A stretch of DNA of 64,000 nucleotides, taken from the NCBI RefSeq assembly GCF_016863015.1, contig NZ_BOOB01000030.1:62001-126000 (forward strand). The letters are read 5' to 3'. This document shows positions 1 to 64,000 of the stretch, in pieces (the first letter of the stretch is position 1; each line of letters starts with the position of its first letter). Origin of the DNA: Microbispora amethystogenes. GTDB taxonomy: Bacteria; Actinomycetota; Actinomycetes; Streptosporangiales; Streptosporangiaceae. A model generated the notes under the pieces. It saw nothing but the letters and a program-made list of their open reading frames with translations, made no database searches and was not told the DNA's origin. The position numbers and the translations under genes were made by a program.

Positions 1-2260
1 CCCGGTCGTCCACGGTCGCCGCCTCGACGCCGCCGGGCAGCAGTTCGGTGAGGAAGCGCGAGGGGCGCTCGTCGGTGTCCTCGCCGCCGACGGCGGTGAC
101 GACGAGCCTCCGGCGCGCCCGGGTCGCCGCCACGTAGAACAGCCGCCGCTCCTCGGCGAGCAGCTTCGACGCCAGCGCGGCCGCCGCGGCCTGGGTGGTG
201 TCGAGCGCCGACCCGCCCGCGAACTCGACCAGCGCCTCGGTGCCGAGGAGCGAGCCACGCAGCCGAAGGTCGGGCCACAGGCCCTCCTGCACGCCCGCGA
301 CCACCACCACGTCCCACTCCAGGCCCTTGGACCGGTGCGCGGTCAGGATCCGTACGGCGTCGCCCTCGGGGGCCGACTCGGCGAGCGAGTCACCGGCGAT
401 CTCCTGGGACGTCAGATCGTCGAGGAAGACCGCGACCCCGGCCTTGGGCAGCCGGTCGGCGAAGCGGGCGACGTGGTCGAACAGGGCGACGACGGCGTCG
501 AGGTCCCGGTCGGCCTGGGCGCCCCGCGCCCCGCCCGCGAGGCTGGCCTCGCTCCAGCGCTCCGCGAGCCCGCTCGCCTGCCAGATCTCCCACAGGGCCT
601 CCTCCGCGCCCCGGCCGTGCCGTACGGCGTCGCGGGCGGTCGCGAGGAGCCGGGCGAGGCGATCCGCGGGGGCCGCGACGTGCGGCTCGACCCCGGTCAG
701 CTCCCGGGCGTCGCGCAGCGCCGCGACCAGCAGGTCGTCCGACGAGCGCGGGGTGAAGGGCAGCGCCGGCTGGCCCGCCTCCTCCTTGGCGGCCTCCGCG
801 GCCACCGCCTCGTGCTCGGCGATCCGCAGGGCGCGGCGCAGGCGGCGTACGCCGATCATGTCAGTGCCGCCGAGCGGGCCGGTCAGCAGCTCCTCAGCGG
901 TCGCCACGTCGAGCGCGGACGGCGAGACGGCGACCCGCAGCAGCGTGATCAGCGGCCGTACGCCGGGCTCCTGCACGAGCGGGAGCTCGTCACCCGCGAC
1001 CACGACCGGCACCCCCGCCGACACCAGCGCCCGCCGCAGCAGCGGCACCTGCCGCGTGGCGCTGCGCACGAGCACCGCCATGCGCGACCACGGCACCCCG
1101 TCGAGCAGGTGCGCCCGGCGGAGCGTGTCGGCCACCACCGCGGCCTCCTGGCTGACGCTGTCGGCCAGCAGGACCTTGAGCTCGCCCGGGTCCGCGTCCC
1201 CGACCGGGATCAGGTCGCGGTGCCCGCCGGCCCTGTTGTCATGCCCCGGTACGGCGGGCAGGCGGGAGGCGACGCGGCGGGACGCCTCCAGCAGGGCCGG
1301 GCCGCTGCGGCGGCACACGCGCAGCGCGACCACCGGCGCGTCACGGCCGTCCCGGGCCGGGAACCGCTCGGGGAACCGCAGGATGCCCTGCACGTCGGCG
1401 CCGCGGAAGCCGTAGATGGACTGGTCGGGGTCGCCCACGGCGATGAGGTCGCGGCCGTCCCCGGCGAGCTGCCTGAGCAGGAACTCCTGCGCCGGGTCGG
1501 TGTCCTGGTACTCGTCCACGAGCACCACGTCGTAGGCCGCCCGCTCGCGCTCCCGCACCTCTCCGTCGGTCAGCAGCCCGGCCGCCTCCCGGATCAGCTC
1601 CGAGTAGTCAAGCGCGGGCACGGGATCGAGGTCGAACCGGTCCTGGTAGCGGAAGGAGAACAGCCCGGCGGCCTCCCAGTCGGGCCTGCCGTGCTCGCGG
1701 CCCAGCCGCACCAGCGCGTCGCCGTACAGGCCGCGCTCGGCGGCCCTGGACAGGAAGTCGCGCAGCTCCTCGGCGAACCCCCGGGTCTTGAGCAGCTCCC
1801 GCATGTCCGGCGGCCAGTGGCGGGCGCCGTCCTCAAGCTCGCCGTGCAGCAGCCGCCGGATCTCCAGCAGCTGCTCGGGACCGGTGAGCAGGCGCGGCGG
1901 CGGCTCACCGGCCAGCACCGCCTCCCGCCGCAGCAGGGCGTACGCGTAGCTGTGGAAGGTGAGGGCCAGCGGCGTCCTGGTGGTCCGGCGCATCCGCGCG
2001 GTGATCCGCTCGCGCAACTCCCCGGCGGCCTTGCGGCTGAACGTGAGCACCAGCACCCGTTCGGGGTCCACGCCCCGCCGTTCGACCCGGTCGACGACGG
2101 TCTCCACTATCGTTGTGGTCTTTCCGGTCCCCGGGCCGGCGAGCACGAGCAGCGGCCCGCTCTCGTGCTCGACGACGGCCCTCTGGTGCTCGTCCAGCAC
2201 GGGAGCCACGCGGCGCCCCACGCCCCCACGCCGCACCAGCCGGTAGTTCTGACCACTCAC
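1..2260 (-). CDS. UvrD/AdnA-type superfamily I DNA helicase (3' end beyond the window)
   Basis: A GTG start at 2260 opens a frame that stays open to the left edge, giving about 753 codons of a longer protein. It is a 3'-5' ATP-driven DNA helicase. Seen in order: a Q-motif-like DEHQRAVVEHE near residue 21, Walker A GPGTGKTTT near 40, motif Ia FSRKAAGELRERI, Walker B LVDEYQDTDP near 248, motif III GDPDQSIYGFRG near 275 and motif VI YVAATRARRRL near 707. Actinobacterial relatives next to moeZ include AdnA/AdnB, helicase-nucleases of double-strand break resection; whether this copy has a C-terminal PD-(D/E)XK nuclease cannot be seen. Upstream lie only gene remnants, so it probably has its own promoter. 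Confidence 0.9.
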   Translation of the reverse strand, partial: MSGQNYRLVRRGGVGRRVAPVLDEHQRAVVEHESGPLLVLAGPGTGKTTTIVETVVDRVERRGVDPERVLVLTFSRKAAGELRERITARMRRTTRTPLALTFHSYAYALLRREAVLAGEPPPRLLTGPEQLLEIRRLLHGELEDGARHWPPDMRELLKTRGFAEELRDFLSRAAERGLYGDALVRLGREHGRPDWEAAGLFSFRYQDRFDLDPVPALDYSELIREAAGLLTDGEVRERERAAYDVVLVDEYQDTDPAQEFLLRQLAGDGRDLIAVGDPDQSIYGFRGADVQGILRFPERFPARDGRDAPVVALRVCRRSGPALLEASRRVASRLPAVPGHDNRAGGHRDLIPVGDADPGELKVLLADSVSQEAAVVADTLRRAHLLDGVPWSRMAVLVRSATRQVPLLRRALVSAGVPVVVAGDELPLVQEPGVRPLITLLRVAVSPSALDVATAEELLTGPLGGTDMIGVRRLRRALRIAEHEAVAAEAAKEEAGQPALPFTPRSSDDLLVAALRDARELTGVEPHVAAPADRLARLLATARDAVRHGRGAEEALWEIWQASGLAERWSEASLAGGARGAQADRDLDAVVALFDHVARFADRLPKAGVAVFLDDLTSQEIAGDSLAESAPEGDAVRILTAHRSKGLEWDVVVVAGVQEGLWPDLRLRGSLLGTEALVEFAGGSALDTTQAAAAALASKLLAEERRLFYVAATRARRRLVVTAVGGEDTDERPSRFLTELLPGGVEAATVDDR

Positions 2261-2380
2261 AACACAGCATTCCACCAGATCCCTGCGGCAGATCGTGCCC
2301 GAATGCCCAGTACAGCGCTATCCGGTCTCGCCAGACGCCCGGAATCCCATGGTCATCACCCCAGGCCAACCACTCCCGGA

Positions 2381-2830
2381 TCAGTCGAGGTCGAAGTCGG
2401 CGGAAAGTTCGCGGCCCTGTCCGAGATAGTCCTCCGCGTACTCGGTGATCTCGCCATGCTGATCCCAGTAGCAGTTCGTCATGGTCAACACGGGTGTCCC
2501 GGGATCGACGCCCAGCGCTGCGGCCACATCCTCGGGAGCAGCCTTGATCGCGACTATGTCCCGGCGCCTGACCGCCCGGCGTCCCGTGCGCTCCTCGACG
2601 AGTCCGAAGGTCATCTTCGGCAGCGGTCGGCTCACCAGCAGCTCAGGCGCGGCGTCGGCAAGCTGGCCAGGAAGCCACGAGGTGGAAAGCGCGACAGCTC
2701 CGAGATCGTCGTAGTAGGCGCGTCGGCGTCGTACGACGTTGTCCCCTTCGTCGATGCCGAGCGCGTCCGCGACATGGCCCGGAGCCGGGACCAGGTCGGC
2801 GCCGAGGATCTTGGTACGCTCGCCGGGACG
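2381..2830 (-). pseudogene. GntR-family regulator remnant, UTRA ligand domain only
   Basis: The frame encodes an almost complete UTRA effector domain: RTKILGADLVPAPGHVADAL, then ALGIDEGDNVVRRRRAYYDD, a LPGQLADAAPELL stretch and the typical tail GTPVLTMTNCYWDQ with ITEYAEDYLGQGRELSADF. No start codon suits a GntR protein and an in-frame stop lies near 2854, just upstream of the domain. No N-terminal winged helix is found in any minus-strand frame between here and 3155. It therefore looks like a truncated regulator that has lost its DNA-binding half. An internal GTG at 2635 could start an 84-residue piece, but that would be half a domain. Confidence 0.7.
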
Positions 2831-2832
2831 CC

Positions 2833-2982
2833 GGGCGGTTCTGGGCGAGCCGGGAGCGGCCGTTCACGGCGGCCGCCGAGGAGGCGGGCGCCTGTCGTAC
2901 GGTGGACGCCGACGACCTGCGCGAGCTGTGCCGTGTCATGGCCGAGCAGGAGAGCCTCGCCGAGATCGCGGTGGCCCCGTGA
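2833..2982 (+). pseudogene. Possible C-terminal gene fragment, unknown family
   Basis: This frame reads like real protein: RFWASRERPFTAAAEEAG, then DADDLRELCRVMAEQESLAE and a stop at 2980-2982. It has no start codon and no recognisable upstream part, and its beginning abuts the reversed GntR/UTRA remnant. I read it as the tail of a gene broken in the same rearrangement, though a chance open frame in GC-rich DNA cannot be excluded. I do not recognise the family. Confidence 0.3.
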
Positions 2983-3126
2983 CCAGGGCTCCCATCAGGC
3001 TCTCGACCAGGAACAGCCGCGCTTGGAGCCGACCTGAGCAGCGGGCTCGCCGACCGGGTCTTCCCGAATGCTCCCGGCCACTCCTCCAGCCCGTACGCCT
3101 CACCCCGGTCGTGCCCGCCCTGGTGC

Positions 3127-3402
3127 ATGGAGGCCCACATCGACGAGCCTTCCACCGAACGCGTTCACAACGCCTGGATTCAGGCCGTCGATCTCCACGC
3201 CATCCCCCTCGCGGGGCTCCCCCAGCGGCTGTGGCTCGACCTCGTGCTCGGCCCCGGAGACGACGAACCCCGCGTCCACCTGCAGATCGACGACCGCGCT
3301 CTCGTCGAACTGACGCTCGCCGAGGCCCGGAGCGCCGGGATGCACCTGATCGGCCTGGCAGCTCTCGGCGTCATGGACATCCCGCCGCGCTCTCCCGCCT
3401 GA
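3127..3402 (+). CDS. Small hypothetical protein
   Basis: A 91-residue protein starting MEAHIDEPSTERVHNAWI. The composition is soluble and mildly acidic, with alternating hydrophobic stretches (RLWLDLVLGPGDDEPRVHLQ) that suggest a small beta-rich domain, and no signal peptide or membrane helix. I do not recognise a family. It faces the Uma2 gene convergently and lies beside gene debris, so it may be part of a transferred or decaying accessory patch. The ATG was taken because the upstream GTG at about 3122 is in another frame. Confidence 0.5.
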   Translation: MEAHIDEPSTERVHNAWIQAVDLHAIPLAGLPQRLWLDLVLGPGDDEPRVHLQIDDRALVELTLAEARSAGMHLIGLAALGVMDIPPRSPA

Positions 3403-3427
3403 CCATTCCCCTTCACAGGCCGCCCCG

Positions 3428-3464
3428 CCGCCGCGCCGTCCACGCATGGACGGTCCGGCGGCGG
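3428..3464. terminator. GC-rich hairpin between convergent genes
   Basis: Nested inverted repeat: inner arms CCGTCCA and TGGACGG (3436-3442 and 3447-3453) around CGCA, flanked by CCGCCGC and GGCGGCGG. It sits between the ends of two converging genes and could terminate both. There is no clear T-run. Confidence 0.5.
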
Positions 3465-3470
3465 ACCCGG

Positions 3471-4049
3471 TCAGGCGAACAGCGTCCCGGTGTTCAGGTC
3501 GATGTCGAACGGCGCCGGCAGCCGGAGTGTTTCTCCGGCGTTGACCACGCTGACCCGCTGGTACGGCTCGCGGAGGTCGTCCACCGCGAGATCCTTGCGC
3601 GGCTCGTGCATCAGGGTGACGGTCGCGGGGTCGGTCACCGGGTCGACGATCAGGAGAAGCGGCACTCCCGCCCGGGCGTACTCCAGCGGCTTCTCGTCCC
3701 AGTCGATCGACCGGGTCCCCTTGGAACACACCTCGGCCACCAGCAACGCACCGTCGCCGAAAATGTGCATGTCGTCGTACTGCTCGGCGTCCTGCGGCGC
3801 GATCATCAGGTCGGGAAGCCGCATGTCGGGGTACGGCGGGATGTGAACGCCCCAGTTCGAGTGGATGACCCACCGATTCTCACGTACCTTGTCGAAAAGC
3901 TGGTTCATCAGCCGGAAGGTGATGTTCGACTGCTCCCGGCTGACCTTCGGGCTCACGACGACCCGGCCATAGGTGATCTCGGCCGTATAGCCGGCGTCGT
4001 TGAGCTCCTGGCACAGGCGCTGGATGTCGTCCTGCTTCATGAACGCCAC
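3471..4049 (-). CDS. Uma2-family (DUF820) PD-(D/E)XK nuclease-fold protein
   Basis: A 192-residue protein of the Uma2/DUF820 family, a restriction-endonuclease-like fold common in actinomycetes and cyanobacteria and of uncertain role. The core elements are present: RLPDLMIAP with the Asp after a Pro (about residue 80), then GDGALLVAEVCSKGTRS supplying the Glu, then the Lys of DWDEKPLEYARAGVP. Length is normal for the family. It may be mobile or defence-related, which fits the debris-rich surroundings, but no partner gene identifies a substrate. Confidence 0.85.
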   Translation of the reverse strand: MAFMKQDDIQRLCQELNDAGYTAEITYGRVVVSPKVSREQSNITFRLMNQLFDKVRENRWVIHSNWGVHIPPYPDMRLPDLMIAPQDAEQYDDMHIFGDGALLVAEVCSKGTRSIDWDEKPLEYARAGVPLLLIVDPVTDPATVTLMHEPRKDLAVDDLREPYQRVSVVNAGETLRLPAPFDIDLNTGTLFA

Positions 4050-4116
4050 ACGCTCAATATTACTTACCGTTACCGAACAGCCACGGAGATTCGGTCAGGC
4101 GAATGGGGTGGTTCGC

Positions 4117-4650
4117 TCATGGGGATGGGCGGGCCTTGTCGGGCGCGGCTCCGAGGGGGACATCGCGGAGGGTGAGCAGCAGGAGGAGGGCGCAGCCTCC
4201 GACCAGTGCGATGTCCGCCACGTTGCCGACGAACAGGCCGCCGTAGTCGATGAAGTCCACGACATGGCCCTGCGCGAAGGCGGGCGGACGGAGGAGGCGG
4301 TCGAGCAGATGGGAGGTGGCGCCTCCCAGCAACGCGCCCAGCACCAGGGTCCAGGCCGGTGAACGCAGCCGCCGCCCGACGTACAGGATGCCGCCGACCG
4401 CGGCGGCCGCGGCCAGGGTGAACACCCACGTCGCCCCCTCGCCGATCGAGAAGGCGGCGCCGGGGTTCAGCAGCAGCCGGAAGCGGAGCAGCCGTGGGAT
4501 CACCGTGACGGCCGCGCCGTCGGCGAGCGCGGAGACCGCCCACAGCTTGGAGGCCTGGTCCAGGAGGAGGACCACCGCGGCCAGCACGAGCATCCGCCCG
4601 TACGGCCGCGATCCTGGTCCCGTCTCCTGCGACTCTCGTCCGTCCGGCAT
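4117..4650 (-). CDS. lspA: Lipoprotein signal peptidase (signal peptidase II)
   Basis: An integral membrane aspartic peptidase that removes signal peptides from diacylglyceryl-modified prolipoproteins. Four hydrophobic segments are visible in 177 residues, with DQASKLWAV after the first. Both catalytic Asp positions are kept: the LLDRL Asp and the Asp in VGNVADIALVGG. The usual GN before the first one (GGAxGNxxDR) reads GGATSHLLDR here, an unusual Asn-to-His change. An upstream GTG at 4668 is an alternative start. It lies 35 bases after the TagF-like gene, so the two probably share a transcript. Confidence 0.85.
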   Translation of the reverse strand: MPDGRESQETGPGSRPYGRMLVLAAVVLLLDQASKLWAVSALADGAAVTVIPRLLRFRLLLNPGAAFSIGEGATWVFTLAAAAAVGGILYVGRRLRSPAWTLVLGALLGGATSHLLDRLLRPPAFAQGHVVDFIDYGGLFVGNVADIALVGGCALLLLLTLRDVPLGAAPDKARPSP

Positions 4651-4685
4651 CTCTGTCCCGCTGTCCACGACGTTCTCGGCGCCGG

Positions 4686-7583
4686 TCAGGACGTGAAGAC
4701 GTGGTCGATGACGCGGGCGGCGGCCTTGCCGTTGTCGTGGGGGGCGTAGGTGCGGACGAAGGCGGCGTAGCGGTCGTGCAGCTTCGCGGTGACCGTGTCG
4801 ATGTGGCGGAGCGTCTCCACCACCTCGGCGGAGGTCTCCAGGCGCGGCCCCGGCCGCTGCGACTCCAGGTCGAGGTACATGCCCCTGGACGAGCGATACT
4901 TGCCCAGGTCCGGCGTGAACAGCACCACCGGCCGGCCGGTCGCCACGAAGTCGAACATCACCGACGAGTAGTCGGTCACCAGCACGTCGGCGATCAGCAT
5001 CAGGTCGGCGGTGTCGGGGTAGGTCGTGACGTCGATCGCGAAGCCGCCCTGCGCGTTCACGTGCGGGAAGGCCTGCATCATGTGCCCGCGCACCAGCACG
5101 ACGTGGTCGTCTCCGAGGGCCTGCCTCGCGTCGGCCAGGTCGAGCTTGACCGCCGCGTTCCTGCGGTCCCAGTCCCGGAAGGTCGGGGCGTACAGGACGA
5201 CCCGCTTGCCCTCGGGGACGCCGATGCGCCGCCTGATCTCGGCCGCGACGACGTCGCGGTCCCCGGCGAGCAGCACGTCGTTGCGGGGGTAGCCCGACTC
5301 GAGGATCTCGCCCTCGTAGCCGAACGCCTTGCGGAGCACCGACGACGCCCAGGGGCTCTGCGACAGCAGCAGGTCCCATCCGCGCACCTCGACGGCCTGG
5401 CGGTGCCAGACCGGGGGCCGGGGCTCGCGCTTCATGTGGGCCTGGTCGCGGCCGATGTGCTTGACCGGTGTGCCGTGCCAGGTCTGCACGCACACCTGCT
5501 CGTCACGGGCGCGGAACCACTGCGGCAGGAAGCCGTTGGAGACGACGTACCGCGCCCGGGCGAGCGCCTCGTAGTGCTCCCGGCTGCCCTCGCGGACGAC
5601 GGTGGGCGTCACGCCGTCGCCGAGCCCCAGCTCGCGCGTGCCCGGCGGGACGAACGCGCCGTCCCTGACGACCCAGATGTGCTCGCTCTCGTCGCCGCGG
5701 CGCAGCCGCTCCTCGTAGATCGCCCGCGGGTTGTCGGAGTAGGCGCGGCCGTCGAAGGAGACGTAGACGGTGGCGTCGCGCACCGGCCGGGCCCGCTCGG
5801 CGGGGTAGAACGTGCGGCTGAGCGCCCACACGCCCGCCGCGCTGCGCTCGTCGCCGGGCCGGTCCTCGGCCGCGACCAGCACCGGCACGTCGAACCGGGT
5901 GGCGACGAACCGGTAGACCCGGCCGCCGATCGTCCGGGGTCCCTCGTCCAGCCCGTCGAGCGCCGCGTGGTCGAACCGGGTGGGCACCATGGCGGGGCCG
6001 TACTTGCCGGGCGGGGCCACGGAGATGTTCCAGGTGCCCTCGGCCAGCGGCACGGCCGTGCCGAAGCGCGGCATCGCGCCGGGCGACAGCCGTACGGTGA
6101 ACCGCTCGCCGTCGCGCTCCAGCGGGACGCGGATGGTGAGCCCGCCCCGGTGCCGCAGCACGAGATCGCGCGGGCCGTGGTCCGGGTCGGGGTAACGCCC
6201 GGTCAGCGTGATCGACTCGTCCTGCCACGCGGCGGACGTGATCACGGGCAGGATCTTGTGGCCGGAGATGACGACGCGGTCGCGCCGGTCGCCCTGCACG
6301 GTGATCTCGCGGTCGCCCACGAGCAGCCGGGTCTCCTCCGCGCCCTCCAGCATCACCGCCGCCGCGGGGTCGCCCTTCGGCTCGACCCACAGCCGCCGGG
6401 ACTCGGCGCTGAGCAAGGTGTGGACGGCGAGCGAGAGCGAGAAGCGGCTGCCGCCCTCGGCCGGGGTGAAGTCGGCCGACATCCGGTGCCCGCCGACGCG
6501 GGCCTTGCCCCTGGTGACCGGACGGCCCGGCAGGAAGCCGGTGAGCTCGACGCTGTCGCCGTCCAGCCGGACGCCGGTGAGCTCCGCGCGGGTGGGCTGG
6601 TAGACCACCTGGAGCGCCTTGTCGGAGGTCCACACCGGGCGCACCCACCAGCGCGGGCGCACCCGCAGGCCGGCCGGGCGCTCGGTGCGGCCGATCACGG
6701 GGCCGCGGAGCACGCCCCTGGACCGGGCGGCGCGGCTCCAGATGACGATCTCGGCCCGCCAGGTGGTGGTGTCCTGGACGGTGTGGCGGCGGCGCAGCAG
6801 GCGCTTGGCGCCGCGCACCAGGGCCCGCACCCCCGCCCGCCAGCGCAGCGAGAACGGGTGCAGGTCGGCGCTGAAGCCCGCCCAGTCGTAGTTGCACCCG
6901 GGCTCGCGGGCGGCGTGGGTGGCCTCCGGCCGGTAGATCCGCCGAGTCCGCAGTGTGACCCGGGGCAGCCAGCGGGGGCCGCGCAGCACGACGGTGGCGT
7001 GGTTGAAGCGCCGGCCACGGACCGACAGGCCCGCGATGTAGGCGTGCCCGGTGATCCGCAGCCGGTTGCCCACCCAGGTGATGTCGTCGATCTGGGTCAC
7101 CGGCACGAGGTCGGCCGCGCGCAGGCGCAGCAGCGAGGGATCGCCGACCTCCACCGGCAGGTCGGCGTACCACCGCAGGCCCCGGCGGACCCGGCGGGAC
7201 GGCTCGGCCGCGGCGGCGGCCAGCTTGACCAGCGCGTCGCCCTCGGCGAGCGCGCCCGGATCCTGGGTCTCGATGAGGTGGCAGGCGACCCGGCGCCCGA
7301 CCGGAAGCTCCCGCTTGACCTTTGGATCGACCTGCGCCAGGTACGGCCGGAGCACGTCGACGGCCTGGCGGCGGCGGGCCGCCCCGCGCTTGGCCGCGGC
7401 GTCGAGGCGCAGGCCCAGGGGGCCGACGATCGCCTCACGGTCGAGCTCGCGGCGCTGCGCGGGGCTCAGGCCCTCCGCGCGCACGAGCGCGACCAACGCG
7501 TCGATGGGCTCGCCCCGGTCGTAAAGCTCCTGGACAGCCCGCAATCGTTCAGCGACGGCGTCGCTCGTGGGTGCGGGTGTCAT
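4686..7583 (-). CDS. CDP-glycerol:polyglycerophosphate glycerophosphotransferase (TagF/TarL-like)
   Basis: A 965-residue protein that should polymerise glycerol-phosphate (or a related polyol phosphate) from CDP-glycerol into teichoic acid-like wall polymer. The C-terminal third is a TagB/TagF transferase domain (PF04464 type): VCVQTWHGTPVKHIGRD carries the catalytic His, followed by LLSQSPWASSVLRKAFGY, KRVVLYAPTFRDW and LVTDYSSVMFDFVATGRP. The N-terminal 600 residues contain repeated beta-rich segments of the kind seen in other actinobacterial members, perhaps for membrane or acceptor contact. No CDP-glycerol-forming enzyme is in the window. lspA follows closely. Confidence 0.85.
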   Translation of the reverse strand: MTPAPTSDAVAERLRAVQELYDRGEPIDALVALVRAEGLSPAQRRELDREAIVGPLGLRLDAAAKRGAARRRQAVDVLRPYLAQVDPKVKRELPVGRRVACHLIETQDPGALAEGDALVKLAAAAAEPSRRVRRGLRWYADLPVEVGDPSLLRLRAADLVPVTQIDDITWVGNRLRITGHAYIAGLSVRGRRFNHATVVLRGPRWLPRVTLRTRRIYRPEATHAAREPGCNYDWAGFSADLHPFSLRWRAGVRALVRGAKRLLRRRHTVQDTTTWRAEIVIWSRAARSRGVLRGPVIGRTERPAGLRVRPRWWVRPVWTSDKALQVVYQPTRAELTGVRLDGDSVELTGFLPGRPVTRGKARVGGHRMSADFTPAEGGSRFSLSLAVHTLLSAESRRLWVEPKGDPAAAVMLEGAEETRLLVGDREITVQGDRRDRVVISGHKILPVITSAAWQDESITLTGRYPDPDHGPRDLVLRHRGGLTIRVPLERDGERFTVRLSPGAMPRFGTAVPLAEGTWNISVAPPGKYGPAMVPTRFDHAALDGLDEGPRTIGGRVYRFVATRFDVPVLVAAEDRPGDERSAAGVWALSRTFYPAERARPVRDATVYVSFDGRAYSDNPRAIYEERLRRGDESEHIWVVRDGAFVPPGTRELGLGDGVTPTVVREGSREHYEALARARYVVSNGFLPQWFRARDEQVCVQTWHGTPVKHIGRDQAHMKREPRPPVWHRQAVEVRGWDLLLSQSPWASSVLRKAFGYEGEILESGYPRNDVLLAGDRDVVAAEIRRRIGVPEGKRVVLYAPTFRDWDRRNAAVKLDLADARQALGDDHVVLVRGHMMQAFPHVNAQGGFAIDVTTYPDTADLMLIADVLVTDYSSVMFDFVATGRPVVLFTPDLGKYRSSRGMYLDLESQRPGPRLETSAEVVETLRHIDTVTAKLHDRYAAFVRTYAPHDNGKAAARVIDHVFTS

Positions 7584-7746
7584 AAGGGAGGCACCGCCCT
7601 TCGCCAGACCTGTGTTCAGAAAATGGTAATGCTGTCAGGACACTGCCAGACCTGACTTGGGACAGCCTGTGAATATCGTGTGATCCGGCGCGTGACGCGC
7701 CGATGGCGAAGGGTGACCTGTCAGGGTCCCGGCCGGATCCGGAGCG

Positions 7747-8058
7747 TCACCCGCGGCCGTCCCAGCGGGCCGTGCGCATGTCGGCCCGCGCGCCCCGCGT
7801 CGGGGTGCCCTCGGCCCGCCATCGCGCCAGGCACTCGGCCTCCAGACCGGCCGCCGGGGTCCCGTCGGCGCGGATGACCCGCCACCACGGCACGGCGCCG
7901 CCCCACAGGGACATCACCCGGCCGACCTGCCGGGGACCGCCCTCGCCGAGATACTCGGCGACGTCTCCGTACGACATGACCTTGCCGGCCGGGATCCGGT
8001 CCACCACGTCGAGCACCCGTTCCGCGTACGGCGGGGGCTCGCGGCCGGTCTCAGACAC
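7747..8058 (-). CDS. Alkyltransferase-like (ATL) DNA-binding protein, MGMT family
   Basis: A 103-residue protein matching the C-terminal DNA-binding domain of O6-alkylguanine-DNA alkyltransferase: VLDVVDRIPAGKVMSYGDVA (helix-turn-helix start) and GGAVPWWRVIRADG. The reactive Cys of the PCHR motif is Trp here (PWWR), the hallmark of ATL proteins, which bind O6-alkylguanine and hand it to nucleotide excision repair rather than repairing it. The GTG start at 8058 overlaps the upstream stop by 8 bases, so translation is probably coupled. A homolog sits at the same place near moeZ in mycobacteria (from memory). Confidence 0.85.
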   Translation of the reverse strand: MSETGREPPPYAERVLDVVDRIPAGKVMSYGDVAEYLGEGGPRQVGRVMSLWGGAVPWWRVIRADGTPAAGLEAECLARWRAEGTPTRGARADMRTARWDGRG

Positions 8059-8419
8059 TCCAGTCGGCGGGCCCGGCCGCGATGATCTCTTCGAGCTTGC
8101 CGAACTCGTAGGTCGCCGCCCCGTTGATCTGCTCGACGACGCCGTTCCTGATGCCGTACGCCTCGCCGTCCTCGCCCACCAGCCGGGCCCCCATGAGATC
8201 GGTGAGCCGGGCGAGCTGGGCGACCTGCCAGTCCGACCCCGGCTGTCCCACGAGCCGTCCGGACCAGGTCGCGATCTGGTGTGCGGAGTCGCCGTGGCGC
8301 GCCAGGACCTCGCCCGCCTCGTGCGACCCGCGCAGCTCGAATCCGGCCTGCGCCGAGACGCTCGCGAGTTCGGCGTAGGCGAGCGGTGCATCACGCTCTA
8401 CGCGCAGCTCGTACCCCAT
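8051..8419 (-). CDS. Conserved hypothetical protein
   Basis: A 122-residue soluble protein starting MGYELRVERDAPLAYAELAS. Visible pieces are RHGDSAHQIATWSGRL, LTDLMGARLVGEDGEAYGI and a tail YEFGKLEEIIAAGPADWSV. There is no signal, membrane helix or known catalytic motif. The frame stays open upstream to 8524, but that part is hydrophobic junk, and the ATG at 8419 gives a normal start. Its stop overlaps the start of the ATL gene, which suggests a two-gene unit. Function unknown. Confidence 0.7.
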   Translation of the reverse strand: MGYELRVERDAPLAYAELASVSAQAGFELRGSHEAGEVLARHGDSAHQIATWSGRLVGQPGSDWQVAQLARLTDLMGARLVGEDGEAYGIRNGVVEQINGAATYEFGKLEEIIAAGPADWSV

Positions 8420-8520
8420 GAGCCGCGACCTTAGCGAAAATTGACCCGGCTTTGTGACGGGAAACGCGAACAACAGGAAGACCGCGCCCGAAATGCGGCC
8501 AAACGGCGGCCAACATGTGA

Positions 8521-9705
8521 TCACCGGCGGCTGAGCGCGAGGGCGCCGGCGCAGAAACCGCCGATCCCGAGGACGACGGCGATGCCGTAGACCCAGAGCC
8601 TAACCGGATCCGGCCCCGGGCGCGCGGGCGCCCGTGAGACCGGGCCCTTGCCGAAGTGCGCGTCGTCCTGGACCGCCGACGCCTGGCCGTATCCGACCAG
8701 TTCTCCGGCTTTCGCGAGAGCCGCCGCCGCGTCCACTACGCCGAATCCAACTTTGTCGTCATAACCGGCGGGCGGATGGGGACGTGACGTCGCGGTCAAC
8801 GCCCGTGACACCAATTCCGGCGGCAAATCCGGATATTTCGCCTTAATAAGCGCGATGGTTCCCGCGACAATCGCACTGGCCACCCCGGTGCCCGACGCCG
8901 TGCCCCGGCGTCCGCCGGGAAGCGTGACCGGCACCCGCTCTCCCGGCGCGGCGACCAGGACCGACAGGTTGTCGCTGCTGCCGGAGGTCTTGCCGCCCCG
9001 CCGGTCGACCGCGCCCACGCCCACCACTCCGGGATATCCCGCCGGGAACGCCCAGAAGGAGGTGCCGTTCTGCCGCGCGTACGCCGACTGGCCCGCGTCG
9101 CCCACCGCGGCCACGAGCACGGCGCCCCGGGCCAGCGCGAACGAGATGGCGTCGCGCTCCACCCGGTCGACGCCGTACGCCGGGACGGGCAGGCAGATGA
9201 CCTTCGCGCCCTGGGCGGCGGCGTACCGGATGCCCCGGGCGAGCGGGCTGTCGCGCGTCTCCTCCGGCCGTTCCTCCGGATCGACGTAGTCGCGCTCCGG
9301 CCGGTTCACCACGACGGGAAGGGACAGCACCCGCGCCTCCGGCGCGACGCCCGAGAGCCCGCCGCCGCTTCCGCTCCCCGCGATCACCGACGCCAGCGCG
9401 GTCGCGTCGTCGCCCGGACGCTGCGTCTCGTCGCCGACCACCGTGCCCGTCATGTCCGGGCCGCGCTCGACCCGGCCGGCCAGTTCGGGCAGCCCGGAGT
9501 CGGGCTGGCCCCCGCCGAGGAGGGCCACGACCACCCCGGCGCCCTTGGTCACCTTCCAGGCGTCGGCGGCGTTGACGAGGTCGAGCGCCCAGCGCTCCTC
9601 CCCGCCGCCTGGAGTGGCCGCCGGCAGCGCCGCCGCGGAGACCGCCGGGCCGGTCCCGAGCAGGAGGGCCGCCAGCGCCGCGCCGAGAGAGACCGCCCTC
9701 AGCAC
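8521..9705 (-). CDS. Catalytically dead mycosin-like subtilase (S8 pseudoprotease)
   Basis: 394 residues with a signal peptide (LGAALAALLLGTGPAVSAAA), a subtilase fold and a C-terminal membrane helix (RLWVYGIAVVLGIGGFCAGA) plus short SRR tail, the mycosin layout. Every catalytic position is changed compared with its neighbour at 10599-11879: the Asp block reads VVVALLGGGQ (Asp to Gly, residue 64), the His block DATALASVIAG (His to Asp), the oxyanion Asn AAVGDAG (Asn to Asp) and the Ser block GTGVASAIVAG (Ser to Gly). The frame is intact and the fold residues are kept, so it is probably a functional pseudoenzyme. Its GTG overlaps the upstream stop (GTGCTGA). Confidence 0.85.
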   Translation of the reverse strand: MLRAVSLGAALAALLLGTGPAVSAAALPAATPGGGEERWALDLVNAADAWKVTKGAGVVVALLGGGQPDSGLPELAGRVERGPDMTGTVVGDETQRPGDDATALASVIAGSGSGGGLSGVAPEARVLSLPVVVNRPERDYVDPEERPEETRDSPLARGIRYAAAQGAKVICLPVPAYGVDRVERDAISFALARGAVLVAAVGDAGQSAYARQNGTSFWAFPAGYPGVVGVGAVDRRGGKTSGSSDNLSVLVAAPGERVPVTLPGGRRGTASGTGVASAIVAGTIALIKAKYPDLPPELVSRALTATSRPHPPAGYDDKVGFGVVDAAAALAKAGELVGYGQASAVQDDAHFGKGPVSRAPARPGPDPVRLWVYGIAVVLGIGGFCAGALALSRR

Positions 9706-10589
9706 ACGTTCCCCTGGGTGCAGCGGGGGACGTCCGGGGGCTCTCCGAGGGCACGCGCGATGCGCCCGGCCAGTGTCTGGGCCAGGGGCCACATCTCGCT
9801 GTTCACCTGTTCCTCCAGGGGGACGGACGCGCGTGTCCTTCCGTCTGTGTACCCCACTGTGAGGAAGACGATGTACGGTCCCGCGCCCACCCAGCCGGTG
9901 CGCTGCCGCTGGGCCGCGCCGAACGAGTCGGTGACCGTGCCGGGGAAGGACACCGGACGCACCCCCACCCGGTCGTCCACGGGCAGGTCGGCCGCCGCGT
10001 CGGTGCGGGCGTCCTCGCTCGGCATGACGGCGACGCCCACGGTGACGGCGAACGTGGCGGTCTGGTCGACGTACGTGGCGCGCAGCAGGGTCCGGCAGCC
10101 GTGCTCGCCCAGCACCGGCGCCACCGGCGCGTCGACCACCGACCCGCACGCCGCTTCGGGCGCGATGCCGACCCTGCGCGCGTACTGCTGGGTCCGGCCG
10201 AGGCCGGTGTACGGAAGCTCCTCGGGGAAGACCATGCCCGCGGGCCAGGCCTGCCATCGGCGGGCCACGTCCTGCGCGACGTAGCGGGCGCGCTCGGCGT
10301 CGGTGAGCGGCCTCGACCGGGTCTCGCGGACGAGGCCGAACGCCCCCAGCAGCACGTTGAGCGCGGCCACGGCGAGGACGACACCCATGATCGTGAGGTA
10401 GGCCGACCGGAACCGGACACCGCGCGCCAGCTCCGCCCGCTCGCGGGCCGCCAGCGCCGCGGCGGCGCGTCCCCGCGAGGCCGTCCAGGGCCGCGCCCGC
10501 GCGGCGCGGCGCGGCAGCCGGGCCGTCTGCGGGACCCGCGCCTTCCTGGGGCCGGCCCTCCTGGGACTGTGAGGCTGCTCGGGCGGCAT
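9699..10589 (-). CDS. Membrane-anchored protein paired with the pseudo-subtilase (module copy B)
   Basis: 296 residues. A basic, Arg/Ala-rich cytoplasmic stretch of about 65 residues is followed by one membrane helix (LTIMGVVLAVAALNVLLGAF) and an extracytoplasmic domain with conserved Cys: WQAWPAGMVFPEELPYTG, ARRVGIAPEAACGSVVD, GEHGCRTLLRATYVD and FPGTVTDSFGAA. It ends in PRCTQGNVC. The same series is found in the protein at 11873-12592, so the two are paralogs. It lies 9 bases after the active protease gene and overlaps the pseudo-subtilase start, fitting a four-gene operon. No family name is known to me. Confidence 0.8.
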   Translation of the reverse strand: MPPEQPHSPRRAGPRKARVPQTARLPRRAARARPWTASRGRAAAALAARERAELARGVRFRSAYLTIMGVVLAVAALNVLLGAFGLVRETRSRPLTDAERARYVAQDVARRWQAWPAGMVFPEELPYTGLGRTQQYARRVGIAPEAACGSVVDAPVAPVLGEHGCRTLLRATYVDQTATFAVTVGVAVMPSEDARTDAAADLPVDDRVGVRPVSFPGTVTDSFGAAQRQRTGWVGAGPYIVFLTVGYTDGRTRASVPLEEQVNSEMWPLAQTLAGRIARALGEPPDVPRCTQGNVC

Positions 10590-10598
10590 ACTCCGATG

Positions 10599-11879
10599 CT
10601 ACGTCGGCAACCGCGACGGCCAAGGAGCCGGAGGGAGCGCGTCGTCCTCCCGCTCCCGCCGGCTCGCCCGCCGCGCGAGCACGAGCAGGACCGCGAGCCC
10701 CGCGCCCGAGCCCGCGAACGCGGCGAGCGCGATGCCGCCATAGAGCAGGATCGCGCCGGTGTCGCGCCGTACGACCACGATGGGCTCCTGGCCGCCCGCC
10801 GCCGTACGGAGGGGACGCGCGGGGTTCAGCACGCCGGCGCCGGACGCGACGGCGCGGTGCCGCGCGAGGGTGGCCGCGACGCTCAGCGCGCGGTACGCGT
10901 TGACCACCCCGAAGCCGGTGCCCGTGTTGTAGGGCCCCTTCCGGGCGGGCGACGAGGTGAGCGCCTGCGCGACGAGCGCGGGCGACATCCGGGGATGGCG
11001 CGACTTGATGAGCGCGGCGATCCCGGAGACGAGCGCGGTCGCCTGGGAGGTCCCCCGGCCGACCCAGTACTCGTCGCCCGGGCCCGCCCCGAGGACGTCC
11101 ACGCCGGGGGCGGCCACCATGACCGAGGAGTTGCGGTTGGAGAACGAGGCCCGCCGCAGCGTGGAGGTGACCGCGGCCACCGAGATCACGCCGGGGATCG
11201 CCGCGGGGTAGGAGTACGGCGCGGTCTGCTTGCCCGCGCCGTCGTTGCCCGCCGCGGCGACCAGGACGACGCCCTTGGATATCGCGTACCGGATGGCCGC
11301 GCGCTCGTCCTCCGTCGGCATGTCCTTCGACAGCGACAGGTTGACGACCTCGGCGCCGTGGTCCACGGCGTACCTGATGCCCTTGGCGACCACGCCCTCG
11401 TAGCGCGCGTCGGAGTTGAACGTGCGGAACCCGGGCTCCTCGTCCTCCAGGATCACCCGTACGGACAGCACCCGGGCCTCCGGCGCCACGCCGATGATGC
11501 CGTCGGCCCCGTCCGGCCCGTGTCCGTGCCCGGCGATGAGCGAGGCCATGTACGTGCCGTGCAGCCGCACCGGCTGCACCCCACGGGGGTTGGCGCCGGT
11601 CGTGAAGTCCCTGCCGATGACGACCGAACCGGCGAGGTCGCGGTGGTCGGGGTCCACGCCCGAGTCCAGGACCGCCACGGTGACGCCCGCGCCCTTCGTC
11701 AGCTGCCACGCGTCGTCGACGTCGAGGGTCCGCAGCACGTCCTGCTGGCTGAGCCGTACGTCGTCGGCCCGGGCCGCCCCCGGCTGGAGGAACGCCCCGC
11801 CGGGCACGGTGAGCGCCCCGGCCGCGAGCGCGGCCAGGACGCACCTCCTGATCCTCGTACGTGCGCGCCGGGTCAGCAC
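10599..11879 (-). CDS. Mycosin-like membrane-anchored subtilisin-family serine protease
   Basis: 426 residues: signal peptide (VLAALAAGALTVPGGAFL), subtilase domain, and a C-terminal membrane helix (LLYGGIALAAFAGSGAGLAV) with a basic cytoplasmic tail. The catalytic triad is intact: Asp72 in VAVLDSGVD, His107 in RLHGTYMASLIAG and Ser278 in GRGTSQATALVSG, with the oxyanion Asn in AAAGNDG. The layout is that of mycosins, proteases of type VII secretion, but no EsxA/EccC-type gene lies nearby, so substrate and partner are unknown. It begins with GTGCTGA overlapping the upstream stop, the same join as in the second module copy. Confidence 0.9.
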   Translation of the reverse strand: MLTRRARTRIRRCVLAALAAGALTVPGGAFLQPGAARADDVRLSQQDVLRTLDVDDAWQLTKGAGVTVAVLDSGVDPDHRDLAGSVVIGRDFTTGANPRGVQPVRLHGTYMASLIAGHGHGPDGADGIIGVAPEARVLSVRVILEDEEPGFRTFNSDARYEGVVAKGIRYAVDHGAEVVNLSLSKDMPTEDERAAIRYAISKGVVLVAAAGNDGAGKQTAPYSYPAAIPGVISVAAVTSTLRRASFSNRNSSVMVAAPGVDVLGAGPGDEYWVGRGTSQATALVSGIAALIKSRHPRMSPALVAQALTSSPARKGPYNTGTGFGVVNAYRALSVAATLARHRAVASGAGVLNPARPLRTAAGGQEPIVVVRRDTGAILLYGGIALAAFAGSGAGLAVLLVLARRASRREREDDALPPAPWPSRLPT

Positions 11880-12592
11880 TGCCACTCCCGGGCCCTGCAG
11901 TCCGGGGACACCGGCGCGGTCAGGATCGCGGCGACGTCCCCGGACAGGTCGCCCGCGAACGAGAAGATCGTCGCCCGCTGCTGCCCGACCCCGCGGGCCG
12001 GCCGCCCGTCGACCTGGCCCGCCGTCGTGAGCACGAGGTAGGGCCCGGCCTGCCGTACGGTCGCGGCCTGCCGCCCGCCCGCGGTGAAGCGGTCGGTCAC
12101 GGTGCCGGGGAACGGGAGGGCACGCAGGCCCGGGACGGGCGCCCCCTCGCGGGGGAAGGCGGCGAGCGCGGTGCGCGCCCGGGTCGCGTCGGGGAAGGCC
12201 GCCACGCCGATCGTGACCACGACGCCCTGCAGGCCGTCGAGGTAGGTGGCCCGCAGGACCGCCCGGCACCCGGCCGCGCGCAGCGCCTTGACGACGGCGG
12301 TGTCGACGGCCGACCGGCAGTCGGTGCGGGTGGAGACGCCCACCCGCCGCGCCAGCTCACGGCCGCCCTGCTCGCTGTTGTAGGCCAGGCTCGCGGGGAA
12401 GACGCGCCCCACCGGCCAGCGTTCCCAGCGCAGCGCCGTCTCGGCCGCCTGCGCCTCGCGCAGCTCGGCCTGGCTGGGCCCCCGGGTGAGCTCGGCGACC
12501 GCCGCGCTCGCCGCGATGCCACCGGCGATCGCGCAGATCAGAGTGATCGCGGAGGCCACGGCGACGGCCGGCCAGGTGCGGGTCTCGCCCAC
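11873..12592 (-). CDS. Membrane-anchored protein paired with the active subtilase (module copy A)
   Basis: 239 residues from a GTG at 12592. One membrane helix lies near the N-terminus (VAVASAITLICAIAGGIAAS), followed by an extracytoplasmic domain that parallels the 9699-10589 protein: WERWPVGRVFPASLAYN, ARRVGVSTRTDCRSAVD, AAGCRAVLRATYLDG, FPGTVTDRFTAGG and a final REWQC. The frame remains open to an ATG at 12715, but that stretch overlaps the GGAAAGT operator array, so the GTG is preferred. Likely role: an accessory or inhibitor-like partner of the adjacent protease; this is inference from pairing only. Confidence 0.75.
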   Translation of the reverse strand: MGETRTWPAVAVASAITLICAIAGGIAASAAVAELTRGPSQAELREAQAAETALRWERWPVGRVFPASLAYNSEQGGRELARRVGVSTRTDCRSAVDTAVVKALRAAGCRAVLRATYLDGLQGVVVTIGVAAFPDATRARTALAAFPREGAPVPGLRALPFPGTVTDRFTAGGRQAATVRQAGPYLVLTTAGQVDGRPARGVGQQRATIFSFAGDLSGDVAAILTAPVSPDCRAREWQC

Positions 12593-12673
12593 TGTGCCTC
12601 CGTTCGCGTCTCGGCCTCCTCTCCTACGTGACCTTAACGCGACCAACCGCCCGCCATACCCCCAAATGCGACA

Positions 12674-12725
12674 GGAAAGTACTTGACGTGATGGAAAGTG
12701 GAAAGTACTTTCCATACTGGAAAGT
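12674..12725. promoter_or_regulatory. Symmetric GGAAAGT operator array with promoter
   Basis: Four GGAAAGT copies start at 12674, 12693, 12700 and 12719, spaced 19, 7 and 19 bases. The third forms the perfect 14-base palindrome GGAAAGTACTTTCC (12700-12713). A possible rightward -35 TTGACG (12683-12688) and -10 TACTTT (12706-12711), 17 bases apart, would be covered by it. It probably controls the membrane protein and regulator genes to the right, and perhaps the protease operon to the left, with the winged-helix protein at 13217 the obvious candidate binder. Confidence 0.65.
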
Positions 12726-12749
12726 GGTTGTCATGCGAACGGAGCCCCC

Positions 12750-13217
12750 ATGAACGTCGAGGAAGCGGAGCGGAGCCTGGCGCTCATCCGGCGGACCCAG
12801 GCGAAGGCGGTCAGGTCGCGGCCCTGGTTCCCCACCTGGTACGCCGCCGGGGTCGGGCTGTTCGTGACCGGTGTGCAGTTCGTCACCGAGCCCGGCACGC
12901 CCGTCGCGGTGACGCTGGCCACGGGCCTCCTGCTGGCCGCCGGCATGGGCGCGCTGGTCGCCCTGCTGGTGCGCACCCGCACCATGACGGCCCACCGCAG
13001 CCTGGTGCGGGCGAATGTCATGACCATCTTCATGCTCTGGCTCGCGCTGGGCGTCGGGCTCTGCCTCGCCGTCGCCTTCCGGCTCGACGCGGCGGAGGTG
13101 GCCTACGCGCGGACGTGGGCCGGGCTGGTCATGACCGCGTTCCTGCTGGTCACCGGGCCGTTCGTCGGCCGCTGGATGTCGGCGCTGCTGGCGCGCCGGA
13201 TCGAGAGCGGCTCGTGA
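12750..13217 (+). CDS. Four-helix membrane protein, partner of winged-helix regulator
   Basis: 155 residues starting MNVEEAERSLALIRRTQAKA, then four hydrophobic segments: YAAGVGLFVTGVQFV, LATGLLLAAGMGALVALLV, FMLWLALGVGLCLAVAF and AGLVMTAFLLVTGPFVG. No transport or enzyme motif is visible. Its stop shares bases with the ATG of the regulator (TGATG), so the pair is translationally coupled. Actinomycetes often encode such a small membrane protein with a PF13601-type regulator; the function of the pair is not established as far as I know. Confidence 0.8.
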   Translation: MNVEEAERSLALIRRTQAKAVRSRPWFPTWYAAGVGLFVTGVQFVTEPGTPVAVTLATGLLLAAGMGALVALLVRTRTMTAHRSLVRANVMTIFMLWLALGVGLCLAVAFRLDAAEVAYARTWAGLVMTAFLLVTGPFVGRWMSALLARRIESGS

Positions 13218-13549
13218 TGGAACTCGACCCCGTCATTCATCCGCCGACGCGGCTGCAGATCGTCTCGCTGCTCGCCGCGGCCGAGGAGGCGGAGTTCGGG
13301 TTCGTCCGCGACACCCTGGGCGTCAGCGACTCGGTCCTGTCCAAGCAGGGCAGCGCGCTGGAGACCGCGGGATACATACAGGTGCGGAAGGGCTACGTGG
13401 GCAAGCGGCCCAAGACCTGGTTCAGGCTCACGGACAGGGGACGGGCGGCGTTCACGGCGTACGTCGCGAACCTGCAGCGCATCGTCTCGCCCAGCGGTCT
13501 CACCGTGGCGCCGGAGGAACGCGGGCAGGCGGTGGGCAGGCCCCGGTGA
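13217..13549 (+). CDS. Winged-helix transcriptional regulator (MarR/ArsR-like, HTH_27 type)
   Basis: 110 residues, a single winged helix-turn-helix domain: HPPTRLQIVSLLAAAEEAEF, VRDTLGVSDSVLSKQGSALE as the recognition region and GYVGKRPKTWFRLTDRGRAA as the wing. It lacks any effector domain. Start and membrane-protein stop overlap. By position it should bind the GGAAAGT array upstream of the operon and autoregulate; the palindrome suits a dimer. Confidence 0.85.
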   Translation: MELDPVIHPPTRLQIVSLLAAAEEAEFGFVRDTLGVSDSVLSKQGSALETAGYIQVRKGYVGKRPKTWFRLTDRGRAAFTAYVANLQRIVSPSGLTVAPEERGQAVGRPR

Positions 13550-13615
13550 GAACGGCGACGGCCGCCGCCTCGGGGTGGAGGCGGCGGCCGTCGTGGCGGA
13601 TCGCCGTTGCGGCGA

Positions 13616-14794
13616 TCAGTAGGTCGGCAGGCTGGGGTCGACCGTCTTGATCCAGCTCAGCACGCCGCCGCCCACGTGGACGGCGTCGGAGAAGCCGGCG
13701 TTCTTCAGCACCGCGAGGACCTCCGCCGAGCGGGCGCCCGACTTGCAGTGCAGCACGATCTTCCGGTTCTGCGGGAGCCCTTCCAGGGCCGAGCCGTTCA
13801 GGAACTCGCCCTTGGGGATCAGCACGGCGCCGGGGATGCTGACGATCTCGTACTCGTTCGGCTCGCGGACATCGATGATCATGATGTCGTCGCCGCGGTC
13901 GCGCATCGCCTCGAGCTCGGCCGCGGTGATCGTGCTGCCCGCGGCGGCCTGCTGGGCCTCGTCGGAGATCGTGCCGCAGAACGCCTCGTAGTCGATCAGT
14001 TCGGTGATCGAGGGGTTCTTGCCGCACAGCGGGCACTCGGGGTCCTTGCGGACCTTGACGTCGCGGTACTTCATCTCCAGCGCGTCATAGATCATCAGAC
14101 GGCCGACGAGAGGCTCGCCGACGCCGGTGAGGACCTTGATGGCCTCGTTCACCTGGATCGAGCCGATCGACGCGCACAGCACGCCGAGCACGCCGCCCTC
14201 GGCGCAGCTCGGCACCATGCCCGGCGGCGGGGGCTCGGGGTAGAGGCAGCGGTAGCACGGCCCGTGCTCGGCCCAGAAGACGCTCGCCTGCCCGTCGAAG
14301 CGGTAGATGGACCCCCACACGTACGGCTTGCCCAGCAGCACGGCCGCGTCGTTGACCATGTAGCGGGTGGCGAAGTTGTCCGTGCCGTCCACGATCAGGT
14401 CGTAGCCGGAGAAGATGTCCATCACGTTGTCGGTCGTCAGAGCGACGTTGTGGATGATGACGTTGACCAGCGGGTTGACCTCACGCACGCTGGCGGCGGC
14501 CGACTCGGCCTTCAGCCGGCCCACGTCCGACTGGCCGTGGATCACCTGCCGCTGGAGGTTCGACTCGTCGACGACGTCGAAGTCGACGATGCCGAGGGTG
14601 CCCACCCCCGCCGCGGCCAGGTACAGCAGGGCGGGAGAGCCCAGGCCGCCCGCGCCCACACACAGCACCTTGGCGTTCTTGAGCCGCTTCTGACCCGCCA
14701 TGCCCACATCGGGGATGATCAGGTGGCGCGAGTAGCGGCGCACCTCGTCGACCGTCAGCTCTGCTGCCGGCTCTACCAGCGGTGGCAACGACAC
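13616..14794 (-). CDS. moeZ: Adenylyltransferase/sulfurtransferase MoeZ (MoeB-rhodanese)
   Basis: 392 residues. The N-terminal E1-like domain adenylates the C-terminus of ubiquitin-like sulfur carriers (MoaD, CysO, ThiS types): VLCVGAGGLGSPALLYLAAA binds ATP and DGTDNFATRYMVNDAA follows. Zinc Cys pairs are seen as CYRC and CPLC. The C-terminal rhodanese domain has the active loop HCKSGARS. The GTG start gives the usual VSLPPLVEPAAELT beginning; the frame extends upstream to 14875 without support. It serves thiocarboxylate formation for molybdopterin, cysteine or thiamine synthesis. The hydrolase gene lies 112 bases upstream on the same strand. Confidence 0.95.
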   Translation of the reverse strand: MSLPPLVEPAAELTVDEVRRYSRHLIIPDVGMAGQKRLKNAKVLCVGAGGLGSPALLYLAAAGVGTLGIVDFDVVDESNLQRQVIHGQSDVGRLKAESAAASVREVNPLVNVIIHNVALTTDNVMDIFSGYDLIVDGTDNFATRYMVNDAAVLLGKPYVWGSIYRFDGQASVFWAEHGPCYRCLYPEPPPPGMVPSCAEGGVLGVLCASIGSIQVNEAIKVLTGVGEPLVGRLMIYDALEMKYRDVKVRKDPECPLCGKNPSITELIDYEAFCGTISDEAQQAAAGSTITAAELEAMRDRGDDIMIIDVREPNEYEIVSIPGAVLIPKGEFLNGSALEGLPQNRKIVLHCKSGARSAEVLAVLKNAGFSDAVHVGGGVLSWIKTVDPSLPTY

Positions 14795-14906
14795 AGTTCC
14801 ACTCCTGCTTTGCGTGTCCGTCTTCGTGCCAATGGTCGCGCTCGGCTCCATGGGCCCATCACAAGCTCTTCTCACAACTTAACCGGGGTGGCCCCGCATT
14901 CCCCAA

Positions 14907-15824
14907 TCACGCTGTTCGGCGGGGGGGCATCCTCGTGTACGCCAGCAGGCGGCGCGCCTCGCGCGCGACGAGCTCGGGATACTCCATCTGCGCCACGTGC
15001 CCGGCGTGCGGGAGTGTGACGAGGCGCACGTCGCGGAAGGCCCGGCCCGACCGGTGCACCATGCGCGCGTGGATCAGACGGTCGCGCAGGCCGTACACGA
15101 CGAGGGTGGGCGCGGTCACCCGCCCGGCCTGCCGCCAGAGGTTGTCCTCGCCGAACCTGAAGTACTCCCGCACGATCGCGCGGGTGCAGCCGACCATGGA
15201 CATCACCGCGTGCGGCAGCGCGTCGCGGCGGCGCAGTTCCTCGACCGCCTCGCGCAGCCGGTCCGGATGCACCCGGCCCGTGTCGGCGTAGCACATGCTC
15301 ACCGTCGCCAGCACGCGCCGCTCGGGCGGGAGGGCGCTCAGCCACCGGACGGCCAGTTCGCCGATGGACGGGGCGGCCGACAGGGCGATCCTGGCCGGGC
15401 CGTACCTCGGCCGCAGGTCGGGCAGCGCCGGTGAGACCAGCGTCAGCGAGCTGACCAGGTCGGGCCGCGTGGCCGCGACCCGGACCGAGACCGCGCCGCC
15501 CATGGAGTGACCGAAGAGGTGGACCGGGCCGTCCCCGAGCGCCTCGACGAGCCTGACCACCGCGGTGGCGCTGGCCGCGACGGAGTAGTCGCCGTCCGGC
15601 GGCTCCGGGGAGTGCCCGGCCCCGGGCAGGTCGACCGCGACGCCCCGCACCTCGCCGGCGAGCTCGCCCATCAGGTCCGTCCAGTTCGTCGCCGAGCCCG
15701 CCAGCCCGTGGACGTAGACGGCGGTCTCCCGCGGCCCCTCCGGAGTCGCCCGGAGATGGAGGCGGCCGCCGCCCTCCACGTCGATGAACCGGCCGGGCCA
15801 CACCGGAATCGGCTCGTATCCCAC
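14907..15824 (-). CDS. Alpha/beta-hydrolase
   Basis: 305 residues with a complete alpha/beta-hydrolase core: VYVHGLAGSATNW (oxyanion HG), LFGHSMGGAVSVR with the nucleophile Ser, GLRDRLIHARM with the acidic residue and LPHAGHVAQMEYPELVA with the His. There is no signal peptide. The start at 15824 is chosen because GGAGGAC stands a few bases ahead of the GTG. The substrate is unknown. It precedes moeZ on the same strand. Confidence 0.9.
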   Translation of the reverse strand: MGYEPIPVWPGRFIDVEGGGRLHLRATPEGPRETAVYVHGLAGSATNWTDLMGELAGEVRGVAVDLPGAGHSPEPPDGDYSVAASATAVVRLVEALGDGPVHLFGHSMGGAVSVRVAATRPDLVSSLTLVSPALPDLRPRYGPARIALSAAPSIGELAVRWLSALPPERRVLATVSMCYADTGRVHPDRLREAVEELRRRDALPHAVMSMVGCTRAIVREYFRFGEDNLWRQAGRVTAPTLVVYGLRDRLIHARMVHRSGRAFRDVRLVTLPHAGHVAQMEYPELVAREARRLLAYTRMPPRRTA

Positions 15825-16216
15825 GCGTCCTCCCCCGCTGCACCTCGCGTTTCCGACCATAACCCCGCCGGTACGACGCCTCGGCGGGCACTCCCCCTAC
15901 CCAGGTGGAACGGGAACGATCATCCGGTTCGTCCCGATCAGACGGGCGCGACATAAGCCCAATATCCACCCCATTCGGACATTTCGAAATGCGGATATGA
16001 ATGACATTCCACGCAAACCAAGCGCTAGCGGTTCAACGGAGCCAATAAAGCGATAAGCAGAAGGCAAAAGCCGCCGATCGCCGTTTGTCGCTCGGACGCC
16101 GAGGAAATCAAGACAATGCAGGGATGATCCACCAAGGGTCATCAGTAAGGGCATTTTCCGAACGACTTGGAAAACGCCGGAGTGTCGGGGCAACAATCCT
16201 TCAAGGAGGACATGAA
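15825..16216. other. Intergenic control region ahead of the Asn-rich cluster
   Basis: A 392-base stretch between divergent genes, markedly more AT-rich from 15945 on than its surroundings, with no credible gene. It holds CGGACATT (15978-15985), a motif repeated ahead of two other cluster members, and near the end CAATCCTTCAAGGAGGACAT (leader and ribosome-binding site, 16194-16213), which recurs with small changes in four other members. The promoter is not pinned down. Confidence 0.5.
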
Positions 16217-16801
16217 ATGCCCAAGTTCAACAACCTGGTCGGGATCCTCGCGATCAGCGCCGCACTCACCGGTGGTGCCGTCACGCTGGGTACCGCGGTC
16301 GCCGGCAGCGCGAACGCGGCGACCGTCATGGGCGGCTACGTGGGCGGCGGTGGCTACCCGTACCCCTACGGCAACTTCAACTCGAACCGCAATTCGCAGC
16401 GGCAGAAGCACAAGGCGCTGAACGGCAACAAGAACAAGAACAAGAACAAGACGAAGCAGTGGCAGCACGAGCGGCAGAACCAGGGCCAGCACCAGTTCCT
16501 GCTGCGTGACTTCACGCTCGTCCTCACGCCGTTCCAGAAGTCGGAGACCGACTCGCGGGCCCTGCCGTACAACTGGCAGAACGGCAACTCGCAGGCGATT
16601 CCGTGGAACCGCATGTACACGAACGCCGACTCCCTCAACAACCCGCGTCAGGACCAGGCGTCCGCGGCCACTCCGCGGACCAACCAGGCCACCGAGATCG
16701 ACCCGCGCATCAAGAAGAAGGAGGCGAACGTCGACCTCGACGTGGACGCGGACATCCAGAAGAAGAAGGACATGGACCCGGACCCCGTGTTCGTGCCCTG
16801 A
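16217..16801 (+). CDS. Secreted Lys/Asn-repeat protein, Asn-rich cluster member 1
   Basis: 194 residues with a Sec signal peptide: MPKFNNLVGILAISAALTGG, then cleavage after about GSANA. The mature part begins ATVMGGYVGGGGYPYPYG. It continues with a (Lys-Asn)n run coded by four AACAAG hexamers, WQHERQNQGQHQFLLRDF, the block FTLVLTPFQKS, LPYN and a charged tail NQATEIDPRIKKKE with VDLDVDADIQKKK. The protein at 17201-17806 is a clear paralog. AAGGAGGA lies 7 bases before the ATG. No catalytic motif, membrane anchor or known domain is visible; a structural or surface role is only a guess. Confidence 0.85.
   Translation: MPKFNNLVGILAISAALTGGAVTLGTAVAGSANAATVMGGYVGGGGYPYPYGNFNSNRNSQRQKHKALNGNKNKNKNKTKQWQHERQNQGQHQFLLRDFTLVLTPFQKSETDSRALPYNWQNGNSQAIPWNRMYTNADSLNNPRQDQASAATPRTNQATEIDPRIKKKEANVDLDVDADIQKKKDMDPDPVFVP
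16427..16450 (+). repeat. AACAAG hexanucleotide repeat, four copies
   Basis: Four perfect head-to-tail AACAAG units code for alternating Asn-Lys. In-frame units of this kind can expand or contract without breaking the gene. The paralog at 17201 carries the same run. Confidence 0.9.
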
Positions 16802-17200
16802 CGCGATCCGGACCGGCGGTCCGGTGAACGTCTTCGCTCCGGCGGGTGACGCGTCATCCGGACGCCCATCCCGTGCTCGCGACCGGGCGACCTCGCCTGG
16901 GACCTCGGTCGCGAGCCGGGGGGACACACGCGCGAGTGGTTGAGCGGCGGCGTACCCGCGGAGCGGGACGGGCGGCGACCGAGACCCGCGGATGCGGACC
17001 GGCGTCACCAGGGCCGCTGCTCCGTACGCGGACGCGTGAGCAGTTGAGGAAGGAGCGCCGGCGGCGGGTTTCCGAGGAGAGGGCCGCCGGCGCGGGTCAT
17101 CGCATCGCGCCGCCTCACGGCGGCGACTTACCTGCTGTCACCCCGCCCGTCTCCGTACGGGGCCGGGCGGGGTCGCGATATTCAGAGGAGAACCAACCAG
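16802..17200. other. Spacer between cluster members 1 and 2
   Basis: 399 bases with no gene I can support. Right after the stop is an inverted repeat CCGGACC-GGC-GGTCCGG (16808-16824), perhaps a terminator. The rest is GC-rich. A good AGAGGAGA ribosome-binding site is at 17184-17191. Unlike the other members, member 2 lacks the AATCCT leader. Confidence 0.5.
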
Positions 17201-17806
17201 ATGTCCGTGTTGAAGAACATCGCCGGGGCTCTTGCCCTCGGCACCGCGCTGGGCGGCGCGGCCGTCGTGCTCGGCGGCGCCGTCGGCGCCGCGGCCGGCG
17301 CGACGACCGTCATGGGCGGCTACATCCCCGCTCCGAGCGCTCCGGCCCGCTACTACCCGCGCAGCTACAACACCAACTGGAACGCCAACTCGCAGCGGCA
17401 GGGCCACAAGGCGGCCAACCGCAACAAGAACAAGAACAAGAACAAGAACCACGAGTGGCAGCACGCTCGTCAGTCCGAGTACCAGGACCAGTTCCTGATG
17501 CGGGACTTCACGCTCGTGCTCACGCCGTTCCAGAAGTCGTCCAACGGCTCGGCCGCGCTGCCGTACAACGCCCAGTGGAGCCAGACGCAGGCGCTGCCCT
17601 ACTCGAGCCAGTACGACAACACGCAGTCGCAGAACCTGCCGCGCCAGGGCCAGGCCTCGCTCGCCGACCCGAAGACGAACCAGGCGACCGAGATCAACCC
17701 GAATCTGAAGGCGAAGAAGCTCGACGTGGACGCCGACATCGACATCAAGAAGAAGGAGGAGAAGAAGAAGAGGGAGATGGCGGACGACTTCGAGGCCGTT
17801 CCCTGA
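17201..17806 (+). CDS. Secreted Lys/Asn-repeat protein, Asn-rich cluster member 2
   Basis: 201 residues, paralog of member 1. Signal peptide MSVLKNIAGALALGTALGGA, then TTVMGGYIPAPSAP. A run of Asn-Lys (four AACAAG hexamers) is followed by HEWQHARQSEYQDQFLMRDF and the same FTLVLTPFQKS block, LPYN and LPYS repeats rich in Gln and Ser, and a tail NQATEINPNLKAKK with VDADIDIKKKEEKKK. Shared order and spacing show duplication followed by divergence of the middle. The highly charged, low-complexity mature chain is probably mostly disordered. Function unknown. Confidence 0.85.
   Translation: MSVLKNIAGALALGTALGGAAVVLGGAVGAAAGATTVMGGYIPAPSAPARYYPRSYNTNWNANSQRQGHKAANRNKNKNKNKNHEWQHARQSEYQDQFLMRDFTLVLTPFQKSSNGSAALPYNAQWSQTQALPYSSQYDNTQSQNLPRQGQASLADPKTNQATEINPNLKAKKLDVDADIDIKKKEEKKKREMADDFEAVP
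17423..17446 (+). repeat. AACAAG hexanucleotide repeat, four copies
   Basis: The same in-frame Asn-Lys coding unit as in member 1, again four perfect copies. Confidence 0.9.
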
Positions 17807-17821
17807 TCCTGAATGATCGCC

Positions 17822-17850
17822 GCGCGGCCGGCCGGGACGACCGGCCGCGC
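17822..17850. terminator. Hairpin after member 2
   Basis: Perfect 10-base arms GCGCGGCCGG and CCGGCCGCGC around a 9-base loop, 15 bases past the stop. No T-run, as is common for actinomycete terminators. Confidence 0.6.
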
Positions 17851-17873
17851 CCAGGGAGTGTCAGAGATCTCCT

Positions 17874-17898
17874 GGCCCCGGGCCGCAGGCCCGGGGCC
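17874..17898. repeat. Inverted repeat, 11-base arms
   Basis: GGCCCCGGGCC and GGCCCGGGGCC around GCA, 23 bases after the previous hairpin. Probably a second terminator element. Confidence 0.6.
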
Positions 17899-17906
17899 GG
17901 ACGAAC

Positions 17907-17964
17907 GTGCCCGTGCTCGCCGCGGTGTGGCTCGGTTTTCCGGCCACGTCCCGAGCACGGGCAC
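17907..17964. repeat. Inverted repeat, 13-base arms with 32-base loop
   Basis: GTGCCCGTGCTCG (17907-17919) is matched exactly by CGAGCACGGGCAC (17952-17964). The third inverted repeat in 140 bases. The long loop makes it less typical of a terminator; a protein-binding or structural role is possible. Confidence 0.6.
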
Positions 17965-18293
17965 TTCCGTCTTCCCCGGCTTCCCCGCCCCTCCGGCTTT
18001 TCCCGCCCCTTCCCAGCCCTCCCGGCCCCGGCTCCTGGCCGGCCGCGCCGACGGTCCACCCATCCCGAGAATCGGACATTACGGGACAAGTCACACTTTT
18101 ATCCTCTAATTCGCGCCATAAAGAGCTATCGGCTGATCAAAAGGCATAGAGCGGAGTTTGTCCGAGGATACCGACGGACATCAACGTAGCGCAGGAACCC
18201 GGCCCCGTGAGGGGCCTCAAAGATATCTCCCGGCCGGACAGGCGAGAGATATCGAAGGATGCGGGGGAGATCCAATCCTTTAGGGGGACAGCA

Positions 18294-18764
18294 ATGCGCA
18301 AGTTCACGAGGGTTATCGCCGGGCTCGCACTCGGCACCGCGGCCGCGGGCGGCGCCATCGCCATGGGCGCGACGGCGGCGAGCGCGGGGACCGACAACGG
18401 GCTCGGCACCTTCGCCTTGTCGAGCCCGCCCATGATGAACAACACCTTCATCCCGTTCGGCGACTTCGGCAATAACAACAACAACTGCGGCAACAACCTC
18501 GGCAACGGCAACGGTTGCTGGAACAATAACAACAACAACAACATGTTCTGGAACAACCAGTCGTTCTGGAACCAGAGCGCCTTCACCGACAACGTCGACG
18601 ACGACTCCAGCTTCGCCGTCATCGGCAAGGACGCCGCCATCGCGTTCCAGGACTCCACCAAGCGGAACAGCAACTTCTTCAACAGCGGCTGGTGGCAGAA
18701 CAACAACTGGTGGAACAACAACAATAACAACTGCTGGAACAACAACCTCGGCAACGGCTTCTAA
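18294..18764 (+). CDS. Secreted Asn/Trp-repeat protein, Asn-rich cluster member 3
   Basis: 156 residues. Signal peptide MRKFTRVIAGLALGTAAAGG with likely cleavage after ASAG. The mature chain is dominated by Asn runs (GNNNNNCGNNLGNGNGCWNN) and Trp pairs. A conserved block FAVIGKDAAIAFQDSTKR is followed by FFNSGWWQNNNWWNN; members 4 and 5 have the same block in the same order. Three Cys are present (FGNNNNNCG, GNGCWNN and NNNNNCWNN). The ATG is preceded by TAGGGGGACA. A composition of Asn with aromatic residues is typical of self-associating chains, but no assay-based role is known. Confidence 0.85.
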   Translation: MRKFTRVIAGLALGTAAAGGAIAMGATAASAGTDNGLGTFALSSPPMMNNTFIPFGDFGNNNNNCGNNLGNGNGCWNNNNNNNMFWNNQSFWNQSAFTDNVDDDSSFAVIGKDAAIAFQDSTKRNSNFFNSGWWQNNNWWNNNNNNCWNNNLGNGF

Positions 18765-19098
18765 ACCACTCCGCCGTAACGGCCTGCGAGACAACCGCGC
18801 CGTTCGGACTCCGGACGGGTGACGGGACGACCCGGACAGGCACTCGCGGAAGTTCTCCCGCCCTCCGGCGCCGGCGCGGCGCCCCGAGTTGAGCGCAGTC
18901 ACACGTTCCCACGAAAACCGGGAACGGCCGTTCGATCCGACGCGTGACTCACAAGGGCTCCGGCGGTTCTCTCTCGCCGGAGCCCTGACCTCCACACGAC
19001 CTCAAGCCTCACGGGGATTCCGAGGCACTTTCTCCGCGCCGTCGGAGAAAGGCCCCGGGAGATCAGGGCACATCGAATCCTGTCAAGGGGGACACGCA
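18765..19098. other. Spacer between members 3 and 4
   Basis: 334 bases. The 3' part of the member 3 transcript shows short matches to that of member 4 (GCGAGAC, GGTGACGG, GTTGAG.GCAG), so the two units were duplicated with their tails. It also contains CGTTCCC/GGGAACG (18904-18925), the stem-loop at 18954-18986 and the ATCGAATCCTGTCAAGGGGG leader. Only 112 bases separate the stem-loop from the next ATG and no separate promoter is obvious. Confidence 0.5.
18954..18986. terminator. Cluster stem-loop 1 (12-base perfect stem)
   Basis: Arms AGGGCTCCGGCG and CGCCGGAGCCCT around GTTCTCTCT, 190 bases after the member 3 stop. Nearly identical hairpins lie at 19793 and 21121 at the same distance behind members 4 and 5. 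Confidence 0.75.
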
Positions 19099-19590
19099 AT
19101 GCCCAAGCTCACCACGATCGTCGCAGGTTTCGCGCTCGGCGCCGCCGTCGCCGGGGGCACACTCGCCATGGGGATGACGGCCGCCGGCGCTTCCAGCGTC
19201 GACGACGGCATCGCGAACGGCGACCGGGGCGGCACCGGCGGCATCGCCCAGGACAACCTGGTCGGCAGGAACGCCTTCCCGGTCTTCGCGGTGCCCGTCG
19301 AGAACAACAACCTGAACAACAACCGGAACACCCTGCAGCAGAACCAGAACAACAACGACAACAACTCGCTGTGGGGTCAGCAGGGCTTCTGGAACCAGGG
19401 CCTGTTCGCCGACCGCCGGAACGACACCTCCGGCTTCGGCATCGTGTGCAAGGGCGTCGCCATCGGCTTCCAGGACAAGACCAACCGCGACAACACCTTC
19501 TTCAACAACAACTGGTGGCAGAACAACAACTGGTGGAACAACCGCGACCAGCGCAACAACTGGTGGAACAACAACGAGAACGTGCGCTGA
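19099..19590 (+). CDS. Secreted Asn/Trp-repeat protein, Asn-rich cluster member 4
   Basis: 163 residues. Signal peptide MPKLTTIVAGFALGAAVAGG, cleavage near AAGAS. The mature start VDDGIANGDRGGTGGIAQDN matches member 5. Asn-rich linkers (ENNNLNNNRNTLQQNQNNN) lead to WGQQGFWNQGLFADRRND and the conserved FGIVCKGVAIGFQDKTNRDN block, then FFNNNWWQNNNWWNN repeated at the end. RBS AAGGGGG. No known domain, anchor or enzyme motif. Asn is almost always AAC, in line with host codon use, so the gene is not obviously foreign. Confidence 0.85.
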   Translation: MPKLTTIVAGFALGAAVAGGTLAMGMTAAGASSVDDGIANGDRGGTGGIAQDNLVGRNAFPVFAVPVENNNLNNNRNTLQQNQNNNDNNSLWGQQGFWNQGLFADRRNDTSGFGIVCKGVAIGFQDKTNRDNTFFNNNWWQNNNWWNNRDQRNNWWNNNENVR

Positions 19591-20315
19591 GAGGGCAGGT
19601 TCCCAGCGGCCCTGCGAGACGATCACGCCGCGCTGCGAAGGTGACGGAAGAAGCCACGCGCCATCGGGAACTTCCGGCCCCGGACCGGCGGACCGGCGCC
19701 GTTGAGTGCAGAAACAGGTCTCTCGGCACATCGGCCGCTCCCGGAGCGGCCTGAGAACCGAGGACAGCCGTCCGACTCTCGACGCACCACCAAGGGCTCC
19801 GGCGGGACCTTCCGCCGGAGCCCTGCCTTGTAGGACCCCCTTTTCGAAGCCTCCCGAAGCCCTCCCCCGGTCCTCCCGCAAGCCCTCACCCCCGCCCCCC
19901 AGGCCCACAGGCGCAGGCCCCACCGCTGCCGCACATCAGGGCCCTCCTCGTACGGCGCACCGCCGGTCCGTGACCGCCGCCTCGGCACCGCTCCCCGCCA
20001 CACGCCGGCCCGTCCCGGTTCGCGCCGCCGGCACGAGACACGCGCCATGCCTGTACGGCCCTTCGGAGCAGGGGCGCAAATCGTACCTTTCTCCGCATAA
20101 GGCGCATTATCCCTCGAATCAATCCTATAGGCAGCTAATCATTACCCAAAAGCATCAGATCCTCGTTTGTCAGACCCGCACAGAGGAAATCACCCTAGCG
20201 TCGGAAGTAAGGCTCGATAAGGGCCATATTGGCAATTCTCACAGCCGGAATATGTGCGGGAAATGCCAGGTACTACGGGCAATCGACAATCGAATCCTGT
20301 CAAGGAGGACACATA
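19591..20315. other. Long spacer between members 4 and 5
   Basis: 725 bases. It holds the member 4 tail and its stem-loop (19793-19824), then a C-rich, probably untranslated tract (19840-20000), then an abruptly AT-rich segment (20085-20265) that should contain the member 5 promoter. Next come CTACGGGCAATC (20272-20283), shared with member 6, and the leader ATCGAATCCTGTCAAGGAGG. Open frames across it have no gene-like composition. Confidence 0.5.
19793..19824. terminator. Cluster stem-loop 2 (13-base perfect stem)
   Basis: Arms AGGGCTCCGGCGG and CCGCCGGAGCCCT around GACCTT, 202 bases after the member 4 stop. Same arms as stem-loops 1 and 3. Confidence 0.75.
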
Positions 20316-20942
20316 ATGCCCAACCTCAAGAAGGTCATCACCGGCCTCGTTCTGAGCACCGCGGTCGTCGGCGGCGCCATCGCCCTCGGGACCACGGCCG
20401 CCAGCGCCGGGGACGGGGACCGGGACGGTGTCGCCGACGGCAACCGGGGCGGCACGGGCGGCATCGCCCAGGGGAACACCGGCCTGGGCAACGGGCTCTT
20501 CCCCGGCTTCACCACGGGCACCGACAACAACGGCGTCTCCAACGGCAACCGGGGCGGCACGGGCGGCATCGCCCAGGGGAACACCGGCCTGGGCAACGGC
20601 GTCGGCCAGGGCTTCCCTGCCTTCGCCACCGCCAACCCCTTCGTCGACGGTAACAACCGGAACAACAACGCCAACAACAACAACCACTTCAACAACAACC
20701 AGTTCAACAACGGCAACAACTGGTGGTGGGACCAGCGGGGGTACTGGGGCCAGAACCTCTACAAGGACGGCAAGGACGACCACTCCGCGTTCGGCGTCGT
20801 CGCCAAGGACGTCGCCCTCGGCTTCCAGGACAAGACGAACCGGGACAACAACTGGTTCCACAACAACTGGTGGCAGAACAACGGCTGGTACAACAACAAC
20901 GACCGGTTCGACCGCAACAACTGGAACCGCCTGCGCCAGTAA
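20316..20942 (+). CDS. Secreted Asn/Trp-repeat protein, Asn-rich cluster member 5
   Basis: 208 residues, the longest of the group. Signal peptide MPNLKKVITGLVLSTAVVGG, cleavage near AASAG. The mature chain starts with two exact copies of a Gly/Asn module (GNRGGTGGIAQGNTGLGNG). An Asn-rich linker and WWWDQRGYWGQNLYKDGKDD follow, then the conserved FGVVAKDVALGFQDKTNRDN and NNWWQNNGWYNN. Strong AAGGAGG site. The module copies are identical at DNA level, so that duplication is recent. The gene should export a self-associating-type chain; function unknown. Confidence 0.85.
   Translation: MPNLKKVITGLVLSTAVVGGAIALGTTAASAGDGDRDGVADGNRGGTGGIAQGNTGLGNGLFPGFTTGTDNNGVSNGNRGGTGGIAQGNTGLGNGVGQGFPAFATANPFVDGNNRNNNANNNNHFNNNQFNNGNNWWWDQRGYWGQNLYKDGKDDHSAFGVVAKDVALGFQDKTNRDNNWFHNNWWQNNGWYNNNDRFDRNNWNRLRQ
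20437..20494 (+). repeat. 58-base direct repeat, copy 1
   Basis: Identical to 20542-20599 over 58 bases, offset exactly 105 bases (35 codons), so the reading frame is kept. It encodes the Gly/Asn module of member 5. Confidence 0.95.
20542..20599 (+). repeat. 58-base direct repeat, copy 2
   Basis: Second identical copy of the module. Recombination between the copies would delete or add one 35-residue unit in frame. Confidence 0.95.
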
Positions 20943-21475
20943 CGGGGCTGCTCCGTTCTCGCGGTATCGCTTCAACGGGGCACGGAGGGGCGGGGTGAGT
21001 GGTCCCGCTCTCCCGCCTCCGTCCCGCGACAAAAACGAAGAAGAGTGCAGACAAGCGGTTTCCGAGGTGCCGGGCGTCCGGCGCGGATAATCGCCCATCG
21101 ATTCTCTATGGCATGAGACAAGGGCTCCGGCGGAGGTTCTCGCCGGAGCCCTGACCTTTGCCCGGCCCAGGACGGCGGGCGGAAACCACGGTCACGAGGA
21201 TTGGGAGAGCCGGAGGCGGGGAATGCGGCCGGGCGAGTACCCTCCGGCACTGCCGGTGAATCGCGGACCGGACACCGACTGCGTCAGCAACCGGTTAACC
21301 CGTGCCATGGGTCGCAACGAGAGTTCAAACTCTCCCTCGCCGCGTTTGGCCGCGGGCCCCTTCGGCAATCTAGACACCACGGCGATGACCGGACATATAG
21401 GTCAGAACCGGACATCTCCGGTTCCCACCGGAGAAGTCAGAACTACGGGCAATCCATCCTTCGAGGAGGGCCTCT
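20943..21475. other. Spacer between members 5 and 6
   Basis: 533 bases with no supported gene. It contains stem-loop 3 (21121-21152) and, towards member 6, two CGGACAT copies (21390-21396 and 21409-21415), a small hairpin TCTCCGG-TTCCCA-CCGGAGA (21415-21434), CTACGGGCAATC and CATCCTTCGAGGAGGGC before the ATG. Confidence 0.5.
21121..21152. terminator. Cluster stem-loop 3 (12-base perfect stem)
   Basis: Arms AGGGCTCCGGCG and CGCCGGAGCCCT around GAGGTTCT, 178 bases after the member 5 stop; followed by GACCTTTG. Confidence 0.75.
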
Positions 21476-21778
21476 ATGCCCAAATTCCGGAACGTCATCA
21501 CCGGTCTGGCGGTCAGCACGGCAATGGCCGGCGGCGCGCTCGCTCTGAGCACCGTCAGCGCCCACGCCTCCACCCCGACCACCGCCACCATCGTCACCAA
21601 GTGGGGCTGCGGCTGGGACGGCCACGGGCACGGCCGCAACTACAACAAGAACAAGCTCGTGAACCGGAACGACTTCCGCAGCTTCAAGTACTACAGGATC
21701 AAGAAGGTCAACCGGAACACCGCCGCCTTCGCGTCCGGCGACGCGGTCGTCGACATCGACGGCGACGACGACGACTGA
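21476..21778 (+). CDS. Small secreted protein, Asn-rich cluster member 6
   Basis: 100 residues. The signal peptide MPKFRNVITGLAVSTAMAGG belongs to the same type as the other five. The mature part is short and unlike them: TTATIVTKWGCGWDGHGHGR, a basic stretch YNKNKLVNRNDFRSFKYYRI and an acidic end VVDIDGDDDD. The tail echoes the VDxDxD tails of members 1 and 2. GGAGGG precedes the ATG. One Cys and two His could bind metal, but nothing proves it. Confidence 0.8.
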   Translation: MPKFRNVITGLAVSTAMAGGALALSTVSAHASTPTTATIVTKWGCGWDGHGHGRNYNKNKLVNRNDFRSFKYYRIKKVNRNTAAFASGDAVVDIDGDDDD

Positions 21779-21855
21779 TCCGGACGGCGCTACCCGGCGC
21801 CGCTTCCTTCCGCACCGTGAACAATCCGCACGGTGGACAATCCGTACAGTGAACA

Positions 21856-21882
21856 AGCCCCGGCGGGACAGCCGCCGGGGCT
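21856..21882. terminator. Hairpin between member 6 and the Ku gene
   Basis: Perfect 11-base arms AGCCCCGGCGG and CCGCCGGGGCT around GACAG. It lies between the ends of converging genes and can serve both. The sequence resembles, but is not the same as, the three cluster stem-loops. Confidence 0.75.
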
Positions 21883-21928
21883 CCCGTGGATCGGCGAGGC
21901 AGCGCGAGGAAGCAGGCGGGCCGAACGA

Positions 21929-22897
21929 TCAGGCGGAGCGGCGGGTCTTGCGCTTCCTGGGGGCGCTCTCCTCCTCCGCGCCGTCCGAGGCCGCCTTGCC
22001 GTCACTCTTCGCGGCACTCTTCGCGGCAGGCTTCGCAGCACTCTTCCCGGCGCTCTTCGCCGAACTCCCCGCCGCGCTCTTCGCGGCCGTCCTCTCCTGC
22101 GGCTTCGCCGCCTCGGCGCCCTGGCGTTCCCGCTTCGCGGCCTCGACGCTGGCGCGCAGCGCGGCCATGAGGTCGACGGCCGGGCCCTGCTCGGCGGGCG
22201 CCTCGGGCGCCACGATCTCCCTGCCCGCGACCTTGGCCTCGATGACCTCCTGCAGGGCCTCACGGTAGGCGTCCGTGTACTCCGCCGGATCGAAGTCGGC
22301 CACCATCGTGTCGATCAGCGACTCGGCCATCTTCAGTTCCTGTGGCCGCACCGGGACGTCCTCCTCCAGGAAGCCGAAGTCGGCCTCGCGGATCTCGTCC
22401 GGCCAGAGCATCGTCTCCAGCACGAACACGCCGTCCCGGACGCGCAGCGCGGCCAGCGACTCCCGCTGGCGGAGGGCGATCTTCACGACCGCCACCTGCC
22501 CCGACCGCTCCAGGGCGTCCCGCAGCAGCACGTACGGCTTCGCCCCCTGCCCGTCGGGCTCCAGATAGTAGGACTTCGCGAAGTAGATGGGGTCGATCTG
22601 GTCGGCGGGGGTGAACTGCAGCACGTCGATCCGCCGCGAGGTGGTCAGCGGCAGGTCGGCGAAGTCGTCGTCGGTCAGCACGACCATCTCACCGGTCGGA
22701 AGCTCGTACCCCTTGGCGATGTCGGCGTACGGCACCTCCTCGCCGTCGACCGAGCAGACCCTCTTGTACTTGATCCGCCCGCCGTCCTCCCGGTGCACCT
22801 GATGGAAGCTGACGTCCTTCTGTTCGGTCGCGGAGTACAGCTTGATGGGAATGGTGACCAGACCGAACGAGATGGCGCCTTTCCAGATGCTCCGCAT
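21929..22897 (-). CDS. ku: Ku protein of non-homologous end joining
   Basis: 322 residues starting MRSIWKGAISFGLVTIPIKL, the standard bacterial Ku opening. The Ku core follows: FHQVHREDGGRIKYKRVCSV, LPLTTSRRIDVLQFTPADQI and the dimer region. The last 70 residues are a Lys/Ala-rich extension (AAKSAAGSSAKSAGKSAAKP) ending RKRKTRRSA, the type of basic tail that helps Ku thread along DNA. A further in-frame ATG at 22945 lies inside the promoter gap and is unlikely. It is divergent from the LigD-type genes, 77 bases apart, so the double-strand break repair set shares a control region. Confidence 0.95.
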   Translation of the reverse strand: MRSIWKGAISFGLVTIPIKLYSATEQKDVSFHQVHREDGGRIKYKRVCSVDGEEVPYADIAKGYELPTGEMVVLTDDDFADLPLTTSRRIDVLQFTPADQIDPIYFAKSYYLEPDGQGAKPYVLLRDALERSGQVAVVKIALRQRESLAALRVRDGVFVLETMLWPDEIREADFGFLEEDVPVRPQELKMAESLIDTMVADFDPAEYTDAYREALQEVIEAKVAGREIVAPEAPAEQGPAVDLMAALRASVEAAKRERQGAEAAKPQERTAAKSAAGSSAKSAGKSAAKPAAKSAAKSDGKAASDGAEEESAPRKRKTRRSA

Positions 22898-22974
22898 GGC
22901 TACATTCTCGTCTCTGTGTTCGAATACCGCTATGCTGGGATTCAAGGGAGTTACCTCATGGGCAGGTACCCACT
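22898..22974. promoter_or_regulatory. Divergent promoter region of the NHEJ genes
   Basis: A 77-base gap between the divergent starts of Ku and the ligase, AT-richer than its flanks. TATGCT (22931-22936) is a plausible rightward -10. No clear operator was recognised. Confidence 0.45.
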
Positions 22975-23931
22975 ATGGCGGTGCCGTACCCGGTCGAACC
23001 CATGCTCGCGGTCGCCGGCGAGCTTCCCCGAAACCCCGGCGACTACGCCCTTGAGGTGAAGTGGGACGGCATCCGCGCGCTCGCGTACGTCGACGGCGGG
23101 GTGGTGCGGGTGACCGGCCGGCACGGCGCCGACTTCACCTCCCGCTACCCCGAGATCGCCGCCGCCATGGCCCCGCTCGCCGGGCACCGGGCGGTCGTCG
23201 ACGGCGAGGTGGTCGTCTTCGACCACGAGGGACGGCCGAGTTTCGCCCGGCTGCAGCGCCGCATGCACGTGACCGATCCGGCGGGCGCCCACGTGCTCGG
23301 CCTCCTGCCGGCGTCCTACCTCCCCTTCGACCTGCTCCATCTGGACGGGCACACGCTGCTCGACCTGCCGTACCGGGACCGGCGGGCGCTGCTCGACTCG
23401 CTCGGCCTGGGCGCGCCGCCGTCCTTCCCCTGCGAACCGGAGGTCGTGGAGGCGACCAGGCGGCAGGGGCTGGAGGGCGTGGTCGCCAAGCGCCTCGACT
23501 CGCCGTACCTGCCGGGGCGCAGGACGGACTGGTGGATCAAGGTCAAGAACCTGCGCACCACCGAGGTGGTCGTCGGCGGCTGGCGGCCCGGCAAGGGCCG
23601 CCGCGCGGGCGGCGTCGGCTCGCTCCTGCTCGGCGTGTACGGCGGGCCTCCCCCGGGCGCTCTCCTCTTCGCGGGGCATGTGGGGACCGGCTTCACCGAC
23701 GCCGTGCTGGACGACATCCGCGGCCTGATTGAGCCGCTCGAGATCGGGCAGAGCCCCTTCTCTGGCGGGCTGCCGAGAGAGATCTCCAGGAATGCCCGCT
23801 GGCTCCGGCCCGAAGTGGTCGGCGAGGTGGCGTTCAGTATGTGGACCCGCGACGGACGGCTGCGCAACCCGGTGTGGCGCGGCGTCCGCGTGGACAAGAT
23901 CCCCGCGGAGGTGCGGCGGGAGGAGCGGTGA
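22975..23931 (+). CDS. ligD: ATP-dependent DNA ligase, LigD ligase-domain type
   Basis: 318 residues, a stand-alone ATP-dependent ligase as in the LigD ligase domain. The nucleotidyl-acceptor Lys is K29 in EVKWDGIRALAYV. VVDGEVVVFDHEGRPSFARL, GLEGVVAKRLDSPYLPGRR and WWIKVKN supply the remaining nucleotidyltransferase motifs, and an OB-fold follows to RRNPVWRG-like sequence near the end. It seals ends brought together by Ku. Its TGA overlaps the ATG of the polymerase gene, so LigD activities are split into two coupled genes here; no phosphoesterase domain is seen. Confidence 0.9.
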   Translation: MAVPYPVEPMLAVAGELPRNPGDYALEVKWDGIRALAYVDGGVVRVTGRHGADFTSRYPEIAAAMAPLAGHRAVVDGEVVVFDHEGRPSFARLQRRMHVTDPAGAHVLGLLPASYLPFDLLHLDGHTLLDLPYRDRRALLDSLGLGAPPSFPCEPEVVEATRRQGLEGVVAKRLDSPYLPGRRTDWWIKVKNLRTTEVVVGGWRPGKGRRAGGVGSLLLGVYGGPPPGALLFAGHVGTGFTDAVLDDIRGLIEPLEIGQSPFSGGLPREISRNARWLRPEVVGEVAFSMWTRDGRLRNPVWRGVRVDKIPAEVRREER

Positions 23932-24812
23932 TGACGGAGAAGGTGCGGGTGAAGGTCGAGGACCGGATGCTGGTCCTGACCAACCTGGACAAGGTCCTCT
24001 ATCCCGGCACCGGGTTCACCAAGGCCGAGGTGATCGACTACTACACCCGGATCTCCCCGGTCCTGCTCCCGCATCTGCGCGGGCGTCCGCTCACGGTCAA
24101 GCGCTATCCGAACGGCGCGGACGCCGCGTTCTTCTTCGAGAAGAACGCCCCCGACCACACGCCCGACTGGGTCCGTACGGTGACCCTCCCCGCGCCGGGC
24201 AGCACGAAGAACCGCGAGGAGATCGAGTTCGCGGTCGTGGAGGACCTGCCCACACTCGTCTACTACGCCAACCTGGCCGCGCTGGAGATCCACGTGCCGA
24301 TGTGGCGGGTGGCAAAGGACGGCGAGCCGCAGCCGCCCGACACCCTCGTCTTCGACCTCGATCCCGGGGCGCCGGCCACGATCGTCGACTGCTGCCGGGT
24401 CGCCGTCCTGCTGCGGCGGGCGCTGGCCGACGACGGCCTGGAGAGCCATCCGAAGACCAGCGGCAACAAGGGCATGCAGCTCTACGTCCCGTGGGACCGC
24501 GGGCCCGGCACCTCCGACTACGCCAAGGCGCTGGCCCGGCGGATGCAGGAGGAACACCCCTTCGTGACCAGTGTGATGGCCAGGAAGGAAAGGCCGGGCA
24601 AGGTCTTCATCGACTGGAGCCAGAACAATCCGGCCAAGACCACCGTCGCGCCGTACTCGCTGCGCGCCAACCCGCTGCCGACCGTGTCGACGCCCCTGCG
24701 GTGGGAGGAGGTCGAGGCGTGCGAGAACCCGGAGCAGCTCGTCTTCACCTCCTCCGACGTGCTGAAGCGCGTCGCGGAACACGGCGACCTGTTCGTGCCC
24801 CTTGGCGCTTAG
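23931..24812 (+). CDS. ligD: LigD-type NHEJ polymerase (primase-like PolDom)
   Basis: 293 residues of the archaeo-eukaryotic primase-like polymerase found in LigD: LTNLDKVLYPGTGFTKAEVI, RPLTVKRYPNGADAAFFFEK, the metal-binding DLD near residues 142-144 in LVFDLDPGAP, SGNKGMQLYVPW and VFIDWSQNNPAKTTVAPYSL. It fills gaps and adds nucleotides during end joining. The ATG overlaps the ligase stop (TGATG). An upstream in-frame ATG at 23841 falls inside the ligase and is rejected. Confidence 0.92.
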   Translation: MTEKVRVKVEDRMLVLTNLDKVLYPGTGFTKAEVIDYYTRISPVLLPHLRGRPLTVKRYPNGADAAFFFEKNAPDHTPDWVRTVTLPAPGSTKNREEIEFAVVEDLPTLVYYANLAALEIHVPMWRVAKDGEPQPPDTLVFDLDPGAPATIVDCCRVAVLLRRALADDGLESHPKTSGNKGMQLYVPWDRGPGTSDYAKALARRMQEEHPFVTSVMARKERPGKVFIDWSQNNPAKTTVAPYSLRANPLPTVSTPLRWEEVEACENPEQLVFTSSDVLKRVAEHGDLFVPLGA

Positions 24813-24879
24813 CCCGGCCGCACCCCTGGCCGTAGTGTTGGACCTGTCGCAGCCGACCGTCGAACGGAAGGAAGATCAC

Positions 24880-25080
24880 ATGCCAGAGATGGAGCCCCTC
24901 GACGAGGTCGCCGAGGAGATCTCGATCGAGGCGCCGGAAGCCGACGCGGTCGAGCAGCACCAGCTCGTCAAGGTCGCCGAGGACAGGCGCTGGCCCGAGC
25001 GCGTTCCGTTCGACGCCGACCCGGCCGACGTGACCGAGCAGGAGCGCACGGTCGACCTCGACGACGACGACTATCGCTGA
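24880..25080 (+). CDS. Small acidic hypothetical protein
   Basis: 66 residues starting MPEMEPLDEVAEEISIE, very acidic, ending VDLDDDDYR. The middle HQLVKVAEDRRWPERVPFDA is the least biased part. GGAAGGAAG lies upstream of the ATG. There is no signal peptide or membrane helix. It lies between the LigD polymerase and a TetR gene, all on the same strand. I do not recognise the family. Confidence 0.6.
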   Translation: MPEMEPLDEVAEEISIEAPEADAVEQHQLVKVAEDRRWPERVPFDADPADVTEQERTVDLDDDDYR

Positions 25081-25152
25081 TCACGGATACCGACACGTAG
25101 GATGAGGCCCCGGGGCGGGAGCCCCCGATGCGCTTTGTGCAAGGAGACTGCC

Positions 25153-25773
25153 GTGACCGCTACCCCGGACGCCAAGCCCCGGGGCACCCGGCTGCCCCGG
25201 ATGGCCCGCCGCCGCCAGTTGCTGAGCGCGGCGCAGGAAGTGTTCGTGGAGAACGGCTACCACGCCGCGGCGATGGACGAGATCGCCGAGCGGGCCGGGG
25301 TGAGCAAGCCGGTGCTCTACCAGCACTTCCCGGGCAAGCTTGAGCTGTATCTCGCGCTGCTCGACCTGCACGTCGACGACATGGTGAACCGGTGCCGCCA
25401 GGCGCTCGAGTCCACCACCGACAACAAGCAGCGGGTGCAGGCGGCCATCGGCGCCTTCTTCGACTTCGTGTCGAGCCAGGGAGAGGCCTTCCGGCTGGTC
25501 TTCGAGTCCGACCTGCGCAACGTGGCGCCCGTACGGCAGCGCATGGAGCGCTCGCTGTACGAGAGCGCCGAGGCGATCAGCCGGGTGATCCAGGAGGACA
25601 CCGGCTGCTCCAGCGACGAGGCGCACCTGCTCGGCGTCGGCCTGGTCGGCATGGCCGAGGTGAGCGCGCGCTACTGGCTGAGCAGCCACGGCTCGATCCC
25701 CAAGGAGGCGGCGACGCAGTTGATGGCACGCCTGGCCTGGCGCGGCATCAGCGGTTTTCCCCGCACCGGCTGA
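25153..25773 (+). CDS. TetR-family transcriptional regulator
   Basis: 206 residues. The N-terminal helix-turn-helix domain is clear: RRRQLLSAAQEVFVENGYHA, MDEIAERAGVSKPVLYQHFP. A C-terminal all-helical ligand domain follows (FFDFVSSQGEAFRLVFESDL). The GTG at 25153 has AAGGAG 9 bases ahead. It stands before a DUF3107 gene, as in the Rv3208/Rv3208A pair of mycobacteria (from memory). Its ligand is unknown. Confidence 0.92.
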   Translation: MTATPDAKPRGTRLPRMARRRQLLSAAQEVFVENGYHAAAMDEIAERAGVSKPVLYQHFPGKLELYLALLDLHVDDMVNRCRQALESTTDNKQRVQAAIGAFFDFVSSQGEAFRLVFESDLRNVAPVRQRMERSLYESAEAISRVIQEDTGCSSDEAHLLGVGLVGMAEVSARYWLSSHGSIPKEAATQLMARLAWRGISGFPRTG

Positions 25774-25890
25774 CCGGGTCTCCGGAATCCAGTTCGCCGG
25801 AATCCTGTTCGCTTGACGCGATCACAGAGCTCGCCGCGCCGCGGGGCGACGACGATGGGGAGAGACCAGCCCTCGCGAAAGGGGAGCCTT

Positions 25891-26121
25891 ATGGAAATAA
25901 AGATCGGCGTGCAGTCGGTGCACCGCGAGCTCGTGGTGGAGACCGACCTGTCGGCCGAGCAGATCGAAGAGGAGCTCCGCAAGGCGCTCGCCTCGGACAA
26001 GGGCGTCTTCTCCCTGACCGACACGAAGGGCCGCCGGGTGGTCGTCCCCGTGACCTCGCTCGGGTTCGTCGAGATCGGCGAGGACGAGACGCGGCCCGTC
26101 GGCTTCGGCGGAACTCTCTGA
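25891..26121 (+). CDS. DUF3107 family protein
   Basis: 76 residues: MEIKIGVQSVHRELVVETDL, SAEQIEEELRKALAS, KGRRVVVPVTSLGFVEIGED and a short tail. The family is small, actinobacterium-specific and usually follows this TetR gene; its function is not known to me. The ATG at 25891 follows GGGGAG; in-frame codons further upstream are not conserved-looking. Confidence 0.9.
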   Translation: MEIKIGVQSVHRELVVETDLSAEQIEEELRKALASDKGVFSLTDTKGRRVVVPVTSLGFVEIGEDETRPVGFGGTL

Positions 26122-26476
26122 TCTGGACCGTCCGACTCACAGACCGTCCGGTTTGAAGAATGTCTGACGTGCGGCCGGAGCCGGCCGACGGCGCGGGTGT
26201 CCCGCGACGTGCGGCGTGCCGACGGCCGGATCCGGCCGCCCGGGTCAGGACCGCTTGTAACCGCATCCGCGGGGACGACGGGTGAGATCCGCCCGATGCG
26301 GATCGTCCCGTCTTCCGCCGATCGTCGGACAGCCCGTGCTTCCTCTCCGCAGGATCGGGCGGGGAGTCCAGCTGTTCGGCCCACATCTTGTCAAGGAACT
26401 GCCGTAGCGGCGCGAGGCCCTCATGCTCGCACCGTACATCCGTTTGCCGGATGCGCGAATCAGGAACGGCGAGGTT
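26122..26476. other. Intergenic stretch between converging genes
   Basis: 355 bases with no supported gene. It shows a direct repeat GACCGTCCG (26127 and 26142) and a 14-base palindrome GGCCGGATCCGGCC (26224-26237). Either may contribute to termination for DUF3107 and the ferritin-like gene. The remainder shows nothing I can name. Confidence 0.4.
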
Positions 26477-27136
26477 TCACCCGTTGGGGGTGAGGCCGAG
26501 CTCCGTCATCCGCCTGCCGTGCTCCTCGGTCAGCCGGGCGAACATCCGGCCCACCTCCGCCAGATCCTCGCCCTGCTCGCCCACGAGCAGCGCGGCGAGG
26601 TGTGGACGGGCGGCCGCCAGCCGCTGCCCCTGGCTCAGCGCCTCGCCGACCATCCGGCGCGCCCACAGCGCGAGCCGCCCGCACAGGCGCGGATCGGCGT
26701 CGAGCGCGGCGCGCATCCGCTCCACCGCGAACTCCGAACGGCTCCCGTCGGCCAGCACCTCGTCGACCAGGGCGATGATCGAGGGATCGGCGTGGCGGGC
26801 GGCCTCGCGGTAGAAGTCGCCCGCGATCCCCACCCCCACGTAGGCCTTCACCAGCGCCTCGTACCAGTCCTTCGGCCTGGTCTGGGCGTGCCAGGCGTCG
26901 ATCGCCTCGACGAAGGGCGCCATCGCCTCCTCCGGATCGGCCCCGAGGGAGGCGATCCGGTCGCGCAGCACCCGGAAGTGCCCGTACTCGGTCGCGGCCA
27001 CGTCCCCGAGCGCCGCCCTGTCGTTCAGCGTCGGCGCGAACAGCGCGGCGTCCTCGGCCAGCCTGAGGAAGGCGGTGAGCTCGGCGTACGCGAGGACACC
27101 CAGCAGGTCGACGATCCCGGGAGACGAATCACTCAT
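26477..27136 (-). CDS. Ferritin-fold protein, tRNA-(ms2io6A)-hydroxylase-like (MiaE_2 type)
   Basis: 219 residues, helical, of the ferritin-like family with MiaE similarity: IVDLLGVLAYAELTAFLRLA, DVAATEYGHFRVLRDRI, FVEAIDAWHAQTRPKDWYEA, LVKAYVGVGIAGDFYREAAR and LTEEHGRRMTELGL. Glu and His spaced on helices (AEL, EYGH, EEHG) suit a di-iron site, but the real substrate in actinobacteria is unknown to me. It is divergent from the DEAD-box gene, the same neighbour it has in mycobacteria (from memory). The ATG at 27136 is preferred over longer frames that run into the promoter region. Confidence 0.85.
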   Translation of the reverse strand: MSDSSPGIVDLLGVLAYAELTAFLRLAEDAALFAPTLNDRAALGDVAATEYGHFRVLRDRIASLGADPEEAMAPFVEAIDAWHAQTRPKDWYEALVKAYVGVGIAGDFYREAARHADPSIIALVDEVLADGSRSEFAVERMRAALDADPRLCGRLALWARRMVGEALSQGQRLAAARPHLAALLVGEQGEDLAEVGRMFARLTEEHGRRMTELGLTPNG

Positions 27137-27480
27137 GGATGCAGCGTAAGGGTCGGCGGGGCGCCCGCGGAGCCACCCGGTCCGGTCCGGCGGAACCCCT
27201 TCGGCACCCCGTACGACCCCCCGCAGGACAACAACTTTTAGTGAGAAGTCGCGGAAATCGGTTCCGTGTTGTGGTATCGAGTAGACTGCTTCGTGGAAGT
27301 GCGACCGCACTGGCCAACAACCAGCACTGGCTGACAACCGAGCCGACCCGGGGTCTCCCCCGGACCTCAGGAACCAGTGGATGCCGCGGTCGCTGTTCAC
27401 GACGAGGGCGCGACTGTCCGCGAGGACCCGGACCGGGAAAGATCTGCCGGCCGGATGTCCCGGAGGGCCGCCTTCACAGA
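27137..27480. other. Divergent control region of ferritin-like and DEAD-box genes
   Basis: 344 bases. The frame of the helicase is open through it but the composition is not protein-like. AT-rich at 27225-27300, with TTGTGGTATCGAGTAGACTG (27271-27290) resembling a promoter and a hairpin GTGCG-AC-CGCAC (27299-27310) just beyond, suggesting a long untranslated leader. Cold-shock type control of the helicase through this leader is a possibility only. Confidence 0.4.
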
Positions 27481-29766
27481 TTGAGGCAGGCCACGCTGAC
27501 AACGACGTTCCGAGACCTGGGAGTCATCCCGGAGATCGCCGATGCCCTCGAGACCGAGGGCATCACTTCACCGTTCCCGATTCAGGAGATGGCGCTCCCG
27601 CTGGCGCTGGCCGGCCAGGACGTCATCGGGCAGGCGCGCACGGGCACCGGCAAGACCTATGCCTTCGGCGTCGCCATGCTCCAACTGGTCGGCAAGCCGA
27701 GGAAGAACCGCAAGAAGCCCCGCGGTCTCGTCCTCGTCCCCACGCGCGAACTGGCCCTTCAGGTGACCGAGGACCTGGTCCTCGCCGCCGGGAAGCTGGG
27801 GTCGCGCATCCTCACCGTCTACGGCGGCCGTGCGTACGAGCCGCAGATCGAGGCGCTCAAGAACGGCGTCGACGTGATCGTCGGCACCCCTGGGCGGCTG
27901 CTCGACCTGGTCAAGCAGAAGCACCTCGACCTGAGCCAGATCACCATGCTCGTCCTCGACGAGGCCGACCGCATGCTCGATCTCGGGTTCCTCCCGGACA
28001 TCGAGCGGATCATCAAGCTCGTGCCGGACGACCGCCAGACCATGCTGTTCTCGGCCACGATGCCCGGCGAGATCGTGAACCTGTCCCGCCGCTATCTCGA
28101 CCGGCCCACCCGCGTGCGCGCGGAGAGCAGCACGGCCGAGGCCGAGACGACCACGCTCACCACGCAGCACGTGTACCGCACGCACCGCATGGACAAGATC
28201 GAGATTCTCGGGCGGCTGCTGCAGAGCAGGGGCGCCGGGCTCACGATGGTGTTCTGCGAGACCAAGCGGGCCTGTGACATGGTCGCCGAGCAGCTCAAGG
28301 AAAAGGGCTTCGCGGTGGCGGCCGTCCACGGCGACCTCGGTCAGGGCCAGCGCGAGCAGGCGCTGCGCGCCTTCCGCAACGGCAAGATCAACGTGCTGGT
28401 GGCGACCGACGTCGCGGCGCGCGGCATCGACATCGACGACGTGACCCACGTCGTCAACTACGACTGCCCGCAGGACGAGAAGGCCTACGTCCACCGGATC
28501 GGCCGCACCGGCCGGGCGGGCCGCACCGGCGTCGCGGTGACCTTCGTCGAGTGGACCGAGCTGACCCGCTGGAAGGTCATCAACAACGCCCTCTCGCTGG
28601 ACTTCGCCGATCCCGTCGAGACCTATTCGAGCTCCCCGCACCTGTACGGCGAACTCGACATCCCTGAGGGCACCAGGAGCGTGCTGCCGCGCGCCCAGCG
28701 CTCGCGCGCGGGTCTGGAGTCCGAGGAGATCGAGGACCTCGGCGAGACCGGGCGCACCCGCTCCAACGGCAGGTCCGACCGGGGCGGGCGCGGCCGTGAC
28801 CGCGACCGCGACAACACCGAGGAGCGCCGGGAGCGCCCCGCCCGCACCCGCGAGCGGCGGCGGACCCGTGGCGGGCGCCTCCAGGAGGCCGAAGGGTCCT
28901 CCTCCGGCGACGCCGGCGCCCCGACCTCCCAGGCCGCCGACCAGGTGGGGGACGGCTCCGGGTCGCCCGAGCAGACCCAGGCTCAGGTCCAGACTCAGGT
29001 TCAGGGACGCAGGTCCCGGCGAGGGGGCGCCAACACGGACGCCCTGACCGGCGCGCTGGCCGAGGTCCCGGCCGCACGGCCCCAGGAGGAGCAGGCGGGC
29101 GGACCGCCGGCCGGTGCGGCGTCCGAGCCGGAGGCGGCCCCGCGCCGGGCCTCCCGCCGCAGGACCCGCGCCACCGAAACGGCCGGCTCCCCGGCCACCG
29201 AGCCCCAGATCGACGAGCCCCGGATCGACGAGCCCCGGATCGAGGAGCCCCGGATCGAGGAGCCACAGGCCGACGAGCCGCGAAGCGGGGACCAGCCGGT
29301 CGCCGCACCGGTTGCGGAGCCCGTCACCGCACCCGTCACCGCGTCCACTGCGGAGCCCGTCGCGGACCGGCCCGCCCGCCGCCGCGGGACCCGCGCCGGA
29401 GCCACCGGTACGGAGGACGCCCCGGCTGTCTCCGCGTCTGTCTCCGCGTCTGTCTCCGCGGACCGGCCCACGCGCCGCCGTACGCGGAGCACGGACGCGG
29501 GCGCCCCTGACGAGGCGCTGTCCGTCCCGTCGGTGCCGTCGGTGCCGTCGGCCGAGGTGACCGTGAACGGCGTGGCGGACGAGCCCGTCCGGCCGCCGGT
29601 CGCCCGGCAGGAGCCGGAACGGATCATTCCGGCCAGCCCGTTCATGGTCGTGTTCAAGTCTCCCGACCTCGCGACCGACGACGACGATCCCGCTCCGTCC
29701 GCCGCGACCGAGCGCGCCCAGCAGCGGCGCCGCCCGCCCCGGCCGCGCCCGCGCCGTACGGGGTGA
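27481..29766 (+). CDS. DEAD-box RNA helicase with long disordered C-terminal tail
   Basis: About 761 residues. The helicase core has TTFRDLGV and PFPIQEMALPLALAGQD (Q motif), Walker A ARTGTGKT near residue 55, PTRELALQ, TPGRLLDL, DEAD in VLDEADRMLDLGF near 160, SAT, and HRIGRTGRAGR near 340. From residue 400 on it is low complexity: an Arg/Gly/Asp region (RGGRGRDRDRD), then Ala/Pro/Glu/Thr repeats including five I(D/E)EPR-like units and duplicated VSAS and VPS blocks. It probably remodels ribosomal or messenger RNA, with the tail driving RNA contact or condensation. The start is uncertain: TTG at 27481 follows GGAGGG, while a CTG at 27496 would also fit. Confidence 0.9.
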   Translation: MRQATLTTTFRDLGVIPEIADALETEGITSPFPIQEMALPLALAGQDVIGQARTGTGKTYAFGVAMLQLVGKPRKNRKKPRGLVLVPTRELALQVTEDLVLAAGKLGSRILTVYGGRAYEPQIEALKNGVDVIVGTPGRLLDLVKQKHLDLSQITMLVLDEADRMLDLGFLPDIERIIKLVPDDRQTMLFSATMPGEIVNLSRRYLDRPTRVRAESSTAEAETTTLTTQHVYRTHRMDKIEILGRLLQSRGAGLTMVFCETKRACDMVAEQLKEKGFAVAAVHGDLGQGQREQALRAFRNGKINVLVATDVAARGIDIDDVTHVVNYDCPQDEKAYVHRIGRTGRAGRTGVAVTFVEWTELTRWKVINNALSLDFADPVETYSSSPHLYGELDIPEGTRSVLPRAQRSRAGLESEEIEDLGETGRTRSNGRSDRGGRGRDRDRDNTEERRERPARTRERRRTRGGRLQEAEGSSSGDAGAPTSQAADQVGDGSGSPEQTQAQVQTQVQGRRSRRGGANTDALTGALAEVPAARPQEEQAGGPPAGAASEPEAAPRRASRRRTRATETAGSPATEPQIDEPRIDEPRIEEPRIEEPQADEPRSGDQPVAAPVAEPVTAPVTASTAEPVADRPARRRGTRAGATGTEDAPAVSASVSASVSADRPTRRRTRSTDAGAPDEALSVPSVPSVPSAEVTVNGVADEPVRPPVARQEPERIIPASPFMVVFKSPDLATDDDDPAPSAATERAQQRRRPPRPRPRRTG

Positions 29767-29808
29767 GGGGCCGGACACGGCCCGCTCGTCGATGAGCACG
29801 ATCACCAG

Positions 29809-29850
29809 GGCAGGGAGAGCGCCGGACACCCGGCGCGCTCCCTGCCTTTT
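29809..29850 (+). terminator. Strong intrinsic terminator of the DEAD-box gene
   Basis: Arms GGCAGGGAG-A-GCGCCGG and CCGGCGC-G-CTCCCTGCC (16 paired bases with one mismatch) around ACAC, followed by TTTT. The best classical terminator in the window. Confidence 0.9.
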
Positions 29851-29926
29851 CACGTGGGCGCCTTCACATGTGGGCGCCTCTGCACGTTGGGCGCCTCTAC
29901 ACGCGGGCGCCTTCGTACGTGGGCAC
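29851..29926. repeat. Imperfect tandem repeat, about 16-17 bases, five units
   Basis: Units of the form CAC(G/A)TGGGCGCCTTC, with GGGCGCC starting at 29856, 29872, 29889 and 29905, and a degenerate GGGCAC at 29921. Spacing of 16-17 bases is neither codon-based nor CRISPR-like. Confidence 0.7.
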
Positions 29927-29986
29927 GGTCCCCCTGGCGGGCCGCCACGTTCGCAGTGGGTATGACCTGGACAGGAGGCACGCGTC

Positions 29987-30085
29987 ATGACCACCCGGAC
30001 TCTCTCTTCCCGGCCGGTCCACAACCGGCTTGGATATTTCGACGGTGTCGCCGGAGTCTCCGCTGGGTATCGTGATGCCACGTGA
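29987..30085 (+). CDS. Possible small protein of 32 residues
   Basis: ATG to TGA: begins MTTRTLSSRPVHNRLGYFD and ends GVSAGYRDAT. AGGAGG lies 8 bases before the ATG, better than many real genes here. The sequence has no run of one residue and no membrane character. It could be a real small gene or a leader ORF for the hydrolase 61 bases on. I do not recognise it. Confidence 0.35.
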   Translation: MTTRTLSSRPVHNRLGYFDGVAGVSAGYRDAT

Positions 30086-30146
30086 GTGAGCGAGCCTTCA
30101 GCAGACGGTCCATGCCGGGGATCCCGGGTGAGATGGAGGAGGTCTC

Positions 30147-31025
30147 GTGAGCACGCCACGGTTCCTGACCCTCCCTCCGGGCGTCAGCAGCGAGCAGATC
30201 GAGACACCGCTGGGCTCGTTCGCGGCCCTGGAGGCGCTTCCCGTGAGCGGGATCCCCGAGCGCTGGCCCGCCCTCCTCGTCCCCGGCTTCACCGGGTCGA
30301 AGGAGGACTTCATCTCCGTCCTGCAGACCCTCGCGCAGGCCGGCCGCCGGGTGATCGCGGTCGACATGCGCGGGCAGTACGAGACGCCGGGCCCCGACGA
30401 CCCGGCGGCGTACACGTGCGGGGCGCTCGGCGCGGACGTCGACGCGATCGCCGCAGCCGTCGGGCAAGGCGAGCCGGTGCACCTCATGGGGCACTCCTTC
30501 GGCGGCCTCGTCGCCCGTGAGGCCGCGCTGAACGGCGCCGCCAGATTCGCCTCGCTCACGCTCATGAGCTCCGGGCCCGCCGGGATCATCGGACCCCGGG
30601 AGAAGATGGGCCGGGTGATGCTCGCCGAACTGCCCGAGTACGGCCTGGACTACCTGTGGTCCAACCGGCTGGAGCCGGAGGCGCTGAAGGCGGGGGTCCC
30701 GGACGACATCGTGGCGTTCCTGCGCAAGCGGCTGCTGTCCAACCACCCCACCGGGCTCATGGCCATGGCGCACGAGGTGCTGGGCGCCACCGACCGGTGC
30801 GACGAGCTCGCCCTGTGCGACCTCGACCTCCTGGTCCTGTACGGCGAGCACGACGACGGCTGGCCGCCGCCGTTGCAGGCCGAGATGGCCCGGCGGCTCG
30901 ACGCGGAGTGCGTCGTCGTGCCGGGGGCGCTCCACTCGCCCGCCGTCGAGGCGCCCGAGACCACCGCCGCCGCCCTGACCCGCTTCTGGAACGCGGCCGA
31001 GAGCCGGCTGCTCCAGCACGGCTGA
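30147..31025 (+). CDS. Alpha/beta-hydrolase
   Basis: 292 residues: LLVPGFTGSKEDF (oxyanion region), VIAVDMRGQYETPG, nucleophile Ser in HLMGHSFGGLVAREA, acid in LYGEHDDGWPP and His in VVVPGALHSPAVEAP. No signal peptide. The GTG is preceded by GGAGG. The MpaB-like gene follows 10 bases after the stop, so the two are probably cotranscribed. The substrate is unknown. Confidence 0.88.
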   Translation: MSTPRFLTLPPGVSSEQIETPLGSFAALEALPVSGIPERWPALLVPGFTGSKEDFISVLQTLAQAGRRVIAVDMRGQYETPGPDDPAAYTCGALGADVDAIAAAVGQGEPVHLMGHSFGGLVAREAALNGAARFASLTLMSSGPAGIIGPREKMGRVMLAELPEYGLDYLWSNRLEPEALKAGVPDDIVAFLRKRLLSNHPTGLMAMAHEVLGATDRCDELALCDLDLLVLYGEHDDGWPPPLQAEMARRLDAECVVVPGALHSPAVEAPETTAAALTRFWNAAESRLLQHG

Positions 31026-31035
31026 CGCGACGGCC

Positions 31036-31947
31036 ATGACCGGGGTCAGCGGTCCCACCGTCCAGCCTCCCGAGTCCGTGACGTGGCAGGTCCACGTCGA
31101 CCGGGCCATGTGGGTGGGCGGCGTCCGCGGCCTGATGCTGCAGGCCCTGCATCCGCTCGCGATGCGGGGCGTGTGGCAGAACTCCGACTTCCGGGAGGAC
31201 CCCTTCGGGCGGCTGCGCCGTACGGCCGACTTCGTGGGCCGCGTGACGTACGGCAGCCCGGAGGAGGCCGAGCGCGTCGCGAGGCGGGTCCGCAAGATCC
31301 ACCGGGCGCTGCGCGTCCACGACCCCGACACGGGCCGGGTCCACCGGGTGGACGACCCCGAGCTGCTGCTGTGGGTCCACTGCGCGGAGGTCACGTCCTA
31401 CCTGGAGGTCGTCCGGCGGGCGGGCGCCCGGATCACCGACCGGCAGGCCGACCGCTACCTCGCCGAGCAGCGGCGCAGCGCGGCGTACGTCGGGCTGCGC
31501 CAGGATGACGTGCCGGGCACCATGCGCGAGATGGACGACTACTTCGCCCGGATGCGGCCCAGCCTGCGGGTCATCCCCGAGTCGGCCGCCGCCGTCCGGT
31601 TCCTGCTCTGGCCGCGCCTGCCGGAGCACCTGCGGTTCCTGTCTCCGGCGAGGCCCGTCTACTTCCCGTTCGGCGCGCTCTGCTACTACACGCTGCCGCG
31701 CTGGGCCCGCCGCATGTACGGCGTGCTGCCCGAGGTGCCGGGGATCGCCGTCACCGCGGCGCTGCGGGCCTTCCGGCTCACCATGAACAGCATTCCCGAC
31801 CCGGTGCACCAGCGCGTGCTCGACGAGGGCACCAGGGCCATGCTGCGGGCCTCCCGGGAGCGCCTCGGCGCGGCCGGGTACGACGTCGGCCAGGGCCTCC
31901 GGGCGCTGACCGATCCGCGTCGGCACCCGGGAGCCGACCGGCGCTAG
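31036..31947 (+). CDS. MpaB-family (DUF2236) putative oxygenase
   Basis: 303 residues matching the MpaB/DUF2236 family, linked to latex-clearing oxygenases (b-type heme): WQVHVDRAMWVGGVRGLMLQ, ALHPLAMRGVWQNSDFREDP, a HRALRVHDPDTGRVHRVDDP segment and LLWVHCAEVTSYLEVV, each with His residues that could ligate heme. The last four bases overlap the convergent nuclease gene. The physiological substrate is unknown. Confidence 0.85.
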   Translation: MTGVSGPTVQPPESVTWQVHVDRAMWVGGVRGLMLQALHPLAMRGVWQNSDFREDPFGRLRRTADFVGRVTYGSPEEAERVARRVRKIHRALRVHDPDTGRVHRVDDPELLLWVHCAEVTSYLEVVRRAGARITDRQADRYLAEQRRSAAYVGLRQDDVPGTMREMDDYFARMRPSLRVIPESAAAVRFLLWPRLPEHLRFLSPARPVYFPFGALCYYTLPRWARRMYGVLPEVPGIAVTAALRAFRLTMNSIPDPVHQRVLDEGTRAMLRASRERLGAAGYDVGQGLRALTDPRRHPGADRR

Positions 31948-32933
31948 CCGGGGACCTCCTCGGCCGTGGGGAGGCCGTCCCAGGGCAGGCGGTCAGGGGA
32001 GGCGGCCCGTCCCTCCGGGCAGTGCGCACGGAAGTCGCACCACGAGCAGATGGGGCCCGGCTCGGGCGGGAACAACGCGTCGATCTCCGGCGGCACCGCG
32101 ACGGCCGCGCCGTCCTCCGCGGACGCGCCCTCCCCTCGCCTCGGGGCCGGCACGGCACCCCCCGCACGGCCCTGTGTCCGGCCCTGTGTCCGGCCCTGTG
32201 TGCGGCCGCTCGCGCGGGCGGCGGGCCCGGCCCACTCCCGGTAGGCGTCGTCGGCGTCCGCCGCCTCCAGGCCGATCTCCTCGGCCCGGCGCAGGTGGCG
32301 GGCCAGCGACTCCTCACCGTGCTCCCACTCCGCGACCGAGCCGGTGGGCAGGTGGTGCAGTTCCACCCGGTGGCAGGGGCGGCGCATCATGCGGGACGAG
32401 GCGATCGCGTAGACGGCGAGCGCGAGCGAGGACCGGGCGTCGTCGGGCGTCAGCGGACGGCGTCCGGTCTTGTAGTCGACCACCACCAGTTCGTCCCCGC
32501 GCCGGTCGAGCCGGTCGATCCGGCCGGACAGGGCGAGCACGGACGTGCGCGTGGCGACCGTCCGCTCGACGCCCACGGGCTCGTCGGCCGGGTCGAGCGT
32601 CGCGACGTAGGAGGAGACCATCTCGCGGGCCCGGTCCCGCCAGGCCGCCGACTGCTCCTCGTCCCTGAACCCCTCGCGGAGCCAGCCGCCGGTCAGCAGG
32701 GTGGCCGCCACGACCGGCGTGCGCCGCTCGTACGGCTCCCGCCACCACGCGGCCAGCGCGTTGTGCACGGAGGCCCCCACGCTGTTGTGGGCCCACGGAG
32801 GGCCCTTGCGCGGGGCCGGCCGGTCGAGATAGGTGAAGCGGTAGCGGCGCCGGCAGTCGAGCCAGGTGTTCAGGCGTGACGGAGTGCAGGTGTAGAGCCG
32901 CCTCGGCATGCCGTCGAGGCCGAGCTGCTCCAC
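31944..32933 (-). CDS. RecB/Cas4-like PD-(D/E)XK exonuclease with iron-sulfur cysteines
   Basis: 329 residues. [20 protein letters not shown] carries the first Cys. The nuclease core is [10 protein letters not shown], then [20 protein letters not shown] with the metal Asp, and DYKTGRRP with the Lys. Three more Cys ([10 protein letters not shown]) near the C-terminus complete a likely 4Fe-4S cluster as in Cas4 and AddB. An Arg/Gly/Gln insert with three GRTQ units (12-base DNA repeats) precedes them. It follows the MBL-fold gene by 4 bases. Stand-alone members accompany DNA repair genes in actinobacteria. Confidence 0.9.
32167..32202. repeat. Three 12-base tandem repeats in the nuclease gene
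   Basis: CGGCCCTGTGTC three times head to tail (last base of the third is G). On the coding strand this gives the GRTQ repeats in a linker ahead of the Fe-S cysteines. Confidence 0.9.
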
Positions 32934-32937
32934 GGCC

Positions 32938-33651
32938 CTACTCGTCGCGGTTCAGCGCGATGCCGGACACGCCGGTGCCGTCCACCAGCGGCGACGTCGG
33001 CTCGGCCTCCTCCTGGGCGCCGGTCAGCGACCCCGACAGCCAGCGGTCGAACTCCGGCTCCAGGTCGCCGATCCTGCCCTCCTCGCCGTGCGCGGGCAGC
33101 ACCCTGGTCTCGTGCGGCAGCGTGAAGAGCCGCTCGCCGATGGACGTGAGCTGGTCGGCGAGGGCGGGATACTCCCCGCCGAGCTTGCCCGGCCCGTCCA
33201 TGAGCAGGGTCTTCCCGGTGAAGACCGCCGCGAGGTCCTCGCAGTAGAGCGAGACACCGCCCGTGGTCACGCCGGGGGTGGCGAGCACCTCAAGCTCGAC
33301 GTCGGCGACGGAGAACAGTCCCTCGTCCTCCATCTCGATGTCGGGCCAGGTCTCCTCCCAGGTCTGCCGCCACAGGCGCCTGTCCTTGGCGTGGACGGCG
33401 ATCACCGCCTCGTCCCTGGCCGCCACCTCGATCGCGGCGCCCACGTGGTCGGGCAGCCCGTGGGTGCAGATGACGGCGAGGACCTCGCGGTCGCCGACCT
33501 TCTCCAGGATCTTCTCGGCGTCCCGCGCCGGGTCGATGACGATCACCTCGTCGTCGTCGCCCAGGATCCAGGTGTTGTTCTCGACCTTGTGCTCTTCGCC
33601 CTCGATGTCCACGAGGCCCGAGGTCACCACTCGTTCGATACGCGCTGTCAC
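32938..33651 (-). CDS. Metallo-beta-lactamase-fold protein with degenerate metal site
   Basis: 237 residues with the glyoxalase II-like fold: [71 protein letters not shown] and [16 protein letters not shown]. Active relatives have THxHxDH, TPGHTxG, GDTLF and GHG. Here the second His is Leu, the TPGH His is Val and the bridging Asp of GDTLF is Lys, so three of seven metal ligands are gone. Hydrolase activity is doubtful. It lies between DUF6758 (39 bases upstream) and the nuclease gene (4 bases downstream), an apparent operon. Confidence 0.85.
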
Positions 33652-33690
33652 GGCTCAGAACCTTACTATCCCCGGCGCTTCGGACCTGCT

Positions 33691-34353
33691 TTACCGCACA
33701 TCCCCGTCCGATCTCGGCCCGTCCAATCTCGGCGAGAACGCGCCGAAGGGCGGGTCCACCGCCTGGTCCTGGTCGCGCAGGTCACGCAGCGAGAGATCGG
33801 CCAGCGCGATGAAACAACCGGCCTCGGCCGGCCAGGCGACCGTCCACAGCCAGTTTCCGAGGGCCTCCCCGACGTAGACGGCGCGGTCGTCCGGCACGGC
33901 CGGCCCCGCGCACCACAGCGCCGTCGGGTGGCCACGTACGTCGATCTTCGCGTGCGGCGGGCCGGCGTCGAACCCGGCGCCGGGGTCGGGCCCGGGCAGC
34001 CCGGCGTACGCGGCCCCGAGGCCGATCCCGGGCTCCTCGGCGACGATCAGCATGTCGGCGGGACCATGGGTGATCGACGGGCCGGTCAGGGCGACGACGC
34101 TCGCCCGCGCACCGGTCCGTTCGTCGCCCACCTCGGCGAAGCCGGTCACCAGCCACCCTGTGGGGAGCGGCCAGGGAAGCCACACGGGAACCCGTGCGGC
34201 CTCGCACAGAGCGTCGAGCGCGGCCTGCGAGGGCCGGTGGGGCGGCTGGAAGGGCAGCACGTCGCCGTGGGCGGCGCACCGCCACGAGCTCGACCAGACG
34301 TTCGGTTCATGCAGCGGCCCGAAGCACCGCGGGCAGGTTGGCGCGGTTCTCAC
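33691..34353 (-). CDS. DUF6758 family protein
   Basis: 220 residues. The N-terminus has a zinc-ribbon-like CPRC pair with WRCAAHG, then [57 protein letters not shown], and [21 protein letters not shown] assign DUF6758 from memory of Streptomyces relatives. It is first of a three-gene minus-strand group with the MBL-fold and nuclease genes. Function unknown. Confidence 0.75.
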
Positions 34354-34425
34354 AAATATTCACGGTGCGTCGATGATGTCCATCAGTCAAGAGCCCGCCC
34401 GTTATCTAGTCGTAATCTTGGTGTT

Positions 34426-34851
34426 GTGCGACATCTTGGTCTTGGAAAACGCGTCAGATGCGTCGGGGCGATCGTCGCCGATCCGGACGGGCGGCTTCTG
34501 CTCGTACGGCGGGGCCGCCCGCCCGGCGAGGGGCTGTGGTCACTGCCCGGCGGCAGGGTCGAGCCCGGCGAGACCGACGAGGAGGCGCTGCGCCGCGAAC
34601 TGCGCGAGGAGACCGGCCTCGACGTCGCGGTCGTACGGCTCGCCGGGACCGTGCTGCGGCCCGGCCCCGGCGGCGTGACGTACGAGATCCACGACTACGT
34701 GGCGACGATCCCGGGGACGGCCTCGGGCACGCCGGTCGCCGGGGACGACGCCGCCGACGCCCGCTGGTGGGCGCCGGCCGACCTGCCCGGCCTGCCGTTG
34801 ACCGACGGCCTCGCCGACGCCCTTACCGGATGGGGCATCATCGGTCCGTGA
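34426..34851 (+). CDS. Nudix hydrolase
   Basis: 141 residues with a full Nudix box: [20 protein letters not shown] followed by TGL fits GX5EX7[29 protein letters not shown] precedes it and [16 protein letters not shown] follows, as in MutT/ADP-ribose-type members. The GTG start has no good ribosome-binding site, but TAATCT lies 8-13 bases ahead, so the transcript may be leaderless. Its last 14 bases overlap the convergent propeller gene. Substrate not predictable. Confidence 0.9.
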
Positions 34852-37800
34852 CCGTGCTGCGCCAGATCGTCAGGTGATCGTCGGCGTAGTCGGTGGATCT
34901 GCCGACGGCCACGACCCGGCTGCCGGAGACGGCCACCGCGCCGAGCCACTGGGAGCCCCGCCCGCCGAGGCCGTCCTGGGTAAGCGTGTGCCGCGACCAG
35001 TCCAGGCCGTCCTCGGAGATCCAGGCGGTGCTGTCCCCCTCGCCGCCCCCGTCGCCGTCCGCGTCGTCGGCGGAGCGGTGCGATCCCACCGCGACCACGC
35101 CCTTCGCGGTCGCGGTCAGGTCGAGGACCGAGGCATCCCCGTCGGCGGGCAGCATGGCGTACTCCCAGTGCTCGCCGTCGTCGGCGGACACCGCGGAGAA
35201 CGGGCGGGGGCCGTCCTCGGTCACGGCGACGCCCACCGCGACGACCCCGGCCTTCGTCGCGACCACGTGGCGCAGCCCGGCGGAGGTGGCGTCCGGCGGC
35301 AGGACCCTGCCGCGCGCGGTCCAGTTGAGCCCGTCGGAGGAGACCCAGACCACCCCTGTCTCACGGTCGGCCGAGCCCGAGCCGCCGACCGCCATGAACC
35401 CGTGGGACGTCGCCGTGACCCCGGACAGGCGCACGCCGACCCCGCCGGCGGGCATGCTGCCGGGCGCCGAACGGGTGATCCGCCTGAGGTCCGGGCTGAA
35501 CCACAGGGCGGCGGTCACCCCCGCCGCGCCGCGGTCCTCGCCGGCGAGGACGTAGCCCTTCTCCCCCGCCGCCACCACGCGGGGCGTGAGCAGGAAGTGG
35601 CCCGCGGGCACCTCGATCGGCGGGCCGGGCCGCCACGACCTGCCGTCCGCCGAGGTGACCAGCAGCGGCCGGGTCACGGCGGGGTCGGTCATCGTGCCGC
35701 CCACGGCGAGCCACCCCTTCGGGCCGTGCGCCACGCCGCTGAGCACCTGGCGTCCGGGGCCGCCGAGCAGGTCGGGGAAGCCGGCGTCCTTCCAGTTCGC
35801 GCCGTTGTTGCCGCTCGTCCAGATGGCGGCGTCGCCGTTGGCCGAGCCCACCGCCACGAACGTGCCGCCGGCCGCGGCGACGTCCGCCGTGTCCCTGGCC
35901 AGCCGGTTGAGCCCGCCGATCTCCTTGAGCGGCACGGCGCGGGCCGCCTCGCCCTTCCCCGCCGTGATCAGCACCGGCAGGTTCTCCACGTCGCCGGGGC
36001 CCCGCTTGTCGCCGCCCGCGACCAGCGTGCCGCCGTCGGTGATGGCGAGGCCCCGCAGCGTGCCGGGGATCTCGCCGAGGTCGGCGCTCTTGGTCCACTG
36101 ACGCCCGTCCCGGCTGGTGTAGACGGCGTACCGCTCCCAGGCCGACTCGGCGACCGCCGCGATCCCCGCAGCCGAGGCGGCGAGGCCGCGTACGCCCGTG
36201 CCCTGCGCGCCGAGCGGCCCGATCGCGCCGCACTGCGTCCAGGCGGCGCCGTCGGGCGAGCAGTACACCCGCACCTCGCCGCCGGCGGACCGCTGGCGGG
36301 TGGGTACGAGCACGAAGCCCTTCTCCGCGGCGGCGAGCGCGCCGGGCTCGGGCCGTACGTCGGAGATGGCCGCGGCCGTACGCAGCCAGGTGCGGCCGCC
36401 GTCGTCGGACCGCAGGATGACCGAGACCGTGTCGCCCGAGCCGGGGTCGGCGAGCGCCACCACCCGGTCGCCGCGCGCCGCCACCGCCCGCATGCCGCGG
36501 ACCTTGTCGGGCGTGCCGATCTGGTCGGTGTCCACCCGCGTCCACCCGGTGCCGTCGGCCGACACCCAGGCCACCGGGCCCGCCGTGCCGTCGCGCAGGG
36601 TCGTCGCGCCCACGGCCAGGAAGCCGGTCGCGGTCCGCGCCACGTCGGTGATCCTGTCCTGGCTCCAGAACGCGGTCAGCCGGGCCGGGTCGACCGCGGT
36701 CCAGGAACGGCCGTCGGAGGAGACCCACATGCCGCGGGCGGCGGGGCCGGCGGGGCCCGGCGCGTCGGTGCCGACCGCGAGCCAGCGGCCGTCTCCGCCC
36801 GCGACCCGGCCCACGGCCGCCGCCGCGGCCTCGTAGCCCGGCGCTCCGGTGACCCGGCCCAGTTGCCAGTGCGCGCCCCCGTCGGCGGAGACGAGGAACA
36901 GCGGGCGCGCGAGCGCCCCGGTCATGTCGCTGCCCGCCGCCACGACGGTCGAGCCCGCCGAGGCGAACGCGTTGAGCACCTGGCTGGAGCCGTTGCCCGG
37001 CAGGCCCGGCGCGGCGAAGGCGGTGTCGCCCGACTGGCCGTCGCCCGCGGCGAGCCGCAGCCCGGTGGTGGCCGGTCCCCGGGACCACTTGACCACCGCC
37101 ACGCCCAGCACCGCCGCCACGATGAGGACCGCCGCGACGACCACCGGTGTGACCAGCCGGGGCAGCCCCCGGACCGGCGAGCCACGGCCCGGCAGCACCC
37201 GCCTGTGGTGGCGCCCTCCGCCTGGTCGCGGCGGCCCGACGGCCACGAGCACGTCGTGCCGCGCCGGGCGGCCTCCCGGCGGGCGGCCGATGCGCTCGAC
37301 CGGCCCGGGCTCGAGTCCGTGCTCGAGTCCGTGCTCTGGTTCGGACTCGGGTCCGGGCTCCGGCTCGACGGGGATCTCCGGGCGCATCCGGATGCCCGGC
37401 TCGGGCCCGTCTGTCCCAGGCCCGTCTGTCCCGGGCTCGTCAAGCTCCGGGTCGTCGCCGTGGCCGTGGCGTGAGGCGGGCTCGGGCGGCGTGTGCGTCC
37501 ACACGTGCGCGCCCCCGGGCGGGGGGCCCACCGGGGGACGCAGCGGGCCGGACGGCGGAGTGTCGATCTCGGGGGCGCCGGGACCGTCGGGGTTCTCGCG
37601 CGGGATCTGCGCCCGGCGCGGCCGGGGCGGGCCCGAGGCGACCAGCTTGTCCGGCCGGTCCACGACGCGCCGCCGCCGGCCTCCTTCCTCCGACGGGCCG
37701 GTCGACCTGGCACCCTCGCCGTGCCAGGGGGTGGAGCCGTCAGTGGGGCCCGTGTCCGCGGCTCCCGGGGCCGCGGCGCCGTACGGGGCCGAGTAGGGCC

Positions 37801-38200
37801 TGCGGCCCGTCCGGGGCGGGTGGCCGCCGGATAAGTGGGGCGGGGCCTCCGCCTCCGGCCGCGGCGCCCAGTCGTGCGCCTCGCCCTGCGACTCCGTCTG
37901 GGGCCCGGGGCGCGGTTCGGGGCGCGGCTCGGGGCGCGGCTCGGCGTCGCCGATCCTTCGGTAGGGCCGGGTGTCCTCGTCGTCCCCGGCCAGCACGTCT
38001 CCGGGTAAGGGCTCCCCGCCTGAGCGCTCCTGGGGTGAGGGCTCCTCGGATGAGGCGTCCTCGGGTATGGGGGCGGCGAAGGGGGGCAGTGCCCACGGGG
38101 AGGGACCCGGCGGCCGGTGATGCAGCTCCGGAGGGGGCGCGGGCGTCTCCTGTTCACCGGGCGTGCGCCGGCGGTCACGTTCGTCGGGGCCCGAGGCCAC
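34838..38200 (-). CDS. Large membrane-anchored beta-propeller protein
   Basis: 1120 residues. About 340 N-terminal residues are disordered and Pro/Glu/Arg/Gly-rich ([14 protein letters not shown]), then one membrane helix ([20 protein letters not shown]), then about 740 extracytoplasmic residues. These hold some fourteen units of the type FLAVG...[13 protein letters not shown], that is, a hydrophobic strand, a variable loop and S-x-DG-x-x-W, as in BNR/sialidase-like propellers. Two propellers are likely. No catalytic residues are evident; a ligand- or polymer-binding sensor is a reasonable guess. GTG start at 38200. It converges on and overlaps the Nudix gene. Confidence 0.8.
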
Positions 38201-38335
38201 GCTCAGTACCTCCTCCCCGGAGAGGTCAATCCGGACCGTTCCACCTCTATTACGGCAAAGCGATCACAGTGATACCCCATCACGAATCCAGAGCAACACG
38301 GGAAAGCCCTGGGGACCATACCTCTCTAGTGAGAT

Positions 38336-39487
38336 TTATCGGGAGAGAGTCTGGATTGCCCACTTTCGGGCGATTATTAGGACACCGAACCCGAAAACCG
38401 CGAACTGGACGGCCGATCCGATCAGAGCCTGCCACGGCACCGCGCCCTGCTCCAGGGCGCCGTTCATTTCGCCGGAGGCGGCCACGAGCCCGAAGGCCAC
38501 GACGTTGTTCGAGACGTGCAGGGCGATCGGCGCCTCCAGCCCGCCGGTGCGGACCGCGAGCCACCCCATGAGCACGCCGAACACGAAGACGTAGACGATC
38601 CCCCAGCCCGTGTATCCGTGCGAGGCGGCGAAGGCCACCGCGCCCAGCAGGATCGCCGGCCACGGGTTGCGGAAGTACGCCCCGAGCCCCTGGATGATCC
38701 AGCCCCGGTAGGCGTACTCCTCGGCCGCCGCCTGGAAGGGCACGAGCAGCACGATGACGATCAGGGCCGGGAGGAACGCCCCCCAGCCCGCCCAGGCGTA
38801 TCCCGGGCCCACGCCGGCCGACAGCAGCATCCCGGCCTCGGCGGCCTGGCCGAGCACGACCGAGACCAGCGCCACCAGCAGGCAGGCCGCCAGCCACCTC
38901 CACCGCAGGCGCAGGGCCACCGAGGAGAGCGACCCGGGCGGCCTCCGCTGGAACGCCCACGCCGCGCCCAGCACCAGAGGGAGCAGCAGGGCGATGACGC
39001 CCAGTTGGAAGCCCAGATCGAGCACGGGATCGGCGAACAGCCGGGCCCCCGACCCCGTCATCGGCACCCCGGACACCAGGGAGACGAGGTAGGCCACCAG
39101 CCCCGCCCCGATGGAGATCACGACGAAGGTCGCCACGATCGCGAGGGTGCCTGCGATGGGCCGCCACCAGCGGTTCAGGACCGTGCGCGCCATCTGGTCG
39201 TACGGCGTGCCCGGAGGCGGAGCGACGTCCCAGCGCGTGCGCGCGGGCGGGCCCCAGGCAGCGCCTCCCCAGGCAGGGCCTCCCCACCCAGCGCTTCCCG
39301 CCACAGGGCCTCCCCACGCAGGGCCTCCCCACGCAGGGCCTCCCCAGGCGGGAGGACCCGAGGCCGGATAGCGGCCAGGGTGCCATCCCGGCGGCGGGCC
39401 GGCCGGCCACGCGGTGCCGCCCGCGTACGGCCCGGGAGCCAGGTAGACCGCGGGAAGCCGGCGCGGATCCGGCTGTGTCTCGCTCAT
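38336..39487 (-). CDS. CPBP-family intramembrane glutamic protease
   Basis: 383 residues. An N-terminal Pro/Trp/Gly tail with WGGPAWGGP repeats (about residues 40-80) precedes seven or eight membrane helices. The CPBP/Rce1 motifs are present: AAAEEYAYRGW (EExxxR), FAASHGYTG and ALHVSNNVVAF (HxxxN). Such proteases process or protect membrane substrates; the target is unknown. The propeller gene follows after 135 bases on the same strand, with ATCACAGTGAT (dyad) in the gap. Confidence 0.88.
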   Translation of the reverse strand: MSETQPDPRRLPAVYLAPGPYAGGTAWPAGPPPGWHPGRYPASGPPAWGGPAWGGPAWGGPVAGSAGWGGPAWGGAAWGPPARTRWDVAPPPGTPYDQMARTVLNRWWRPIAGTLAIVATFVVISIGAGLVAYLVSLVSGVPMTGSGARLFADPVLDLGFQLGVIALLLPLVLGAAWAFQRRPPGSLSSVALRLRWRWLAACLLVALVSVVLGQAAEAGMLLSAGVGPGYAWAGWGAFLPALIVIVLLVPFQAAAEEYAYRGWIIQGLGAYFRNPWPAILLGAVAFAASHGYTGWGIVYVFVFGVLMGWLAVRTGGLEAPIALHVSNNVVAFGLVAASGEMNGALEQGAVPWQALIGSAVQFAVFGFGVLIIARKWAIQTLSR

Positions 39488-39579
39488 ATGTCCATTCTTC
39501 GCGGCCCTCGCACAGCCGACTAAGGCGGGCGGGCCTTCGGGGGGCTTCGGGCAGGCTTCAGACGGGCTTCAGGCGGGCT

Positions 39580-40518
39580 TCAGGCGGGCGGGGTGAAGGC
39601 GCTCGTGCGGGCGAGCCCGGCGGCGCGGCCCCGGGCCGCGACCACCAGCGCCATCTTCCGCGACGCCTCGTCGATCATCTCGTCGCCGAGCATCACCGCG
39701 CCCCGCTTCTCGACCGTCGTGTAGTACTCGTACGCGTCGAGGATCAGTTCGGCGTGGTCGTAGTCCTCCTGGGATGGGGAGAACACCTCGTTGGCCGCCT
39801 CGACCTGCGAGGGGTGCAGCACCCACTTGCCGTCGAAACCCAGCGCCGCCGACCGCCTCGCCGACCGCCGGAAGCCGTCCAGGTCGCGGATCTGGAGGTA
39901 CGGCCCGTCGACCGCCTGCAGGCCGTACGCGCGGGCGGCCATCAGGATGCGCATGAGGATGTAGTGGTAGGCGTCGCCCTCGTCGTATCCGGGGGGCTGC
40001 TCCCCCACGACCAGCGTGCGCATCCCGATGGAGGCCATGAAGTCGGCCGGGCCGAAGACCAGGGTCTCCAGCCGGGGCGACGACCGGGCGATGCCGTCGA
40101 TCTCGACGAGCCCCCGGGCGTCCTCGATCTGGGCCTCCACGCCGATGCCGCCCTCGGGCAGCCCGACGGCCCGTTCGATCTGGCCGAGCAGGGTGTCGAG
40201 CCAGACCACATGCGAGGCGTCCCGGACCTTCGGCAGCATCAGGCAGTCGAGCCTGTCACCGGCTCCCTCGACCACCTCCACGACGTCCCGGTAGGTCCAC
40301 TGGGTGGTGAGGTCGTTGACCCGGACGACGACCGTCTTGCCCGTCCAGTCGCCCTCCCGCAGGGCGGCGACCACGTTGCGGCGCGCCTCCTCCTTCGCGC
40401 CCGGGGCGACGGAGTCCTCCAGGTCGAGGAAGACCTCGTCGGCGCCGAGGCCCTGGGCCTTCTCCAGGAATCGAGGGTTGCTGCCGGGCACCGCCAGGCA
40501 GGAACGTCGCGCGCGCAT
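39580..40518 (-). CDS. CitE-like HpcH/HpaI aldolase (malyl-CoA/citrate lyase family)
   Basis: 312 residues of the HpcH/HpaI superfamily: RSCLAVPGSNPRFLEKAQGL, ADEVFLDLEDSVAPGAKEEA, VVVRVNDLTTQWTYRDVV, LMLPKVRDASHV, IGVEAQIEDARGLVEIDGIA with the metal Glu and VFGPADFMASIG with the metal Asp, then WVLHPSQVEAANEVFSPS. Members cleave or form malyl-CoA, methylmalyl-CoA or citramalyl-CoA. The exact substrate is not decided by sequence. No CoA pathway gene is adjacent. Confidence 0.9.
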   Translation of the reverse strand: MRARRSCLAVPGSNPRFLEKAQGLGADEVFLDLEDSVAPGAKEEARRNVVAALREGDWTGKTVVVRVNDLTTQWTYRDVVEVVEGAGDRLDCLMLPKVRDASHVVWLDTLLGQIERAVGLPEGGIGVEAQIEDARGLVEIDGIARSSPRLETLVFGPADFMASIGMRTLVVGEQPPGYDEGDAYHYILMRILMAARAYGLQAVDGPYLQIRDLDGFRRSARRSAALGFDGKWVLHPSQVEAANEVFSPSQEDYDHAELILDAYEYYTTVEKRGAVMLGDEMIDEASRKMALVVAARGRAAGLARTSAFTPPA

Positions 40519-40609
40519 GGCCCTACGGTAGCGAGACCCGACGGGTGGGCGTCCGCCGCGGCACGGCCGGCGCCCCTGAACCCCCTCACCCGCCTTAGAC
40601 GCGTCCCCC

Positions 40610-41560
40610 TCAGACGCGTACGGTCTGCGGCGCCTCGGGCGCGGGCCGCGCGGCGCCGATCCGCGTGGTCGCCGACTGGGCGTACAACGCGCCGGCGAGC
40701 ACGATCGCGCCCCCGGTGATCTGGGCCGCGCCGAGGTGCTCGCCGAGCAGCACCCAGGCGATCAGCGCCCCGGCGATGACCTCCACCGACGCGACCGTCG
40801 CGCCGACCGCCGCCGACAGGCGCCGTACGGCGGTGACTCCGGTCACGTACGCCACCACGGTGGCCACCGCGATCATCCAGAGACCGGCCACGGCGACCGG
40901 TACGGCGTGCCCGGAGACCTCGGCCGTGCGGGTGAACGCCGCCCAGTCGATGTGCCACGGCCGCGAGAGGGGCAGCAGGACCACCGCCGAGCCGAGCATG
41001 CCCCAGCCGATCAGGCCCAGCGTGTCCACGTCGTCGCCGAACGAATCACTCATCAGGAAATATCCGGCGCAGCAGGCGGCGGCAAGCAGGCCCAGCAGCA
41101 GCCCGAGCGCGTCCAGTCGCAGGCCTTCCCAGACCTGGACGACGATCGCCAGGCCCGCGACCGCGACCAGGGCGCCCAGGTAGGCCGAGCGCGGCAGCCG
41201 GATCCGCCGGACGAACCGCACCCACAGGACCACCAGCACCGGAGAGGTGTACTCCAGCAGCAGCGCGACCCCGACCGGCAGGCGGGTGATGGCCACGAAG
41301 AACAGGCCCTGCACGGCGGCGACCGCGATCACCGAGTACGCCGCGAAGAACGGCAGCCGGTCGCGGGGGATGCGCAGCGCCCGCGGCCTGAAGACGGCGA
41401 GGACCAGCAGCAGGAGCACGCCCGCACCCGCCATGCGGACCCACACGGCCTCCAGCGGCGCGAGCCCGGCCATGCCGAGGATCTTCGCCATCGGTCCGGA
41501 GAACCCGAAGCAGAAGGCCGAGACGCCCGCGATCGCCAGGCTGACCGCCCTCATCGTCAC
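40610..41560 (-). CDS. EamA/DMT-superfamily transporter
   Basis: 316 residues with ten hydrophobic segments in two EamA repeats: VSLAIAGVSAFCFGFSGPM, YSVIAVAAVQGLFFVAI, LLEYTSPVLVVLWVRF, and in the second half LIGWGMLGSAVVLLPLS, VAVAGLWMIAVATVVAYVTG and ASVEVIAGALIAWVLLGEHL. Probably an exporter of small metabolites such as amino acids. The start is a GTG at 41560; an ATG two codons on is equally possible. Confidence 0.9.
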   Translation of the reverse strand: MTMRAVSLAIAGVSAFCFGFSGPMAKILGMAGLAPLEAVWVRMAGAGVLLLLVLAVFRPRALRIPRDRLPFFAAYSVIAVAAVQGLFFVAITRLPVGVALLLEYTSPVLVVLWVRFVRRIRLPRSAYLGALVAVAGLAIVVQVWEGLRLDALGLLLGLLAAACCAGYFLMSDSFGDDVDTLGLIGWGMLGSAVVLLPLSRPWHIDWAAFTRTAEVSGHAVPVAVAGLWMIAVATVVAYVTGVTAVRRLSAAVGATVASVEVIAGALIAWVLLGEHLGAAQITGGAIVLAGALYAQSATTRIGAARPAPEAPQTVRV

Positions 41561-41639
41561 CTGCCCATGTAATCACCAATAAAAGGCTTTGATCCTGTCA
41601 CAACACGGACAGGTCCGCATCCTTGCGTAACCTGGCAGG

Positions 41640-42845
41640 GTGGATCGGATCTTCGTGGCCCGCCTGGCGGGGGTGGCGGTCTTCGACCCGGCCGGCGACC
41701 AGATCGGCCGGATCCGGGACGTCGTCGTCTCGCTGCGGGGGCCGCTGCTCCCCCGGGTCCACGGCTTCGTCGTCGAGGTGCAGCCACGCCGCCGGGTCTT
41801 CCTGCCGGTCACCAGGATCACCTCCATCGAGGCCCGCGCCGTCATCTTCACCGGCAAGCTCAACATGCGCAGGTTCGAGTGCCGGGACACCGAGACGCTG
41901 GCCATCGGCGAGATGCTCGACCGCACCGTCGAGTACCGCGGCGAGCGGGTCACCGTGCAGGACCTCGCCATGGAGCGGACCCGCCCCTCCGACTGGCTGA
42001 TCGCGAAGGTCGCCGTACGGCGGGGGTCGCGGCGCCGGGGCGAGACGCTGATCGTCGGCTGGGAGGACGTCTCCGGCTTCACCGGGGTCCAGAAGGACCA
42101 GGGCGCGGCCAACCTGCTCGCCGTGTTCGAGGCGCTCCGCCCGGCCGACCTGGCGAACATGCTGCACGAGCTGCCCAGCCAGCGGATGGCCGAGGTGGCC
42201 GCCGCGCTGGACGACGACCGCCTCGCCGACGTGTTGGAGGAACTGCCCGAGCGCGACCAGGTGCTCGTGCTGAGCCGGCTGCACCGGGACCGGGCCGCCG
42301 ACGTGCTGGAGGAGATGGGCCCGGACGACGCGGCCGACCTGCTCCAGGAACTGCCCGCGGAACAGGCCGAGGGCCTGCTGCGCCTCATGGTGCCCGAGGA
42401 GGCCGCCCCGGTGCGGCGGCTGCTGAGCTACCGCGAGGACACGGCCGGCGGCATGATGACGACCGAGCCGGTCGTCCTGCCCCCGACCGCGACGGTGGCC
42501 GAGGCCCTCGCGCACATCCGGCAGCAGGAGCAGACGCCGGCCATCGCCGCCCAGGTGTACGTCGCCCGGCCGCCGAGCGAGACGCCCACCGGGCGCTTCC
42601 TGGGGGTGGCGCACTTCCAGCGCCTGCTGCGGGAGCCGCCGTCGACGCTGCTCGGCAGCGTGATAGACATCACCGTGGACCCGATCAGGCCGGAGTTCAC
42701 GGTGGCCGAGGTGGCGGCCTACCTCGCGACGTACAACCTGGTCGCGGTCCCCGTCGTGGACGAGCTGGGGCGCCTGCTCGGCGCCGTGACCGTCGACGAC
42801 GTGCTCGACCACATGCTGCCGGACGACTGGCGGGAACGACCATGA
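41640..42845 (+). CDS. Soluble MgtE N-domain/CBS protein
   Basis: 401 residues. The N-terminal 100 form a beta-rich PRC-barrel-like domain (FDPAGDQIGRIRDVVVSLRG). An MgtE N-terminal superhelix follows (DLANMLHELPSQRMAEVAAA, ADVLEELPERDQVLVLSRL), then a CBS pair (TAGGMMTTEPVVLPPTATVA; DELGRLLGAVTVDDVLDHML). The membrane channel part of MgtE is missing, so it is not a transporter by itself; it may sense Mg2+ or nucleotides for another protein, perhaps the DUF1003 membrane protein next door. The GTG at 41640 starts the frame. Confidence 0.9.
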   Translation: MDRIFVARLAGVAVFDPAGDQIGRIRDVVVSLRGPLLPRVHGFVVEVQPRRRVFLPVTRITSIEARAVIFTGKLNMRRFECRDTETLAIGEMLDRTVEYRGERVTVQDLAMERTRPSDWLIAKVAVRRGSRRRGETLIVGWEDVSGFTGVQKDQGAANLLAVFEALRPADLANMLHELPSQRMAEVAAALDDDRLADVLEELPERDQVLVLSRLHRDRAADVLEEMGPDDAADLLQELPAEQAEGLLRLMVPEEAAPVRRLLSYREDTAGGMMTTEPVVLPPTATVAEALAHIRQQEQTPAIAAQVYVARPPSETPTGRFLGVAHFQRLLREPPSTLLGSVIDITVDPIRPEFTVAEVAAYLATYNLVAVPVVDELGRLLGAVTVDDVLDHMLPDDWRERP

Positions 42846-42869
42846 CGGACCGAACATGACGGAACGACC

Positions 42870-43364
42870 ATGACAGAACGTCTCGACCAGCCGCGCGAGA
42901 TCGGCTACCGCGTGCGGCTCTACTACGACCCCGAGGCGTTCGGCAGGTTCTCCGAACGGTTCGCGCGGTTCCTCGGCACCGCCCGCTTCATCGTCTACAT
43001 GACCGTGTTCGTCGCGGTGTGGCTGCTGTGGAACCTGTTCGCGCCGGTCACGTTCGACCCGTACCCGTTCATCTTCCTCACGCTCATGCTCTCCCTCCAG
43101 GCGTCGTACGCCGCGCCGCTGATCCTGCTGGCGCAGAACCGGCAGGCCGACCGCGACCGCGTCCAGTACGAGCAGGACAAGACGACGGCCGAGCGGAACC
43201 AGGCCGAGATCGAGTACCTCACCCGGGAGATCGCCGCCCTGCGCATGGCGATCGGCGAGGTGGCCACACGCGACTACATCCGGTCGGAGCTCCAGCGCCT
43301 CCAGGAGGAGCTGGGCGGCGAACCGGCGAGATCGTGCGGGGCGGGTTCTGAGGATTCCCGCTGA
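42870..43364 (+). CDS. DUF1003 membrane protein
   Basis: 164 residues with two membrane helices (TARFIVYMTVFVAVWLLWNL; PFIFLTLMLSLQASYAAPLI) and a long polar helix after them (RQADRDRVQYEQDKTTAERN), the DUF1003 layout. It starts 25 bases after the MgtE-like stop, in a small region of repeated CATGACGGA-type sequence where several ATGs occur. The MgtE-like, DUF1003 and Mrp order is common in actinomycetes. Function unknown. Confidence 0.9.
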   Translation: MTERLDQPREIGYRVRLYYDPEAFGRFSERFARFLGTARFIVYMTVFVAVWLLWNLFAPVTFDPYPFIFLTLMLSLQASYAAPLILLAQNRQADRDRVQYEQDKTTAERNQAEIEYLTREIAALRMAIGEVATRDYIRSELQRLQEELGGEPARSCGAGSEDSR

Positions 43365-43381
43365 GTCCATAGCATGGATTC

Positions 43382-44521
43382 ATGGCACCATCCCCTGAAC
43401 AGGTCACGGCCGCCCTCGCCACGGTGAACGACCCGGAGATCCGCCGGCCGATCACCGAGCTCGGCATGGTCAAGAGCGTGGACATCTCCCTCGACGGGGT
43501 GGTGCGCGTCGGCGTGTACCTGACCGTCGCCGGCTGTCCGCTGAAGGACACCATCACCCGCGACATCACCGGCGCCGTGTCCCGGCTCGACGGCGTGTCG
43601 CGCGTCCACGTCGACATGGACGTGATGAGCGCCGAGCAGCGCAAGGAGCTGCAGACGAAGCTGCGCGGCGACCGCGGGCCGGAGAAGGAGATCCCCTTCT
43701 CCAAGCCCGGCTCGCTGACCCGCGTCTTCGCCGTCGCCAGCGGCAAGGGCGGCGTCGGCAAGTCGTCGGTCACGGTGAACCTCGCCGCCGCCATGGCCTC
43801 CCAGGGCCTGAAGGTCGGCGTCGTCGACGCCGACATCTACGGCCACTCGGTGCCGCGCATGCTCGGGGTGAGCGAGCGGCCCACCAAGGTCGAAGACATG
43901 ATCATGCCGCCGGTGGCGCACGACATCAAGGTCATCTCGGTCGGCATGTTCAAGCCCGAGGGAAACACCCCGGTGGTCTGGCGCGGGCCGATGCTCGACC
44001 GCGCGCTGTACCAGTTCCTGACCGACGTCTTCTGGGGCGACCTCGACGTCCTGCTACTGGACCTGCCGCCGGGCACCGGCGACATCGCGATCTCGGTCGC
44101 CCAGCGCCTGCCCACGGCGGAGATCCTGGTCGTGACGACCCCCCAGCAGGCCGCCGCCGAGGTGGCCGAGCGCGCCGGGTCCATCGCCGCCCAGACCCAC
44201 CAGCAGATCGCGGGGGTCATCGAGAACATGGCGTGGCTGCCCTGCCCGCACTGCGACGAGCGCATCTCCGTGTTCGGCGAGGGCGGCGGCCAGTCCGTGG
44301 CCGACGCGCTGACCCGCACGCTGGGCTCGCGGGTGCCGCTGCTCGGTCAGGTGCCGATCGACATGCGGCTGCGGGAGGGCGGCGACGAGGGCAAGCCGCT
44401 CGTGCTGACCGACCCGGAGGCCCCCGCGGCGGCCGAGCTGCGCAGGATCGCGGCCGGGCTCGGCCGCAAGCCGACCGGGCTCAAGGGGCTGAAGCTCGAC
44501 ATCTCCCCGGTCAAGCACTGA
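43382..44521 (+). CDS. mrp: Mrp/ApbC-type iron-sulfur cluster carrier P-loop ATPase
   Basis: 379 residues. N-terminal DUF59/MIP18 domain (TAALATVNDPEIRRPITELG), then a deviant Walker A GKGGVGKSS at about residues 121-129, VGVVDADIYGHSVPRMLG, VLLLDLPPGTGDIAISVAQR, and the cluster-binding CPHC near residue 288. It carries Fe-S clusters to client apoproteins. It starts 17 bases after the DUF1003 gene and ends 32 bases from the convergent tatB. Confidence 0.95.
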   Translation: MAPSPEQVTAALATVNDPEIRRPITELGMVKSVDISLDGVVRVGVYLTVAGCPLKDTITRDITGAVSRLDGVSRVHVDMDVMSAEQRKELQTKLRGDRGPEKEIPFSKPGSLTRVFAVASGKGGVGKSSVTVNLAAAMASQGLKVGVVDADIYGHSVPRMLGVSERPTKVEDMIMPPVAHDIKVISVGMFKPEGNTPVVWRGPMLDRALYQFLTDVFWGDLDVLLLDLPPGTGDIAISVAQRLPTAEILVVTTPQQAAAEVAERAGSIAAQTHQQIAGVIENMAWLPCPHCDERISVFGEGGGQSVADALTRTLGSRVPLLGQVPIDMRLREGGDEGKPLVLTDPEAPAAAELRRIAAGLGRKPTGLKGLKLDISPVKH

Positions 44522-44553
44522 CCGGGGGCTTCTCGTAAGCGCTCAGCAGGCGC

Positions 44554-44910
44554 TCAGGTCGCCTCGTTGTCGTACGGCGGAATCTCCCCCACGCCCAGCT
44601 CGGGCACCTCGGGCGTCGGGGAGTCCGACGGCCCGTGGTCCGTGTGCCCCGGGTCGTTCCAGTCCTTCTCGAGGTCGTCGAGCAGGTGCTTGCGCACGAA
44701 GTTCTTGGGGTTGAGGTCGGCCGGGTCGAAGTTGGCGAACTCCGGCCCCATGTTGGCCTGCAGGTCCGACTTGGCGTTGTTGGCCATCTGACGGAGCTGC
44801 CGCAGCGTGCGGCCCGCCTGCTGGGCGGCCTGGGGCAGCTTGTCGGGACCGAAGACGAGCAAGGCGATCACCACGAGCGCCAGGGCCTCCGCCCAGCCGA
44901 GTCCGAACAT
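44554..44910 (-). CDS. tatB: Sec-independent (Tat) translocase subunit TatB
   Basis: 118 residues: one N-terminal membrane helix (WAEALALVVIALLVFGPDKL), the hinge GPDKLPQAAQQAG and an amphipathic helix, then a polar tail with LNPKNFVRKHLLDDLEKD. This is the actinobacterial TatB type that works with TatA and TatC in export of folded proteins. The inner ATG at 44910 is used; the frame begins six codons earlier. It follows htrA, as expected in actinobacteria. Confidence 0.9.
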   Translation of the reverse strand: MFGLGWAEALALVVIALLVFGPDKLPQAAQQAGRTLRQLRQMANNAKSDLQANMGPEFANFDPADLNPKNFVRKHLLDDLEKDWNDPGHTDHGPSDSPTPEVPELGVGEIPPYDNEAT

Positions 44911-45008
44911 GGCGATCTCCTCCAGCAAGTACGACTGGATTCAGACTAATGCCCACGCCCGCGCGCTGGGGACGGGGGCTCGATGGGATCAGGACGGGCC
45001 GGTGGGGA

Positions 45009-46322
45009 TCAGGACGGGGCGGCGCTGGGGGCGGGGGCCGCGCCCACGGTGACCGTGGCGGTCCGCACCTCGCCGTCGTGCCGGAACCGCAGGCGCACCT
45101 GGTCGCCGGGCGCCTTGCTGCGGATGGTGACGACCAGCTCGCGGCTGTCGCCCACGGGGCGGCCGTCGACCTCCAGGATGACGTCACCGGCCCGCAGGCC
45201 CGCCTTCGCGGCCGGGCCGCCCGGGGTGACCGGCACGGCTCCGCCCTCGGTCTCCGTGGCGATCCGCACCCCCTCGCCCTGATAGTTCTGGTCGATGGTG
45301 ATGCCGATCCGGGAGGTGCGGGCGGCCCCGGTGGTGATCAGTTCCTGGGCGATCCGGCGCACCTGGTTGACCGGGATCGCGAAGCCGAGGCCGATGCTGC
45401 CGGACTGCTGGCCGAGCAGCGAGCCGCCGCCGACCGTGGCGATCGCAGAGTTCACGCCGATCACCTCTCCCGCCGTGTTCACCAGCGGGCCGCCGGAGTT
45501 GCCCGGGTTGATCGCGGCGTCGGTCTGGATCGCGTTGATGAGCGCGTAGTCGGACCCGGTGCTGCCGCCGGCCTCGACGGGACGGTTGAGCGAGCTGATG
45601 ATCCCGGTGGTGACGGTGCCGGTCAGGCCGAGGGGTGAGCCGACGGCGATGACCGGGTCGCCGACGACCGCCCCGTCGGAGTTCCCGAGAGGAAGCTCCG
45701 GCGCCCTGACGGCCCCCTCGGGCTTGACCACCGCGATGTCGGAGTTCGGGTCGCGGCCCACGACCCGCGCCGCGGCGGAGGTGCCGTCGTTGTAACGCAC
45801 ACGGATGTTCCCCACCTGGCCCGAGACGGCCACGACGTGGTTGTTGGTGACGACGTAGCCGCCCTTGATGACGAAGCCCGACCCGGTGCCGGCCTCGCTG
45901 TTGCCCTTCACCTCCAGCGAGACCACGCTGGGCAGGACCTTGGCGGCCACTCCCGCGACCGACCCGGGCGGCCGTGCCGTGGGGAGGGACGACGGCGCGG
46001 TCAGCGTGTAGCCGGGGTCGACGCCGGAGGCGGGGCGGGTCAGCAGGAACGTCCCCCAGCTCGCCACCCCGCCCGCCACGAGCGCGATCACCACGGCCAG
46101 GGCCGTGAACAGCGCGATGTTGGGCCCGCGGGGCTCCGGCGCCTCCTCCGTGAAGGCCGCCTCCGGGAAGGCCGTCTCCGAGAAGTACGACTGCGGGAAC
46201 CCCGGCTGGGGCGCCCACCGGGTGCCCCAGGAGTCGTGGGAGGGCTCCTGCGGCGCCTCATGACCGGCGGGCAGGAACTCCGGCCGGTCCGACGCGCCGT
46301 GGGAACGCGTGTTGTCGGTCAT
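45009..46322 (-). CDS. htrA: HtrA/DegQ-like membrane-anchored trypsin-type protease with PDZ domain
   Basis: 437 residues: a disordered cytoplasmic N-terminus, one membrane helix (ALFTALAVVIALVAGGVASW), trypsin-like protease and a C-terminal PDZ (GPAAKAGLRAGDVILEVDGR). The catalytic triad is visible: His in VVTNNHVVAV near residue 161, Asp in PNSDIAVVKP near 197 and Ser in NPGNSGGPLV near 275. It degrades or refolds damaged exported proteins and belongs to the sigE stress circuit next to it. The start is the ATG at 46322. Confidence 0.93.
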   Translation of the reverse strand: MTDNTRSHGASDRPEFLPAGHEAPQEPSHDSWGTRWAPQPGFPQSYFSETAFPEAAFTEEAPEPRGPNIALFTALAVVIALVAGGVASWGTFLLTRPASGVDPGYTLTAPSSLPTARPPGSVAGVAAKVLPSVVSLEVKGNSEAGTGSGFVIKGGYVVTNNHVVAVSGQVGNIRVRYNDGTSAAARVVGRDPNSDIAVVKPEGAVRAPELPLGNSDGAVVGDPVIAVGSPLGLTGTVTTGIISSLNRPVEAGGSTGSDYALINAIQTDAAINPGNSGGPLVNTAGEVIGVNSAIATVGGGSLLGQQSGSIGLGFAIPVNQVRRIAQELITTGAARTSRIGITIDQNYQGEGVRIATETEGGAVPVTPGGPAAKAGLRAGDVILEVDGRPVGDSRELVVTIRSKAPGDQVRLRFRHDGEVRTATVTVGAAPAPSAAPS

Positions 46323-46402
46323 CGCGACAGTCACTCCTCGCACACGACGCGCCAGTCACACCCGAACGGGTGCGGTGTCCGATCGTATGCCGTCTTCCCC
46401 GA

Positions 46403-46960
46403 TCAGCGCGAAAGACCCCTGGTAACGCTCTGTGACGGAGTGGGCGAGACGCTCACCACCGGCGCCTTGTTCGGGGCGGGATGAACGAACATCTGCCCGG
46501 GGGTCTGGCTGCTGGGAGTGGCGCTCGATCCTCCGGCCATGAGCATGGTGCCGAGGGCGACGGCGGCGGAGGCCATTCCCACGGCCACGTATCCCGCGCG
46601 TCTGGCCCTGCCGGGCCGTCCTGGCCCCGACCGTCCGTCGTCCCGGCGCCGGGGCCGGTTGTCCATCGGCCCGGCCGCGTGCATGGCGGGAAGCCGGCCG
46701 AAGGCCGGGTGGTCGGGAAAGGGCCGCATCCGCGGCGGCAACGGCCCTCCCGGCTCCGCCATCCGCAGGAGCGACATCGTGAGGTCCGCCGGCATGGCGG
46801 GCGGATCCATGGACCGCAGGCGGGTCTTCAGCGCCCGCAGCGCGTCGACCTCAGCGCGGCAGTCCGCGCAGAAGGTCAGGTGCGCCAGCGCGCGTTCCCG
46901 CTCGTTATGACTGAGTTCGCCGTCGATGAGCGCGGAGACGCGCTCGCCAAGATGACTCAC
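46403..46960 (-). CDS. Membrane-anchored zinc anti-sigma factor (RseA-like)
   Basis: 185 residues from a GTG at 46960, with GGGAGGG a few bases upstream. The N-terminal domain is an anti-sigma zinc finger (ZAS): [20 protein letters not shown] followed by [15 protein letters not shown] (HxxxCxxC). A Pro/Arg-rich linker and one membrane helix ([20 protein letters not shown]) follow, then a short extracytoplasmic tail. It should hold SigE inactive until envelope stress. In this sequence its frame is continuous with sigE, see that entry. htrA follows 80 bases later. Confidence 0.88.
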
Positions 46961-47596
46961 AGTCCCTCCCTGCTGAATGAAGGGGGGGGTTTGGTCGCCG
47001 TTCCGGTTCGCCGAGGGCGCCCGGTGGTCGAGCGCCTCCCGCAGTTGCGCGCGGCCGCGGTGGATGCGGCTGCGCACGGTGCCGAGTTTCACGTCGAGCG
47101 TCCTCGCGATCTCCTCGTAGGACAGGCCCTCGATGTCGCACAGCACCACGGCCGCCCGGAACTCCGGTGCCAGGGCGTCGAGCGCGGCCTGGATGTCGGG
47201 CTCCATGTGCGCGTCGTCGTACGCCTGCGCGGGGGACGGCTCACGGCCGTGCAACCGCTCGGCGGCGTCGTCCGCCAGCCCTTCGAAACGGATGCGCTGC
47301 CTGCGCCGCGCCATGTCGAGGAAGAGGTTCGTGGTGATCCGGTGGAGCCACCCCTCGAACGTGCCGGGGGTGTAGCTCGACAGCGACCGGAACACCCGGA
47401 CGAAGACCTCCTGCGTGAGGTCCTCGGCGTCGTGGACGTTGCCCGTCAGCCGATAGGCCAGCCGGTAGACGCGTGCGGAATGCGTTCTGACGACCTCCTC
47501 CCATGTGGGAGGCGTCCAGTCGGACACCGAAGTCTCCGCCTGGTGGTCGTGCTCGTCCACCGGCATTCCTCTCTGCAGGATCGTCGCTACAGCCAT
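46961..47596 (-). CDS. sigE: ECF sigma factor SigE, reading frame continuous with the anti-sigma gene
   Basis: About 212 codons. Region 2: [60 protein letters not shown]. Region 4: [40 protein letters not shown]. It directs RNA polymerase to envelope-stress promoters. No stop codon separates it from the anti-sigma gene: a run of eight C (coding strand; G at 46982-46989) keeps both in one frame. With seven C the sigma gene would end at a TGA overlapping the anti-sigma GTG (GTGA), the usual coupled layout. The start may be ATG 47596 or 47566. Confidence 0.9.
46982..46989. repeat. Homopolymer of eight G at the sigma/anti-sigma junction
   Basis: Eight G on the top strand (eight C in the coding strand). 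Its length decides whether SigE and the anti-sigma factor are separate or one polypeptide. Confidence 0.95.
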
Positions 47597-47641
47597 AGTG
47601 CCTGGTTTCGCCCCTTCCTGCGCACCGTGGGCCGAGCGGTC

Positions 47642-47660
47642 TTGAACAAAGACCGTTCAA
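47642..47660. promoter_or_regulatory. Inverted repeat between sigE and the methyltransferase
   Basis: TTGAAC-N7-GTTCAA in the 155-base gap between the divergent genes. The position fits an operator or part of the sigE promoter (the leftward strand reads TTTGAACGG). Confidence 0.45.
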
Positions 47661-47751
47661 AGCGTGCAACGTCCCCGTTGTGGCGTGAGTTCCCGTTCCG
47701 GGCCGACTCCCCTAGGCTGCGTGCAAGATGAAGCAGGGGAGGGAGAGGCCG

Positions 47752-48381
47752 ATGGCGACACCGGCCAGCCTGGAGTACGCGGAGGAGTTCGTCCCGGAGG
47801 ACGACATCCTGCGGACCGCGCGCCGGCGTGGCATCGAGGTCGGAGCGCACCCGATCCTGCCCGGGTGCGGAGCGGCGCTCTGCTTCCTCGCCACGGTGGT
47901 GAACGCCCGCTCGGTGGTGGAGGTCGGCACCGGCTGCGGGGTCTCCGGCCTGTGGCTGCTGCGCGGGATGCGCCCGGACGGCACGCTCACGAGCGTCGAC
48001 GTGGAGCCGGAGCACCAGCGCATGGCCCGCCAGACGTTCGCCGAGGCGGGCTTCTCCGGCAGCCGGATCCGGCTGATCGGCGGCCGCGCGCTCGACGTGC
48101 TCCCCCGCCTCGCCGACGGCGGCTACGACATGGTCTTCTGCGACGCGTCCAAGCAGGAGTACATCGACTACCTCACCGAGTCGGTACGGCTGCTGCGCCG
48201 GGGCGGCGTCGTGGTGTTCGGCGACGCCTTCTGCGGCGACCAGGTGGCCGACCCCACCCAGCGGGACCCCGACACGGTCGCGATCCGCGAGCTGGGCAAG
48301 CTCGTACGGAACGACGAGCGGCTGCGCCCGCTGATGCTGCCGCTCGGCTCCGGCCTGCTGGCCGCCGTCAAGCTCGCCTGA
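47752..48381 (+). CDS. SAM-dependent O-methyltransferase
   Basis: 209 residues of the class I O-methyltransferase type: SVVEVGTGCGVSGLWLLRGM binds SAM, GTLTSVDVEPEHQRMARQTF, DMVFCDASKQEYIDYLTESV and LLRRGGVVVFGDAF. The second ATG (47752) is chosen since GGGGAGGGAGAGG stands before it; the frame begins at 47728. It is divergent from sigE, as Rv1220c is in mycobacteria (from memory). Acceptor unknown. Confidence 0.88.
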   Translation: MATPASLEYAEEFVPEDDILRTARRRGIEVGAHPILPGCGAALCFLATVVNARSVVEVGTGCGVSGLWLLRGMRPDGTLTSVDVEPEHQRMARQTFAEAGFSGSRIRLIGGRALDVLPRLADGGYDMVFCDASKQEYIDYLTESVRLLRRGGVVVFGDAFCGDQVADPTQRDPDTVAIRELGKLVRNDERLRPLMLPLGSGLLAAVKLA

Positions 48382-48388
48382 GCGGGCG

Positions 48389-49882
48389 TCAGGCGGCCAG
48401 GTAACGCAGGAGCAGGCGGACGCCGAATCCGGTGCCGCCCCTGGTGATCTCGCCCTCGTCGGAGCCCGCCCGCGCGGGACCCGCGATGTCCAGATGCGCC
48501 CAGGGCCGCCCACCCGCGAACTCGCGCAGGAACAGCGCCGCCAGGATCGACCCCGCCGACCCCGACATCGCCCGGTCGACGTTCGCCAGGTCGGCCACCT
48601 CGGAGTCGAGCATCGCGCGGTAGTCGTCGACCAGCGGCATCCGCCACAGGCGCTCCCCGCTGGCCTCCCCCGCACCGGCCAGGCCCGCGGCCAGCGCCTC
48701 GTCGGTCGAGTAGAGGGCCGCGATCGTCGGGCCGAGGGCGATCTTGGCCGCGCCGGTCAGGGTGGCGACGTCGATCACGACGTCGGGGTCGAGCACGGCG
48801 TCCGCGTACGCCAGCGCGTCGGCCAGCACCAGGCGGCCCTCCGCGTCGGTGTTCAGCACCTCGACCGTCCGCCCGCCGTACTGCCTGATGACGTCGCCGG
48901 GGCGCTGCGCGGAGCCGGAGATGGAGTTCTCCGCGCAGGCCACGAGCCCGGTCACCCGCACCGGCACCTCGAAGTCCGCCAGCGCGCTCATCGCGGCGAT
49001 GACGGCGGCGCCGCCCGCCATATCGGTCTTCATCGTCTTCATGCCCTCGGTGGGCTTCAGGGACAGGCCCCCCGAGTCGAACGTGATGCCCTTCCCGGCG
49101 AGCACCACGTGGGCGCGCGGGTTCTCCGGCGTGTAGGAGAGCTGGACGAGGCGCGGCGGGTTCACCGACCCCTGGCCGACGGCCCGGATGCCGCCGAACT
49201 CGCCGAGCTCGGGCTCCGCCCACACGCGCACGTCCAGCCCGGCGCCGGCCGCCACCTCCTTCGCCTGGTCGGCGAGCCAGGCGGGGGTCTTCACGCTGGC
49301 GGGGGTGTTGACGAGGTCGCGGGCGAGCGCGGTGGCCCGCGCGACCGCCTCGCCCCGCCGCAGCTCCCGCTCGTCCCCGCCGAGGAAGACGATCTCCCGC
49401 ACCGGTTTGCCCGGGCGGCCGTCGCCGATGGAGAACGAGTACGACGCCAGCAGCGCCCCCTCCACCAGGGACGCCGTGGCCCCCTCGGCGTCTCCCTCGA
49501 AGCTTCCGCCGAAGCCTTCGCCGAAGTCCTCCCCGAAGTCCTCCTTGGTGGGGACCACGACCGACAGCGACTCCCGGCGCCTCGCCCGCCTCGCGACCGC
49601 CGCCCCGGCCCTGCGCAGCGCGCCGGGCGAACCGTCGCCGACGCCGTACAGCAGGACGCGCCGCAGCCCGCCCTCGCGCAGGGCGGTCGCCTCGACGACC
49701 TCTCCGGGCTCGCCCTTGGCCTCGTACTGCGCGAGCAGCGCGTCCACCGGCACCGGCAGCTCCGTCCCGGGCACGGCGGGCGGGGTCCGGCCGGGGCCGA
49801 AGGGCACGGCCACGATGTCCGCCTCCGGCGCGGGCCCGGCGGTGCGGGGGCCGGAGAGGACCGGCGTGGTCTCGATGGGCAC
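48389..49882 (-). CDS. pepA: Leucyl aminopeptidase (M17 family)
   Basis: About 497 residues. The M17 metal site is intact: VLAGKGITFDSGGLSLKPTE (Lys and Asp), KTDMAGGAAVIAAM and the signature NTDAEGRLVLADAL. The product removes N-terminal residues from peptides; a dimetal hexamer is usual. The N-terminal macro-like domain includes an unusual FGEDFGEGFGGSF insert. The GTG at 49882 follows GGAGGTGG; an ATG at 49945 gives a longer, Gly-rich start. Seven bases separate it from the convergent methyltransferase. Confidence 0.93.
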   Translation of the reverse strand: MPIETTPVLSGPRTAGPAPEADIVAVPFGPGRTPPAVPGTELPVPVDALLAQYEAKGEPGEVVEATALREGGLRRVLLYGVGDGSPGALRRAGAAVARRARRRESLSVVVPTKEDFGEDFGEGFGGSFEGDAEGATASLVEGALLASYSFSIGDGRPGKPVREIVFLGGDERELRRGEAVARATALARDLVNTPASVKTPAWLADQAKEVAAGAGLDVRVWAEPELGEFGGIRAVGQGSVNPPRLVQLSYTPENPRAHVVLAGKGITFDSGGLSLKPTEGMKTMKTDMAGGAAVIAAMSALADFEVPVRVTGLVACAENSISGSAQRPGDVIRQYGGRTVEVLNTDAEGRLVLADALAYADAVLDPDVVIDVATLTGAAKIALGPTIAALYSTDEALAAGLAGAGEASGERLWRMPLVDDYRAMLDSEVADLANVDRAMSGSAGSILAALFLREFAGGRPWAHLDIAGPARAGSDEGEITRGGTGFGVRLLLRYLAA

Positions 49883-49958
49883 GTCCACCTCCAACAGAGC
49901 GGCCCCGGCGCGGAGAGACCCGCCGCCAGGGCCGTAGATCAGCAAATCGGCCGGTAGA

Positions 49959-50126
49959 TCAGCCGACGACCTTCTTCAGCGCGTCGCCGAGGGCGCTGGC
50001 CTCGTCCGCCGAGAGCTCCACGACGAGTCGGCCGCCACCCTCCAGAGGGACCCGCATGACGATGCCCCGTCCTTCCTTGGTGACCTCCAGCGGACCGTCA
50101 CCGGTCCGCGGCTTCATCGCCGCCAT
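49959..50126 (-). CDS. DUF3117 family protein
   Basis: 55 residues, complete: MAAMKPRTGDGPLEVTKEGR, IVMRVPLEGGGRLVVELSAD and EASALGDALKKVVG. This tiny actinobacterial family is very strongly conserved (Rv1211 in M. tuberculosis, from memory) but has no known role to my knowledge. The strict conservation and basic/acidic faces suggest binding to another macromolecule. It is upstream of the aminopeptidase, with 76 bases between. Confidence 0.92.
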   Translation of the reverse strand: MAAMKPRTGDGPLEVTKEGRGIVMRVPLEGGGRLVVELSADEASALGDALKKVVG

Positions 50127-50307
50127 GCGTGTATCCCTTCCCGCCTTGTCGGCCGCCCCTGGGGGTAACCGGCGTATTCACGTTTCTGTGATGTTCTATT
50201 ATCCCGCCTCGGAGCTCAAAAAGGTAACGGCCCGGCTCCGGTAGGTGGATCAATGCACGCGTCGCACGCGTTGTCGGAGGGCGGGACGTGACCCCACACT
50301 GGGTGGC

Positions 50308-51078
50308 GTGAACGCCCGAGCCGCGCTTTTCGATCTCTATGGGGACCACCTCCGCACCCGTGGCGGCCGCGCCTCCGTGGCCGCGCTCGTACGGCTGCTC
50401 GCGCCGCTCGGCATCGCGGCGCCGGCCGTGCGCACCGCGATCTCCCGCATGGTCCGGCAGGGCTGGCTCGATCCCGTACGGCTCCCGCAGGGGCCGGGGT
50501 ACGCCGTCACGCCGAAGGCCGAGCGCAGGCTCGACGACGCCGCGGCCCGGGTGTACCGCGGGGCCGACACCCCCTGGGACGGGCGGTGGCACGTCCTGGT
50601 GCTCGAACCGGTCAGGGACCGCGCGCGGCGCGAGCGCCTGCGCTCCGACCTCGCCTTCCTCGGGTACGCGCCGCTGTCCGAGACGACCTGGATCGGGCCG
50701 CGGCCGTCGCCCGAGCTCGACGCGCTGCGGATCCCCGGCCACTGGTTCGACGCGGCCTACGAGGGCGACGCGCGGAACCTGCTCGCCCGCGCGTGGGACC
50801 TGGACGCCATCGGCAGGGCGTACGAGGAGTGGCTCGCCAGCGCGGCCGGCCTGGTCGGCTCCCTGCCGGAGGGCGCCCCGGACGACCAGGTCTTCGCGGT
50901 CCGCAGCGAACTGGTGCACGGCTGGCGCAACTTCCTGTTCCGCGACCCCGGCCTGCCCGCCGACCTGCTGCCGCCGGGCTGGCCGGGTGAGAAGGCCCGC
51001 GCGTTCTTCGACCATGAGGCCGCCCGGCTGCTGCCCGCCGCCGCCGCGTTCGTGGACCGCAACCTGGCCGCGAGCTGA
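50308..51078 (+). CDS. PaaX-family transcriptional regulator
   Basis: 256 residues from a GTG: VNARAALFDLYGDHLRTRGG, VAALVRLLAPLGIAAPAVRT and AISRMVRQGWLDPVRLPQGP form the winged helix, with the PaaX central domain after it (WHVLVLEPVRDRARRERLRS; LAFLGYAPLSETTWIGPRPS) and the C-terminal VRSELVHGWRNFLFRDPGLP. PaaX of E. coli represses phenylacetate degradation, with phenylacetyl-CoA as inducer; no paa genes are here, so the target differs or lies elsewhere. Confidence 0.9.
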   Translation: MNARAALFDLYGDHLRTRGGRASVAALVRLLAPLGIAAPAVRTAISRMVRQGWLDPVRLPQGPGYAVTPKAERRLDDAAARVYRGADTPWDGRWHVLVLEPVRDRARRERLRSDLAFLGYAPLSETTWIGPRPSPELDALRIPGHWFDAAYEGDARNLLARAWDLDAIGRAYEEWLASAAGLVGSLPEGAPDDQVFAVRSELVHGWRNFLFRDPGLPADLLPPGWPGEKARAFFDHEAARLLPAAAAFVDRNLAAS

Positions 51079-51090
51079 GACCCGCGGCGG

Positions 51091-51666
51091 TCAGGCGCCG
51101 CGGAGGGTGGTGACGGCCTCGCGGACGTGGCAGTCGGCGACGTGGTCGTTGACCAGCCCGATGGCCTGCATCAGGGCGTACGCCGTGGTGGGCCCGACGA
51201 AGCGGAACCCGTTCTTCTTCAGCTCCTTGGCCAGTGCGACGGAGCCGGGGGTGCGGGCGGGGACGTCGGCGAGCGTGGCCGGGGCGACGCGCCCGGGCTC
51301 CTCGGCGTACCTCCACACGAGCTCCGACAGCCCGCCCGGCATCTCGGCGGCGGCCCGGGCGTTGGCGACCGCGGCCTCGATCTTGGCGCGGTTGCGCACG
51401 ATGCCGGTGTCGGCGAGCAGACGCTCCACGTCCTCCTCGTCGAACGCCGCCACGGCGGGGATCGAGAACCCGGCGAACGCCTTGCGGAAGTTCTCCCGCT
51501 TGCGCAGGATCGTCAGCCACGACAGGCCGGACTGGAACGCCTCCAGGGTGACCCGCTCGAAGACGAGGTCGTCGCCGCGGACCGGCCGGCCCCACTCCTC
51601 GTCGTGGTAGGCGACGTAGTCCGGCGTCGAACCCGCCCAGCCGCACCGGATCACCGCGGTCACCAT
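51091..51666 (-). CDS. tag: DNA-3-methyladenine glycosylase I
   Basis: 191 residues, the full Tag family: RCGWAGSTPDYVAYHDEEWG with the zinc Cys and His, FERVTLEAFQSGLSWLTILR, GIVRNRAKIEAAVANARA, FRFVGPTTAYALMQAIGLVN and DHVADCH with the remaining zinc ligands. It removes 3-methyladenine from alkylated DNA. It ends 12 bases from the convergent PaaX-like gene and follows the DivIVA-like gene by 15 bases. Confidence 0.95.
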   Translation of the reverse strand: MVTAVIRCGWAGSTPDYVAYHDEEWGRPVRGDDLVFERVTLEAFQSGLSWLTILRKRENFRKAFAGFSIPAVAAFDEEDVERLLADTGIVRNRAKIEAAVANARAAAEMPGGLSELVWRYAEEPGRVAPATLADVPARTPGSVALAKELKKNGFRFVGPTTAYALMQAIGLVNDHVADCHVREAVTTLRGA

Positions 51667-51681
51667 GGGATCACCGCCGGG

Positions 51682-52155
51682 TCACCATGTCTCTTCGGCG
51701 TCGGAACGGTCGCCGTCCCCGCTCTCTCTGGCCCCGCTGTCTTTGACCGCCGCCACGGACACCTCGGGTTGGTCTCCGGTCTTGTCCTCTGCCTTCTCGC
51801 CGACCGCTTCGTGGGCCGGCCCAGTGCCCTCTTCGGGGGCCGCGTCGCGCGCCCGCGGCTGTCCGTACGCCAGTTCGGCCACCCGCTGCTCCAGCACGGC
51901 GATGCGGGTGTCCCGCTCCGCGAGCGCGATCGACACCCGGTTCAGGGTCTCGTCCACGGCATGGGTGCCGTAGCCCACGAGACTGATGGGAAGCCGGAGC
52001 GTCATCAGGTCGGTGGGGGTTAACTCTCCGGCGGCGGGCAGGCCGAGCGGCGGCGCGTCGGAAGAGAACTCCGCCATCTCGCCTCCATGGCCCAACGAGA
52101 CCATCACCACACACGCGATCACGGCGAGCCCGGCGATGACGAGTACGACCAGCAC
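51682..52155 (-). CDS. DivIVA-motif membrane protein
   Basis: 157 residues. An N-terminal membrane helix (VLVVLVIAGLAVIACVVMVS), then a DivIVA-like motif: GELTPTDLMTLRLPISLVGY, GTHAVDETLNRVSIALAERD and TRIAVLEQRVAELAYGQ, predicted coiled coil. The last 60 residues are acidic and disordered. DivIVA-like proteins sense curved membrane and recruit wall-growth factors; this small anchored version sits next to tag as Rv1209 does (from memory). The GTG at 52155 leaves only 35 bases to the divergent gene. Confidence 0.82.
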   Translation of the reverse strand: MLVVLVIAGLAVIACVVMVSLGHGGEMAEFSSDAPPLGLPAAGELTPTDLMTLRLPISLVGYGTHAVDETLNRVSIALAERDTRIAVLEQRVAELAYGQPRARDAAPEEGTGPAHEAVGEKAEDKTGDQPEVSVAAVKDSGARESGDGDRSDAEETW

Positions 52156-52190
52156 ATACGAATCGTGCCACAACTCGTGCGCGTGCGAGC

Positions 52191-52517
52191 ATGGAAGGCA
52201 TGACGCTGGTGATCGGGCCGGACGACCCGGCCGACCCGGAGTGGGCCGAGGCCGCCTCGCTGCCGGAGGTGTCCGCGCTGGTCCGGGCGGGGCGCACCGT
52301 CCTGGTGACGCTGCCGGAGGACGAGACCGAGGCGATCGCCGCCGCCGCGGCGTACGCCTGGGCGGGCGCGGGCGTCTTCCGGACCTCCCGCTCCGTGACC
52401 TACGACCCCGCGGCCTCCCACCCCGGCACCTCCCACCTCGTACGGCAGGCGCTCGACATGACCGAGGCCCTGCTGGGCCGCCGTCCCCCGGCCCTGACCC
52501 GTCGCGGCCTGGCCTGA
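52191..52517 (+). CDS. Small protein resembling the C-terminal tail of dihydropteroate synthase
   Basis: 108 residues. The first 45 (LVIGPDDPADPEWAEAASLP) are unlike any domain I know. The second half, AAAAAYAWAGAGVFRTS, VRQALDMTEALLGRRPPA and TRRGLA, resembles the last helices of actinobacterial DHPS (FolP2 type), where such a tail closes the TIM barrel. The pterin and sulfonamide-site residues are absent, so it cannot make dihydropteroate. In mycobacteria folP2 stands at this point of the gene order. The start may be 52191 or 52200. Confidence 0.6.
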   Translation: MEGMTLVIGPDDPADPEWAEAASLPEVSALVRAGRTVLVTLPEDETEAIAAAAAYAWAGAGVFRTSRSVTYDPAASHPGTSHLVRQALDMTEALLGRRPPALTRRGLA

Positions 52518-52526
52518 GGCGCGCGC

Positions 52527-53111
52527 TCAGGGTGAGCTCTCGCCGAGTTCCTCTCCGGTGGGGCGCAGGTGCGGGACCCGCCGTTCGAGCAGGTCGAGCG
52601 CCTCGTCCACGGTGGTTGCCCACGCGATCGCGTCGAAGGCGTCGGGCCGCAGGAAGCCCTGCTCGTACATGCCGTCGACCAGGACGCGCAGAGGACCGTA
52701 GAGCCCCCAGGGGTCGAGCACGACCAGCGGCCGTTCGTGCATGCCGAGCACCCGGGACGTCCAGATCTCGAACAGCTCCTCCAGCGTGCCGATGCCCCCG
52801 GGAAGCACGAGGAAAGCGTCGGACCTGGCGTCCATGACCCCCTTGCGCTCGCGCATGTCCGCGGTGACGATCAGCTCGTCGGAGTCGGTGTCGGCGATCT
52901 CGATGTCCACGAGCACCTGGGGGATCACGCCGATCGTGTGGCCGCCGCCCGCGCGGACGGCCCGTGCGACCTCACCCATGCAGGAGACGACGGCGCCGCC
53001 GCTGACGAGGCCGTGGCCCCGGCGGGCCAGCTCCGTGCCGACCTCGCTGGCGAGGTCGGCGTACTTCCGGTCGATCCGCTGGCTGGACGAGCAGTAGACG
53101 CAGACGAACAC
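52527..53111 (-). CDS. LOG-family (TIGR00730) protein, short form
   Basis: 194 residues: FVCVYCSSSQRIDRKYADLA, LVSGGAVVSCMGEVARAVRA, TADMRERKGVMDARSDAFLV and PGGIGTLEELFEIWTSR, the LOG signature PGGxGTxxE with the upstream Arg. Family members release cytokinin-type bases or AMP from nucleoside monophosphates. Starts with a GTG at 53111, 9 bases after the stop of a second LOG-family gene, so they form a pair. Confidence 0.9.
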   Translation of the reverse strand: MFVCVYCSSSQRIDRKYADLASEVGTELARRGHGLVSGGAVVSCMGEVARAVRAGGGHTIGVIPQVLVDIEIADTDSDELIVTADMRERKGVMDARSDAFLVLPGGIGTLEELFEIWTSRVLGMHERPLVVLDPWGLYGPLRVLVDGMYEQGFLRPDAFDAIAWATTVDEALDLLERRVPHLRPTGEELGESSP

Positions 53112-53120
53112 GCCGACACC

Positions 53121-53861
53121 CTACTCGCCGCGGCGGTCCGCCTCCATGATGGTCCGTACGGCCTCGTCGGGGTCGTCGGTGACCGAGACCAGCTCCACGT
53201 CCTGCGGGGAGATCTTGCCGGACGCCATCAGGGTGTCGCGGATCCAGTCGATCAGCGGGGTCCAGAAGGCGACGCCCATCATGATCACCGGGAACGAGGT
53301 CACCTTCCGCGTCTGGACCAGCGTCAGCGCCTCGAACAGCTCGTCGAGCGTGCCGAACCCGCCGGGCAGGGCCACGAACCCGCTGGCGTACTTCACGAAC
53401 ATGGTCTTGCGGACGAAGAAGTAGCGGAACTCGATGCCGAGGTCGACGTAGTCGTTGAGCCGCTGCTCGTGCGGCAGTTCGATGCCGAGGCCCACCGAGA
53501 CGCCGCCCGCCTCCAGCGCGCCGCGGTTGGCCGCCTCCATCACCCCGGGGCCGCCGCCGGTGATCACCGCGTATCCCGCCTTGGCGAGCGCCGCGCCGAC
53601 CTTCACCCCGAGTTCGTACTCCGCGGTGTCGGGTCCGGTGCGGGCCGACCCGAAGACGGTCACGGCCGGGGGGAGGTCGGCAAGGGCGCCGAAGCCCTCC
53701 ACGAACTCCGACTGGATGCGCAGGACCCGCCAGGGGTCCTCGTGCAGCCAGCCGGTGGGGCCCCGGCGGTCGAGCAGGCGCTGGTCGTGGGTGGATTCGG
53801 GGACGAGGCCGCCGCGAACCAGCGACGGGCCCTGCCGGCGTTCGGGTCGGGAGTAGTTCAT
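53121..53861 (-). CDS. LOG-family (TIGR00730) protein, long form
   Basis: 246 residues. A polar N-terminal extension (NYSRPERRQGPSLVRGGLVP; WRVLRIQSEFVEGFGALADL) precedes the Rossmann-like core: VTVFGSARTGPDTAEYELGV, VITGGGPGVMEAANRGALEA, IEFRYFFVRKTMFVKYASGF and LPGGFGTLDELFEALTLVQT. The PGGFGTxxE motif and Arg-Lys pair are intact. It is related but not close to the downstream LOG gene; a tandem of both forms is seen in other actinomycetes. The substrate nucleotide is unknown. Confidence 0.9.
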   Translation of the reverse strand: MNYSRPERRQGPSLVRGGLVPESTHDQRLLDRRGPTGWLHEDPWRVLRIQSEFVEGFGALADLPPAVTVFGSARTGPDTAEYELGVKVGAALAKAGYAVITGGGPGVMEAANRGALEAGGVSVGLGIELPHEQRLNDYVDLGIEFRYFFVRKTMFVKYASGFVALPGGFGTLDELFEALTLVQTRKVTSFPVIMMGVAFWTPLIDWIRDTLMASGKISPQDVELVSVTDDPDEAVRTIMEADRRGE

Positions 53862-53979
53862 GCCCGTCACGCTAACGGCCGTCGTCGGGAGGGGCGAAAA
53901 AATCTTGAGTGAAATCTTGGCGGGAGGGAACCGGTCGTCGCCGAGGCTCCGTCTAAGAAACGAGGGTGCTGCTCGGGAC

Positions 53980-54025
53980 GAAAGTGGCTTTCCCCGCCAA
54001 ATGGCCGGCGAGGAAAGCCACTTTC
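53980..54025. terminator. Hairpin after dapE
   Basis: Perfect 14-base arms GAAAGTGGCTTTCC (53980-53993) and GGAAAGCCACTTTC (54012-54025), with a further short CGCC/GGCG pairing inside. It lies 66 bases past the dapE stop on the minus strand, upstream of the LOG gene. TTCTTCTGTCT follows on the top strand. Confidence 0.8.
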
Positions 54026-54090
54026 TTCTGTCTGTCCCCAAAACCCTGTCTGCGCCCGGAACCCCTGGTCACCGCACCTGTCGGCGGCCC

Positions 54091-55152
54091 CTAGAGGGGC
54101 CCGGTGAGCCACTCCGTCATCCGCCGCTCGCTTTCGGCGATTCGCGCCAGGCTCACGTTCTCCCCCGCCGTGTGCGCGATGTCGGGGTTGCCCGGACCGC
54201 AGTTGACGGCGGGCATGCCCAGGGCGGAGAAACGCGCGACGTCGGTCCAGCCCAGCTTGGCCCGGGGCGTGCCGCCGATCGCGGCGGCGAACGCCGCGGC
54301 GACCGGGTCGGTCAGACCCGGCCGCGCGCCGGGCGAGCCGTCGGTGAGCCGTACGTCGAAGCCGTCGAACACCTCGCACACGTGCGCGAACGCCTCCTCG
54401 ATCGTCCGGTCGGGGGCGAAGCGGTAGTTGACGGTCACCACGCACTCGTCGGGGATGACGTTGCCGGCCACCCCGCCGCGCACGCCGACCGCGTTGAGCC
54501 CCTCCCGGAACTGGAGGCCGTCCACAAGCGGGCTGCGCGGTTCGTACCGGACCAGCCGGTCCAGGACCGGCGCGATCCCATGGATGGCGTTGACGCCCTC
54601 CCAGGAGCGGGCGCTGTGCGCCCGGACGCCCTTCACCGTGATCTCGGCGCGCAGCGTGCCCTGGCAGCCGCCCTCGATGAGGCCGTCGGTCGGCTCCATG
54701 ACGACCGCGAAGTCGCCGGCGAGCCACTCGGGGTGGGTGCGGGTGAGCCGCAGCAGCCCGCTGCGCTCGGCCTCGATCTCCTCGCAGTCGTAGAAGACGA
54801 AGGTCAGGTCGCGGTTCGGCGCGGCCAGCAGGCAGAGCTTGAGCTGCACCGCCACCCCGCTCTTCATGTCGGAGGTGCCGCAGCCGTACAGCACGCCGTC
54901 CTCGGTCCGGCTCGGCAGGTTCCCCGCCACCGGGACCGTGTCGATGTGCCCGGCGATCACCACGCGCTCGGCCCGGCCGAGATCGGTCCGCGCCACCACC
55001 GCGTCGCCGTCCCGCAGCACGGTCAGGTGGGGCAGGGCGCGGAGGGCCTCCTCGATCGCGTCGGCCAGCGCCTTCTCCGCGCCGCTCACCGACTCGATGT
55101 CCACCAGCCGCGCCGTCAGCGCGCCCACGTCCTCGGCAAGGTCAAGTCGCAT
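54091..55152 (-). CDS. dapE: Succinyl-diaminopimelate desuccinylase
   Basis: 353 residues, M20 peptidase-like: [19 protein letters not shown] (metal His and Asp), [18 protein letters not shown] (second Asp), [15 protein letters not shown] (catalytic Glu and metal Glu) and [16 protein letters not shown] near the end (final His). It hydrolyses N-succinyl-LL-diaminopimelate to diaminopimelate for lysine and peptidoglycan. The ATG at 55152 opens the family-like [16 protein letters not shown]; the longer frame is spurious. dapC, the previous enzyme, lies 1.5 kb upstream on the same strand. Confidence 0.95.
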
Positions 55153-55163
55153 GCCTCCCGACC

Positions 55164-55979
55164 TTACGCCACCTGGACGGCGTCGGTGGGCTTGGCGCCG
55201 GTGGGCTTGGCCTCCTTGCGCCAGCCGTCGTGCCCGGCGGCCGCCGTCCAGGCCACCCCCTCGAACCGCACCTCGCGCAGGCCGTACTTCTGAGCGTGGG
55301 CGACGTACCACGCGGCGACCAGCCAGCCGCGCTTGCCGGCGGCCTCGGCGCCGAGCGCCCGTACGAGCTGCTTTCGGGCCGTCTCGGGCTGCGGCTTGAC
55401 CGGCTTGGCGGGCGGCGGATACCAGCAGTGGACGGCCTGCGGGACCCGCCCGGTGAACGCCGCGGAGAGGATCTTGGCGGACTGCTCGTGCTCGGCGTAG
55501 GCCGAGCCGTCGGCGGAGCGCTGCACGGCCTGGGCGGCGTCGTGCAGCGGGATGGTCCGGTAGTGCTTCACCTTCTCCAGGGCGGTGAAGAACTTGCGGG
55601 TCGCGTAGACCGGGTCCTGCAACTGCTCGGGCGTCCCCCAGCCCTGTGAGGGCCGCTGCTGGAAGACCCCGACCGAGTCGCGGTCTCCGTACGGGAGATT
55701 GGCCAGCTTGGACTCCTGGATCGCGGTGACGTAGGCGATCTGGAGGGCGCGCTCGGGCAGTTTGCGCCGGGCGGCGACGGCGGCGACGGTGGCGGCCACC
55801 TGGGCCTGCTCGATGTCGATGTCGAGCGTGCCCTCGGGGGTCTTCACGAGGCAGTGCTCCCCGAGCGCGAAGGGCTCGGTCCGCTTCAGCAGGTGATAGG
55901 CGCCGTAGTAGATCGCCCCGCCGAGCAGGGCGACGATGACCACGACGGTCACGACTGGTTTGGTAAGGCGCCGTTCCAC
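55164..55979 (-). CDS. Membrane-anchored lysozyme/transglycosylase-fold protein
   Basis: 271 residues: one N-terminal membrane helix ([20 protein letters not shown]), then an extracytoplasmic domain whose middle resembles a soluble lytic transglycosylase: [40 protein letters not shown] and [20 protein letters not shown]. The Glu of QESK would be the acid. Then a Pro-rich linker and a second small domain ([20 protein letters not shown]). Probably a wall-modifying or wall-binding protein, set beside dapC and dapE. Its stop lies 12 bases from dapE's start. GTG start. Confidence 0.75.
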
Positions 55980-56001
55980 GATCCAGAACCTACCCCGGTG
56001 A

Positions 56002-56652
56002 TCAGGGCAGTCGTTCCGCGCGGACGGAGCCGGGGGTGAGGGGGCGGGCGTACGCCGCCTCCCACTGGCCGCCCTGCACACGCTGGAACGACAGAAGGCG
56101 GCCGTCACTCGCGCGGTAGTCGGCGAAGTCGAGCAGCCCGCGCTCGGGCAGGCCCGTCCTCCCCTCGGACCGGAAGGCGGCGGTGCCGCGCTCGATCGGG
56201 GAGAACTCGACGCCGTCGACGATCAGCATGTGCTTGGCCGGCACCATCCCCTGGGTCGGCACGTCGGTCCACAGCAGGACCTCCAGGTGGGACGGCTCAC
56301 CCCCCGGGCCCGGCCGTTCCGCGACCGACAACCAGTTGTCGTAGCGGCGGGCGCCCTCGTCGAGGAGGTAGTCGGTCCACTGCTCGCCCTGCACCGCGCA
56401 GTGCACCGCGCCGACGGCCCGGTAGCGGGCGGCCTCGACGTAGACCGTGTCCCCCACCTTGATCGTGCGGGGGTCGAAGTAGTCGGGGTCGGACGCGAGG
56501 TCCCGCGCCGGCGACTCTCCCGGGGCGGCGGGCGGGGTGCGCACGGGCTGACGCGTACGGCTGCGCCGGCTCGCCGCCACCACAGCCGTCACGACACCCA
56601 GCAGGACGACGACCGTGACGAGGCCCAGCACGATCACGGTCATTGTCGTCAT
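56002..56652 (-). CDS. DUF4178-type protein with membrane anchor
   Basis: 216 residues. One N-terminal helix (MTVIVLGLVTVVVLLGVVTA), a basic linker, and a soluble DUF4178-like domain: RTIKVGDTVYVEAARYRAVG, QWTDYLLDEGARRYDNWLSV, WTDVPTQGMVPAKHMLIVDG and GLLDFADYRASDGRLLSFQR. No function known to me. It stands between dapC and the lysozyme-fold gene with gaps of 11 and 22 bases, all on the minus strand, so cotranscription with dapC is likely. Confidence 0.8.
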   Translation of the reverse strand: MTTMTVIVLGLVTVVVLLGVVTAVVAASRRSRTRQPVRTPPAAPGESPARDLASDPDYFDPRTIKVGDTVYVEAARYRAVGAVHCAVQGEQWTDYLLDEGARRYDNWLSVAERPGPGGEPSHLEVLLWTDVPTQGMVPAKHMLIVDGVEFSPIERGTAAFRSEGRTGLPERGLLDFADYRASDGRLLSFQRVQGGQWEAAYARPLTPGSVRAERLP

Positions 56653-56663
56653 GGCGCGCGATC

Positions 56664-57764
56664 CTACTGGAGGCGGCTGACCGCCGCATCGACGCGCTCG
56701 TCGGTGGCGGTGATCGCGACGCGGACGTGTCCACGCCCGGCGTCGCCGTAGAACTCGCCCGGCGCGACGAGGATGCCCCGGCTCGCCAGCGCGCGCACCT
56801 GGTCCCAGCAGTCCTCGCCGTTGGCGGCCCACAGGTAGAGCCCGGCCTCGGAGTGCTCCACCCGCCAGCCCGCCCGTTCCAGCGCGGGACGCAGCACCGC
56901 CCTGCGGCGGGCGTACCGCTCCCGCTGCTCGTCGGCGTGCGCGTCGTCGTCCAGCGCGGCCGTCATCGCGGCCTGCACCGGAGCGGGCACGATCATGCCC
57001 GCGTGCTTGCGCACCTCGAGCAGCCGCCGTACGAGCCGGGGGTCGCCGGCGACGAACCCCGCGCGGTATCCGGCGAGGTTCGACCGCTTCGACAGCGAGT
57101 GGACCGCGAGCAGCCCCTCGTGCGAGCCCTCGCACACGTCCGGATGGAGGACCGACAGCGGCTCGTCCTCCCAGCCGAGCTCGATGTAGCACTCGTCGGA
57201 GGCGACGACCGCGCCGCGCTCCCGCGCCCACGCGACCACCTTGCGCAGGTGCTCGGCGGGCAGGACCCGTCCCGTGGGGTTGGACGGCGAGTTCACCCAG
57301 ACGAGCGGCACCCGCTCGGGCCCCAGCGAGAGCAGCCCGTCGGTCGCGTACGGCTCGGCTCCGGCGAGCCTGGCCCCCACGTCGTAGGTGGGATAGGCGA
57401 GCGCGGGAAAGACCACCCGCTCCCCCGGCCGCACGCCGAGCAGCGTCGGCAGCCAGGCCACCAGTTCCTTCGTGCCTATCGTCGGCAGGACGTCCGCGGG
57501 GTCGACGACGACCCCGTGCCGCCGCCGAAGCCAGCCCGCGGCCGCCTCACGCAACCGCGGCGTGCCGTACGTCAGGGGATAACCGGGGCTGTCGGCGGCG
57601 GCGGAGAGCGCCTGGCGGGCGACGGGGGGAACCGGATCGACCGGCGTGCCGACCGACAGGTCGACGATCCCGCCGGGATGCGCCCGCGCCAGCTCCTGGT
57701 ACGGCGCCAGCCGGTCCCATGGAAAGTCGGGCAACGCGATCAAAGGAAATCCCCCAGTCGTCAC
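56664..57764 (-). CDS. dapC: Succinyldiaminopimelate aminotransferase (DapC)
   Basis: 366 residues, PLP class I/II aminotransferase. LPDFPWDRLAPYQELARAHP and GIVDLSVGTPVDPVPP are the DapC opening; VWVNSPSNPTGRVLPAEHL, VASDECYIELGWEDEPLSVL and the PLP Lys in HSLSKRSNLAGYRAGF are clear. It transfers an amino group from glutamate to N-succinyl-2-amino-6-ketopimelate. A GTG at 57764 is used; a TTG at ATTTCCTTTGATCG would lose nine codons. Ferredoxin lies 29 bases upstream, the usual actinobacterial pair. Confidence 0.93.
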   Translation of the reverse strand: MTTGGFPLIALPDFPWDRLAPYQELARAHPGGIVDLSVGTPVDPVPPVARQALSAAADSPGYPLTYGTPRLREAAAGWLRRRHGVVVDPADVLPTIGTKELVAWLPTLLGVRPGERVVFPALAYPTYDVGARLAGAEPYATDGLLSLGPERVPLVWVNSPSNPTGRVLPAEHLRKVVAWARERGAVVASDECYIELGWEDEPLSVLHPDVCEGSHEGLLAVHSLSKRSNLAGYRAGFVAGDPRLVRRLLEVRKHAGMIVPAPVQAAMTAALDDDAHADEQRERYARRRAVLRPALERAGWRVEHSEAGLYLWAANGEDCWDQVRALASRGILVAPGEFYGDAGRGHVRVAITATDERVDAAVSRLQ

Positions 57765-57793
57765 GGAGCGGGCCCGCGAGGGTCGGTGACTCT

Positions 57794-58120
57794 TTAGTGT
57801 TCCTCGCTCTGCGGCGGAAGCGCCGCGACCACCGGGTGGTCCTTGTTGATCTTTCCGACCTTCGAGGCGCCGCCGGGCGAGCCCAGCTCCTCGAAGAAGT
57901 CGACGTTGGCCTTGTAGAAGTCCTTCCACTGCTCGGGAAGGTCATCTTCGTAGAAGATCGCCTCCACGGGGCAGACCGGCTCACACGCCCCGCAGTCCAC
58001 ACACTCGTCGGGGTGGATGTAGAGCATGCGTTCGCCCTCGTAGATGCAATCGACGGGGCACTCCTCGATGCACGCCTTGTCCAGGACGTCCACGCAAGGC
58101 TGCGCGATGACGTACGTCAC
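57794..58120 (-). CDS. fdxA: Seven-iron ferredoxin
   Basis: 108 residues: [20 protein letters not shown] then CPVDC binds the 3Fe-4S and part of the 4Fe-4S cluster, and [20 protein letters not shown] gives the second set. The C-terminal extension ([20 protein letters not shown]) is typical of FdxA/FdxC. An electron carrier for P450 or other oxidoreductases. GTG start at 58120. Confidence 0.95.
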
Positions 58121-58217
58121 CTCGGGCTCCTTCTGGGTTGCACGGCTCGACCGCGGGTTGCTAGCCCTAGTATTGCGGTGCCTGCCTACCAGCCGGAACA
58201 GGAGGGGGGCAATCGTC

Positions 58218-58451
58218 GTGGCCCCTAAGACCGGAGCCCGTCTCGTCGTCGCGATCACCCCTGCCGACGTGGGCGAACGCGTGACCACCCGGCGCAGGGA
58301 TCCAGGTGGGTACCGGGACGCCGTCGGCGTGTTGGAATCCTGGCGCGACGGCGTGCTCACCGTACGGAAACGGGACGGAAGCCTCGTCGAGATCGCCGAG
58401 GAGACCCTCGCCGCCGCCAAGGTCGTGCCGCCCGCCCGTCGGATGAGGTAA
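58218..58451 (+). CDS. Small domain protein resembling the N-terminal part of a GNAT acetyltransferase
   Basis: 77 residues: [59 protein letters not shown] and AAAKVVPP. This beta-rich SH3-like module normally precedes a GNAT domain in actinobacteria, ending in the same AAKxVPP. Here it stands alone. GGAGGGGGG lies 8 bases before the GTG, so it is translated. It is divergent from fdxA. Function unknown. Confidence 0.7.
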
Positions 58452-58516
58452 TCAGGCGGCAATCCCGCAGCGTGCCGCCTCGACCGGCCGCGGCGGCGGG
58501 GCGGAGCATACGCGAC

Positions 58517-59608
58517 GTGACCCTACGCGCCTGTGTCGTGACGATCTCCTCGGCGGCGGTCCTCCTGGCCGCGGCCTCCGCATGCTCCCGGCAGCGGACG
58601 CCGGACAGGCCGCCGCCTCCGCTGAACCCCCGCGCGGCCAGTCTGGCCGACGGGTTCGGCACGATGGACAGGCTCGTCGACGCCGCCCGCAAGGAGGGCG
58701 CGCTCACCGTCGTGGGCCTGCCGGGCGGCTGGGTCGGCTACAAGGAGATCATCGCGCGCTTCTCCGACAAGTACGGGATCAAGGTGGCGTCGATCATGCC
58801 GGAGGCGAACAGCCGGCAGGAGATCGACGCCGCGGCCCGCCTGCGCGGGACGGCCCAGGCGCCGGACGTCTTCGACGTCACGCTGGAGGTCGCGGTCGCG
58901 AACGCCAAGCTCTTCGCGCCGTACCGGGTGACGGGCTGGGCGGACATCCCGGACGAGGCCAAGGACCAGGACGGCCGCTGGTACGCCGCCTACGGCGGGT
59001 ACATGTCGATCGGCTACGACCCGAGGAAGGTGCCCGCCCCGGCGTCGTACGCCGCGCTGGCCCGGCCGGGGACGACGGTCGCGCTGCCCGGCGACCCCCG
59101 GCAGGTGGCGTCGGCGTTCAGCGGCGTCATGGCCGCCTCGCTCGGCCGGGGACTGCCCGACGCCGCGCGGGGGGTGAACCTGTTCGCGCGGCTGCGCAAG
59201 GGCGGCATGCTCGGCCGTCCCGACCAGGCCACGACGGTGGTCGACTGGGACTTCATGAACGCGGCGCGGGCCGCGGGCGGGCGCGGTGCGTCGGCCTGGC
59301 GGGTCACGATCCCGAAGAACGCGGTGCTCGCCTCCTACTACATGCAGGCGATCGACGCGGCGGCGCCGCATCCGGCCGCCGCCCGCCTGTGGGAGGAGTT
59401 CCTGCTGTCCGACGAGGGCCAGAACCTCTTCCTCAAGGCGTACGCCCGGCCGTCGCGGATGGAGGCGATGGAGACGCGCGGGGCCCTCGACGGGGGCGCC
59501 GCCGCCCGGCTGCCCGAGGCGTCCGGCGACCCGGTGATCCTCACCATCCCCGAGCAGGACAAGGCCAAGGCCTACCTGGCCGCGCACTGGGCGAAGGACG
59601 TGGGCTGA
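58517..59608 (+). CDS. Extracellular solute-binding lipoprotein (ABC importer type)
   Basis: About 363 residues. A lipoprotein signal ([15 protein letters not shown]) gives a lipidated Cys, so the product is a substrate for signal peptidase II such as LspA in this window. The fold is of the iron/thiamine/2-aminoethylphosphonate-type binding proteins: [56 protein letters not shown] and [20 protein letters not shown]. No permease or ATPase gene follows, so it is an orphan here. The GTG at 58517 is preferred; the frame opens at 58472. Confidence 0.85.
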
Positions 59609-59793
59609 CACTCACAGCACTGACACTCGCAGAGGCGTCGGAAGCCGTACAGTGTGTCGCATCCCACCGGAATCCCACCAGATCCCAGGAGTCTCACGAG
59701 TCGGCTGAGACCGTGGTGATCGAGTCGTGGTGGCCGGGCTGTGGATCAGAGTGTGGCGATCCCGGCACCGGCCAGTAAGAATGCGAGCCGATC

Positions 59794-60570
59794 TTGAGGT
59801 ACGAAACCCCCAGTCCCACTCGATGGAACGCTCGCGCCTACGACAGCTCCTTCGGCTACGTCTCGCCCGTGGGCGCGCCGCTGGTCGACCTGCTCGACCC
59901 CCGCCCCGGTGAGCGGGTGCTCGACCTCGGCTGCGGCACCGGGGTGATGACCGCCGAGATCGCGGCGCGCGGCGCCCACGTGCTCGGCATCGACGGTTCC
60001 CACGCGATGATCGAGCAGGCCATCGCCCATCACCCCGGTCTCGACTTCACCGTCGGCGACGGCCACGACTTCACCGTGGCCCAGTCGTACGACGCGGTCT
60101 TCTCGAACGCCGCCCTGCACTGGATGAGCCGCGACCCCGACGCGGTGATCGACTGCGTACGCGAGGCGCTGCGGCCGGGCGGCCGGTTCGTCGCCGAGAT
60201 GGGCGGCGCGGGCAACTGCGCGGCACTGACCTCGGCCATGCTCACCGCCTGGCGCGAGCACGGCCTGCGCGAGCCCGAACTGCCGTGGTACTTCCCCGGC
60301 CCGGCGGAGTACGCCCTGCGGCTGGAGAAGGGCGGGTTCACGGTGCGGCTGCTCGAACACTTCGACCGGCCCACGCCGCTCGACGAGTGCCCCGACGGCG
60401 CGGCCGACTGGGTGCGGCTGTTCGCCGGGCGGCTGCTCGACCAGGTTCCTCCGGCGACCGTGGAGCCGCTGCTCCGGCGGGTCAACGAGCTGGCCGCCCC
60501 GGCGCTGCGGCGCGAGTCGGGCTGGATGGCCGACTACGTGCGTCTCCGTTTCGCCGCCGAACGCCACTGA
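59794..60570 (+). CDS. SAM-dependent methyltransferase
   Basis: 258 residues, class I: RWNARAYDSSFGYVSPVGAP, RVLDLGCGTGVMTAEIAARG (SAM motif I), LGIDGSHAMIEQA, YDAVFSNAALHWMSRDPDAV and LRPGGRFVAEMGG. It resembles trans-aconitate methyltransferase and related enzymes. The start is a TTG at 59794 (LRYETPSPTRW); a GTG or ATG in frame is not available nearby. 185 bases upstream hold the end of the binding protein with no terminator I can name. Confidence 0.85.
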   Translation: MRYETPSPTRWNARAYDSSFGYVSPVGAPLVDLLDPRPGERVLDLGCGTGVMTAEIAARGAHVLGIDGSHAMIEQAIAHHPGLDFTVGDGHDFTVAQSYDAVFSNAALHWMSRDPDAVIDCVREALRPGGRFVAEMGGAGNCAALTSAMLTAWREHGLREPELPWYFPGPAEYALRLEKGGFTVRLLEHFDRPTPLDECPDGAADWVRLFAGRLLDQVPPATVEPLLRRVNELAAPALRRESGWMADYVRLRFAAERH

Positions 60571-60646
60571 GCCAATTAGCCACTGAGCCAGTTAACTGGG
60601 ATCTCCAGCACGGCGGGGAGATTTGCCAGACTATGGTCTGGTCTTT

Positions 60647-62260
60647 GTGAGCGATGGGGACAGCATGAACTTCTGCCTGAGTGACCTCGTGCCACCACTG
60701 CGCTGGAGTGATGCCGCCCGCATCGGGACGCTCGACCGGCCGGGGCTGCCCGACGCCTGGTGGCGCACGCTTCCCCTGCACCGGGTGCTGGCCGTCGCGG
60801 ACGCCGACGCGCTCGCCGAGCTGCTCACCGTCCTCGCGCTGGAGCACTGGCCCGCCGCGGCCGTCGGCGACGTGCTGCCCGCGCTGTACGTGCTCGATCC
60901 CGACGAGGCCGACGACCCCCAGGTCGCGATCGCGCTCGATCGGGCGGGATCATGGCACGGCCTGCTCGCGCTGTCCGGCCGGGAGCTGGCCGACCAGCCC
61001 TTCGTCAAGGCGCGGCCGGTGCTGGCCGCCCTGTTCTCCGCCGTCTTCGCCCGGATGGCGGACTCCGCCGAGACGGCTTCTGAGACGGCTTCTGAGACGG
61101 CTTCCAAGACGACTCAGAAGGGCGAGGTCTCCGGAAGCCTGCCGGACGAGCCCGAACCGGGGCCGGCCGACCCTCCCGAAGTGATCCCCGAGCTGATCCC
61201 CGAGCTGATCGACGCGGCCTTCGCCGACCTCGACGACCAGACCTGGATGGTGGCGCAGAACCGGGTCTTCACCGACGACCCGTCGGCGCCCGAGCAGCTC
61301 GCCAGGCTCCTCGGCGTACCCTCCGAGGTGCTCGCCGACGCCGAGGCGGCCCTGCGCGGCCGGATCGCCCAGTGGCTCGCGTCTCCGGAGGCGGCGCCGT
61401 ACAACGAGCATCTGGCCCGGCTCACCGCCGCGCTCGGGGTCGCGGTGCCGAAGGCGCGGCTGGTCGCGGCGGCCGACTGGCACGGGCGCGAACTGCGCTC
61501 GCTGGAGGTGCCCGCCTGGCGGTTCGTGCTCGCCACGCTGCCCGACCACCGGCTCTCCGGCGACTGGCTGGTGGCCGGGGACGTCGAGGACCTGAGGGAG
61601 CGGACCCGCGCCCTCATCACGGCGGCCGAGCGGCCGCCGACCGTCTCGCAGGCGCTCGAACTGGTCCGCTCGCTCGGCGTCCGTCCCGACGCGGCCAGGG
61701 AGTGGCTGGACAGCGTCCCGCAGCTACGCGCGCAGCGGGTGCCCCGGGGGCGCGGGCTCAAGGACGTGTCGCTCACCCGGCGGTGCTTCCGGCAGCCGGA
61801 CGGCAGGTGGTGGCTGCGGGTCGACGTCTCCGGCGACCACCTCGGCGGCGGCGAGGTGATGCTGCCGACCGGGTTCGCGGCCTACGTCGGGCTCGCCCCC
61901 GGCGACACCCGGACCGTGCAGAGCGCCGCCGGGGACATCGGCCTCTCCTGGCACACCCGGCCGTCGCTGGGCTCGCTGCGGCGGATCCTCACCGAGGTCT
62001 CGGCCGAGGAGGGCAGCCACATCTTCCTGACCCTGTCCGAGGAGGGCCTGCTGCGCGTACGGCACCTCCCGGCGGCGGGCGGCGACGAGATGCGGCGGGC
62101 GCTGCGCCTCGTCGGCTACACCGCTCCGGGCGGCACGCCCGAGCAGGCGGCGCGGGTGATCGCGACGCGGGTCGGGCTCGCCGGGCCCGCCGGGCGGCCG
62201 GAGATCCTCGCGCGGCTGCGCGAACGCGGGGACCGCGACCTGCTGACCCTGCTGGGATAG
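60647..62260 (+). CDS. Unrecognised 537-residue protein paired with the RelE-UvrD gene
   Basis: A soluble, Leu/Asp-rich protein. The first part (FCLSDLVPPLRWSDAARIGT; TLPLHRVLAVADADALAELL; LSGRELADQPFVKARPVLAA) is followed by a low-complexity linker with three SETA-type repeats. Then PELIPELIDAAFADLDDQTW, ERDAL-like helices, SLTRRCFRQPDGRWWLRVDV and LPTGFAAYVGLAPGDT. No enzyme motif is evident. Its stop lies 4 bases before the ATG of the helicase fusion, so the two are surely a unit. A GTG at 60647 or the ATG at 60665 may be the start. Not recognised. Confidence 0.75.
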   Translation: MSDGDSMNFCLSDLVPPLRWSDAARIGTLDRPGLPDAWWRTLPLHRVLAVADADALAELLTVLALEHWPAAAVGDVLPALYVLDPDEADDPQVAIALDRAGSWHGLLALSGRELADQPFVKARPVLAALFSAVFARMADSAETASETASETASKTTQKGEVSGSLPDEPEPGPADPPEVIPELIPELIDAAFADLDDQTWMVAQNRVFTDDPSAPEQLARLLGVPSEVLADAEAALRGRIAQWLASPEAAPYNEHLARLTAALGVAVPKARLVAAADWHGRELRSLEVPAWRFVLATLPDHRLSGDWLVAGDVEDLRERTRALITAAERPPTVSQALELVRSLGVRPDAAREWLDSVPQLRAQRVPRGRGLKDVSLTRRCFRQPDGRWWLRVDVSGDHLGGGEVMLPTGFAAYVGLAPGDTRTVQSAAGDIGLSWHTRPSLGSLRRILTEVSAEEGSHIFLTLSEEGLLRVRHLPAAGGDEMRRALRLVGYTAPGGTPEQAARVIATRVGLAGPAGRPEILARLRERGDRDLLTLLG

Positions 62261-62264
62261 CGGG

Positions 62265-64000
62265 ATGCCCCGGCTCGCGATCTCCCCGGAGTTCCTGCAC
62301 GGGCTCGGCGCGCTCCCCCGGCCCGTCCGCCGGGAGGCGATCCTCGCCGTACGCCGGTTCCTGCTGAACGCCTCCACCGCGCCGCACCCCGAGAGGGTGC
62401 GCAACGGCCGCGATCCGCGGGTCGCCACGCTGCGGCTCGCCGACCGCCACCGGGGGGTGGTCGTACGGCAGGACGACGTCTACTGGCTGCTGACCGTGCT
62501 GCCGGACGCCGAGGCGTGGTCGTACGCCCAGCGGCACCGGATCGGGGTGAACACGGCGGTCGGGATCGTCGAGGTCTGGGACGCCGAGGCGCTGGAGCGG
62601 ATCGAGCCGGCCCTGCGCCGGGCGTCGCGGAGCGGCGGCCGTCCGCTGTTCGAGGACTTCTGCGACACCGACCTGCTGAACATCGGCGTGGACGCCCGCC
62701 TGCTGCCGCTGCTGCGGATGATGACGTCGGAGGCCCACCTCGCCGCGGTGGAGCCGCTGCTCCCGCGCAGCCAGTTCGCGCCGCTGTCGGCGCTCGCCCG
62801 CGGCGGCTCGCTCGCGGCGGCCTGGCGCGAGCTGGACGCCTGCCGCTGCCGGGCGGCCGACGAGGTCGACCCCGAGGACCTGCTCACCGCGCTGCGGCGC
62901 AGCCCCGACCGGGCGGTCTTCACCGCCGACGCCGCCGAGCTGGAGCGGATCGTCGCCCAGCCCCACTGGTGCACGTTCCTCTACCCGCCGCAGCACACGT
63001 ACGCCAACTGGCCGTCGTACGACGAGCCGGTGCTGATCACCGGGGGCGCCGGCACCGGCAAGACGGTCATCGCGCTGCACCGCGCGGCCCTGCTGGCCCG
63101 CGCGGCCACCGGCCCGATCCTGCTGGTCACGTTCTCGCAGGGCCTCGCGACCGAGCTGTCCGCGCGGCTCGACATGATGGTCGGCGACGAGCTGGTGCGC
63201 AAGCGCGTCGAGGTGGGGAACGTGGACCGGATCGCCCACCGCATCGTCTCCGAGGCGGAGGGCCGCGCCCCGGCCCTGGTCTCCTCCGACGACCTGGCCG
63301 GGCTGTGGCAGGAGGCGGCCGCCGGGCGCTTCGGCAGGCACGGGAAGCACTCGGACCGGCGCTTCGGCAGCGCGTTCCTACTGCGGGAGTGGGAACAGGT
63401 GATCCTGGCGCAGGACCTGCGGACGCTGGAGGAGTACCAGGCGGCGGCGCGGCCCGGCCGCAGCGTGCCGCTGGACGCGGGGGCGAGGACCCTGGTGTGG
63501 GAGGCCGTCCAGCACGTCATCGGGCGGCTGCGCGAGACGGGCCGGCGGACCCTGCTCCAGCTCGCCTCCGAGGCGGCGGGGCTGCTGGGGCGGGCCGTGG
63601 GCGACCTCCTCGGCGACCGGGAGCCGGGGCGGGAGCCGTACCGGCACATCGTGGTGGACGAGGCGCAGGACCTGCACCCCGCGCAGTGGCGGCTGCTGCG
63701 GGCGGCGGTCCCCGCCGCCCCGAACGACCTGTTCATCCTGGGCGACCCGCACCAGCGCATGTTCGACACAAGGGTCGCGCTCGCGGACGTCGGCATCCCC
63801 GTCCGCCGGTTCCATCTGAAGCTCTCCTACCGGCTGCCGCCGGAGATGCTGTCGTGGGGGGTGCGGCTGCGCGGCGGCGGACCCGCCGACGGCCTGGTCG
63901 CGGGCAACGCCGGGCTGTACGGCTACCGCGGGCTCGGCCACGGGCCGCGCCCGATGGTGCGCGAGTACGTGACCCCGGCGGCGGAGATCGCCGGCCTCGT
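62265..64000 (+). CDS. RelE-like/UvrD helicase fusion protein (3' end beyond the window)
   Basis: About 578 codons are present. Residues 1-100 (ISPEFLHGLGALPRPVRREA; RNGRDPRVATLRLADRHRGV; YWLLTVLPDAEAWSYAQRHR) resemble a RelE/ParE toxin fold joined to helicases. Walker A GGAGTGKTVIALHR is near residue 263, SF1 motif Ia VTFSQGLATELSARL follows, and motif II IVVDEAQDLHPAQWRLLRA is near 463, with motif III LGDPHQRMFDTR and YRLPPEM after it. The later motifs lie off the edge. It follows the 537-residue gene by 4 bases. The RelE-like part could be a sensor or nuclease for translation or DNA stress. Confidence 0.85.
   Translation, partial: MPRLAISPEFLHGLGALPRPVRREAILAVRRFLLNASTAPHPERVRNGRDPRVATLRLADRHRGVVVRQDDVYWLLTVLPDAEAWSYAQRHRIGVNTAVGIVEVWDAEALERIEPALRRASRSGGRPLFEDFCDTDLLNIGVDARLLPLLRMMTSEAHLAAVEPLLPRSQFAPLSALARGGSLAAAWRELDACRCRAADEVDPEDLLTALRRSPDRAVFTADAAELERIVAQPHWCTFLYPPQHTYANWPSYDEPVLITGGAGTGKTVIALHRAALLARAATGPILLVTFSQGLATELSARLDMMVGDELVRKRVEVGNVDRIAHRIVSEAEGRAPALVSSDDLAGLWQEAAAGRFGRHGKHSDRRFGSAFLLREWEQVILAQDLRTLEEYQAAARPGRSVPLDAGARTLVWEAVQHVIGRLRETGRRTLLQLASEAAGLLGRAVGDLLGDREPGREPYRHIVVDEAQDLHPAQWRLLRAAVPAAPNDLFILGDPHQRMFDTRVALADVGIPVRRFHLKLSYRLPPEMLSWGVRLRGGGPADGLVAGNAGLYGYRGLGHGPRPMVREYVTPAAEIAGL

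Follow-up and report, generated by a model that had tools for sequence, protein, structure and literature searches.

Six tandem genes for exported proteins in Microbispora amethystogenes: candidate surface or matrix proteins that share a signal peptide type and, in most cases, a predicted structured leader

A 64,000-nucleotide stretch of Microbispora amethystogenes DNA (the window) contains a block of six open reading frames (ORFs) side by side, all on the + strand, whose predicted products are of low complexity and carry one type of signal peptide; judged from their sequences, five of the genes share a leader (one of them in part) and four share a promoter-like region (Table 1). One short conserved segment, the type-1 core of genes 1 and 2, is found elsewhere joined to collagen-like proteins and to enzymes that are secreted, a pattern suggesting undescribed building blocks of a surface or matrix. 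We propose that the products are structural proteins, made at one developmental stage and exported to the hyphal or spore surface or to an extracellular matrix, a proposal that we hold with even confidence and in which expression, assembly and docking are what we infer.

Table 1. Features of the block and its flanks (positions in the window)
Feature	Position	Strand	Description
Upstream flank	13616..15860	-	moeZ-type gene and alpha/beta hydrolase; syntenic
Promoter-like element, gene 1	16083..16109	+	GTTTG-N15-GGAAATC; pattern match
Leader, gene 1	16103..16216	+	R1 model with two hairpins, GGGGCAA and a Shine-Dalgarno sequence; begins with the −10-like GGAAAT
Gene 1 (194 aa)	16217..16801	+	signal peptide, Lys-Asn stretch, type-1 core, charged tail
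Gene 2 (201 aa)	17201..17806	+	second type-1 protein, by sequence comparison with gene 1
Promoter region, gene 3	18096..18183	+	promoter-region profile (R2) match; exact pattern absent
Leader, gene 3	18176..18293	+	R1 match; absent from training set
Gene 3 (156 aa)	18294..18764	+	signal peptide, Asn-rich chain, type-2 core (FAVIGKDAAIAFQDSTKR)
Hairpin after gene 3	18951..18991	.	AAGGGCTCCGGCGG..CGCCGGAGCCCT; copies at 19790-19829 and 21118-21157
Partial leader, gene 4	19004..19098	+	R1 model positions 25-114; absent from training set; no promoter match
Gene 4 (163 aa)	19099..19590	+	type-2 protein; FGIVCKGVAIGFQDKTNRDN, NNWWQNNNWWNN
Promoter-like element, gene 5	20165..20191	+	GTTTG-N15-GGAAATC; pattern match
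Leader, gene 5	20185..20315	+	R1 match
Gene 5 (208 aa)	20316..20942	+	type-2 protein; two 105-nt copies of GNRGGTGGIAQGN unit
Promoter-like element, gene 6	21344..21370	+	GTTTG-N15-GGCAATC; pattern match
Leader, gene 6	21364..21475	+	R1 match
Gene 6 (100 aa)	21476..21778	+	small basic mature part, acidic end; kept within genus
Downstream flank	21929..25773	.	Ku (-), LigD ligase and polymerase parts (+), TetR (+); syntenic

The sequence-only reading had described six tandem genes lying between core genes, each encoding a Sec-type N-terminus, and this description holds: all six ORFs are present on the + strand, each product begins with a Sec-type N-terminus that closes in an AxA-like motif (signal peptides were judged by eye from the sequence), and the block has a hydrolase and moeZ upstream and Ku/LigD and TetR downstream. 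The block is kept in order, and between these flanks, in 10/10 sampled Microbispora genomes, this one included; the order type 1, type 2, gene 6 is found again in the nine other fetched genomes, eight with six genes and one (G168) with five. Because gene order recurs in the genus, and because sequence comparisons between genera show good conservation of the type-1 core, we conclude that the ORFs are not chance ORFs. Among relatives copy number varies, and in some the slot is nearly empty. To speak of a six-gene system proved too narrow, since most of the six genes share promoter, leader and signal peptide with a family-wide set. The hairpin after gene 3 and its two copies are candidate terminators.

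The type-1 proteins have a basic, repetitive N-terminal half followed by the conserved core, which in gene 1 reads QWQHERQ..FLLRDFTLVLTPFQKS..ALPYNWQ. The FTLVLTPFQKS block and charged tails first noticed in genes 1 and 2 are indeed common to both, and the two proteins are 56% identical. Across genera, dN is 0.06-0.11 in the core and 0.53-0.73 in the tail, and in the samples searched the core is confined to one clade of the family. The type-2 proteins (genes 3-5) likewise share the blocks ascribed to them, F-x-V-x-x-K-x-x-A-x-x-FQD and WWQNN; the type-2 core is less conserved across genera than the type-1 core and not clearly more so than its surroundings, and profile comparison detected no homology between the two cores. 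Gene 6 has neither block. All six products had been called Asn-rich, which is correct for genes 3-5 (Asn 23-32% of the mature part) and incorrect for genes 1, 2 and 6 (10-12%).

That the proteins are undescribed is upheld by searches of three kinds: with Pfam and NCBIfam nothing was over cut-off for any of the six (the best match, to a signal peptide, scored 19.4 bits against a cut-off of 135); among solved structures type 1 had no relative and type 2 a single, unconvincing chain at E 0.1; and the open-licence literature gave no pointer to these proteins. Homologues had scattered weak family matches, for type 1 to Syntaxin_2 (10/52, best 2.7e-4), Glt_symporter (2/52, best 9.1e-6) and two single families and for type 2 in 1/37. 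The tallies from the searches for homologues themselves are inflated by signal-peptide-only matches, and we do not use them as counts of type-1 or type-2 cores.

The promoter-like element upstream of block genes is GTTTG-N15-GG(A/C)AAT. A promoter-like region lies in front of four genes, with the exact pattern at genes 1, 5 and 6; the pattern search gave no match for genes 2, 3 and 4, and the R2 profile none for gene 4. Upstream of gene 2 there is neither an R1 leader match nor an R2 promoter match, and gene 2 is perhaps co-transcribed with gene 1. With spacers of 14-16 allowed, the pattern fits 116 of 181 upstream regions, which are related and not independent sequences, and the spacer is 15 in 113. 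The invariance of the −35 GTTT in the alignment exists by construction, since members were chosen by that pattern. Written as GTTTGn-N14-GG, the spacing found in 113 of the 116 pattern-selected regions fits the 12-14 nt between 6-mers of the SigB family. The −10 reads GGA or GGC, not GGG, and so departs from the SigB-family −10, the pattern itself having demanded A or C at its third base. The SigF/SigH/SigN promoters of Streptomyces coelicolor, which belong to the SigB family, retain GTTT with similar spacing, equal to GTTTGn-N14-GG, as here (PMC8346170); unlike here, their third −10 base is mostly G, the first three G of the −10 being called almost invariant in the published set, and some SigF or SigF/H promoters have GGA or GGT (PMC8346170). 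A further difference from the S. coelicolor promoters is the presence here of additional conserved AT-rich blocks upstream of the element. We conclude that the block promoter, as a sequence, resembles SigB-family sporulation promoters; two SigBFG sigma genes are over cut-off in this genome.

A leader of ~110 nt with two covarying hairpins precedes 5/6 genes, in partial form at gene 4. R1 leader matches occur in 59/200 family genomes. In this genome (771 candidates, 150 scored) there are seven, and 7/7 stand in front of genes whose products carry this signal peptide; genes 3 and 4 and the C40 gene had been outside the R1 training set. Stretches picked for R1 matches, together with the C40 stretch, contain 15 matches: 14 of them stop 0-1 nt short of the start codon of a gene for a small exported protein of similar kind, and the one at C40 overlaps the start codon of its gene. 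For a two-helix structure drawn up manually, with averaged pair probabilities and covariation as the guide, and counted afterwards, 123 cells changed on both sides versus 64.3 in shuffles (0/500 as high), a comparison in which related sequences can exceed shuffles without structure and which does not separate an RNA hairpin from a DNA palindrome. Slid structures gave 38-64 such cells, and the number of pairs with two-sided change, 16 versus 14.5 (94/500 as high), was not above shuffles. Hairpin 1 is paired in 69.9% of cells, automatic consensus folding yields four pairs, and four leaders folded singly do only moderately better than shuffled sequences (z −1.71, −2.28, −0.72 and −3.54). Rfam 15 gave no leader-overlapping match at positions 15500-22500 or, at lax thresholds, at 8 loci, and assignment to a known RNA class was rejected on that ground. 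Two further observations concern folding: the leaders of genes 1 and 5, folded singly, show a possible third hairpin over the Shine-Dalgarno sequence, and the hairpin loops, inspected by eye with ANTAR-type target RNAs in mind, vary in length.

The earlier statement that the block includes no enzyme stands for the block itself. Elsewhere, however, the type-1 core is followed by regions of serine hydrolase, nuclease-like, collagen-like or repeat type, with one clear enzyme case in this genome. In the 38 frames read, two of them from this genome, the module is N-terminal, after the signal peptide; Pfam cargo was found in 3/8 scanned fusions, namely PF00144 (E 2.3e-58, this genome), PF03372 and PF01391. 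A somewhat looser promoter motif lies upstream of 16/38 module frames versus 22/760 random stretches. Because the motif is present at 0/12 serine-hydrolase frames, and because the two fusion loci of this genome have no R1 leader and only weak R2 matches, co-regulation of this cargo is hypothetical. Secreted proteins can carry modular domains for display or docking, such as cohesin/dockerin, LysM or SH3b; like them, the type-1 module is a short domain that recurs beside varied secreted cargo, and unlike them it is N-terminal after the signal peptide, has no family match and occurs, in the samples searched, in one clade of the family. The type-1 core could instead be a cell-envelope binding domain whose Lys/Asn/Arg/His-rich part contacts peptidoglycan or anionic glycans and which does not self-assemble, the small proteins being wall-associated fillers and the fusions wall-anchored enzymes. 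The basic, repetitive N-terminal half and the conserved core in front of a PF00144 serine hydrolase, a family that includes wall-active enzymes, agree with this; however, the type-2 and gene-6 proteins have no type-1 core and no wall-binding family matched over cut-off, and we rate envelope binding as possible, on the unlikely side.

The chaplins (PF03777) and rodlins of Streptomyces are small exported proteins present in several copies in sporulating mycelial actinomycetes (PMC4255298), and the block proteins resemble them in each of these respects. They differ in their Asn/Lys/Gln-rich chains, in the lack of any PF03777 match in the six at E <= 1, and in that one core of the block also precedes enzymes. 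Chaplins are present besides (7 matches in this genome), so that a known coat already exists, and the idea of a chaplin substitute was rejected because the two coexist. Curli, TasA-type proteins and other biofilm amyloids are secreted structural proteins, some Asn/Gln-rich, as the block proteins, with their putative structural role, may be; the six differ in having no family match and, by eye, no dedicated secretion or nucleator gene beside them. Coexisting chaplins and a promoter resembling sporulation-sigma promoters would also suit rodlin-like modulators of aerial growth that work with chaplins and form no layer of their own, but none of the six matches chaplins and rodlins are not known to be fused to enzymes, and we consider such modulators improbable.

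The locus has long kept its position, and its sequence changes fast. From positional partner genes, dN/dS is 0.40-1.30 in the block versus 0.05-0.38 in the flanks, and within the block identity to two close relatives falls abruptly, from ~0.97 to ~0.7. Divergence with such sharp edges looks as it would after allele exchange; no donor of the divergent block was found, and to L040 the block was no closer than 0.56-0.86. Relaxed constraint, too, is compatible with a dN/dS near 0.8. The sharp edges, together with a constant promoter, leader and signal peptide before very different mature parts, recall secreted antimicrobial, toxin-like or self-recognition proteins that exchange alleles, as in some bacteriocin sets, but inspection by eye of the ORFs between the flanks showed no immunity partner, and the type-1 core also acts as a module before enzymes and collagen-like regions; we consider this reading very improbable. 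Least probable is that these are weakly constrained, secreted low-complexity genes of little function kept by tandem duplication, for although dN/dS is high, copy number variable and the slot nearly empty in some relatives, type-1 core, promoter, leader and gene order are conserved across genera.

We favor the surface or matrix proposal, the part of the sequence-only reading that has become more likely, because the type-1 core precedes secreted enzymes and collagen-like regions and the promoter resembles sporulation promoters; export stands from the sequence, and location and assembly are what we infer. A SigB/SigF-type sigma factor would switch the set on in aerial growth or sporulation, the structured leader would set mRNA stability or Shine-Dalgarno access, and the proteins would exit through Sec. 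Outside the cell, the Asn/Gln/Lys-rich parts and short cores may associate into a coat or matrix for which the stand-alone proteins would provide the scaffold, and larger type-1-module proteins (serine hydrolase, nuclease-like, collagen-like and others) would be fixed to this layer by the module; surface exposure, for example to phages or competitors, may drive fast change and allele exchange.

More speculatively, and with less chance of being right than the proposal itself, a sporulating actinomycete clade would have a modular extracellular layer in which an Asn/Lys-rich scaffold receives serine hydrolase, nuclease-like, collagen-like and beta-helix-like cargo docked by the type-1 module, and in which a single cassette (a SigB-type promoter, one signal peptide and a structured leader RNA of a new class that controls translation) would set the scaffold genes under common control and, at an unchanging chromosomal slot, offer a landing platform on which new mature proteins are exchanged and diversify. 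If this is true, mycelial actinomycetes outside Streptomyces would have a second protein set for building the surface, unrelated to the first and provided with a plug-in module for enzymes; the clade would hold a natural display system and an undescribed leader RNA class; and a constant 5' cassette would serve exchangeable secreted products that evolve faster than the neighbouring genes.

Open-reading-frame analysis of the window places six tandem genes for exported proteins on the + strand, where the sequence-only reading had put them. The products of genes 1 and 2 (type 1) are 56% identical, each combining a Lys-Asn stretch with the core QWQHERQ..QFLLRDFTLVLTPFQKS..ALPYNWQ and a charged tail; the products of genes 3–5 (type 2) carry a distinct core, F-G-x-V-x-K-x-V-A-x-G-F-Q-D-K-T-x-R, within Asn/Trp-rich chains; and the gene 6 product, with neither core, is short and basic with an acidic end. 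The earlier description of the set as Asn-rich holds for genes 3–5 (Asn 23–32% of the mature part) and fails for genes 1, 2, and 6 (10–12%). No Pfam or NCBIfam model matched any of the six proteins at or above its own cut-off. Family matches among homologues were weak: for 52 type-1 homologues, Syntaxin_2 (10/52, best 2.7e-4), Glt_symporter (2/52, best 9.1e-6), and two single ones; for 37 type-2 homologues, one. Searches of solved structures gave no relative of type 1 at E <= 1 and one chain, at E 0.1, for type 2; profile comparison gave no alignment between the two cores; and our searches of the open-licence literature pointed to no description of these proteins.

Coordinates of the six genes and of neighbouring or related features (window positions unless a region is named)
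Feature	Position	Strand	Remark
Gene 1	16217-16801	+	type 1
Gene 2	17201-17806	+	type 1
Gene 3	18294-18764	+	type 2
Gene 4	19099-19590	+	type 2
Gene 5	20316-20942	+	type 2
Gene 6	21476-21778	+	neither core
Hairpin after gene 3	18951-18991		G+C-rich, nearly identical to the next two
Hairpin after gene 4	19790-19829		as above
Hairpin after gene 5	21118-21157		as above
LigD ligase-part gene	22975-23931		beside Ku
Exported protease	10599-12269	-	subtilisin-like, C-terminal membrane stretch, mycosin-like (by eye)
Lone type-2 paralogue	L009:9904-10398		own contig C3; promoter and leader matches

Comparison of the regions upstream of 181 distinct genes that encode the signal peptide type of the block reveals a usual layout: AT-rich blocks, the motif GTTT[GA]-N15-GG[AC]AA[AGT], a leader of ~100 nt, GGGCAA, a Shine-Dalgarno sequence, and ATG. 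The motif, with spacers of 14–16 allowed, is met in 116 of the 181 regions, in 113 of them with a spacer of exactly 15, and it is promoter-like in that a constant distance spans an unconserved spacer. According to PMC8346170, SigB-family promoters of S. coelicolor read GTTTAA-N12-14-GGG(A/T)A(A/T), GTTT is best kept where the sporulation sigma factors SigF, SigH, and SigN act, and GGA and GGT at −10 occur among SigF and SigF/H promoters (Table 2 therein). The motif found here agrees with these promoters in −35 element and spacing but differs in its third −10 base, A or C. Within the window the exact pattern lies upstream of genes 1, 5, and 6, a profile match lies upstream of gene 3, and neither pattern nor profile matches upstream of genes 2 and 4. 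Two SigBFG-type sigma genes exceed the cut-off in the genome. By eye, many family genes have a further conserved block around GGACATT at about −230 from ATG; it lies upstream of the AT-rich blocks and may be an activator site.

The leader contains two hairpins that are maintained despite sequence change. In 73 de-duplicated leaders (set A5), counted against 500 shuffles, 77.4% of cells pair vs. 70.6% in shuffles, and two-sided changes number 123 cells vs. 64.3, with 0/500 shuffles as high; sliding the partner by 1–3 columns reduces two-sided changes to 38–64. Counted by pairs, those changed on both sides at least once number 16 and do not exceed the shuffles (14.5; 94/500 as high), and pairing is 69.9% of cells in hairpin 1 and 83.5% in hairpin 2. 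A scan of the 8.13 Mb genome with a covariance model of the leader, R1 (771 candidates, 150 scored), gave seven matches, every one directly upstream of a gene encoding this signal peptide: genes 1, 3, 4 (partial, R1 positions 25–114 only), 5, and 6, the lone type-2 paralogue of contig C3, and one gene on contig C40; genes 3 and 4 and the C40 gene are from outside the training set, and gene 2 has no R1 leader. Across the family, R1 matches at E <= 1e-4 under stricter filters in 59/200 genomes and 14/68 genera. In stretches chosen for R1 matches, plus the C40 stretch, 14 of 15 matches stop 0–1 nt short of the start codon in a gene for a small exported protein, and the C40 match overlaps the start codon by one base; the proteins behind these leaders have similar signal peptides but differ greatly in their mature parts, which are rich in Asn, Gly, or His. 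Rfam searches of the tested stretches gave no family covering the leader. The C3 paralogue adjoins, by eye, an apparent LytS/LytTR-type two-component pair.

The type-1 core also occurs outside the block as a module. Two weak matches to the promoter-region profile R2 in the genome (E 0.009 and 0.31) fall at sites already matched by type 1, and both sites encode larger exported proteins opening with the signal peptide and type-1 core. With 35 further stretches picked from long-frame type-1 matches, 38 frames were classified by eye: 12 carry serine hydrolases, 6 collagen-like stretches, 6 Lys-Pro-Val repeats, 4 one unknown large domain, and one each a nuclease-like, a beta-helix-like, and another cargo, and 7 have solely a tail rich in Pro/Thr, Asn, or Gly, or end shortly after. 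A Pfam scan of eight frames confirmed PF00144 (2.3e-58), PF03372 (1.4e-14), and PF01391 (2.9e-19), five of the eight having no match. A slightly looser promoter motif lies within ~330 nt upstream of 16/38 fusion frames vs. 22/760 random stretches, and of 0/12 serine-hydrolase frames; the R1 search found no leader at the two fusion loci of this genome.

The profile search proposed from sequence alone bore out a conserved set: both profiles matched in 10/10 sampled Microbispora genomes, this one included, and the nine others keep the succession of two type-1 genes, type 2, and gene 6, with six genes in eight and five in G168. Both types are likewise present in Sphaerimonospora (L049, L050), Planotetraspora sp. 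A-T 1434 (L054), and the sampled genome G039; another Planotetraspora (L056) has type 1 and no clear type-2 core. A type-1 scan of named genomes located 34 loci, distributed over Microbispora, Sphaerimonospora, and Planotetraspora, and a core search of 394 genomes of the class, from which other clade genera are perhaps absent, matched 5, all Microbispora. Broader family tallies (profile A2, 34/200; profile A3, 52/200) take in matches to the signal peptide alone.

The block occupies a recurrent chromosomal slot. Among 20 regions fetched around profile matches, 17 are flanked by moeZ and a hydrolase on one side and by Ku and TetR on the other; these 17 include L057–L059, where the mature proteins look unrelated. 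Across 18 genomes from other genera, the hydrolase and the flank gene that follows it lie 30 to 8183 bp apart, the slot being nearly empty in L243 (30 bp), L244 (73 bp), and L241 (131 bp). A filter for small exported genes found one to three per slot in nine of these genomes, five in L239, and seven in L238, and came up empty in the other seven; it misses some genes, since L232, scored none, carries an R1 match, as do the slots of L231, L234, L238, L239, and L240 (6/18). In a distant genus (L228) the slot holds small exported proteins, one with a weak bacterial SH3 match below cut-off (PF06347, E 0.0015). The LigD ligase part has no match spanning half the query in the closest relatives, L045 and L089, where it falls in an alignment gap with Ku and the polymerase part retained, probably a lineage-specific loss.

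Values of dN/dS are 0.40–1.30 for the six genes (48 values, positional partners in eight Microbispora regions) and 0.05–0.38 for the flanks (five genes vs. six relatives), by a simple method that probably underestimates synonymous change in GC-rich DNA. Across genera, the core of gene 1 is least changed (dN 0.06–0.11; tail 0.53–0.73); within the genus, its signal peptide and Lys-Asn part are conserved at least as well as the core. Conservation of the gene 4 type-2 core is not clearly above its surroundings. Identity to L045 and L089 is 0.88–0.99 in the flanks and 0.62–0.90 in windows 16400 to 20800, climbing again from ~21200; L045 vs. L089 over the same windows is 0.87–0.96; and dS to L045 is 0.23–0.49 for genes 2–5 and 0.03–0.09 for the flanks. 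The simplest reading of these values is that a divergent allele would have taken the place of the block in this lineage; comparison turned up no donor.

We considered the six-gene set as a chaplin replacement and rejected it: chaplin matches occur in 159/200 genomes, and this genome has seven such matches, so the set is an addition. Shared control, the placing of the type-1 core ahead of secreted cargo, and rapid, surface-like evolution are best accounted for if the exported proteins form a developmentally controlled scaffold with a docking module, a reading in which the steps from expression onward are inferred.
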